From the NCBI GenBank assembly GCA_030706785.1, contig JAUZNW010000018.1, positions 1-33,696 on the forward strand: a stretch of DNA of 33,696 bases, read 5' to 3'. Of the stretch, positions 1-33,696 are shown one piece after another. Under the pieces are notes generated by a model. The model had not been told where the DNA came from. It saw nothing but the letters and a program-made list of their open reading frames with translations, and searched no databases. The stretch comes from Bacteroidota bacterium. GTDB taxonomy: Bacteria; Bacteroidota; Bacteroidia; Bacteroidales; VadinHA17. The translations under genes were made by a program, and so were the position numbers. Positions within the stretch are counted from its first letter, which is position 1, and the number at the start of each line of letters is the position of its first letter.

Positions 1-94
1 GTATTTCAAATTCATAGAAATATCCAGTGGACCGGAGGATTGCTTCAACATCCTTTCTTTCACCAGGTTCTATGCCTTTCAATATATCGACCAT
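1..94 (-). CDS. GNAT-type N-acetyltransferase, N-terminal fragment
   Basis: The first 31 residues of a minus-strand gene run off the left edge of the window. The ATG (complement of 92-94) lies six bases after the stop of the upstream ATP-grasp gene, so it is translated from the same operon. The visible start (MVDILKGIEPGER, then DVEAILRSTGYFYEFEI) has the pattern I associate with GNAT acetyltransferases whose first helix carries an 'I..ILRSTG.F...EI' stretch. I recall such proteins beside KamA/ATP-grasp clusters. The acetyl-CoA binding motif would lie outside the window, so the family call rests on the N-terminus and the context only. By analogy with AblB, which acetylates beta-lysine, it could acetylate the product of the radical SAM enzyme. 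Confidence 0.55.
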   Translation of the reverse strand, partial: MVDILKGIEPGERKDVEAILRSTGYFYEFEI

Positions 95-100
95 AGCTAT

Positions 101-1072
101 TCAGTTATTAAGATCACTGATAATTCGCTTTAATACCTGGGTAAATGGAATGCCTGCCTGGGTTGTTGCGGCAACAAGTCCGCTGTCGGGCGACATGCAT
201 GGATTTGCATTGACCTCGATGACATAAGGATTGTCATTCTTATCTATTCTCATATCAACCCGTGCATATCCCTTAAGCCCGAACACTTGCCAGCACTTCA
301 GGGCAAGGTCCTTTATCTTGTCTTCCAGAACAGGATCGAGCTCATTGCCGGGGAAATGCCTTACAGTATTTTCATACTCAAAGCTTTCCGCAATCCATTT
401 AGCCTTGAAATCAACTATTCTGGGCTGGTCATCGTGGTAATTTCTGAATGTCATTTCAGCCGGAGGCATCACCTCCGGTCCCTCGTTGCTGTAGAGGACA
501 CTTACATTGAACTCACGGCCGTCGATATATTCCTGGATTATCCAGTGCGAATCGTCATATCCGTTGAACATTTTTTCATATCCCGGCGTATAGGTGAATA
601 CCGACTCGCTCGTGATCCCGAGTGATCCGTCTTCCCATACAGGTTTGATAATATAGCGCATTCCCGGCTTCAGTTTACTATACTCGGATGGGAAGCATGA
701 AAACGGCGTGCTGATTTTCTCATCCTCAAGCACTTTTGCTGTCAGGGCCTTGCTTGTTGTAACGAACATTGCCTCAAGCGGATTGCCTGAATAGGGGATG
801 AAATGCATATTCAGCAGTGCCGGTATAAAGTAACAGAGCTCTCCCTTGTTGTTGATCGATTCAACAAGATTAAAAACAAAGTCAGGTTTGTCATTCAGAA
901 GAGACTCGACTTCGTTCATAAAATCGGATGTTATTCCCTTCCTGAATGTGTCGATTCCGATTTCGTGCAGGTTTTTTTCAATGAATTCCACCTGATCGAG
1001 AACATCAAGCTCATCTGGCAGAGCACCCTCCCTGGGCTGATTAAACAGAATACAGCACCTTTTCATCGTCAA
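101..1072 (-). CDS. ATP-grasp ligase, D-Ala-D-Ala ligase-like (second of two)
   Basis: A 323-residue ATP-grasp protein expected to join a carboxylate to an amine through an acyl-phosphate. Visible motifs are the ATP-binding strand and loop KPVWEDGSLGI (143-153), the QEYIDGREFNVSV strand (180-192), RVDMR (271-275) and the metal-binding EVNANP (286-291). Its N-terminal part differs from true Ddl enzymes, and no cell-wall genes are nearby, so a cell-wall Ddl role is unlikely. The ATG overlaps the stop of the preceding ATP-grasp gene by four bases (ATGA), which indicates translational coupling. With KamA upstream and a probable acetyltransferase downstream, it probably joins an amino acid to a beta-amino acid or extends a dipeptide. 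The family call is firm. The substrate is unknown. Confidence 0.85.
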   Translation of the reverse strand: MTMKRCCILFNQPREGALPDELDVLDQVEFIEKNLHEIGIDTFRKGITSDFMNEVESLLNDKPDFVFNLVESINNKGELCYFIPALLNMHFIPYSGNPLEAMFVTTSKALTAKVLEDEKISTPFSCFPSEYSKLKPGMRYIIKPVWEDGSLGITSESVFTYTPGYEKMFNGYDDSHWIIQEYIDGREFNVSVLYSNEGPEVMPPAEMTFRNYHDDQPRIVDFKAKWIAESFEYENTVRHFPGNELDPVLEDKIKDLALKCWQVFGLKGYARVDMRIDKNDNPYVIEVNANPCMSPDSGLVAATTQAGIPFTQVLKRIISDLNN

Positions 1073-2043
1073 ACAGTCAAATGATGTCTTTTTATCGCGG
1101 ATTTCATTATCATTTCCATTAATGCCTGAAATTTTATCCCGATCATGTTTGAGAGGATCGGGAGGTCGGAATGAACAGGATGAAGACCGGCAAGCGGATT
1201 AACTTCCATAAAGCACATACGTCCGTTTCTGTCAGCCTTGACATCAACCCTTCCTGCATCAACACCACCAAGAGCTTTCCAGACTTTCAGGGCAACTGTC
1301 TTGCACTCTTCGGCAAACTCTGCTGCCATTGGAATGTATTTGCAGAAAATCTGATAATTCTCCTTGAACTCAACAGAGTAGGGTAGATTATCCTTGCACT
1401 CTATTTCCATTCCGCCTATTGCTACAGCTTCATCACCTGATCCAATCACTCCGACAGTAAATTCCCTACCCGGAAGATACTCTTCCACAAGGGCAGGCTG
1501 GCAGAACCGTGTGAGCAGATACCCGGCTCTTTCCCTGAGCTGGGATTTTGAGTTGATAAGGTTCTTTTCTGTAATCCCTTTCCCGGTCCCTTCCGATACA
1601 GGCTTGATAAAGAGTGGATACTGAAGATCACACTTTTCAATGTCCTTTGGTTCGGTGATCAGCATTCCCGGGCTTACGGGCACACCGGCGGCTGAAACAA
1701 TAAGGCGTGTAAGGTGTTTGTTCAGCGAAATACCCAGAACGACCGGACCGCTGAAAACGTAAGGGATCTTGTACTGATCAAGTATCGCCGGGATTACGGA
1801 TTCACGGCCGTCGCCATAAAGCCCCTCCGCGATATTGAAGACCATGTCCCACCTTTCTCCTGCTGCCAGTGCATCAATAAGTTGAAAACAATTACCTACC
1901 GGTTCGGTCTGGAATCCCATGTTCCGGAGGGCCATGTCGATTGAATCGACAGTTTCCTGCTTGTCAAACTCGGCAGTATCCTCCATAGAATAACCACGGT
2001 CAAGATACCATGACCGCAAATCGTAAGTTAATCCGATTCTCAT
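1069..2043 (-). CDS. ATP-grasp ligase, D-Ala-D-Ala ligase-like (first of two)
   Basis: A 324-residue ATP-grasp protein. Motifs are the ATP-binding FIKP (145-148), the glycine-rich loop EGTGKGI (151-157), VEEYLPGREFTVGV (186-199), RVDVK (265-269) and the metal-binding EVNPLAGL (280-287). The last resembles the NTLPG segment of D-Ala-D-Ala ligases. It is clearly not a recent duplicate of its neighbour: the two differ over most of their length and in the residues after the metal-binding Asn, so they probably have different substrates. It starts 10 bases after the KamA-like stop and overlaps the next ATP-grasp gene by four bases. Automated annotation would call it D-alanine--D-alanine ligase, but the context argues for a beta-lysine-type amide ligase. 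The function is inferred. Confidence 0.85.
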   Translation of the reverse strand: MRIGLTYDLRSWYLDRGYSMEDTAEFDKQETVDSIDMALRNMGFQTEPVGNCFQLIDALAAGERWDMVFNIAEGLYGDGRESVIPAILDQYKIPYVFSGPVVLGISLNKHLTRLIVSAAGVPVSPGMLITEPKDIEKCDLQYPLFIKPVSEGTGKGITEKNLINSKSQLRERAGYLLTRFCQPALVEEYLPGREFTVGVIGSGDEAVAIGGMEIECKDNLPYSVEFKENYQIFCKYIPMAAEFAEECKTVALKVWKALGGVDAGRVDVKADRNGRMCFMEVNPLAGLHPVHSDLPILSNMIGIKFQALMEMIMKSAIKRHHLTV

Positions 2044-2053
2044 TTATATATGC

Positions 2054-3295
2054 CTATTTCTCAGGATATTCGCACAGAACACCTTTATAGTTACGCAATA
2101 CAATGTGTTCATCATTGTGTTCCACAACATAGTTTGGAAGCAAGGGGATTTTCCCGCCTCCGCCAGGAGCGTCAACAACGAACGTTGGTACGGCATAACC
2201 ACTTGTAAAGCCTCTCAGACCCTTAATGATCTCAAGACCTTTAGCCACAGCTGTTCTGAAATGCCCTGATCCGGGTATTAGGTCACACTGGTAAAGATAA
2301 TATGGCCTTACTCTTATCATCAGCAATTTATGCATCAGCTCCTTCATGGTGGCCACGTTATCATTTATCCCTTTCAGAAGGACAGTCTGGCTTCCGAGAG
2401 GGAAACCGCCGTCAGCAAGTTTGTTGCAGGCCTTCGCACATTCCTCGGTTATTTCCGATGGATGTGAAAAATGAAGGCTGATGAACAGCGGGTGGTATTT
2501 TCTCAGCACACTTATCAGTCCGTCAGTCACCCTTTGGGGGAGAACGACAGGGATCCTTGTGCCAATCCGCACAATCTCCACGTGGCTGATACTTCTGATA
2601 TTTGAAAGTATATAATCCAGGGTTTCATCTCTGAGCGTAAGCGGATCACCGCCGCTGATAAGAACATCCCTGACCTCCTTATGTGAAGCAATGTAATTGA
2701 ATGCCCTTTCAAAATCCTGTCTTCCAAGCTTGTCGAGCTTGCCGACAGAATGTGAACGCGTACAATACCTGCAATAGTTGGAACAGATCTGAGTCACCGT
2801 AAACAATACCCTGTCGGGATAGCGGTGTACAATACCTTTTACAGGAGAAAATGATTTCTCATGAAGCGGGTCGGACTGCTCACTGCTGGTCTCAATAAGT
2901 TCCTCAACTACCGGGATAACATTACGGCGAAGAGGATGACCCGGCTTTGAATCATAAATCAATGATGCAAAATAAGGGGTAATCCGCAAAGGAAGACGGC
3001 CTTTAAGATTATTAATAGCCATGATCTCCTTTTCGGTCAGGTTCATGATTTTCTTTAGATCTTCGATGCTGGTTAACGCATTGCGAAGCTGCCATTTCCA
3101 ATCATTCCAGGATTCTAAAGTTGTTAGGGGGAAGTACCGGTGGATGAACTCCGAACTCCGGTTGCTAACTAACTGGTTGGGGATTACGTTTTGCGAAAAA
3201 ATCGTGGTTTTCGCGCCAGGCTCTTCATCAGAAGAGCAACCCACGAGGCGGCCCTCTCCGTGGAGGGCGACAACCTCATTATTGTTAGCGTTCAT
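2054..3295 (-). CDS. lysine 2,3-aminomutase family radical SAM/PLP enzyme
   Basis: A 413-residue KamA-family protein, expected to move the alpha-amino group of an L-amino acid to the beta carbon using a 4Fe-4S cluster, SAM and PLP. The cluster cysteines are C171, C175 and C178 (CSNYCRYC). R180 fits the substrate-carboxylate Arg of clostridial LAM. D338 (YQCDL) and D375 (VVDAPGGGGK) fit the two Asp residues that hold the lysine side-chain amine, and K382 is the PLP lysine. All sit at a constant offset of 45-46 from the clostridial numbering. The Asp pair argues for lysine rather than glutamate as substrate. Odd points: the Arg-rich stretch after CTR is replaced by SHSVGK, and the first ~50 residues precede the conserved start (YFPLTTLESWNDW) and include a palindromic repeat, so the true start may lie downstream. 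It heads an operon with two ATP-grasp ligases and an acetyltransferase. Confidence 0.85.
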   Translation of the reverse strand: MNANNNEVVALHGEGRLVGCSSDEEPGAKTTIFSQNVIPNQLVSNRSSEFIHRYFPLTTLESWNDWKWQLRNALTSIEDLKKIMNLTEKEIMAINNLKGRLPLRITPYFASLIYDSKPGHPLRRNVIPVVEELIETSSEQSDPLHEKSFSPVKGIVHRYPDRVLFTVTQICSNYCRYCTRSHSVGKLDKLGRQDFERAFNYIASHKEVRDVLISGGDPLTLRDETLDYILSNIRSISHVEIVRIGTRIPVVLPQRVTDGLISVLRKYHPLFISLHFSHPSEITEECAKACNKLADGGFPLGSQTVLLKGINDNVATMKELMHKLLMIRVRPYYLYQCDLIPGSGHFRTAVAKGLEIIKGLRGFTSGYAVPTFVVDAPGGGGKIPLLPNYVVEHNDEHIVLRNYKGVLCEYPEK

Positions 3296-3828
3296 AAGAG
3301 TCAGTGAAGAATTTCACTTTTGCTTTTTTAATTTCTAGTTCTTAATTAGTATTTAGTTTTTAATAAATTGGGACGAAAATATGTAATCTGTAAATACATT
3401 GTATCATTTGACAATCATTTATATCAACATAATTGGTATTTTATCAACAATTCATCTCCCAATTTGTGTTTTAACAATATTTTAATGTATTGTTATTCAA
3501 TAAATTACAATCATACACGATTTTAATAAATTTAAAGGTTGAACTGGTATCTTTTTGACCTTGTATTTCCTGAATAAATCCTTTGAAATCTGTAAAATTC
3601 ATCTTCAAATTCTGTTATACGTTATAAAAAAAAATCAAGAACGGGAGTAATCAATTATTATGCCAAACTTTTAAATGCCCTTACTTTCAGACAGTGTATG
3701 AATTTCAGATACTTTTATCAGACTCAGATTAAAAAAGTATGTTGTATAACGTATTAAATTGTTTTTAATTATTTCACCGTGGTAAAAATGCGCCGCAGAG
3801 ATTTTTTGCAGCACAAAACAAAATAACA
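3296..3828. other. 533-bp AT-rich intergenic region between divergent genes
   Basis: This gap separates the KamA operon (minus) from the MATE gene (plus) and must hold both promoters. It is strongly AT-rich with long A/T runs. I found no tRNA-like fold, no coding frame worth keeping and no convincing paired -33/-7 boxes. The only structure I noticed is a 10-bp inverted pair, ATACGTTATA at 3617-3626 and its complement at 3745-3754, with three loosely repeated TCAGA motifs between them. Confidence 0.5.
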
Positions 3829-5223
3829 GTGAATTCCCTAAAATCATTATTCAGAGATATTGCTGAAGCTATAGCTGGAACTGAACAGGATTTCACCGAA
3901 GTCAACCTCGGCAGGGCGATCCTTTTGCTTTCCATACCGGCTGTCCTTGAGATGATTATGGAATCGGTATTTGTTGTTGTTGATATTTTCTTCGTTTCAA
4001 AGCTGGGTGCAAACGCAGTCGCAACTGTCGGGATAACCGAATCACTTATCACTATCGTTTATGCTATTTCCTTCGGGCTCGCAACTGCAACTACCTCAAT
4101 GGTTTCGAGGCGTATTGGCGAGAAAGATCAGTATAAGGCTTCCCAGACCGCTTTCCAGGCTATTCTTACCGGTGTCACAGTATCCTTTCTGATTGCTGTC
4201 CCCGGAGTTATTTTTTCTGAAAGGCTTCTTGAAGTGATGGGTGTTTCGGCTGATATCGCCCGGAAGCTGTCAGGCTACACAAGGATAGTGGTTGGAAGCA
4301 ACACTGTGATAATGCTTTTATTCATTATAAACGCAATCTTCAGGAGCGCTGGTGATGCAGCCGTGGCAATGAGGGTTCTCTGGATGGGGAACATAATCAA
4401 TATCATCCTCGACCCATGCCTGATATTCGGACTGGGTCCATTTCCGGAGCTTGGAGTTGCTGGAGCAGCTGTTGCAACATCTACCGGAAGGGGAATAGCT
4501 GTGCTCTATCAGTTCTGGCTTTTGTTTTTTGGCAGGAAACGGATACAGCTTTCAAGTGATCATTTACGCGTAAATTTCAGGATTATTGGCAGGCTTCTTA
4601 GGATCTCAATCGGCAGTATCGGACAGAACCTTATAGGAACGATCAGCTGGATCGGTCTTGTAAGGATAATCTCAATATTTGGAAATGAGATAGTTGCAGG
4701 CTATACGATAGCAATCCGGATAATTAATTTTGTCATGCTCCCTTCGTGGGGAATCAGCAACGCTGCGTCAACCCTTGTCGGACAAAACCTCGGAGCCAAC
4801 AAGCCGGCAAGAGCAGAAAAAGCTGTCATGGTTACGGGCTGGGTAAACATGATTCTGCTGGGAGCGGTCGGATTGATCCTGGTCATTTTCCCGTCGTGGT
4901 TTATAAATGTTTTTATCAATGAGAAAGCTGTACTCGATTCAGGTACTGAATGCCTGAGGATTATCAGTATTGGCTTCATTGCCTATGGATTCGGCATGGT
5001 GCTGGTCAATTCATTCAACGGAGCTGGTGATACTGCCACTCCCCTGAAGATCAATACATTTGCCTACTTCATAATAGAGATTCCCCTTGCCTGGTTCCTT
5101 GCAATGACACTTGGTATGAATCAGCAGGGTGTCTTTGTTGCGATCGTGATTGCAGAAACAATAATGACATTAACGGCCTGGCTGGTTTTCAGAAGGGGGA
5201 AATGGAAGCTGAAAAAAGTTTAA
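3829..5223 (+). CDS. MATE family efflux transporter
   Basis: A 464-residue inner-membrane exporter of the multidrug and toxic compound extrusion family. It couples Na+ or H+ influx to export of cationic or aromatic compounds. The sequence has the family's two internally repeated halves of about six hydrophobic helices. The first helix region (ILLLSIPAVLEMIMESVFVVVDIFFVS, residues ~31-57) carries the usual 'P..l......VD..fvs.lG' pattern, and the second half repeats it with GWVNMILL and GAGDT. The only start in frame is GTG at 3829; an ATG at 3788 is out of frame and soon stops. The C-terminus ends in basic residues. The stop overlaps the stop of the convergent secreted-protein gene inside a shared TTAA. 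Its position opposite the KamA operon makes export of that pathway's product possible, but nothing in the sequence proves this. Confidence 0.93.
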   Translation: MNSLKSLFRDIAEAIAGTEQDFTEVNLGRAILLLSIPAVLEMIMESVFVVVDIFFVSKLGANAVATVGITESLITIVYAISFGLATATTSMVSRRIGEKDQYKASQTAFQAILTGVTVSFLIAVPGVIFSERLLEVMGVSADIARKLSGYTRIVVGSNTVIMLLFIINAIFRSAGDAAVAMRVLWMGNIINIILDPCLIFGLGPFPELGVAGAAVATSTGRGIAVLYQFWLLFFGRKRIQLSSDHLRVNFRIIGRLLRISIGSIGQNLIGTISWIGLVRIISIFGNEIVAGYTIAIRIINFVMLPSWGISNAASTLVGQNLGANKPARAEKAVMVTGWVNMILLGAVGLILVIFPSWFINVFINEKAVLDSGTECLRIISIGFIAYGFGMVLVNSFNGAGDTATPLKINTFAYFIIEIPLAWFLAMTLGMNQQGVFVAIVIAETIMTLTAWLVFRRGKWKLKKV

Positions 5224-7121
5224 AGCCCGCCCGGAATTATAACTTTGCCTGTTTTCAGGATGAAAGAATCCGAGAGCATCAGTATGTAAATCCCAGGCCG
5301 GAGTGAACCTGTGCTGAAGATGCAAAGATCTCCGTCAACGATCATACTTTCAATCAGATTGCCATTTAAATCATATAGGCTAAGCCTGCTTTTTATGTAA
5401 TTCTCCACAAGCGGTATCTTTATCTCACTCTGTGTAACGATAGCGACAAGAGGATCGCTCCTCTTCCCTTTGATATTAATCGCAATGGATCCCTGGACAC
5501 CGGTTCCGTCATTGGCTGTCGCTGTGACTGATATCAATCCTTCTGTAATTGCCGTGACCATTCCTGCCTGATCGACTGAGGCACGGCCGGTGATATCCCT
5601 GACGCTCCAGGTGACTGCCTTTACAGTTGCAATTTCAGGAGAGACGCTGGCAGTCAGCCGTAAGGTTCCATCATCCTCTGGTATAAAATTCAGTCCCGTT
5701 TCCGTGCTGACGCTGATCTTTTCCACCGGTATCAATTGATTTACAATCGTTATTTCGATAGTTGCTGAAATTCCTGTTCCGTCAGCAGCTGTTGCTCTGA
5801 CTGTTACTATGCCGTTCTTTTCTGCTGTCAGAACACCGTCGGCGCTTATCGAAGCCTCTCCTGTACCGTTCATTACTGACCAGATGATTGATTTATTCGT
5901 GGCACTTTCCGGAGTGATATTAGCTGTGAGTTGAAGTGTTCCGTTTTCACTGGTGATAATTGACAAACCACCAGTACTGGTAATGCTTATGGTTTCGACA
6001 GGAATATACTGGTTGGATATTGTTATTTCCAATGTTCCATATATTCCCGAACCGTCGTTTGACGACGCTTTTGCCGTAACAGTTCCGTTGGCTAATGCAG
6101 TCACCAGTCCTGATGAGCTTATTGCAGCTTTACCTGCCCCTGCTGATATTGACCAGGTTACACCCTGATTTGTGGCATTTGATGGCAAAACCGAAGCTGT
6201 CAGTTGAAGTGTTCCGTTATCGGTTGTGATTTCTGATAAATTACCGGATCCTGAAACAGTAATTCCGGTAACGGGTATATTCACGACAGGTCCTCCCCAG
6301 CCGGCCAGCCTGGCAAAAAGCCACCAGGCTGCATATGCCTTCATATTTGCATTCAATGGTTTTGAGTGTGCGGAAGGACAATAATACCAGTCAACATTAA
6401 TGACATGGTTAGTCTGCCAGATCACTGCCCAGTTTTTATCCTGAATGTTATCACCATTGCTGTCATAGTCGCAATTGTCATTTGCGCGCTTGTCAAGGTA
6501 ATAATTTCCGTCAGGATCGTATGATTCTATGTCGGCAAAATCATACAGGATCTTGTTGTTGGTTTTGCAATAAGCCCTGATCTGTTCGTTACGGATATTA
6601 AGCGTCCCGTTTACTCCTGTGCCATCAAGATGGCCTGTCATATAAACAAATTTTACATTTGGGAATTCAGCTTCAAGTGACGACATCAGGCTAAGATAGG
6701 TGTTGATATTGCTCTGAGTGGCTGTACTGACCTGGCTGCACCACGCCCACATTACTATATTGATGTTGCTGTTGGCCGGATTCCTGAGGCAGGTCCTTGT
6801 GGATGCCGCCCAGGATGTCCAGTCTGGTGAACCAAGGTCGCTGCCTCCTGTAATACCGTGATCATGAAGATCAAGTGCACCGTTGATACCGCCGTTATTC
6901 CAGGCATATGCACTGCCTTTCCAGTTATAAAGTCCTGTCATCCCGTCTATTAACTGGCTTCCATGTGAAGTATGCTCATAAACAATGTGAAGCTTTGATC
7001 TTGCCAGGTCGATGTATGACTGTGGAATATTCTGAAGCCTGATACAATTATGATCGATTATCTGACCATTCAGAAATACAAAAACCTGAAGCAGAATCAG
7101 AATTAAAAATGTTCTTTTCAT
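5220..7121 (-). CDS. T9SS-exported protein: unknown N-terminal domain, three Big_2 Ig-like domains, sorting domain
   Basis: A 633-residue secreted protein. Residues 1-19 are a signal peptide (ending FLNG). Residues ~20-280 form a domain with the motifs YEHTSHGSQLIDGM, MTGHLDG and CPSAHSKPLN. These resemble a His/Ser-centred hydrolase-like fold, perhaps SGNH-type, but I cannot name the family. Three tandem bacterial Ig-like (Big_2) repeats follow at roughly 285-370, 373-457 and 460-548, each starting IPV(T/E).I and containing NGTLQLTA or a close variant, a W(S) strand and DG(S/T)G. The last ~80 residues (LYDLNGNLI...GIYILMLSD..ILKTGKVI) are a type A T9SS sorting domain. It is therefore probably carried across the outer membrane and attached to the surface or released. 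The conserved His and Asp residues suggest an enzyme on a polymeric substrate. Confidence 0.8.
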   Translation of the reverse strand: MKRTFLILILLQVFVFLNGQIIDHNCIRLQNIPQSYIDLARSKLHIVYEHTSHGSQLIDGMTGLYNWKGSAYAWNNGGINGALDLHDHGITGGSDLGSPDWTSWAASTRTCLRNPANSNINIVMWAWCSQVSTATQSNINTYLSLMSSLEAEFPNVKFVYMTGHLDGTGVNGTLNIRNEQIRAYCKTNNKILYDFADIESYDPDGNYYLDKRANDNCDYDSNGDNIQDKNWAVIWQTNHVINVDWYYCPSAHSKPLNANMKAYAAWWLFARLAGWGGPVVNIPVTGITVSGSGNLSEITTDNGTLQLTASVLPSNATNQGVTWSISAGAGKAAISSSGLVTALANGTVTAKASSNDGSGIYGTLEITISNQYIPVETISITSTGGLSIITSENGTLQLTANITPESATNKSIIWSVMNGTGEASISADGVLTAEKNGIVTVRATAADGTGISATIEITIVNQLIPVEKISVSTETGLNFIPEDDGTLRLTASVSPEIATVKAVTWSVRDITGRASVDQAGMVTAITEGLISVTATANDGTGVQGSIAINIKGKRSDPLVAIVTQSEIKIPLVENYIKSRLSLYDLNGNLIESMIVDGDLCIFSTGSLRPGIYILMLSDSFILKTGKVIIPGGL

Positions 7122-7249
7122 AGTTTCTTCAAGGCGCTTGTGAACTTACACAGTTCACTGCGACCTGCGGCACAATAAAAGAAAGGAACCCCAAGATAAG
7201 AATTATTTCAATTCAATATTCCTGGATTCCATGAAAAAATCATTTCAAA

Positions 7250-7678
7250 TTACTCATTTAAAGGGTCTTTCGTTTCTTTCCTCAGTTTCTTGATAGCGCC
7301 CCTTTTGTGTTTTTCCTCAAGCCTTTCAATCCGTGACTGATTGGTGGGAACAGTAGGCACTCTCTCGGCCAGTGCGGTCAAAGCTCTTGCAATTAGTGCA
7401 AGCATTCTTTCAGTGGCATTGGATTTATTTCCAAGCTGTGTGCGTACCGATTGAGAAGTTACGATCAACTCGCCTGCTGAATTAATTCTCCGCTTAAGCC
7501 CTGAAATAACCAGTTCCTTTTCGCTGTCCGACAGGACAGATGAGTTCCTTACGTCAAAAACGACCTTTATCTTTGTGCTTACCTTGTTTACATTCTGACC
7601 TCCCGGTCCGCTGCTCCTGGTTGCCCTGAATAAAAACTCACTGTCAAGCTTCCTTGCCTTAAGAACTGATACATCCAT
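7250..7678 (-). CDS. arfB: alternative ribosome-rescue aminoacyl-tRNA hydrolase ArfB
   Basis: A 142-residue class I release-factor-like protein that frees nascent chains from stalled ribosomes without reading a stop codon. The catalytic GGQ is at 26-28 in SSGPGGQNVNKVSTK, the typical ArfB/YaeJ setting. There is no codon-recognition domain, and the C-terminal tail is basic (EEKHKRGAIKKLRKETKD), as needed to enter the empty mRNA channel. The length matches the family. It is probably monocistronic, lying between a secreted-protein gene downstream and a divergent DUF169 gene. Confidence 0.95.
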   Translation of the reverse strand: MDVSVLKARKLDSEFLFRATRSSGPGGQNVNKVSTKIKVVFDVRNSSVLSDSEKELVISGLKRRINSAGELIVTSQSVRTQLGNKSNATERMLALIARALTALAERVPTVPTNQSRIERLEEKHKRGAIKKLRKETKDPLNE

Positions 7679-7784
7679 CGGACTTATTTTTAGTTTATTC
7701 TGAGTATTTCCCTTGATTCTTGATTACGACGGGATTCCAGCAATCTAAAATATACTATTTTTATATCATGACAATGCGTGTTTT

Positions 7785-8528
7785 ATGGATATTAATGTTA
7801 AAAATCAGTTTATTCAGGATTGGAAAAAGTATTTCAACAATCCTGAATTACCGGTGACCTTTTACTATGCCGATCATCCTGAGAATGCTGAAATTGCAAA
7901 GCCTTCGGGTAAATGGGAATGCATAATCTGCCGTCTTCAAAGTGTAAGAAGAGGCAAATCCCTTGCGTTTGATGAGAAAGCAGTCCGCTGTGCCGGTGGA
8001 AAGCGTTATATCGGATTTACAAGTAAGATCAGGCCTGAATTTGAATACTTCCTTTCTTGTGGCATCCCAGGCAGGATGGAAGGGGAGAGGTATATCCGGA
8101 CCCCGGAAATGGTAAAAGAGCTGATGAAGAATCAGAAACATCTTGACAAGAAGGGGAAATACATTGTGTTCAAAAGATGGGATAAGCTTGAAGAATACGA
8201 TAATCCGGATGTGGCGATTTTCTTCGCCACCCCTGACGTCCTCTCCGGACTTTTTACACTTGCAAACTTCGATCAGACCGAGCCAAACGGGACATTTAGT
8301 CCATTCGGATCTGGTTGCGGATCAGCGATCCATTACCCGTACCTGGAAAAGGATTCAGTGCGTCCGAGAGCAGTCATAGGCATGTTCGATCCTTCGGCAA
8401 GGCCGTGCGTACCCGCGGGAGTTCTTACATATTCAGTTCCCATGGTGAAGCTATTGAAGATGATCAGCTACATGGATGAGAGTTTCCTGATTACTGATTC
8501 GTGGAAAAAAGTTCAGAAAAGAATATAA
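7785..8528 (+). CDS. DUF169 domain protein
   Basis: A 247-residue soluble protein matching the pattern of the DUF169 family, whose role is not established. Visible features are a cysteine-rich N-terminal half (C46, C49, C69 and C92, in ECIICRL, VRCAGG and LSCGIPG), a glycine-rich stretch ending GSGCGSAIHYPY, and the late motif FDPSARPCVP. The repeated Cys/Gly turns suggest a cofactor or metal site. That is inference only. There is no signal peptide or membrane segment. It is divergent from arfB and convergent with the alpha-rhamnosidase gene, so its neighbours give no clue to its job. Confidence 0.75.
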   Translation: MDINVKNQFIQDWKKYFNNPELPVTFYYADHPENAEIAKPSGKWECIICRLQSVRRGKSLAFDEKAVRCAGGKRYIGFTSKIRPEFEYFLSCGIPGRMEGERYIRTPEMVKELMKNQKHLDKKGKYIVFKRWDKLEEYDNPDVAIFFATPDVLSGLFTLANFDQTEPNGTFSPFGSGCGSAIHYPYLEKDSVRPRAVIGMFDPSARPCVPAGVLTYSVPMVKLLKMISYMDESFLITDSWKKVQKRI

Positions 8529-8540
8529 CCTCTTCCCAAA

Positions 8541-8620
8541 CCCCTCTCCCGGTGTGGGAGGGGCTTAAGAGTTCTCCCTCTCACTCCGGGAGAGGGAGAA
8601 TCAGAGGGAGAGGTTTTAAC
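8541..8620. terminator. palindromic C/T-rich repeat, probable bidirectional terminator
   Basis: Between two converging genes lie two hairpin-forming palindromes. The first is imperfect: CCCCTCTCCC at 8541-8550 against GGGAGGGG just after it. The second is a perfect 11-bp stem, 8572-8582 paired with 8590-8600 around a 7-base loop, followed by another copy of the CAGAGGGAGAGG unit. Placement after both stop codons fits transcription termination from either side. The sequence also belongs to a repeat type seen elsewhere in the window. Confidence 0.6.
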
Positions 8621-8636
8621 CTTCAGGGGGCGATAG

Positions 8637-11378
8637 TTATTCCGGGAATTCAAAAGTATATTCACCCGAACCTCTCACGAATCCGATACTTTCGCCTTCC
8701 CTGGTTTTAACAGTCATAATAGCCTTTTTATCATTTACCTTAACGGGAAGTCCATTCTCTGTAATTTTATCCTGATTGGCTGTCGGTATTACAATAGTTG
8801 CGTTTGAATTTGCAGGGATTCTGACCTTAACAATTATTTTACCTTCTTTCCTTTCCCATCCTGAAGCAATTGTACCGTAAGGACTTTCAAATGTGGCTTT
8901 TGCATAATCGAGCCTTTTAGCAGGGTGAGGCTGTATCCGGATCTCTTTATACCCTGGTCTGATCTCCTCGATTCCTGCCGAGACCCTGTACATCCAGTCA
9001 CCGATCGCTCCGTATGCATAGTGATTAAAAGAGTTCATGCCGGCATCCTGAAATGTACTGTCGGTCTTCTGCCCGTCCCATCTTTCCCAGATAGTTGTGG
9101 CTCCCATCCTGACAGGATAAAGCCATGACGGATATGTCTCCTGCAGAAGGAGATCATATGCCACATTGGAGTAACCCTCAGCTGAGAGGACATGGCACAG
9201 GAATACTGTCCCGAGGAATCCTGTTGAGAGGTGATTTCTCCTGCTTTTTATATCTTCCACCAGGAATTCTGCAGCTTTTTGCCGGAGGTTTTCAGGAAGA
9301 AGGTTGAATTTCAACGCAAGAACATAGCAGGTCTGTGAATCTGTTCCGACTCTTCCGGCCGGAGTAATATATTCATTTATAAATACCTGCTTGATCTGGT
9401 TGAACAGCCTTGTATAGAACAGTTCGTCCTCAGCCTTACCAAGCTCATGTGCTGCCTTTGCAAGAAGGTCGGTTGAATAAGCATAAAAAGCGGTTGCTAT
9501 GAAATCATGCTCTGTGAATCCGTCAGGTTCAGTGTGATTATTCACCGGGGGATGATAGAAAAGCCAGTCGCCATAAATACTGCCGCCCTCCCAGATCATT
9601 GATTCACCTGCTTTTTTCCTTATATATTCAACCCATGCCTTCATGCTTGGATACTGTGTTTCAAGAAGCTTTTTATCACCGTATACGAGGTACATCGTCC
9701 AGGGGGCAATAACTGCAACATCACCCCAGCCTGCAGATGCAGAAGCTGTCTGAGAGCCTTGTTTGTCAAGCACATCAGGTATCACAACAGGTATCTCTCC
9801 TGCAGGTCTCTGATCTGCAGCAATATCCTTCAGCCATTTTGTGAAGAACGCCGAAACGTCATAGTTAAACGCTGCAGTCCGGCAGAAAGCCTGTGCATCA
9901 CCGGTCCAGCCAAGACGTTCATCCCTCTGTGGACAATCAGTGGGAACATCCACAAAATTTCCCTGCTGGCCCCAGACTATATTGTGCTGAAGCTGATTCA
10001 ACAAAGGATTTGAGCATTCGAATGAACCGGTGATTCTCATATCGGAATGAATAACTATTCCTGTAAGATTGTCGGTCGTCAGGGTACCGGGGAAACCGTT
10101 TACCTCAACAAACCTGAACCCGAAAAAAGAAAACCGCGGTTCATATACCTCTTCATCACCGCCGTTAAGAGTATATGTAAGAGTAGCTTTTGCACTTCTG
10201 AGATTCTCAGTATAGAACTCACCATATTTATCCAGCACTTCGGCATGCCTGATTGTAACGACGGTACCTCTTGGACCTTTAACCTTCAGTCGCACCCAGC
10301 CCACCATGTTCTGTCCCATATCAGCCACAAGGCTTCCTTTCGGTGTCCGGAAAATCTTCACCGGTTTGATCTCCTTGATTTTTCTTACAGCTTCACCTTC
10401 GCTTGCTATAATATTATTATTGGTATAGTTGCCGGTCCTTGCAGTTAACCATTTACTCTCATCGTATCCCGGCTTATCCCATCCTGTCAGCTTTTTCGTT
10501 GCATCATAGGTCTCGCCGTTATAAATATCATTCATCCTTATTGCACCATCATTCGATCCTTTCCATGATTCATCGCTTAGTATCCATGATTCGGTGCCAT
10601 CGGCAAAAACGATTCTTATCTGAAGAAGCAGCCCGAGCCGTTTGCCATAAATCGCCCAGTTATTGTCCCAGGCGAGGGTTCCCCTGTACCATCCGTCACC
10701 CAGTACTGCACCGACGGCATTATCGCCGTTATTAATCATGGATGTAATATCATAAACCTGGTACTGAAGCCTTTTCAAATATGAGGTCCAGCCGGGAGTA
10801 AAGATCTGATCCCCGACTTTCTTCCCATTCAGATAAAGCTCATAAAATCCGTGCGATGTTACATGAGCCCGTGCCGATACCACTCTTTTCGAAACACTGA
10901 ATTCTTTCCTGAAATGAGGACTTGGAGAATACCTGTTGGTATCTCCTTGCAGCTCAATCCATTTTGCTTTCCAGGCAGAAGGGCCAAGCAAGCCGGTTTC
11001 CCAATAGGCCGGTTCACTCCATTTTGATTCGCGTCCTTTATTATCCCATACTTTCACCTGCCAGTAATACCTCTGATATGCTTTGGGCTCAGTCCCCTTA
11101 TATGCCACAAGAACAGATTCATCTGACATCACTTTCCCTGAATTCCAGGTTGTTCTGGATGCTGAGAAGCCGGGATCTGTGGCAACCCTGACCGAGTATG
11201 CGATTTGCATCACGTCGTTGCCGGAAGCATTGATTTTCCATGACAGCCGGGGATTTAAAACATCGACCCCGAGCGGATTTTTTTTGTGTTCACAGGAAAG
11301 ATCATAGACCGATAAATCCTGGGAAAAGACATTTGCTGAAATCAAAGTCAGGATGATAAAAAGTCTTAACTCGTTCAT
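8637..11378 (-). CDS. secreted alpha-L-rhamnosidase, GH78
   Basis: A 913-residue inverting glycoside hydrolase that removes terminal alpha-L-rhamnose from pectin side chains, flavonoid glycosides or bacterial polysaccharides. Residues 1-19 form a signal peptide ending VFS, so it acts in the periplasm or outside. A fibronectin/Ig-like N-domain (~25-130) precedes the rhamnosidase N-domain (~160-320, with GDGWYRG), a beta domain (~335-445) and the (alpha/alpha)6 catalytic domain (~450-800). The GH78 general-acid motif DCPQRDERLGWTGD is at 481-494 with E487 as the likely acid. E765 in TTIWERWDG is the likely base. A C-terminal beta domain follows. It is divergent from rhaT across a 122-bp region, so it probably shares rhamnose control with the uptake operon. 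Confidence 0.95.
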   Translation of the reverse strand: MNELRLFIILTLISANVFSQDLSVYDLSCEHKKNPLGVDVLNPRLSWKINASGNDVMQIAYSVRVATDPGFSASRTTWNSGKVMSDESVLVAYKGTEPKAYQRYYWQVKVWDNKGRESKWSEPAYWETGLLGPSAWKAKWIELQGDTNRYSPSPHFRKEFSVSKRVVSARAHVTSHGFYELYLNGKKVGDQIFTPGWTSYLKRLQYQVYDITSMINNGDNAVGAVLGDGWYRGTLAWDNNWAIYGKRLGLLLQIRIVFADGTESWILSDESWKGSNDGAIRMNDIYNGETYDATKKLTGWDKPGYDESKWLTARTGNYTNNNIIASEGEAVRKIKEIKPVKIFRTPKGSLVADMGQNMVGWVRLKVKGPRGTVVTIRHAEVLDKYGEFYTENLRSAKATLTYTLNGGDEEVYEPRFSFFGFRFVEVNGFPGTLTTDNLTGIVIHSDMRITGSFECSNPLLNQLQHNIVWGQQGNFVDVPTDCPQRDERLGWTGDAQAFCRTAAFNYDVSAFFTKWLKDIAADQRPAGEIPVVIPDVLDKQGSQTASASAGWGDVAVIAPWTMYLVYGDKKLLETQYPSMKAWVEYIRKKAGESMIWEGGSIYGDWLFYHPPVNNHTEPDGFTEHDFIATAFYAYSTDLLAKAAHELGKAEDELFYTRLFNQIKQVFINEYITPAGRVGTDSQTCYVLALKFNLLPENLRQKAAEFLVEDIKSRRNHLSTGFLGTVFLCHVLSAEGYSNVAYDLLLQETYPSWLYPVRMGATTIWERWDGQKTDSTFQDAGMNSFNHYAYGAIGDWMYRVSAGIEEIRPGYKEIRIQPHPAKRLDYAKATFESPYGTIASGWERKEGKIIVKVRIPANSNATIVIPTANQDKITENGLPVKVNDKKAIMTVKTREGESIGFVRGSGEYTFEFPE

Positions 11379-11500
11379 AATGTGAAATTTAGAGATGGAA
11401 TTTATTGGTATGAAATTTATCGAAAATTCCCCGATTTATAATTGGTAAAATACTTATTTTTATACACATTGTTAACCGCCTATCACTAACCTATTAATAA
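11379..11500. promoter_or_regulatory. shared divergent promoter region of the rhamnose locus
   Basis: This 122-bp AT-rich spacer lies between the starts of the rhamnosidase gene (minus) and rhaT (plus), so both promoters and any rhamnose operator must be here. I see partial -7-like boxes (TATTTTTA at 11455-11462 on the plus strand) but no clear -33 TTTG partner and no strong palindrome. A rhamnose regulator gene is not in the window. Confidence 0.4.
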
Positions 11501-12529
11501 ATGAATCCGTTTACAGGTATTTTACTGATCGCACTTGGCAGTATCGGTGCAGCCAGTTTTTATGTCCCGTTCAGGAAAGTCAAAGAATGGGCCTGGGAAT
11601 CTTACTGGATAACCCAGGGAATAGCTGCATGGCTGGTTGCACCATGGTTGTTCGCACTTGTTTTTGTCCCACATGGAGAATTAATACCTATAATCAATGA
11701 AGCGCCCTCATCTGCAAAGCTCATGGCAATGTTTTTTGGAATCCTCTGGGGTTTCGGAGGCCTGACTTTCGGATTAAGTATTCGTTACCTGGGAGTTGCG
11801 CTCGGACAGAGCATTGCACTGGGATTGTGCGCAGCTTTCGGAACACTAATTCCGCCGATAGTCGCTGGAGAAAATCTTTTTGGCTCGACGGCAGGGATAC
11901 TTACAGTTATCGGAGTGGCAATTACCGTGGCAGGGATAGCTGTAATAGGTTATGCCGGATCACTAAAGGTAAGTGAGATGTCGGAAGAAGAGAAAAAGGC
12001 AGCTGTTAAGGAATTTGCACTGAAAAAAGGTATACTGATTGCGATATTTGCAGGAATCATGAGCGCCTGCTTCAATTTTGGCTTCGAAGCCGGCAAGCCG
12101 ATCGAGAATATTGCACTGGCACACGGGACAAATCCGTTGTTTCAGAAAAACCCAACACTGATTTTCATACTTTTTGGAGGATTTCTGACCAATCTTGTAT
12201 ACTGTGGTTATCTGAACATTAAAAACAAAACCTACAAGGACTATGTAACACCGCCAGCAAACATAATTTTAAATAATCTGGCATTTACTTTCCTGGCCGG
12301 ATTCCTCTGGTTTCTGCAGTTTCATTTCTTTGGTATGGGATCAAGCAAATTGCCAGCCGGCATGGCAGTATTCGGCTGGAGCATCCTTATGGCACTTAAC
12401 ATTGCAATCAGCAATATTTGGGGAATAATCCTAAGGGAATGGAAGGGAGCAAAACCGAAGACAATCATCGTGCTTATAATCGGGATTGTCGTTCTTATCC
12501 TGTCAACATTCATTGTTAAACTTGGCTAA
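11501..12529 (+). CDS. rhaT: L-rhamnose:H+ symporter RhaT
   Basis: A 342-residue inner-membrane transporter that brings L-rhamnose into the cytoplasm with protons. It has about ten hydrophobic helices and family segments such as SFYVPFRKVKEWAWESYW (residues ~20-37), FFGILWGFGGLTFGLSIRYLG and QFHFFGMGSSKLP. The length matches the RhaT family (about 340). It starts the operon rhaT-rhaM-rhaI-kinase, and the next gene begins 10 bases after its stop. The ATG at 11501 is directly followed by the first membrane helix, which supports this start. Confidence 0.95.
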   Translation: MNPFTGILLIALGSIGAASFYVPFRKVKEWAWESYWITQGIAAWLVAPWLFALVFVPHGELIPIINEAPSSAKLMAMFFGILWGFGGLTFGLSIRYLGVALGQSIALGLCAAFGTLIPPIVAGENLFGSTAGILTVIGVAITVAGIAVIGYAGSLKVSEMSEEEKKAAVKEFALKKGILIAIFAGIMSACFNFGFEAGKPIENIALAHGTNPLFQKNPTLIFILFGGFLTNLVYCGYLNIKNKTYKDYVTPPANIILNNLAFTFLAGFLWFLQFHFFGMGSSKLPAGMAVFGWSILMALNIAISNIWGIILREWKGAKPKTIIVLIIGIVVLILSTFIVKLG

Positions 12530-12539
12530 ATACCGGAAT

Positions 12540-12854
12540 ATGAGAAGATTTGGTTTCAAAATGAAATTATTCCCGGGCTTCAGGGAAGAATATCAGAGAA
12601 GACACAGGGATATATGGCCGGAGCTGGTCACTATGCTTAAAAATGAAGGCATCGGCAATTATTCTATTTTCTATGATGAGGAAACAAATATCCTTTTCGC
12701 TTACCAGGAGCAAAGGGGTGAAAAATCCTCGCAGGACATGGGCTCAACGGAAATCGTACAGAAATGGTGGAAATACATGTCCGATATAATGGAAACTAAT
12801 CCTGATAATTCACCTGTCACAGTTCCGCTTGAGCAGGTGTTTTTTATGGAATAA
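12540..12854 (+). CDS. rhaM: L-rhamnose mutarotase
   Basis: A 104-residue enzyme that interconverts the alpha and beta anomers of L-rhamnose so that the isomerase receives its preferred form. The segments EEYQRRHRDIWPELV, the NYSIF strand and QKWWKYMSDIMETNPDNSPV match E. coli RhaM nearly residue for residue, including the active-site His and the paired Trp residues. The reading frame is open back to 12486, but the extra 18 residues would overlap rhaT and have no counterpart in the family. The ATG at 12540 gives exactly the usual length. Confidence 0.95.
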   Translation: MRRFGFKMKLFPGFREEYQRRHRDIWPELVTMLKNEGIGNYSIFYDEETNILFAYQEQRGEKSSQDMGSTEIVQKWWKYMSDIMETNPDNSPVTVPLEQVFFME

Positions 12855-12935
12855 AAGTATCACCCACTTTCCCCTACGAGGGTAACATGGAATTTGAATC
12901 TGACTAATTTGGAAAGTATTCATAAAACCTGAAAT

Positions 12936-14201
12936 ATGAAAAAAGAAGACATCATTAAATCATACCAGCTTGCAAGGAAGCAATACGCAGCGCTGGGAGT
13001 TGATACCGACAAAGTGATTGCACAGCTTGACGATATTGTGATAAGCCTTCACTGCTGGCAGACTGACGATGTGGGAGGATTTGAGAGGGAAGGAGCCGAG
13101 CTTGGCGGCGGAGGTATACAGGCAACTGGAAATTTCCCCGGTAAGGCAAGGACAATTCAGCAGATGCGCGGTGATCTCGACAAGGCAATGTCGCTATTGC
13201 CTGGCAGGCAAAGGCTCAACCTGCATGCCATCTATGGAGAGTTTGGCGGCAAAAAGGTTGACCGCGACCAGATTGAGATAAAACATTTCGAAGGCTGGAT
13301 AAAATGGGCGAAGAAGCGTAAGATCGGCCTTGATTTCAACTGCACGTGCTTTTCTCATCCACTTGCAGATGAAGGCTATACTTTGTCAAGCAAGAATCCG
13401 AAAATCCGTAAATTCTGGGTAGAGCATACAAAAAGATGCCGTGCAATTGCCGCCGAAATGGGCAAACAGCTTGGCACTCCTGCTGTCCATAACATCTGGA
13501 TACCTGACGGATCGAAGGATACACCCGTCGACAGGTATAACCTTCGCAGGATCCTTAAAAAATCGCTTGACGAGATCTTTTCGGTAAAATATCCTAAGAA
13601 ATATCTAAAGGATTCAGTTGAAAGCAAGCTGTTCGGAATAGGATCAGAATCAATGGTTGTGGGATCCCATGATTTTTATCTTGGATATGCGGTCAAAAAC
13701 AACACCATGATCACTCTTGATAACGGCCATTTCCATCCTTCAGAGCAGGTTGGCGACAAGATATCTTCGATACTCCTGTTCGTTGATGAGCTGCTTCTTC
13801 ATCTGACAAGAGGTGTAAGATGGGACAGCGATCATGTTGTAACATTCAATGATGAATTATTGCTTATTGCACAGGAGATTGTAAGGGCAAATGCTTTGAA
13901 AAGAGTCAAGATCGGCCTCGATTTCTTCGACGCCAGCCTGAACAGGATCGGCGCATATGTGATCGGGACAAGGTCGGCCCAGATGGCATTCCTTTTCGCC
14001 ATGCTGGAACCTCGTGAGGCGCTTGTTGGCTTTGAAGAGAAGGGACGGAACTTTGAAAGGCTTTCATATCTTGAACTTATGAAAGCTATGCCGTTTGGCG
14101 CTGTCTGGAATTACTATTGCATGAAAAACAAGGTTCCGGTTGGTCGCGATTATATTGAAGAGATCCTGAATTATGAAAAGGAAGTTTTAATGAAACGGTA
14201 A
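12936..14201 (+). CDS. rhaA: L-rhamnose isomerase
   Basis: A 421-residue cytosolic metal-dependent isomerase converting L-rhamnose to L-rhamnulose. It is close in length to E. coli RhaA (419). The metal ligands are visible at a constant offset of +3 from the E. coli numbering: H265 in DNGHFHPSE, and D297 and D299 in RWDSDHVV. The glycine-rich segment ELGGGGIQATGNFPGKA (residues ~55-71) is also characteristic. Bacteroides literature uses rhaI for the same enzyme. It sits third in the rhamnose operon, 81 bases after rhaM and 45 before the kinase start. Confidence 0.96.
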   Translation: MKKEDIIKSYQLARKQYAALGVDTDKVIAQLDDIVISLHCWQTDDVGGFEREGAELGGGGIQATGNFPGKARTIQQMRGDLDKAMSLLPGRQRLNLHAIYGEFGGKKVDRDQIEIKHFEGWIKWAKKRKIGLDFNCTCFSHPLADEGYTLSSKNPKIRKFWVEHTKRCRAIAAEMGKQLGTPAVHNIWIPDGSKDTPVDRYNLRRILKKSLDEIFSVKYPKKYLKDSVESKLFGIGSESMVVGSHDFYLGYAVKNNTMITLDNGHFHPSEQVGDKISSILLFVDELLLHLTRGVRWDSDHVVTFNDELLLIAQEIVRANALKRVKIGLDFFDASLNRIGAYVIGTRSAQMAFLFAMLEPREALVGFEEKGRNFERLSYLELMKAMPFGAVWNYYCMKNKVPVGRDYIEEILNYEKEVLMKR

Positions 14202-14246
14202 AGTATCATTATTGTTTACCTTGCAGGAGAATAAGCTGATTTGAAT

Positions 14247-15614
14247 ATGAAGGAGAAGGTTATTGCAATTTTTGATGTAGGGAAAACCAACAAAAAACTT
14301 CTTTTATTCGATTACAATCTCAGGCTTGTCTCTGAGATTGAGACAAAATTCCCGGAGAAGCTTGATGATGACGGATTTGAATGCGATAATATCGAGCTTA
14401 TTGAAGAATGGATCAAAGACTCTGTAAGCTACCTGGTTCATTCCGAAAAGTATGATATTACAGCAGTAAACTTTGCTACCTATGGTGCGACAATTGTTTA
14501 TCTCGATGAAAAAGGCAGGAGGCTGACCCCTGTTTACAATTATCTCAAACCGATCGATGACCGTATCCCGGAGAGGATTTACAGGAAATACGGAGGTCAG
14601 GATGAATTTTGCAGAAGGACAGCCTCGCCCGCGCTTGGAATGCTGAATTCAGGGATACAGATGCTCTGGTTAAAGACCATCAAGACGGATACTTTTTCAA
14701 AGGTCAGATATATTCTCCATTTCCCGCAATACGTCTCATACCTGCTTACAGGAAAGATCCATTCTGAGCACACATCCATTGGCTGCCACACAGGTCTGTG
14801 GGATTTTGACAATATGAAATATCACCCCTGGGTGGCAGATCAGGGCATTGATCTGCCCAATCCTTCACCAGTGGACACGATAAATGAGGTAGTCATAGGA
14901 GACAGGAAGCTGAAAGTGGGGATCGGTATACATGACAGCTCATCATCCCTGGCTCCCTATTTCACGGGCGACAGGGGCAAGTTCCTGCTGATCTCTACAG
15001 GCACCTGGTGCATCAATATGAATCCCTACAACCACGAAAAGCTTACCGTGGAGCAGCTTGACCGCGACTGCCTTTGCTATATTAGTGTTACCAGGCAACC
15101 CGTAAAATCTTCAAGATTGTTCCTGGGAAATCTGCATGAGACAGGTATTAAATTGCTGAATGAACATTTTGGAACAACCGAGGATTTTTACAAGAATGTG
15201 AAGTTTGACCAGGATCTTATCAGGATGCTGAAGAGCAGGTACAGTGGTGACAGGAGAGCCTTTTTCAACAGTGGCCCTGAATCGAGGGAATTCAGGGAAA
15301 GGATAGATCTTTATGACTTCAAATCATTCGATGAAGGTTATCATCAGCTTATGATCGAGCTTTGCGACCTGACAAGTGAGTCAATAAAACTTATCCTGCC
15401 CGAAAAGGATGATACTGAAAACCTTTACATTACCGGCGGTTTTTCAAAGAACAGGATTTTCAACAGGTTGCTGGCAAGGTCCTTTCCTACAAAAAAAGTT
15501 TATACTTCAGTCATCAATAATGCAACCGCCCTTGGAGCTGCAATTGTAATCCTGAATTCGATCAGTGACAAAAAACCGGTCCTCAGCCTTGGCCTTACTG
15601 AATGCAAAGCTTGA
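14247..15614 (+). CDS. FGGY-family sugar kinase, presumed L-rhamnulose kinase
   Basis: A 455-residue kinase of the FGGY/actin-like ATPase fold. The N-terminal phosphate loop is VIAIFDVGKTNKKLLLF. A middle HDSSSSLAPYF/STGTWC stretch holds the likely catalytic Asp, and the C-terminal adenosine loop is ITGGFSKN. Position in the rhamnose operon points to phosphorylation of L-rhamnulose. Several family-defining stretches do not look like E. coli RhaB, so it may belong to another FGGY branch that acts on the same or a related ketose. I therefore give no symbol. An in-frame TTG lies six bases upstream, but the ATG at 14247 is the better start. It is the last gene of the operon. No aldolase follows. 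Confidence 0.8.
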   Translation: MKEKVIAIFDVGKTNKKLLLFDYNLRLVSEIETKFPEKLDDDGFECDNIELIEEWIKDSVSYLVHSEKYDITAVNFATYGATIVYLDEKGRRLTPVYNYLKPIDDRIPERIYRKYGGQDEFCRRTASPALGMLNSGIQMLWLKTIKTDTFSKVRYILHFPQYVSYLLTGKIHSEHTSIGCHTGLWDFDNMKYHPWVADQGIDLPNPSPVDTINEVVIGDRKLKVGIGIHDSSSSLAPYFTGDRGKFLLISTGTWCINMNPYNHEKLTVEQLDRDCLCYISVTRQPVKSSRLFLGNLHETGIKLLNEHFGTTEDFYKNVKFDQDLIRMLKSRYSGDRRAFFNSGPESREFRERIDLYDFKSFDEGYHQLMIELCDLTSESIKLILPEKDDTENLYITGGFSKNRIFNRLLARSFPTKKVYTSVINNATALGAAIVILNSISDKKPVLSLGLTECKA

Positions 15615-15640
15615 AAATAATTGCTGGTTGATCGTAACTT

Positions 15641-15679
15641 GTTGCTGGTTAAGTTGGATTTCAACTGGCAACCAGCAAC
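15641..15679. terminator. two-stage hairpin after the rhamnose operon
   Basis: A 10-bp perfect inverted repeat (GTTGCTGGTT at 15641-15650 with AACCAGCAAC at 15670-15679) encloses an inner 5-bp pair (AGTTG at 15652-15656 with CAACT at 15662-15666). A further direct copy of TTGCTGGTTG lies at 15621-15630. Its position just after the last rhamnose gene fits a terminator, though no long T run follows directly. Confidence 0.5.
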
Positions 15680-15741
15680 TTGCAATTGAAAATTTCAAAT
15701 AATATACATAGAATATTAACAATTCAGTTTAGGGTAAACTT

Positions 15742-15749
15742 TAACTTTG
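15742..15749 (+). promoter_or_regulatory. candidate Bacteroidota -7 box upstream of the polyphosphate operon
   Basis: TAACTTTG matches the Bacteroidota -7 consensus TAnnTTTG at every fixed position. A -33 TTTG box at the usual spacing is not evident. If used, transcription would begin near 15756 and leave a leader of about 80 bases before the small secreted protein gene at 15837. Confidence 0.35.
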
Positions 15750-15836
15750 ATGTCTTAATATTAGTGATTAGTAATTTAATGCTTAAGCAATTTCGATAGA
15801 ACTATTAACGTTGATTGTAGTAAATAAATTCAGCCG

Positions 15837-16247
15837 ATGAAAACCTTGAAAAATGTTTTGCCGGTGATCTTACTGATCGGTCTTGCAGCCCCGGTTGTTG
15901 GCCAGCAGCAGGGAAGTGACGGTAAAAAGGTCAAAAGCATCATAGTATACCAGGAGAAGCACGATATGCTCGTTATGCACAAATACAAGGACATCGAGCA
16001 GTATTATGACCAGCGGGGAAATCTTATCGAGGATATATCCTATAAGCAGGGAAAGATAAACAAGCACTTTAAATACCAGTACGATTCAAATAATAATAAA
16101 ATACGCGAGGAGGAATACGATCCGTCGGGAAGGCTGTTTGAATCATCCGAATACAAATATGAAAACGGGCTCCGGACCGAGAAGATCGTTTATGATCCCA
16201 ACAAGAAAATAAAATCAAGGAAGATCTATCAGTACACTATGTGGTAA
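15837..16247 (+). CDS. small secreted protein with YD-like beta repeats
   Basis: A 136-residue protein with a signal peptide (residues 1-22, ending PVVGQ) and a repetitive remainder in which each unit reads like 'YD..G.l.e...Y..GK..k.f.Y.yd'. Examples are YDQRGNLIEDISYKQGK, YDSNNNKIREEEYDPSGR and YKYENGLRTEKIVYD. This resembles short YD/RHS-type or MORN-like beta-hairpin repeats, found in many small Bacteroidota envelope proteins. I cannot assign a function. It is four bases upstream of the VTC-domain gene and clearly co-transcribed with it. Confidence 0.7.
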   Translation: MKTLKNVLPVILLIGLAAPVVGQQQGSDGKKVKSIIVYQEKHDMLVMHKYKDIEQYYDQRGNLIEDISYKQGKINKHFKYQYDSNNNKIREEEYDPSGRLFESSEYKYENGLRTEKIVYDPNKKIKSRKIYQYTMW

Positions 16248-16251
16248 TCCA

Positions 16252-17031
16252 ATGACTCCTGAGACAGAAAATATTCTTGGTTCGTTTGTTCCAATAGGGC
16301 TGGAAGAAATGGATAATGTCCGTCTGATGGACAGGATTGACACCAAGTACCTCTTTTCAGCAAATAAGGTTCCGGATCTTCTCAGGCTGATGACTGAAGA
16401 TTACAGGATCCTTGAGATAAACGGACACAGGATATTCGATTACGAAACGATATATCTCGATACACCTGATTATCTTTTCTATAACCAGCACATGACTGGA
16501 AGGATTGATCGCAACAAGGTACGATACAGGAAGTATAATTCAACCGGGATCACCTATCTGGAGGTCAAAAAGAAGACCAAGAAGAACAGAACTATCAAAT
16601 GGAGGATAAAGAACATCCTGTCAGACAGGATTTGCGATGAGGAGGCCAGGGAATTCCTTGAGAAGCATTTACCGTTTACGGCAGATATTCTAAAGCCAGT
16701 TATCTCGAACAAGTTCAGAAGAATAACACTCGTCGGGGCCAATATACGGGAACGTATAACCCTTGATATCGACCTTTCATTCTCCGATACAAGTGGTCAT
16801 AAAGCTGTTATACCTAATGTTGCAATAGCTGAATTGAAAAGCGGAGATGCAGCAATTAAATCACCATTTTCAGCCATTGCCAAAAGCCTATCAATTTACC
16901 CGTCAGGATTCAGCAAGTACTGCACAGGCACAGCGATACTATATGACCTCCCGAGGAAAAATTCTATCAAACCTACTTTATTACTTATAAACAAGATTGA
17001 AAATGAATCCACTAGATCTCTTAGCGCCTGA
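16252..17031 (+). CDS. VTC-domain polyphosphate polymerase-like protein
   Basis: A 259-residue single-domain protein of the VTC superfamily, the beta-tunnel fold that in yeast Vtc4 polymerises ATP gamma-phosphate into polyphosphate. Basic residues expected to line the tunnel are visible in RIDTKYLF (28-35), KVRYRKY (89-95) and the YLEVKKKTKKNR strand (102-113). DIDLSF, AELKS and SKYCTG follow in the order usual for the family. There is no SPX domain and no membrane segment. The downstream DUF4956 membrane protein starts inside its 3' end, an arrangement seen in many bacteria. Whether it makes polyphosphate or modifies a polymer with phosphate cannot be told from sequence. Confidence 0.88.
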   Translation: MTPETENILGSFVPIGLEEMDNVRLMDRIDTKYLFSANKVPDLLRLMTEDYRILEINGHRIFDYETIYLDTPDYLFYNQHMTGRIDRNKVRYRKYNSTGITYLEVKKKTKKNRTIKWRIKNILSDRICDEEAREFLEKHLPFTADILKPVISNKFRRITLVGANIRERITLDIDLSFSDTSGHKAVIPNVAIAELKSGDAAIKSPFSAIAKSLSIYPSGFSKYCTGTAILYDLPRKNSIKPTLLLINKIENESTRSLSA

Positions 17032-17704
17032 ATCTTTGAATATAGCCGGAGTGCATGTGATCGATCTTCCAGGATTCCTGGAATTTGTACTGAGGTTCAT
17101 TCTGAACATTGCTGTCGTGATGATACTGGTAAGGTGGCTCTACTATTCCGCCACCAGACGGAAAGATTATCTTTTCACCTATATACTAATATCAAGCATT
17201 ATATTTCTCCTCTGCTTCCTGCTCGAAAACGTCAAGCTCCAGTTAGGATTTGCATTCGGAATGTTTGCAATATTCGGCATAATCAGATACCGTACCGATG
17301 CAATGCCAATCAAGGAAATGACCTATTTGTTCCTTGTAATCGGCGTTTCAGTAATAAATGCCCTTACAAATACTGAAACCAGCCTTGTCGACCTGCTTTT
17401 TTCAAATTTTGTGATCATATTTATTACCTACGGTCTGGAAAAGGTATGGCTTATTAAACACGAATCATCCAAACTTATCGTTTATGAAAAAATTGATCTG
17501 ATCAGGGAGGGAAATTATGACAGGCTGATCCAGGACCTTCAGGAAAGAACCGGCATAAAGAAAATAAACAGGGTTGAAGTGGGCAAGATCAATTTTCTGA
17601 GAGATGTATGTGATATAACTATTTACTACTATACCGAGGGCATAAACAGGGGACAGTCCACAGGCCGTAACTATAAAGACAACAATGATGACGATGACGA
17701 TTAA
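17003..17704 (+). CDS. DUF4956 integral membrane protein
   Basis: A 233-residue inner-membrane protein with four or five hydrophobic helices in its first 150 residues (~28-48, 57-74, 80-94, 107-122, 131-146). The DUF4956 signature FGIIRYRTDAMPIKEMTYLF is at ~91-110. A cytosolic alpha/beta tail of about 85 residues follows and ends in a run of Asn and Asp. An in-frame TTG at 16997 is a poorer start than the ATG at 17003. The gene overlaps the VTC gene by 29 bases and the next gene by 20, indicating tight coupling. DUF4956 proteins often accompany VTC proteins, so it probably anchors the polymerase or forms a channel for its product. Confidence 0.88.
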   Translation: MNPLDLLAPESLNIAGVHVIDLPGFLEFVLRFILNIAVVMILVRWLYYSATRRKDYLFTYILISSIIFLLCFLLENVKLQLGFAFGMFAIFGIIRYRTDAMPIKEMTYLFLVIGVSVINALTNTETSLVDLLFSNFVIIFITYGLEKVWLIKHESSKLIVYEKIDLIREGNYDRLIQDLQERTGIKKINRVEVGKINFLRDVCDITIYYYTEGINRGQSTGRNYKDNNDDDDD

Positions 17705-18362
17705 AAAGCTTTCAGTACTATTAATACTTCTCGGATTTACTTCTTTTGCATATTCACAGGATGATTTTGGGATCTGGTACGGAGCATCTGCAGGGCACAA
17801 GCTAATCGGCAAGCTGGGTCTTGATCTCTCGGGAGAAATAAGAACGCACAATAATGCATCGAGAATTGATGAGATGTTCCTGGAGGGCGGTTTAAGCTAC
17901 AAGTTCAACAAGTATGTTTCCGTGGGCGGGTCGTACAGGTATACCTGGTTTCATGAGGTGACAGATGATTATCATGCAAGGCATAAATGGTTTGCTGACA
18001 TCAACGGTCATCTTCCACTCGGTGATTTCGACATTACGGGACGGATCAGGTTTCAGGAAAGATATAAGACTTACTTCCAGGATGAAAATGACAGGGTGCC
18101 GAAATCGACTCTGAGGTACAGGTTGAAATTATCTTATAACATTCCATCCTGCCCTGTAAATCCATTTGCATTTACTGAAATATTCTGTCCCGTCTCATCA
18201 GACAAAAAGAGATCTGTCGAAAAAGAAAGATTCGCCATCGGTGCGGAATATAAAATCAGCAAGAAACATTCGATTGATGCTGCATACATGTTCCAGCGTG
18301 ATTATATTCCACATCTTTCCGATATCAACCTTATATCTCTCGAATACAATCTGAAATTCTGA
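17685..18362 (+). CDS. DUF2490 outer-membrane beta-barrel protein
   Basis: A 225-residue protein with a signal peptide (residues ~1-24, ending SFAYSQ) and alternating polar/hydrophobic strands with aromatic girdles, ending in LISLEYNLKF, a C-terminal Phe typical of outer-membrane barrels. The pattern (GIWYGASAG, FLEGGLSYKFNKYVSVGGSYRY, RIRFQERYKTYF) is that of DUF2490. The start is uncertain: ATGs at 17685, 17688 and 17694 all overlap the end of the DUF4956 gene, and 17694 (MTIKKLS) gives the neatest signal peptide. As the last gene of the VTC operon it may be the outer-membrane partner of that system. Confidence 0.82.
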   Translation: MMTMTIKKLSVLLILLGFTSFAYSQDDFGIWYGASAGHKLIGKLGLDLSGEIRTHNNASRIDEMFLEGGLSYKFNKYVSVGGSYRYTWFHEVTDDYHARHKWFADINGHLPLGDFDITGRIRFQERYKTYFQDENDRVPKSTLRYRLKLSYNIPSCPVNPFAFTEIFCPVSSDKKRSVEKERFAIGAEYKISKKHSIDAAYMFQRDYIPHLSDINLISLEYNLKF

Positions 18363-18394
18363 AAGAGTGCACGATGATTTTCAAATGACAGGTC

Positions 18395-18423
18395 GGTTTA
18401 TTATTTTTATTCCTTAATAAACC
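18395..18423. repeat. 9-bp inverted repeat upstream of the plus-strand propeller gene
   Basis: GGTTTATTA (18395-18403) and TAATAAACC (18415-18423) pair perfectly around an 11-base loop, 15 bases before the next start codon. It could end the VTC operon transcript or act as an operator: a weak -7-like box (TATTTTTA, 18402-18409) with a TTTC 19 bases before it overlaps the left arm. Confidence 0.4.
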
Positions 18424-18437
18424 AACTCAGTATCACT

Positions 18438-19796
18438 ATGAAACTCAGAAATACACTTTCTACTGCTGTCTTACTCTTCTCACTGGCATTCACTCAGGCA
18501 TACGGACAGGTCAAACCCGAAAGACAATGGCCCGGCTACAGGGGCTATCTCGCATCGGGGGTCCTTGACAATGCCAACCTTCCTGAAACATTTGATTTCC
18601 AGAAGTCAGTAAATATACTCTGGAAGGTCAGTATTCCCGGAATGGGTATATCAAGCCCATCAATATGGGGAAACAGGCTCTTTATAACAACCGCAGTCAG
18701 TGAAGGTGATAAGGCAGGATTCAAACCCGGGCTCTATGGTGATGTTACACCGGTAAAAGATTCATCCATCCATGAATGGAAAGTCTATTGTATCGATAAG
18801 AAATCCGGGAAAGTAATTTGGGAGAGAACGGCATACAAAGGAATACCCAAAGTGAAGAGGCATCCGAAATCAACCCATGCAAACTCTACAATAGCCACTG
18901 ACGGCAAACATGTGGTTGCATTCTTCGGATCTGAAGGTCTTTATTGCTATAATTATGATGGAAAGCTTCTGTGGCAGAAGAATTTTGGCCTTCTGAGATC
19001 AGCGTTCTTTGTAATGAAAAACGCAGAATGGGAATTTGCATCATCTCCGTTGATCTATGACGGCTCTGTTGTCATCCAGTGTGATGTACTTGAGAATTCA
19101 TTTCTTGCGGCTTATGATGCTGAGACCGGGAAGGAGCTCTGGAAAGTGAGCAGGGATGAATACCCCGGCTGGTGCACACCCAATATATATACCAATGCAG
19201 GGAAAACCTGTGTGGCAGTAAACGGCTACAAGCACCGTGGTGGATATGATTTCAAGACCGGAAAAGAAATATGGAATATGTCGGGAGGAGGCGATATCCC
19301 TATCCCGACCCCTGTTTTAGGGGATAACGTGATCTTTTTCAACAGCGCTCACGGGAAATATTCTCCGATCATGGCTGTGAAAACGAACGCCACAGGAGAT
19401 ATTACCCTTAAGGAAAATGAGACTTCAAATTCTGGCGTGCTGTGGAGCATGCCAAGGGGCGGATCATATATCCAGACAATGCTGCTTTACAGGAATCATC
19501 TTTACAGCCTTAACTGGAACGGAACTATCCAGTGTCTTGATCCTGCCACCGGAAAAGAGATCTACAATGCCAAACTTGGTGCTTCTAAAAGCTTTATGGC
19601 TTCACCGGTTGCTTCTGATGGAAAGATATATATCATTGATGAAACAGGCACGGTTTATATACTGGAGGATGGCGAGACTTTCAAACTGCTCGCAGAAATA
19701 CCAACCAACGAGATTTCACTTACTGCCCCGGCTATAACCGATGGGATAATTTTCTTCAGGACACAGAATTATCTCTATGCAGCAGGTAAAAAATGA
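18438..19796 (+). CDS. secreted quinoprotein-like beta-propeller protein (452 aa)
   Basis: Residues 1-23 form a signal peptide ending AYGQ. The rest is a PQQ-like beta-propeller, visible from repeated blade motifs of the type 'y.cid..tGK..W': VYCIDKKSGKVIWE, LYCYNYDGKLLWQ, LAAYDAETGKELWK, YDFKTGKEIWN and IQCLDPATGKEIYN. The opening 'QWPGYRG' motif is shared with its relatives in this window (WPVFRG, WPRFRG, WRGPGR), which places all of them in one broad family. I see no CXXCH haem site. It is the only propeller gene on the plus strand and converges with the permease gene, leaving 14 bases. BamB-type naming is common for such proteins but not justified. Confidence 0.88.
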   Translation: MKLRNTLSTAVLLFSLAFTQAYGQVKPERQWPGYRGYLASGVLDNANLPETFDFQKSVNILWKVSIPGMGISSPSIWGNRLFITTAVSEGDKAGFKPGLYGDVTPVKDSSIHEWKVYCIDKKSGKVIWERTAYKGIPKVKRHPKSTHANSTIATDGKHVVAFFGSEGLYCYNYDGKLLWQKNFGLLRSAFFVMKNAEWEFASSPLIYDGSVVIQCDVLENSFLAAYDAETGKELWKVSRDEYPGWCTPNIYTNAGKTCVAVNGYKHRGGYDFKTGKEIWNMSGGGDIPIPTPVLGDNVIFFNSAHGKYSPIMAVKTNATGDITLKENETSNSGVLWSMPRGGSYIQTMLLYRNHLYSLNWNGTIQCLDPATGKEIYNAKLGASKSFMASPVASDGKIYIIDETGTVYILEDGETFKLLAEIPTNEISLTAPAITDGIIFFRTQNYLYAAGKK

Positions 19797-19810
19797 TACT
19801 GTAAACTGAC

Positions 19811-22800
19811 TTATTCTTTTCTGATGCTGGCTATTAACGCCTGACCGCTTACAGATCTGAGGGTAAGAGTCAGCGCCGTCAATCCGGTAGCGATTATCAG
19901 TATAATCATTATCAGTACGCTTTTCCAGGGGATCTCCGGATTGTTTGCCAGCGAGGGCAGGGTGGCAATAAAAGCTGAGATTGATCCTGTAACCACTCCC
20001 GAAATGAGTATCCGTAACTGTTCCTTCAGGATCATCCCTTTGATTTTTTTTAGTGAAAAACCAGAGGCCATCAGCAATCCGAATTCCCTCTTTCTCTGGT
20101 TGAAATTCCTCAGCAGAATGAATCCCAGACCTACCACTCCCATGATAAGGCCAAGTCCCCCCAGTATTGAAAATACTTTCAGATAAGTATTCGTCACAAC
20201 AAAAAATTGTGACAGACGGTTCCCGGCAGGCTCGAAGTGTGCACCATACTGTGAGAGCCTGTCAGTGAGTGTGTTAATTAATTCCGGAGTCAGACTCTTA
20301 TCCCATTCTGCGAGGAAGACCTGGCTTCCCGATACCGATGGAAAGTACCTGTTCATATTGTCACGGCTTATCAGTACATATCCCTGGAATATTGAAGATT
20401 TCAATCCTGCTGCAATCACAACATTAATTATCCGGCCGCTTTCTGACCGCAGAAACAGGGTATCACCTGTTCTGATCTTGAGTCCGTATTGCAGGACTGT
20501 CTGATCTGCAATACCATAGATTGTCTTGTCGTCCTGAATTATTGAAAGAAATGACCACGGGTTTCCTTCAGCATTGCTCTTGATCCTGGTTGCAAACGAG
20601 AATGCACCTTTTCTGACGAAGGCAGAAGGATCGAGGCCAAGAAGGGGAGGAGAGGTAACATGATTCAGGTTCAGACAGCTTGCATCATCTCCAGCAAGTT
20701 TCGATGCCTGGACGAAGGACAGGTCTCGCAGGTCCGGTTCGTCCAGACCTTCCTTTTTTCTGCCCTCGGGGCTGTTCAGGTTTTCAGGGACAGGAAGTGC
20801 AGTTTCTCCCCAGAGTGCATATCCTCCGGTTCCACCTTCAGGTTTGAGCATACCCTCACTTATGCTCATGCGGTTGAACCCGGTTATTATAACTGCAAAA
20901 AGGCCGGCAGCCAGGAAAACCATCGGGACTATTGCCTGTGATGAATTGAAAGCATAATAGCGGGAAGATAGCTGATCCGTTCTTTGAAAGCTTCCGGTAT
21001 CCGCGTAGGTGCTTCTCAGATAACGGCGCCTTGAGGAAAGGACAAAGGAGAAGAATACTGCTATTCCAGCGATAAACGAGAAGATCATTGAATTCCCCGT
21101 GAAAATAAGGGAGAAAATTATCAGGCAGATAGTCAAAACAAGGAAGCCTATCAGAATCCTGTTATTTTTCCCGACTGACGGCAGCCTATGGGTCAGTGTC
21201 CTGTTCTTGTTTTTAAGCAATGAATGTGATTTTATTCCAACTATTATGAGTATAACTGCGAATGAGATCAGGAATCCATAGAGAATACTGACAGGTTCAA
21301 AAGCTGAAGAAAGAGTATCTGTCTGAACAGCTCCCTGCCAGACCGAATTCAGTGCCCTGATAATAAGGACGTTAAATAAAAGGCCTGTAAATGCGCCTGC
21401 GGCAGTGCCTGCCAGGGCAATAATGCCGGATTCAATGAAAATCAGTTTTCTTATCCACCTGTCAGTGAAACCCAGCGCAACCAGAGTGGAGATTTCTCCT
21501 TTCTTCGAATCATAGAAACCGGAAACGACCAGGATCAGCAGGGCTCCGGCTGACAGGATGATGAAAAATCCGAGACTGAGGAATAGGGTGCTGAAATCAA
21601 CACTCTCGGCTGCAGCTTTGATCGATGCATCCCTGAGATTGATTACGGAGAAGCCCGATTTGTCAGGATTCAGTGATCCGGTCAGTTTTGTCCTGATTTC
21701 ATCCTCAGAAATACCGGCAGGAAACCTGACAGCAGTTGCAGGACCAAAATTGCTTCCCCAGAGTTTTATCCCGGTGGAGTAATCGATGAAGGCTTTTGGT
21801 GTCCCCCTGTACATTTTCCAGTACTCCTCGTCTTTGTCACGGATCCGATCCATCCGGATCGATACTCCGGCATCCCAGTCGGAACATGATTCCTTTCCGG
21901 CAATTCCCGGGAATTCAGGCATGAGAAGTGAATCGGACCAGACGCCACTGATATCGGTGATTCCTGAAACCTTGAAAATGCCGCTTCTTTCCTCAAGCCT
22001 GTTTAGGGGATTGGGAGAATACCATGCTATCCTGATTGAATCTCCTTCCTTTGCAGACAGATCTTTGGCCAGCCACCTGTTAATGATAATTCCGTTCCCT
22101 CCGGGTATTTCAGGATACAACTCTTTGGGAAGGGCTGAAATAAAGGAATATGGCGCCGATCTGCCATTAACTTCATAATTGTTTCCAAGGTAAGTAATGA
22201 TGGGTAGAGAGGAGGGGAGTGCTTTCCTGATCTCCTCCAGGAGCGGCTGGTCAATAAAAATTCGGTCGGAAATGAGTTCTGATCCTCCTGTCTTCGGAAC
22301 ATGCCTGATTGTAAGCCCGATATCTTCAGGTCTCAGGATTTCACCAAGCAATTGGCTGACCTGCGGGGGATCCGGTTCAGTATTGCTGCTGATAAGGATC
22401 CTGTTTATTTTCGGGATCCTTCCACGTGTGTCCGTAAGTTCATCGCGGTTAATAAACACATTCAGAGGAGGTATCTGGCTTATGCCGAGTGAGAAATTAC
22501 CGGTACTGTCCGGCGGAAGGATCCTTCCGGTTTTAAGTACTATAGAACCCGGATTACCTTCATCAGGCGCAAATGGTGCATCTGACGGGATATCGCTTAT
22601 GGGCTTGAATCTGATTATAATATCGTCGCCTGACTTTAGTCCAAGGAATTCAGCAAGTTTTTCATTGATAACAGCTTCACCTTTTCTTATTTCAATTCCG
22701 GCTGAATTCTGGAAGTCAAAAAATGAGTGATCAATGCCAAGGATTTTAACTCCAAGTGCTGTTTGTCCTGTCTGGAAATTCTGGCAATAGCCGTTGATCT

Positions 22801-23071
22801 CAAGTATACCTGTGCAATTTATTCCCAATCTTTCCTTCAGCCTGCCTGCAAGAGAGGGATCGAAGTACCTGTTGACTGTACTTACTACAATACCGGTATT
22901 GCCCAGCTTCCTTACAGATGTGTCCCTGAGGCTTTTTCGCACGGACCCGCCGGTAAGAATCGATCCGGTGATCACCGCAGTAAGGATAAGGATGATAAGC
23001 ACAAGGTACAGCAAGCCGGTCTTACCATGGGAAAGAGATCTTCTGACAATATGCAGCAGAGAGAGTTTCAT
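19811..23071 (-). CDS. large FtsX/MacB-type ABC transporter permease
   Basis: A 1086-residue membrane protein. One helix at ~20-40 is followed by an extracytoplasmic domain of about 450 residues. A block of helices then carries the FtsX-type coupling motif KKGEISTLVALGF (523-535), and after a second soluble domain a last helix block repeats it (QRKREFGLLMASGF). Two FtsX blocks in one chain, with no separate second permease gene, suggest a self-sufficient permease working with the ATPase just upstream. This class moves lipoproteins, peptides or lipids by mechanical pulling rather than through a pore. The ectodomain motif EEYWKMYRGTPKAFI (416-430) is one I recall from large Planctomycetes permeases. 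It is the last gene of the minus-strand train. Confidence 0.87.
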   Translation of the reverse strand: MKLSLLHIVRRSLSHGKTGLLYLVLIILILTAVITGSILTGGSVRKSLRDTSVRKLGNTGIVVSTVNRYFDPSLAGRLKERLGINCTGILEINGYCQNFQTGQTALGVKILGIDHSFFDFQNSAGIEIRKGEAVINEKLAEFLGLKSGDDIIIRFKPISDIPSDAPFAPDEGNPGSIVLKTGRILPPDSTGNFSLGISQIPPLNVFINRDELTDTRGRIPKINRILISSNTEPDPPQVSQLLGEILRPEDIGLTIRHVPKTGGSELISDRIFIDQPLLEEIRKALPSSLPIITYLGNNYEVNGRSAPYSFISALPKELYPEIPGGNGIIINRWLAKDLSAKEGDSIRIAWYSPNPLNRLEERSGIFKVSGITDISGVWSDSLLMPEFPGIAGKESCSDWDAGVSIRMDRIRDKDEEYWKMYRGTPKAFIDYSTGIKLWGSNFGPATAVRFPAGISEDEIRTKLTGSLNPDKSGFSVINLRDASIKAAAESVDFSTLFLSLGFFIILSAGALLILVVSGFYDSKKGEISTLVALGFTDRWIRKLIFIESGIIALAGTAAGAFTGLLFNVLIIRALNSVWQGAVQTDTLSSAFEPVSILYGFLISFAVILIIVGIKSHSLLKNKNRTLTHRLPSVGKNNRILIGFLVLTICLIIFSLIFTGNSMIFSFIAGIAVFFSFVLSSRRRYLRSTYADTGSFQRTDQLSSRYYAFNSSQAIVPMVFLAAGLFAVIITGFNRMSISEGMLKPEGGTGGYALWGETALPVPENLNSPEGRKKEGLDEPDLRDLSFVQASKLAGDDASCLNLNHVTSPPLLGLDPSAFVRKGAFSFATRIKSNAEGNPWSFLSIIQDDKTIYGIADQTVLQYGLKIRTGDTLFLRSESGRIINVVIAAGLKSSIFQGYVLISRDNMNRYFPSVSGSQVFLAEWDKSLTPELINTLTDRLSQYGAHFEPAGNRLSQFFVVTNTYLKVFSILGGLGLIMGVVGLGFILLRNFNQRKREFGLLMASGFSLKKIKGMILKEQLRILISGVVTGSISAFIATLPSLANNPEIPWKSVLIMIILIIATGLTALTLTLRSVSGQALIASIRKE

Positions 23072-23079
23072 AAACGGTT

Positions 23080-23757
23080 TCAGGGATTGTCATCCAGGAT
23101 AAGTGTACCCTCCGAGAACTTCATTTTTATGCTCATTTTTCCTGCAAGGCTTGCCGAGTGGGTTGCAAGTATGATTGTAATTCCAAACTCCCTGTTCATT
23201 TCTGTAAGGATGTTCCCAAGATTCTCTGCATTTTTTCTGTCAAGCGATCCGGTAGGCTCATCTGCCAGTAACAGAGAGGGCCTGTTGACCAGCGCCCTTA
23301 CAAGTGCTACCCGCTGAGCTTCCCCGCCCGATATCGTGAAAGGGTATTTTTCGGAAAGATCTGATATCCCGGTCTTTTCCATCATTTTAAATGCATCATT
23401 TGCTTTTTCAGTATACTCAGCCTCAGATAGCTTTGAGGCCATCAATGGCAGCAGGACATTTTCCTTCACTGTCAGATATGGCAACAGAAGGTGATCCTGG
23501 AAAATAAATCCAATGTTCTTATTCCTGTACGAGGCCGATTGTTCTGCATCGTATTCAAGAATCTTGTTGTTCCTGAAAATGATTTCGCCCTTATCGGGGC
23601 TGTCAAGCAGACCTATGATGTTCAGGAGAGTTGTCTTTCCTGAACCCGATGGTCCTGACACAGAAACAGAATCACCTTCATTTACATTAAGGCTGAGATT
23701 ATTCAGGACAATTCCCCTCTGAGGGAATGACTTGGTGATATTAATGATCCTGAGCAT
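23080..23757 (-). CDS. LolD/MacB-type ABC transporter ATP-binding protein
   Basis: A 225-residue ATPase with Walker A GPSGSGKT (35-42), Q-loop Gln at ~87 (FIFQDH), signature SGGEAQ (143-148), Walker B LLLADEP (162-168) and the H-loop His in ILATHSAS. The spacing and the LADEPTGSLD segment are typical of the LolD/MacB/FtsE class, which drives FtsX-type permeases. It starts one base after the glycosyltransferase stop and ends eight bases before the permease start, so all three are translated together. The transported substrate is unknown. Confidence 0.95.
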   Translation of the reverse strand: MLRIINITKSFPQRGIVLNNLSLNVNEGDSVSVSGPSGSGKTTLLNIIGLLDSPDKGEIIFRNNKILEYDAEQSASYRNKNIGFIFQDHLLLPYLTVKENVLLPLMASKLSEAEYTEKANDAFKMMEKTGISDLSEKYPFTISGGEAQRVALVRALVNRPSLLLADEPTGSLDRKNAENLGNILTEMNREFGITIILATHSASLAGKMSIKMKFSEGTLILDDNP

Positions 23758-23758
23758 T

Positions 23759-25048
23759 TTAAACCAGATTTGAATAAATCTCAGACAGGTTTACGGACAT
23801 CCTTTCAGGCGACAGGTTTTCGGCCACACCTTGCATTCCCTGAGAACTGAGCCTCGTACGCAGCTCTCTGTCAAGCAACAGCTTACTTAGGTTGACAGAT
23901 AGTTCGGAAACAGTGTCAGGTGAATAGACAATACCGCCGCCGGTTTTACCTAAAATTTCCGGGAAAGCGCCGGTCGCTGGTTGAACAACCGGAACTCCCG
24001 CACAATTAGCTTCAAGGATGTACAATCCATATCCATCAATCTTTCTGACAGGTACACTCATTATATCTATATTCCTGAAGAATTCCCGTTTGGCATCTCC
24101 ATCGAACTCCGGGTAAATTTTGATTGATGCAGATTGTCCCTGTTCCCTGATCTTGCGGATCTGTTCTTTAATGAATTGCTTGTCTTCACCTGTATAGCCG
24201 CCGCAGACATGCAGGGAGAGATTCTTAAAGTCTTTGGCTTTTTTGAGTTCGAGAAATGCATCGACCATTTTATCAAATCCGTTCATGCTGTTTACCCTGC
24301 ATAGGTATCCTATTGAAGGCGAGTGGGGATTTTCCTGCTTTTCGGCCGTGCATCCTGAGTAGAATCCCAGGGGCACAATCCGTATGTTGCTTCCATCAAG
24401 GCCTGTTTTCTGAATGAATAAGTTCCTGTAGTAGTTGCTTGGGGTTATGAAAGTATCTATATATCTGGCTTCAGCAGCGATCATTTTCCAGGCTTTGGTC
24501 CTGAAAGGTTCCGCCATCACTTCAATCCAGTCATCCTCATTCAGAAGTGAGCAGACGATTTTCACATCCAGTCTCCTTTTTATCTGGCGTGCCAGACCGA
24601 TGATAAGTGCATTTGACAGGTGAATGATGTCAGGTTTTCCGTTGCGTGTAAGGTATTTTACAAGCCTGTCCACCTCATAACGACGAAATGCATTGTCGCC
24701 TTCGATCATATTAAGTGTAAGGTCCTCGAGACCTTCGGTACTTGTTGTACCTGAAAACCTTGAAGCCAGCTTTAGCATCGGTCCCGTGTCCAGGACTTTG
24801 TCAAGCCAGCCTGGCATTTTGCTCAAAAAATGAACCTTTTCTCTCAGGTACATTGAGATCGCACCAAAAAAGACATGACTGTCAAGTTCATTCCCGGTAC
24901 TTTTCCTGTCGGGCGGCAGATAGAGAGGAATAGCTTCCGATGTAATTCCCGGAACCTTCCTGATAGCACGGACAAACAGCATATCCCTGTAACAGTTCCC
25001 GCAATAGAAGGAACCTCCGGATCCTGTAATTAAATAGACTATTTTCAT
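23759..25048 (-). CDS. family 4 glycosyltransferase
   Basis: A 429-residue GT-B fold enzyme expected to move a sugar from a nucleotide donor to an envelope acceptor on the cytosolic side. The N-terminal domain starts with VYLITGSGGSFYCGNCYRD, a GSGG-x2-YCG-x-C-x-RD motif seen in a distinctive GT4 branch. The C-terminal donor-binding domain contains IGYLCRVNSMNGFDKMVDAF, SVPVRKIDGYGLYILEANCAGVPVV and an EX7E-like pair (the Glu of LEANCAG and that of FPEI). It sits between a propeller gene and the ABC ATPase, one base from the latter, so its product is probably used or exported by that transporter. Confidence 0.88.
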   Translation of the reverse strand: MKIVYLITGSGGSFYCGNCYRDMLFVRAIRKVPGITSEAIPLYLPPDRKSTGNELDSHVFFGAISMYLREKVHFLSKMPGWLDKVLDTGPMLKLASRFSGTTSTEGLEDLTLNMIEGDNAFRRYEVDRLVKYLTRNGKPDIIHLSNALIIGLARQIKRRLDVKIVCSLLNEDDWIEVMAEPFRTKAWKMIAAEARYIDTFITPSNYYRNLFIQKTGLDGSNIRIVPLGFYSGCTAEKQENPHSPSIGYLCRVNSMNGFDKMVDAFLELKKAKDFKNLSLHVCGGYTGEDKQFIKEQIRKIREQGQSASIKIYPEFDGDAKREFFRNIDIMSVPVRKIDGYGLYILEANCAGVPVVQPATGAFPEILGKTGGGIVYSPDTVSELSVNLSKLLLDRELRTRLSSQGMQGVAENLSPERMSVNLSEIYSNLV

Positions 25049-25068
25049 ATCAATTGTTCTCTCTTACT

Positions 25069-25092
25069 CCCCTTCTCACCCGGGAGAAGGGG
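25069..25092. repeat. intercistronic C/T-rich hairpin
   Basis: CCCCTTCTC (25069-25077) and GAGAAGGGG (25084-25092) form a perfect 9-bp stem with a 6-base loop, in the 57-base gap between the 369-residue propeller gene and the glycosyltransferase. There is no T run, so mRNA processing, stabilisation or a mobile repeat is as likely as termination. Confidence 0.5.
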
Positions 25093-25105
25093 CCGGGGGA
25101 TGAGG

Positions 25106-26215
25106 TTATTTTACCCCAAAAGCCATTAACCTTCCGTCTTCAGCAAGAATGTAAAACCTGTCTTTAACAACTGCCGGAGAACTGCTCACGGCAGCACCTG
25201 CATTGAAGTTCCACAGTTTTTTTCCGTCTGCAAGACTGAGGATAAATATGTTCCCGTCCGTGCTTCCGAACAACACCTTCGAAGAGCTGACCACTGCAGA
25301 GCCCGTTATCCTGCCGTTTGTCCTGTATTTCCACACCTGCTTTCCCGTAATTATGTTGTAACAATAGAGATATTTATCCTCGTTGCCAATCAGCACTACA
25401 TTTTTTCCGACTGCAGGAGTCGCAAGGAATGCACCTGAACCTTCATTAGCAGGGACCACCCAAAGTAACTTCCGTTTATTAAAATCAAGGCAATAAAAAT
25501 TGCCATCATAATCACCAAAGAATGCCCTCCCTTCTGAAAGGGCAGGGGATGCGGCTATATAAATGCCGATCTGTACAGTGTCTTTTTCTTTACCGGTGAC
25601 CTGATCGGTCATTCTTACTATTCCATCACATCCTGCAAATAAAATCGTGTTGTTGTAAACTGCCGGGGCTCCATTGACGTAATTATTAGTCTCAACCTTC
25701 CAGAGCAGTTTGCCGGTTGCAGGGTCAACGCAATGAAGATAGTAATCATAACTGCCCACAACGATGCCGGAACGATTTCCTGAAGACCAGGAATTTGCTG
25801 AGCCGGCGATTTGATTATCTGTCCTGTAAGACCATAAAAGCTTGCCTGTTAATTTATTAAAAGCCCGCAAAACTCCATCGGAAGAGCCGGCTATTACCTT
25901 ATCAGAAAAAACCAGCGGGGGCGATTCGATAGAGTTGCCACATTCATATTTCCATTTGAGCTTCCCGTCAGAAGTAACTGCAAAAAGAGTCCCTTTTTCA
26001 TTGCCAAAAAAAACAAGCCCTTCACTGATAACAGGCGAGGATTTGGTAATGACCCCGCTCCTATAAACCCATGAAACATATGGTGTTGACGGGAATTCAA
26101 AAGCGGTATAGCCCGACAGATCATTCTTTCCCCTGAAGACCGGCCAGTCATTGCTCTGAGCCTGCAACCGGATGACAATAAAGAGAAAAGGTAATATTTT
26201 GCTAAAAAACCTCAT
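25106..26215 (-). CDS. secreted quinoprotein-like beta-propeller protein (369 aa)
   Basis: The start is the ATG at 26215, giving a signal peptide (MRFFSKILPFLFIVIRLQAQ). The frame stays open to 26305, but that extension is encoded by a repeat and would bury the signal peptide. Eight blades are easily seen, among them LFAVTSDGKLKWKY, LRAFNKLTGKLLWSY, LHCVDPATGKLLWKV, FYCLDFNKRKLLWVV, LYCYNIITGKQVWKY and IFILSLADGKKLWNF, so the fold is a regular 8-bladed PQQ-like propeller. The mature protein opens with WPVFRG. It has no haem motif and no membrane anchor, and probably acts in the periplasm as partner or binding protein for the Fe-S module encoded upstream. Confidence 0.88.
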   Translation of the reverse strand: MRFFSKILPFLFIVIRLQAQSNDWPVFRGKNDLSGYTAFEFPSTPYVSWVYRSGVITKSSPVISEGLVFFGNEKGTLFAVTSDGKLKWKYECGNSIESPPLVFSDKVIAGSSDGVLRAFNKLTGKLLWSYRTDNQIAGSANSWSSGNRSGIVVGSYDYYLHCVDPATGKLLWKVETNNYVNGAPAVYNNTILFAGCDGIVRMTDQVTGKEKDTVQIGIYIAASPALSEGRAFFGDYDGNFYCLDFNKRKLLWVVPANEGSGAFLATPAVGKNVVLIGNEDKYLYCYNIITGKQVWKYRTNGRITGSAVVSSSKVLFGSTDGNIFILSLADGKKLWNFNAGAAVSSSPAVVKDRFYILAEDGRLMAFGVK

Positions 26216-26278
26216 ATAAACTTTCCGGATTTCTGCATATTTTAAGGATCGTCCTTTAATTTCCCAATTAGTTTCACC

Positions 26279-26366
26279 ACTAAATCCCCCTGAGGCTTCG
26301 CTCATGTCAGGCCTGAAGGGGACTTTTGGCTGAGGGTAAAATCCCTTTTAGGGGGAATGGGGTAAA
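26279..26366. repeat. dispersed palindromic repeat between two propeller genes
   Basis: In the 157-base gap between the membrane-anchored propeller and the secreted one lies a repeat with flanking CCCCCT/AGGGGG arms (TCCCCCT near 26285, AGGGGGA near 26351) and inner arms CCTGA and TTCAGG-like segments. This composition is typical of Bacteroidota intergenic repeats. It encodes the spurious upstream extension of the neighbouring gene. Confidence 0.5.
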
Positions 26367-26372
26367 ATATAC

Positions 26373-28064
26373 CTATTTTTCTGCAATACAGTACAAGTTT
26401 TGCCTTCCCCTTATGTAGATTCTGCCTTCTGAAAATACCGGTGTGCAATCTGTGTTTTCTCCAAGAGATGAGTTGCCAGCGATTTTAAGCTTGCCCGCTG
26501 CTTCGACTATATGCATTATACCTGTACGGTCAAGCATCCAGACCTTATTATCAGCGACCATTACAGAGGCATAAAATGGATTTCCGAAATAATGTGTCCA
26601 CAGGGTATCACCCTTTTCGGCATTGTAGCACGCAGCGTCACCGTTTCCTGTTGTTATGAAAAAGAAATTTTCCGTTGCAGCAGGGCTCGATACATCAGAT
26701 GTATACGTATTATCCTGCCAGACAGTCGCACCGGTTTTTCCGGGCTTGAGAGCAATTATACTGTAATAATCGGTAACTGCGTATACCAGTTTGCTGTTTG
26801 CTGCCAGGGAAGGGGCAACATCACCTGATACTCCCGGGAGGCTCCAAAGTTCCTGTCCGGTTACAGGATCATACGATGACACGTTGGGGTTCCCGTTTAT
26901 GAGAAGCTGTGGCTGACCATCATATGTTGCAAGGACAGGTGATGAATTTACAGGCCGTCCTTGTCTTTGAGTTTCCCATTTCTGCTCACCGGTGGCTAAG
27001 TCAAAACCCAAAAGGGATAATTTATTCTGGCTGTCATACTGGACAAGCAATAATTTACCATATATCAAAAGTGAAGCAGAATATGCATATGTTCCATGAG
27101 GTACACCTACATTTTTCCCCCATTTAAGCTTCCCGTTATGATCGTAGCAAACAAGATTTCCATTACCGAATACCGCACAGATCACATCCTTGTTAACTGC
27201 TGCAGTCGGAACCGCCATCCCGGCTTCGGTATCCGATTCGGGTATTTCTGCTGATGCTCCGGGGAATCCGGTTCCGGAACCTGACCATAAGATCTTACCA
27301 TTGTTTTTATCGATGCAGTATAATTCAAAGTCAGCGCCTTCAGCACCTGTAATGAATAACCTGTCTCCCCAGATAACCGGTGAGCTCTTCCCCGGTTTGG
27401 GATTGGGGATTTTCCATTTGATATTCTTCCCATCAGTTCCGTTCCATTCTGTCGGAAAGCCTGTTCCGCCGGCAATTCCAAGGCTTCCTTCACCCCTGAA
27501 AAACGGGAAATTAACATCTCCCGGAAGATTTGCTATTACAGGAGTACCTGAAACTTCTTTGGCTTCAGGTGCCTGAGAAGTCTTTCCCGGAGCAGGCAAC
27601 TCCTTCCTGAGCGCAAAGGAAGAAACCAGGGCGATTATGGCGATTGCAACTGCAGATATTATAAGGTAGCGACGGTTTTTTTCCCTTTCAGAATTAATAT
27701 CCGGTCTGTCGGGACGCAGTGAACGGGCAGGCTTTTCGCTACCGGCGACCAGCCTCTGGAACAGAACGAAAATGAAGGCTCCGGCAAGAAGAAGATAGGA
27801 ACCGGTCTCAACCTGCCATCTTGACGAGAAATAAGCTTTCCTTGCCATCAGATCGATCGCCCGGACCTGTTCGGCCTTATCCCTGTTTTCAGGATCCTTA
27901 TCAAACTGATCCTTGACAGACTGAATTGAAGGACTGTTTATCGGATCAAGCGTCTTTAACTGTACCAGGCTGAAGATCATTGTGATGGCAACGAAAAGAG
28001 TGAATATACCAGCCGCCAGGCTGATACTTTTGAAAATTCTGATTTCTTTCTCTGAAAACTTCAT
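26373..28064 (-). CDS. membrane-anchored quinoprotein-like beta-propeller protein (563 aa)
   Basis: Three hydrophobic helices occupy the N-terminal third (~11-32, 86-106 and 131-149). A basic cytosolic loop between the second and third (RPDRPDINSEREKNRR) puts the C-terminal propeller (~180-563) in the periplasm. Blade motifs include FELYCIDKNNGKILWS, LVCYDHNGKLKWGK, SYDPVTGQELWS and AACYNAEKGDTLWTH. The propeller opens with FPFFRGEGSLG, matching the 'WP.FRG' starts of its paralogues. It begins three bases after the NapH-like gene stop, closer than any other propeller, so it is the best candidate for a direct membrane partner of the Fe-S proteins. It has no CXXCH. Membrane-bound glucose dehydrogenases also join helices to a propeller, but their catalytic motifs are not seen. 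Confidence 0.87.
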   Translation of the reverse strand: MKFSEKEIRIFKSISLAAGIFTLFVAITMIFSLVQLKTLDPINSPSIQSVKDQFDKDPENRDKAEQVRAIDLMARKAYFSSRWQVETGSYLLLAGAFIFVLFQRLVAGSEKPARSLRPDRPDINSEREKNRRYLIISAVAIAIIALVSSFALRKELPAPGKTSQAPEAKEVSGTPVIANLPGDVNFPFFRGEGSLGIAGGTGFPTEWNGTDGKNIKWKIPNPKPGKSSPVIWGDRLFITGAEGADFELYCIDKNNGKILWSGSGTGFPGASAEIPESDTEAGMAVPTAAVNKDVICAVFGNGNLVCYDHNGKLKWGKNVGVPHGTYAYSASLLIYGKLLLVQYDSQNKLSLLGFDLATGEQKWETQRQGRPVNSSPVLATYDGQPQLLINGNPNVSSYDPVTGQELWSLPGVSGDVAPSLAANSKLVYAVTDYYSIIALKPGKTGATVWQDNTYTSDVSSPAATENFFFITTGNGDAACYNAEKGDTLWTHYFGNPFYASVMVADNKVWMLDRTGIMHIVEAAGKLKIAGNSSLGENTDCTPVFSEGRIYIRGRQNLYCIAEK

Positions 28065-28067
28065 CGT

Positions 28068-29351
28068 TTAAGCTTTTACCTTGACTGGACAAAATTTGAA
28101 GCATTTGCCGCAACTGTAACACCGCCCTCGGTCAGGTTCATACTCAGTCCTTACATTCCTGACTGTTGGCATAAATAAAAAGATTCCGAGCGAGAGGCCA
28201 AGGAAGATCCCAACCCATGGGGCTCCCTTTCTGAACCTCTCAATGATCAAATGTTCCTCATTGAATAATTCATCTTCAGTCTTGCCGGAGGAGAAGAAAG
28301 CCACTGCAGCTTTTGAAGACGCTTTAATGCCCTTTTCCTTTTCAAGCCTGATCTCCTTTGCAAGTCTTACATTCTTGTTCATGCCTGAAAGCACCGGAGC
28401 AAGGTTGTAAAGGAAAACAGCACTTCCGAAAGCAAGAATGAGTATTATTAATAAATACTTCAGTGAGCCTTTCCATTTATTAACCGGTTGCTCTACAGAT
28501 GCAGGAGCGGGATCTGACTGCAGGATGGCATCGTAAGGGCAGCCTGATTCACACAACCGGCAAATCCTGCAGTCAGCAGGTGTAATAGTAACGTGTTTTA
28601 AGGAGAACCTTGAGAATATATTCTGCAAAACTCCATAAGGACACAGGTACCTGCAGTAAGGACGGTTTACGAAGATCCCGACAATGAGAAGAAGAGACCC
28701 GAATATAATCATTGTATATGGGGCGTCGATCCTGAACATGCCGACAAACGGATCGAAGCGGCAAATTGCGAATTCACTCCCGGTTGCGGCAAAAAGGATT
28801 GCAAGACCAAGGTACACAAAGGGTATGGCACCGAGAACTGCTTCTACTTTCTTTGGGACCTTGATCTGCCTGAATCCGGTTAGCTCCTGGATTGCACCCA
28901 TAGGGCATACTCCCGCGCAGAAAAGTCTTCCTGAGAATAATGCGAATGCCAGCGGAATCAGGAAAAACAGGAGTGCGGAGAGAGGAATTGAGTAATTTGA
29001 ATTGAAGAGTGCAAGAGATACATTCTGTATAGAACCGATTGCACAAATGCAACCCTGCCTGTAGAATCCGAAATAACCAAGTGAAAATGCAGAGACCCAC
29101 AGTATCCCCTGTCTCGATCTTTTAACTACTGCCATCCAGTAGGTGACCACCAGAGCAGCAACCAGGACCGCTACATCCATATATTCCCACATCGGCCCGC
29201 GCTGGTTCAGAAGTTGCCGTTCAGGGAAGGAATAACCGCTTTCAAATTCCGGCCTTGGAAATCTCTGCTCCTGAGCAAAAAGGACCGAATGCCAGATGAG
29301 CAAAACTCCAATTATAAAATAAGGAAGGTATTTTTTGATTTTCCAGATCAT
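28068..29351 (-). CDS. NapH/NosR-like polytopic membrane 4Fe-4S protein
   Basis: A 427-residue inner-membrane electron carrier with about seven hydrophobic helices. It has the two CxxxCP motifs of NapH/NosR proteins (C145-C149 in FCAGVCPMGAIQE and C233-C237 in YCRYLCPYGVLQN), an earlier CIC at 101-103 in a similar setting (CICAIGSIQN), and two complete ferredoxin clusters: C261/264/267/271 in CRICRLCESGCP, and C411/414/417/421 in CYSCGKCFKFCP at the extreme C-terminus. The segment CRFDPFVGMF (198-207) is also NosR-like. Members of this class take electrons from the quinol pool or a flavodoxin-level donor. No FMN-binding domain is present. It lies 12 bases after the NapG-like gene. Confidence 0.9.
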   Translation of the reverse strand: MIWKIKKYLPYFIIGVLLIWHSVLFAQEQRFPRPEFESGYSFPERQLLNQRGPMWEYMDVAVLVAALVVTYWMAVVKRSRQGILWVSAFSLGYFGFYRQGCICAIGSIQNVSLALFNSNYSIPLSALLFFLIPLAFALFSGRLFCAGVCPMGAIQELTGFRQIKVPKKVEAVLGAIPFVYLGLAILFAATGSEFAICRFDPFVGMFRIDAPYTMIIFGSLLLIVGIFVNRPYCRYLCPYGVLQNIFSRFSLKHVTITPADCRICRLCESGCPYDAILQSDPAPASVEQPVNKWKGSLKYLLIILILAFGSAVFLYNLAPVLSGMNKNVRLAKEIRLEKEKGIKASSKAAVAFFSSGKTEDELFNEEHLIIERFRKGAPWVGIFLGLSLGIFLFMPTVRNVRTEYEPDRGRCYSCGKCFKFCPVKVKA

Positions 29352-29363
29352 CAGTATTCTGAT

Positions 29364-30029
29364 TTAACAACTGACATTTTCTTCTCCTGTCGTGTATTTT
29401 CTACGGAAAGTAGCTTCCTGTTTCTTTCTTGACCGCACAACTGCAAGAGGAACTACCCTGGGTGTGCCTTTTAGTTCTTTCCTTACATAGGGTCCATCTG
29501 CAGGTACCCTGACCACGGCATCAGACGGGCATCCCCGAGCAATTGAACACTGGTTGCAATTTAGGCAGAGATTATGCATTATCTGGAGGTACAACGATCC
29601 GTTCCCAAAATCGTAGCATCCCTTAACGCACTTTGAACACCCGTCACAGAGTTTTTCATCGATCGTATATTCGAAATAGGGCTCCTCCACAAACTTGCGT
29701 TTTATCGCACCGGTAGGACAAAGCTGGTCCTCTGCTGCTGTGCTGTACTTTTTGGCACCCTGACGAAGAAATCCGGGACAGAAATCGCAGTAACCGCACA
29801 TCTGAAATGCGTTCGTGCACTTTACAGCTGATGGTGTCATAATGCATAAGGTTCTGCATTGCTCACAGAATGTGCATTTATACGGATCTATCTGCCATAC
29901 ATATCCTTTAGCGTCTGCTTTCTTTGAGAGCACTATTGGCAAGGCAAGAACAGGAGCTGCCATTGCAATCCTGCCGACAGTCCTGACAAAATTCCGCCTT
30001 GTTCCGGCTTTCGGTCTTTCTTCTGACAT
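29364..30029 (-). CDS. Tat-exported NapG-like polyferredoxin
   Basis: A 221-residue protein starting with a twin-arginine signal (TRRNFVRTVG, then a hydrophobic stretch and ADA-K near residue 40), so it is folded with its clusters and sent to the periplasm. Four cluster sets are visible: C52/55/58/62, C78/81/84 with C71 or C104 completing it, C128/131/134/138, and C155/158/161/167. This matches NapG in size and cluster number. The frame extends to an ATG at 30056, but that would overlap the upstream gene and place nine extra residues before the Tat motif. The ATG at 30029, two bases after the previous stop, is better. It pairs with the NapH-like gene as an electron-transfer unit on the outer face of the inner membrane. 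No NapA, NapB or NrfA is present. Confidence 0.9.
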   Translation of the reverse strand: MSEERPKAGTRRNFVRTVGRIAMAAPVLALPIVLSKKADAKGYVWQIDPYKCTFCEQCRTLCIMTPSAVKCTNAFQMCGYCDFCPGFLRQGAKKYSTAAEDQLCPTGAIKRKFVEEPYFEYTIDEKLCDGCSKCVKGCYDFGNGSLYLQIMHNLCLNCNQCSIARGCPSDAVVRVPADGPYVRKELKGTPRVVPLAVVRSRKKQEATFRRKYTTGEENVSC

Positions 30030-30031
30030 AA

Positions 30032-30214
30032 TTACCTTTGTAAGAATATTGAACAATCAGTTTTACCGGAACAAATACCTTTGCCCGGGCAGGATGAACA
30101 ATCGCTGCCTGTTACAACTTTGTTTCCCGTAATAAGCGCAATTCCGGCAAGCAGGCCAAAAAGCACATAACGAATAATTCTTTTTACAAAATCAGCCCTG
30201 TCCATATAATTCAT
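30032..30214 (-). CDS. 60-residue membrane protein with a four-cysteine tail
   Basis: A very short gene, easily missed. It starts MNYMDRADFVKRIIRY, continues with one hydrophobic helix (VLFGLLAGIALIT) and ends with a cysteine cluster CSSCPGKGICSGKTDCSIF. The Cys spacing (C-x2-C-x6-C-x5-C) could bind a cluster or metal, or form disulfides. The start may be the second ATG (30205), which puts RADFVKR nearer the N-terminus, a weak echo of a Tat motif. It ends two bases before the NapG-like ATG and is clearly co-translated, so it is probably a small subunit of the same redox complex. I cannot name a family. I have a vague memory of similar small Cys-tail proteins beside ferredoxin genes in other Bacteroidota. 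Confidence 0.75.
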   Translation of the reverse strand: MNYMDRADFVKRIIRYVLFGLLAGIALITGNKVVTGSDCSSCPGKGICSGKTDCSIFLQR

Positions 30215-30234
30215 TTATTTAATAAACCGCATCC

Positions 30235-30254
30235 ATTCCCTCCGGGGAGGGAAT
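30235..30254. repeat. perfect palindrome between propeller and redox genes
   Basis: ATTCCCTCC (30235-30243) and GGAGGGAAT (30246-30254) are exact complements around two bases. On the minus strand the palindrome follows the propeller stop codon directly and precedes the small cysteine gene by about 20 bases. It may partly terminate transcription or protect the mRNA, giving different levels of the propeller and the redox proteins. Confidence 0.5.
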
Positions 30255-30255
30255 C

Positions 30256-31713
30256 TTAGAGCTTCTTTCCTATATCAATGCACACCATATTCCTTGAATC
30301 CCTCAGTATAAGGTATCTGCCTGCAAGTGCCATTGGGCTCCAGGCATCAATAGCATCCATTATTTTGTGGCTAGCCAGCTTTAATGCTTTTGAACCATCA
30401 ATCCTGAAAAGGTACAGTGTCCCTTCATCATCAAGAAGATATAATTTACTTCCGCTCAGGATAAACGGCCCCATTCCTTTTCCGAACCTGGTTTCCTTTC
30501 CACTTGACCAGACAGGAGTTATAACGTCGGATTTGTTATAGCAGACCAGCTGCCCTTTAAGAGGACCAGCATTTTCAGGCAATACCGCCCATAGCTGATT
30601 GCCGTACATTATAGGTGTTTGCTGCTCGCTTGCAATTCCTCCTGAAGACTTATGCTGATCGCTGACAGCTGCTGTATAACCCGATCCATTAAAGGTTATT
30701 TTAATTCTTGCACCTCCTGCACCATAACTTCCGAAAACAAGAAATTCGTCATTACCCAGGGAGACAGGGGAAGAGACAGTAATTGAAGGGCTCCATTCAG
30801 TCGTTTTCCACAATAATTTCCCTATGTCGTCACCTTCTGCAGAAACTCCGCAGACTCCACCAAGTGCAGCATATACATACATCTTCTTACCGTGGATAAT
30901 CATAGGCATGATTGAAGTGTGTGACATTCTCAATGAATCACGGTTAGGGGTTTCCCAGGCTACCTTCCCGGTGGCGCAATCAACCCCTATCATCAGGGCT
31001 TTCCCTCCGGGAGCGATTATTGCCATGTCATGATCAATAAGGGGACACTGTCCACAATAAAAATCAGGAGTTATTTTCCCCTTAACAGTTCCCGGAATCC
31101 CGTATTCCTTTTCCAGATCTTTTGTCCAGAGAAGATTGCCATTAACCGGATCGACACACATAACATGTGATCTCGGACCTATCGTTACGACATATTTATC
31201 GGTTACTGACGGAATTGTACGGGAATATCCATGATTTCGCTTGAATTCAACAGTATACCATCTTCTCCATAGCTCGTTTCCCGATTTAAGAGAAAAGCAC
31301 CTGAGCATATCGGCTTTTCTTTTTTCATTATAATCGAGAACGTATACCCGGCCGTTCATAACTGCCGGACCGGCATAACCTTCCCCGAGAGATACCTGCC
31401 ATCTTACCGGAGGACCAGAGGTATCCCATTCTTCGGCCAGCGGTGTCTGATCCTTGCTTATATTATCGTAGTCCGCGCCCCTGAATCGCGGCCAGCTTCC
31501 CGGTAATACCTCATCAATTTTATTAAGTGTATCAAAGTTTTTGCCGATAACAACCGAGTCCGAAACCTGCTTCTGAGGGGGACGGTTATCCATTCCCGGG
31601 ACTCTTTCGACCACCTTGTAAGAGGGTACAGCAGAGATCCACCACAGGAATGCGGCAACGAAAACTACAATTGCAGATCCGATTATAACTCTATTCCTGC
31701 TGATTGATGACAT
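30256..31713 (-). CDS. membrane-anchored quinoprotein-like beta-propeller protein (485 aa)
   Basis: One N-terminal helix (~9-28, VIIGSAIVVFVAAFLWWISA) after a short basic tail (SRNR) acts as signal anchor, placing the rest in the periplasm. After a linker (~30-70) the propeller starts with GSWPRFRGADYDNIS. Blade motifs include LRCFSLKSGNELWRRW, VMCVDPVNGNLLWTK, MIGVDCATGKVAWET and LYLFRIDGSKAL. A CxxC (C220, C223 in DFYCGQCPLI) is not followed by His, so it is not a c-type haem site. It could be a disulfide or metal pair. It lies 41 bases upstream of the redox trio and is probably transcribed with it. Confidence 0.87.
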   Translation of the reverse strand: MSSISRNRVIIGSAIVVFVAAFLWWISAVPSYKVVERVPGMDNRPPQKQVSDSVVIGKNFDTLNKIDEVLPGSWPRFRGADYDNISKDQTPLAEEWDTSGPPVRWQVSLGEGYAGPAVMNGRVYVLDYNEKRKADMLRCFSLKSGNELWRRWYTVEFKRNHGYSRTIPSVTDKYVVTIGPRSHVMCVDPVNGNLLWTKDLEKEYGIPGTVKGKITPDFYCGQCPLIDHDMAIIAPGGKALMIGVDCATGKVAWETPNRDSLRMSHTSIMPMIIHGKKMYVYAALGGVCGVSAEGDDIGKLLWKTTEWSPSITVSSPVSLGNDEFLVFGSYGAGGARIKITFNGSGYTAAVSDQHKSSGGIASEQQTPIMYGNQLWAVLPENAGPLKGQLVCYNKSDVITPVWSSGKETRFGKGMGPFILSGSKLYLLDDEGTLYLFRIDGSKALKLASHKIMDAIDAWSPMALAGRYLILRDSRNMVCIDIGKKL

Positions 31714-31837
31714 GCAATTGCCAATTGATGTTTTTTACTTTGTGGATCTGTTGGTCTTCTCAGTGCAGCAAAAATATAAAGAACTTAGAAATAGGTCCAA
31801 AGAAGAAACACAGAGTTCCACAAAAAGAGGTTAAGAA

Positions 31838-33091
31838 TTAACTTGCTTTTATGTTATAAACTGCCAGGTAATCACCGTGCCTCAGGAAAAGTCTTCCTTT
31901 ATTTATCACAGGGTGAGCCCAGTACGGGCCTGTACCCTTGGTGACTTTGAATGAGCTTATTATGTCAAGCTTTTCAGGATCAGGCCTTACAAGCGCTACA
32001 TTTCCTCCTTTTTCCTCATAAAGATAAAGAAGTCCGTCATTTGCGATAATCGATCCTTTGTTGTTCCAAAGAGTGATCCACATAGTTTTGCCTGTGGTCC
32101 AGTCAACACAGATCCACCTGCCCATATTGTTATTGTCGTGAGTGGAACTGTAGATATAATTCCCGATCAGTACCATTCCTCCGACATGAGGATTGATATC
32201 AGGATTTTTCCAGACCAGTTCTGGATCCTTCCCGTCGAAATTTATCTTTATCTTGGCTGAAGTCTGTCCGTATCCATTTGCAGCAAAAAGGAAACCATCC
32301 CTGTAAATCGGCGTCTGAATATAGTTTTTTTCACCTTTCTTGTCAGCATTGACAGATGCAAAATTGAATTTCCAGAGGATCCTGCCGTTTGACGCATCCA
32401 CGCCGATTATCCATGTCGGGGTATGTGTTATGATAATTTTGGTTCCATTATTTTCAATAAGAAGAGGATTTACGTATTGGGCACCTTCGTTTAATGAAGG
32501 AGCTTCCCATGCAACCTTCCCGTCCTCGGTATTGAAAGCAACCATGGCTGCCATACCTCCCCCGGGAGTCACAACCACTTTATTGTCGACAACGACTGGC
32601 GATTCGGTGATTCCAAACCTCGGAACGTTTGCATTGTATTTCTTGTAATAATCTACTGTCCACAAGATCTTGCCTGCGGTGGAGACACACGATAATTCAC
32701 CAGATCCGCTTACAACGAAAACCTTCCCCTGGTAAAATGTTGGAGTACAACGGCTTTCAGGAGCGCTCTGGACTTTTGACATAGTGCCATATTCAATGTC
32801 CCATAATTTCTTTCCGTTTTGTGAAAAAGCTGTTAAAACATCTTTGTCACCCCTGATGCCGGTTATATAAATTGCATCATTGGTAATAGTCGCACTGGAA
32901 TAGCCCAACCCAATGCCATTGGCTTCCCAGATCAAAGCCGGTCCGTTTTCCGGCCATGATTTAAGCAGTCCTGTTTCATTGTAAATACCTGTTCTTCCTG
33001 GTCCTCGCCATCCGATTTCCTGTCCGTAAAAACTGGCGGAGGTCAAAAGAAGTACCACGGCAATAGCAATCTTTATAAGATTATTCTTCAT
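31838..33091 (-). CDS. secreted quinoprotein-like beta-propeller protein (417 aa)
   Basis: Residues 1-23 form a signal peptide (ending ASFYGQ). The mature protein begins EIGWRGPGRTGIYNETGLLKSWPENGP, an opening I associate with a propeller family common in Planctomycetes, Verrucomicrobia and Bacteroidota. Blade motifs are LTAFSQNGKKLWDI, LSCVSTAGKILWTV, MVAFNTEDGKVAWEA, IIGVDASNGRILWKF and WICVDWTTGKTMWIT. It has no haem motif and no anchor. It is the first gene of the minus-strand train, with a 474-bp gap upstream and 124 bases to the next gene, so the main promoter of the cluster probably lies just above 33091. Confidence 0.87.
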   Translation of the reverse strand: MKNNLIKIAIAVVLLLTSASFYGQEIGWRGPGRTGIYNETGLLKSWPENGPALIWEANGIGLGYSSATITNDAIYITGIRGDKDVLTAFSQNGKKLWDIEYGTMSKVQSAPESRCTPTFYQGKVFVVSGSGELSCVSTAGKILWTVDYYKKYNANVPRFGITESPVVVDNKVVVTPGGGMAAMVAFNTEDGKVAWEAPSLNEGAQYVNPLLIENNGTKIIITHTPTWIIGVDASNGRILWKFNFASVNADKKGEKNYIQTPIYRDGFLFAANGYGQTSAKIKINFDGKDPELVWKNPDINPHVGGMVLIGNYIYSSTHDNNNMGRWICVDWTTGKTMWITLWNNKGSIIANDGLLYLYEEKGGNVALVRPDPEKLDIISSFKVTKGTGPYWAHPVINKGRLFLRHGDYLAVYNIKAS

Positions 33092-33565
33092 GATATTGTT
33101 ATGTTTTTAGATTAAGGTCTGCAATATAGGAAAATGATCTAAACAAACTTCTGAATGATGATTTAGAAGGCCTCTTTTTTTAGGAAAATTGACTTTTTTA
33201 ACAATATTTAATGATTTTCGGGATCGGGCCCGGGTGTATTTCTTCACACTCTTGGTAACAATATTGTCAGGTCCATTTTACATGAGCATTATCCCCTTCC
33301 AGTGGTGTCGAAGAAAAAGTAATTTTTAATCCTGCCTGCCAGCAGGATTTCCGGATTTCGACTTTTTCTGTGGCCCCGGTTTATTTTGTATTTCCACTCT
33401 TCGCCTTTGCGCGGCATAGTTGGCAGCGCCTCCGCAGAGTAGCTTTAGCGCTCGCGAAATATTTTGGCGTCCGATGGTATCCATTTGTGCCTCCGCTAAA
33501 GCTTCAGCGACACGCGGACACCTGAGCAATGTGAGGGAAATTAAAAGGGGTAAAAATATAACAGA
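33092..33565. other. 474-bp repeat-rich intergenic region
   Basis: The part next to 33091 is AT-rich and presumably holds the promoter of the propeller train. I see TTTG about 15 bases before TATATTGC on the minus strand, an imperfect match to the Bacteroidota consensus. The part from about 33300 on contains a nested inverted repeat and a GC-richer block (33370-33530) with repeated GCTAAAGC/GCTTTAGC-like and CGCGA/GCGAC motifs. A 67-codon open frame in that block has no convincing protein features. Confidence 0.45.
33312..33369. repeat. nested inverted repeat
   Basis: Outer arms AGAAAAAGT (33312-33320) and ACTTTTTCT (33361-33369) enclose inner arms AATCCTGC (33328-33335) and GCAGGATT (33342-33349) with a 6-base loop. 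The structure follows the stop of the TolC-family gene by some 200 bases on the same strand. It could be a terminator or a small mobile repeat. Confidence 0.5.
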
Positions 33566-33696
33566 TCAGTACAGTCTTTCCCCTAGTGCGGCTTTCAGCC
33601 TGTAAATGCTTGCTGCATAGTCGATTCTGGCCTTGAGGAGCATTAACCGGCTTTCAGATACATTTGTGTTAGCATCAAGCAGGTCAAGGTTTGTTA
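33566..33696 (-). CDS. TolC-family outer-membrane efflux protein, C-terminal fragment
   Basis: The last 43 codons of a minus-strand gene that enters from the right edge. The translation (TNLDLLDANTNVSESR, then LMLLKARIDYAASIYRLKAALGERLY and stop) has the coiled-coil pattern of the final helix of TolC/OprM-type channels: 'T..dlLda......a...l..A..dy..a...L..alG'. Such proteins form the outer-membrane exit duct of tripartite pumps. Its gene reads in the same direction as the propeller train but is 475 bases upstream, so co-transcription is doubtful. Confidence 0.75.
   Translation of the reverse strand, partial: TNLDLLDANTNVSESRLMLLKARIDYAASIYRLKAALGERLY

Follow-up and report, generated by a model that had tools for sequence, protein, structure and literature searches.

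The quinol dehydrogenase NapGH of the periplasmic nitrate reductase combines an exported four-cluster ferredoxin with the membrane protein NapH, and the two are encoded by adjacent genes. In nos clusters, NosG and NosH occur together with the propeller enzyme NosZ and the ABC transporter NosDFY. ExaA is a quinoprotein propeller, and a vicinal cysteine pair is typical of PQQ-dependent dehydrogenases. The NapH-like extracytosolic systems described by Meheust et al. (2021, PMC8238504) place a PF12801 protein beside an extracytoplasmic oxidoreductase; one of the associations described there is with ExaA, and the clusters presented carry an FMN-binding domain. The electron-bifurcating enzymes of the Bfu (HydABC) family are described as reversible and use a cluster, B2, whose ligands are a His and two Cys near the end of the NuoF part (Schut et al. 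2022, PMC9304861); the main text of that article contains no occurrence of NapH or PQQ.

The window analysed here, 33,696 nucleotides of a Bacteroidota bacterium, contains in its list of open reading frames ten minus-strand genes running head to tail from 33091 to 19811. The train begins with propeller P1 (31838-33091, 417 aa), an exported PQQ_2 (BamB-like) protein, and continues with the membrane-anchored propeller P2 (30256-31713, 485 aa), an anchored Cys protein of 60 aa (30032-30214), a Tat-type four-cluster ferredoxin of NapG-like build (ORF 29364-30056, ATG start at 30029), a polytopic NapH-like Fe-S membrane protein of the Fer4_5 type (28068-29351, 427 aa) and propeller P3 (26373-28064, 563 aa). 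These are followed by the secreted propeller P4 (25106-26305, a 399-aa ORF with a likely start at codon 31), a GT4 glycosyltransferase (23759-25048), a LolD-like ABC ATPase (23080-23757) and an FtsX-type permease of 1086 aa (19811-23071). The successive intergenic gaps from P1 to FtsX are 124, 41, 2, 12, 3, 67, 57, 1 and 8 bases; the P3-P4 gap becomes 157 rather than 67 bases if P4 starts at the inner ATG. The initial annotation had described a one-directional train from 33091 to 23080, and its propellers, Cys protein, ferredoxin and NapH-like gene were all found at the claimed place and strand. Its end at 23080 does not hold, since the FtsX gene adjoins 8 bases further on, and the glycosyltransferase, ABC ATPase and permease had gone unnamed.

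The ferredoxin and the NapH-like protein have the same two-protein build and adjacency as NapGH, but they score far below the curated cut-offs or give no match, no NapA was found linked, and their other partners differ. The ferredoxin contains Pfam Fer4 domains and 17 cysteines that are invariant in 77 aligned rows, enough for four [4Fe-4S] clusters, and the window protein keeps all of them; its structure model is poor (pLDDT 56). It did not match the NapG/MauM models TIGR00397 and PRK09476 at E<=0.01, while among 33 ferredoxins of relatives 17 matched TIGR00397 (best E 7.1e-05) and 22 matched PRK09476 (best E 1.6e-07). The NapH-like protein has seven hydrophobic segments, two CxxxCP motifs, two ferredoxin-type Cys motifs and an invariant GCxC, and scores 62 bits against a threshold of 22 with PF12801 (Fer4_5); the cut-off of NapH TIGR02163 was not reached (60.1 vs 213.05 bits). 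In the 60-aa protein C39, C42 and C48 are invariant in 24 rows, the window sequence having C54 as well, and a Tat-like RR motif is present in four of these 24 small proteins, from Aminicenantes and Latescibacterota records.

Family scans of 26 window proteins revealed no reductase family for nitrate, nitrite or nitrous oxide, molybdopterin reductase (NapA) is absent from the families reported for the window proteins, and no CxxCH motif occurs in the script-called genes of the window, in agreement with the original statement that the window holds no NapA, NosZ, NrfA or c-type cytochrome gene. The cluster shares NapG/H-like proteins, a propeller and an ABC transporter with the nos clusters, but the scans gave no NosZ family match in the window, the transporter is of the LolD/FtsX type and the propellers are PQQ_2/BamB-like. 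Compared with the systems described in PMC8238504, a four-cluster ferredoxin and several BamB-like propellers are present here, and most of the relatives examined add a Bfu-like module. Scans of the ten cluster proteins gave no FMN-binding family at E<=0.01, and neither an FMN-binding protein nor a cytochrome that could complete the electron path was recognised.

PQQ_2 domains are supported by Pfam in all four propellers; P1 has one hydrophobic segment (N-terminal), P2 one, and P3 three near its N-terminus. P1 is duplicated in some relatives, and P3 has two residues, D71 and R75, that lie between its first two hydrophobic segments and do not vary across 64 rows. P2 is the most conserved propeller, with 37 invariant positions across 62 orthologues, and is the leading candidate for the role of working component in the periplasm. 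A fold search with its predicted structure (mean pLDDT 91.6) placed it closest to tetrathionate hydrolase and BamB, with 13-16% identity to the 50 listed fold matches; the weak profile matches are to tetrathionate hydrolase/BamB, alongside quinoprotein alcohol dehydrogenases. P2 differs from tetrathionate hydrolase and BamB in being anchored and in having its own conserved loop residues. The conserved loop 159-162 is the sole segment of the model with pLDDT below 50, which would fit its becoming ordered on a partner or ligand. A propeller of the BamB type may also be no more than a scaffold, and the working role of P2 is a putative one.

The initial description of the propellers as quinoprotein-like retains limited support. 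P4 passes PF01011, the PQQ dehydrogenase propeller domain (43.8 bits vs a gathering score of 26.7), though it scores higher with PQQ_2 and ACSF4-type models; P2 (16.7 bits) and P3 (24.2 bits) remain below the gathering score and P1 is unlisted. The NCBIfam PQQ-enzyme cut-off was reached by no propeller (best TIGR03075, 66.1 bits for P4 vs 480.05), nor was that of BamB TIGR03300 (best 143.7 bits, P4, vs 285.2). No vicinal Cys pair is present in P1-P4 of the window, and a CC pair was found in 24 of 62 P2 relatives, in 17 of them at the C186 column. A search of the genome for pqqC gave no match, as in every control genome. The propellers are disfavoured as PQQ enzymes by the NCBIfam scores, by the absence of a vicinal Cys pair and by the P2 fold, less clearly so for P4 with its PF01011 match.

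Linkage was counted in GTDB loci around the ferredoxin gene, using for each gene those with enough flank. The NapH-like gene follows the ferredoxin in 71 of 71 loci, P2 precedes it in 58 of 63 and P3 follows in 62 of 66, while P4 is linked in 38 of 52 and the gene N309 in 60 of 68; median gaps between linked genes range from -14 to 68 bases. Gene order is kept from Bacteroidales as far as records carrying the labels Planctomycetota, KSB1 and Aminicenantes, and the identity of window proteins to those of other sampled phyla is 38-48% for P2, 49-54% for the ferredoxin and 26-36% for P3. Among 146 related genomes, 58 have P2 and a strong ferredoxin match, 4 the ferredoxin only, 1 P2 only and 83 neither, so that the ferredoxin occurs without P2 in 4 of 62 genomes. 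A single-protein search within the order was positive in 57 of 344 at E<=1e-30; a phylum-wide alignment search gave 1 of 395 with at most eight candidates scored per genome, a figure that is not read as absence. This neighbourhood comparison confirmed the expected recurrent linkage of the Fe-S genes to the same propellers. The 60-aa protein also recurs, less generally than had been supposed: it was recognised in 23 of 74 loci, very short genes being easily missed.

The proposal would have failed if Fe-S homologues usually lacked propellers or if a standard reductase gene were linked in most relatives. The homologues examined mostly adjoin propellers, and no standard reductase emerged from a scan of part of the neighbours, namely 76 of 82 unlabelled same-strand genes (at least 150 aa, within 9 kb; the other six touch locus ends), with 93 opposite-strand neighbours outside the scan. 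Among the best 25 of 122 families for the 76 scanned neighbours there was no molybdopterin reductase or cytochrome c. Odd inserts in loci L057, L083, L084, L086 and L096 proved unrelated. Among the relatives, 17 called genes contain CxxCH: 12 encode NapH-like proteins, in which it is part of a ferredoxin motif (CxxCxxCHxxCP or CxxCHxxC), three encode polyprenyl synthases and two are unlabelled (L074, L102). These data support the initial view of one recurrent, uncharacterised extracytoplasmic redox system with propellers in place of a reductase. With its order kept between phyla and a propeller conserved almost as strongly as the four-cluster ferredoxin, the gene set very likely does something useful. 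Titles and abstract openings in the literature covered, which excluded most subscription papers and all bioRxiv preprints, contained no description of this cluster. The gene set is widespread among bacteria and apparently undescribed, and the window has it in reduced form.

What the window lacks is a cytoplasmic part, a Bfu-like set of genes that in most relatives examined lies between P3 and P4; loci L095 of Mangrovibacterium marinum DSM 28823 and L087 of Carboxylicivirga sp. M1479 are examples of full clusters. A fused NuoE-NuoF gene is present in 45 of 57 loci and a NuoG-like partner, which resembles BfuA as described in PMC9304861, in 40 of 53 loci with enough flank. In locus L054 the NuoE and NuoF parts are accompanied by extra C-terminal [4Fe-4S] motifs, as in a BfuB/BfuC-type core, and the best solved matches of the relatives' NuoEF are NfnB, HoxF-labelled and HydB chains. 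An H-x4-C-x4-C motif was found in all 45 NuoEF proteins of at least 700 aa (50 were called); the invariant His and two Cys are read as putative B2 ligands of the Bfu family, with a spacing one residue shorter than that described for Bfu (PMC9304861). The B2-type His is not exclusive: among three NuoF proteins encoded in the window's own genome, the one that is taken for complex I has it together with the first Cys but lacks the second, a HydB-like one has the His and both Cys, and the third has none. Domains and solved matches are the main basis for the predicted Bfu-like assignment. Unlike the Bfu enzymes described in PMC9304861, the system would have its third substrate across the membrane, reached via NapH, and the window has no such module: just 67 bases separate P3 and P4, no BfuBC core is present in the cluster, and fused NuoEF was not found in a search of its own genome. 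On the tree the window's clade has lost the module once (support 0.996). N309 accompanies the Bfu-like module in 40 of 40 loci; as it is missing from the window, the system there may have a smaller or a different role.

The downstream genes are also recurrent. Among 39 loci flanked by 9 kb on either side, 30 contain LolD, 22 a glycosyltransferase and 25 FtsX, some of these genes being cut off by flank ends. In 32 GT4 sequences of at least 350 aa, the window's included, YCxNCxRD occurs near the N-terminus in 31 and YCxxCxRD in all 32. Terpenoid-type genes (rSAM/polyprenyl-synthase/cyclase) lie upstream in 16 of 55 loci. In 12 loci LolD comes right after P4 with no glycosyltransferase between, and all 12 have terpenoid-type genes upstream, as if one lipid-modifying step replaced the other; locus L050 has both.

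That the cluster encodes one envelope-spanning electron conduit is a reading that we consider evenly balanced between right and wrong. In full clusters, cytoplasmic electrons from NADH plus ferredoxin would enter the NapH-like protein, whose Fe-S clusters would carry them across the membrane; in the window's clade another donor would serve, for example quinol, soluble ferredoxin or an unlinked NuoF/HydB protein. From there the exported four-cluster ferredoxin, possibly together with the small Cys protein, would hand them on to the anchored P2, which would act on a periplasmic substrate. P3 may anchor the assembly, with P1 and P4 as accessory propellers, and the glycosyltransferase and LolD/FtsX would produce, load or transport a component of the envelope needed for, or modified by, the redox step. 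Linkage, co-occurrence in genomes, the Bfu-like module with its single loss in the window's lineage, the low dN values, the identities between phyla and the P2 loop speak for this reading; against it weigh the FMN-binding protein or cytochrome that was looked for in vain, the scaffold role open to BamB-type propellers, the non-exclusive B2-type His, the missing N309, the four genomes with the ferredoxin but no P2, and the fast divergence of FtsX.

The form first suggested, a NapGH-type quinol dehydrogenase that feeds a propeller in place of the terminal reductase, is quite improbable. NapH-like domains are present, and quinol could be the donor in the window's clade, where no Bfu-like module is linked, but as a default donor it is not supported, because most relatives examined carry the NADH/ferredoxin module in the same cluster; nor does the window ferredoxin match any NapG model, as noted above. 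It is highly improbable, and already largely refuted, that the genes left after loss of the module are simply drifting. N309 is missing from several clade members and FtsX diverges faster than the rest of the cluster (dN 0.45-0.50), whereas P2, ferredoxin, NapH and P3 gave dN of 0.13-0.24 in 16 of 16 comparisons with four relatives, against dS values that are saturated or at least 1.9 and hence rough, and the ferredoxin cysteines are intact. By these estimates the window's clade keeps its core genes under constraint.

The direction of flow could also be inward, from a propeller working as a periplasmic dehydrogenase through the ferredoxin and NapH-like protein to the cytoplasm, and to NAD+ and ferredoxin where a Bfu-like module is present. 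The reversibility of Bfu enzymes, the ExaA-associated clusters and the PF01011 match of P4 agree with this, but the NCBIfam results and the four propellers without a vicinal Cys pair make it unlikely. A small but appreciable chance is left for envelope biogenesis. The propellers would then be BamB-like scaffolds, and the redox chain would provide the electrons with which a lipid, glycolipid or lipoprotein, itself handled by GT4 and LolD/FtsX, is matured by reduction; the upstream rSAM/polyprenyl-synthase/cyclase genes may make this substrate in many gut and marine Bacteroidota. The frequencies of LolD, glycosyltransferase and FtsX, the terpenoid-type genes at every P4-LolD locus without a glycosyltransferase, and the fold of P2 are consistent with it, but the terpenoid genes are limited to part of the set, and a search of the window's own genome, run without a positive control, did not recover the cyclase.

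The best reading of the cluster is a transmembrane conduit to periplasmic propellers, in the window without the usual NADH/ferredoxin input; its probable role is to move electrons through the cell membrane to propeller proteins outside. More tentatively, and somewhat short of probable, the full clusters may represent a new class of transmembrane bifurcating/confurcating complex, found in several phyla, that joins a Bfu core to a NapH-like protein, a ferredoxin and propellers without recognised haem, flavin or PQQ, the window's clade having a derived form re-wired to another donor after loss of the core. A Bfu complex that extends to the periplasm would, if true, show that electrons can be transferred there with neither cytochromes nor flavinylated proteins, and it could account for the function of some of the 17 BfuB clades that PMC9304861 reported as unassigned. 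The clade without the Bfu-like module is a natural experiment on which part of the system is the electron input.

Ten co-directional genes occupy the minus strand of the window from 33091 to 19811. They encode, in order, an exported propeller (P1), an anchored propeller (P2), a 60-aa Cys protein, a Tat-type ferredoxin, a NapH-like membrane protein, a propeller with three hydrophobic segments (P3), a secreted propeller (P4), a GT4 glycosyltransferase (23759-25048), a LolD-like ATPase and an FtsX permease, which ends the train at 19811. The initial annotation named the first seven of these genes, and the FtsX gene, 8 bases past the end of the span it gave, falls outside that span. Its NapG/NapH naming is apt for the build of the Fe-S proteins and does not extend to family membership, the window proteins scoring under the curated cut-offs. 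CxxCH is absent from all script-called window genes. Family scans of the remaining scanned window genes revealed no further redox or cytochrome families except a lysine-aminomutase-like radical-SAM gene.

Elsewhere in the window, two D-Ala-D-Ala-ligase-like ATP-grasp genes adjoin a lysine-2,3-aminomutase-like radical-SAM gene (101-3295), and genes for rhamnose use are found at 8637-15614 (alpha-L-rhamnosidase on the minus strand; RhaT, RhaA and an FGGY kinase on the plus strand). These are followed by consecutive VTC domain, DUF4956 and DUF2490 genes (16252-18362) and by a further PQQ_2 propeller of 452 aa (18438-19796, plus strand), convergent with the FtsX gene.

The recurrent linkage of propellers to the Fe-S genes was confirmed across genomes using the best 80 of 219 GTDB matches to the ferredoxin. 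The ferredoxin was called in 77 of these 80 loci (gene calling missed it in L066, L088 and L110, which were left out), and only loci with sufficient flanking sequence were counted. The NapH-like gene lies downstream of the ferredoxin in 71/71 loci, P2 upstream in 58/63 and P3 downstream in 62/66, with tight spacing. Seven of the sufficiently flanked loci have no neighbouring P2 (L032, L057, L083, L084, L086) or no neighbouring P3 (L057, L084, L103, L109). A search of the genomes of L057, L084, L086, L103 and L109 located both P2 and P3 away from the ferredoxin locus in L084, and P3 likewise in L109. In L057, P2 was present only as a fragment and P3 gave no match; P2 gave no match in L086, nor did P3 in L103.

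Among 146 related genomes, including the window's own, P2 (E<=1e-60) occurs together with a strong ferredoxin match in 58; the ferredoxin occurs alone in four, P2 alone in one and neither in 83, weak ferredoxin matches in three genomes (G062, G070, G136) being scored as absent (Fisher p = 1e-34, a guide only since the genomes are not independent). By record titles, the top of the GTDB match list comprises mostly Bacteroidales and other Bacteroidota; further titles include Planctomycetota, Verrucomicrobia, KSB1, Aminicenantes, Latescibacterota and others. Most records on the list are metagenome bins, so that individual labels may be mistaken. In the order to which the window belongs, the system was detected in 57/344 genomes (E<=1e-30), and its distribution is therefore patchy.

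Between the window and five loci from other sampled phyla, identity is 49-54% for the ferredoxin, 38-48% for P2 and 26-36% for P3. Across 62 P2 sequences 37 positions are invariant, including D127, Y128, D135, R138, R159, H161, R165, C186, Y219 and H265. The P2 structure model is confident (pLDDT 91.6); residues 159-162 form the sole segment below 50, residues 31-50 and 201-220 also being weaker. Tetrathionate hydrolase and BamB are the closest folds to P2 (TM-scores 0.49-0.57, normalised by query length). Our inference is that P2 may serve the system as its periplasmic partner or enzyme, with a loop that becomes ordered upon binding.

Most examined relatives carry three genes absent from the window. 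N309 (for example, L034:8926-9855) is a propeller of the NHL type, about 310 aa long, that bears a CCNP motif (its CC in 62/62 sequences) and lies upstream of the ferredoxin in 60/68 loci. The interval between P3 and P4 holds a fusion of NuoE and NuoF, some 800 aa in length and bearing two additional [4Fe-4S] motifs (45/57 loci), and a NuoG-like protein (40/53 loci), whose long form carries a GltD-like FAD part in L063, the one scanned. The fusion and its partner resemble the electron-bifurcating Bfu family, and N309 accompanies this Bfu-like module in 40/40 loci, versus 5/13 loci without it (window included; counts not corrected for phylogeny). Among solved structures, the fusion comes closest to NfnB, chains labelled HoxF and the HydB subunits of bifurcating hydrogenases. 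PMC9304861 gives a His and Cys residues that belong to cluster B2 as a hallmark of bifurcating BfuB. In the fusions, one His and two Cys occupy the equivalent site and are invariant in the 45 aligned of 50 called, although the His stands one residue nearer the first Cys than that paper describes. As controls, three NuoF proteins from the genome of the window were compared: the HydB-like one has all three residues, the one taken for complex I keeps the His and the first Cys, after which it ends, and the third has none. On these controls, the residues are suggestive of a bifurcating type, though not exclusive to it.

A FastTree phylogeny from three proteins (ferredoxin, NapH-like protein, P3; 63 rows, one of them the window) unites the window's group, nine members that all have P4 directly behind P3, in one clade (local support 0.996). 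Its sister pair, L040/L041, carries the Bfu-like module (joining node support 1.0), and the module was therefore lost once in the window's lineage. Single-gene trees recover the same nine members (eight for P2) with support of 0.70-0.98. They are joined by L033 in the ferredoxin and P2 trees, on a contig too short to show the module state, and by L038, where P4 also directly follows P3, in the ferredoxin tree. Five further loci likewise show no module in adjacent position; of these, L083 and L060 sit outside the window's clade, and L057, L084 and L109 are not among the tree rows. The long NuoG-like frame of L060 suggests a gene-calling fault. Searches of the window's own genome found neither a fused NuoEF nor N309 (the latter search run without a positive control), and its NuoF proteins are judged from neighbouring genes to be complex I and hydrogenase subunits.

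The core genes retained in this clade are not decaying: for P2, P3, the ferredoxin and the NapH-like protein, dN against four relatives lies at 0.13-0.24, and dS is either saturated or no lower than 1.9. Values for P1 are 0.15-0.18, except 0.54 against L031, where a second P1 copy was probably picked; those for P4, glycosyltransferase, LolD and the 60-aa protein are 0.24 to 0.36, and for FtsX 0.45-0.50.

The component parts are of known kinds, and the NapH-like module is already known from many settings; this gene combination was not found described in the open-access literature searched. Most likely, the NapH-like protein would take up electrons from the cytoplasm and conduct them across the membrane through its Fe-S clusters to the exported ferredoxin, which would hand them on to P2. 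Where the cluster is full, NADH together with ferredoxin would act as donor via the Bfu-like module; the window's clade would use a different donor or one encoded elsewhere. The outward direction is a judgement: Bfu enzymes are described as reversible (PMC9304861) and NapH-like systems as occurring with oxidases and with reductases (PMC8238504).

The glycosyltransferase and the LolD/FtsX pair connect the system with the envelope. Near its N-terminus the glycosyltransferase bears the motif YCxNCxRD in 31/32 sequences (YCxxCxRD in 32/32), which is not known as a usual feature of GT4 enzymes. Radical-SAM, polyprenyl-synthase and squalene-cyclase-like genes, as a whole or partial set, lie directly or closely upstream in 16/55 loci. 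In gut and marine Bacteroidota (L071, L074, L087, L095 and others) they encode a radical-SAM protein, a DUF116-polyprenyl synthase fusion, a prenyltransferase-like toroid and a squalene-cyclase-like protein. These terpenoid-type genes are placed upstream of P1/P2, with the cyclase in 16/55 loci, and are present in 12/12 loci where LolD follows P4 without an intervening glycosyltransferase. A lipid is therefore a plausible substrate, at least in loci with terpenoid-type genes.
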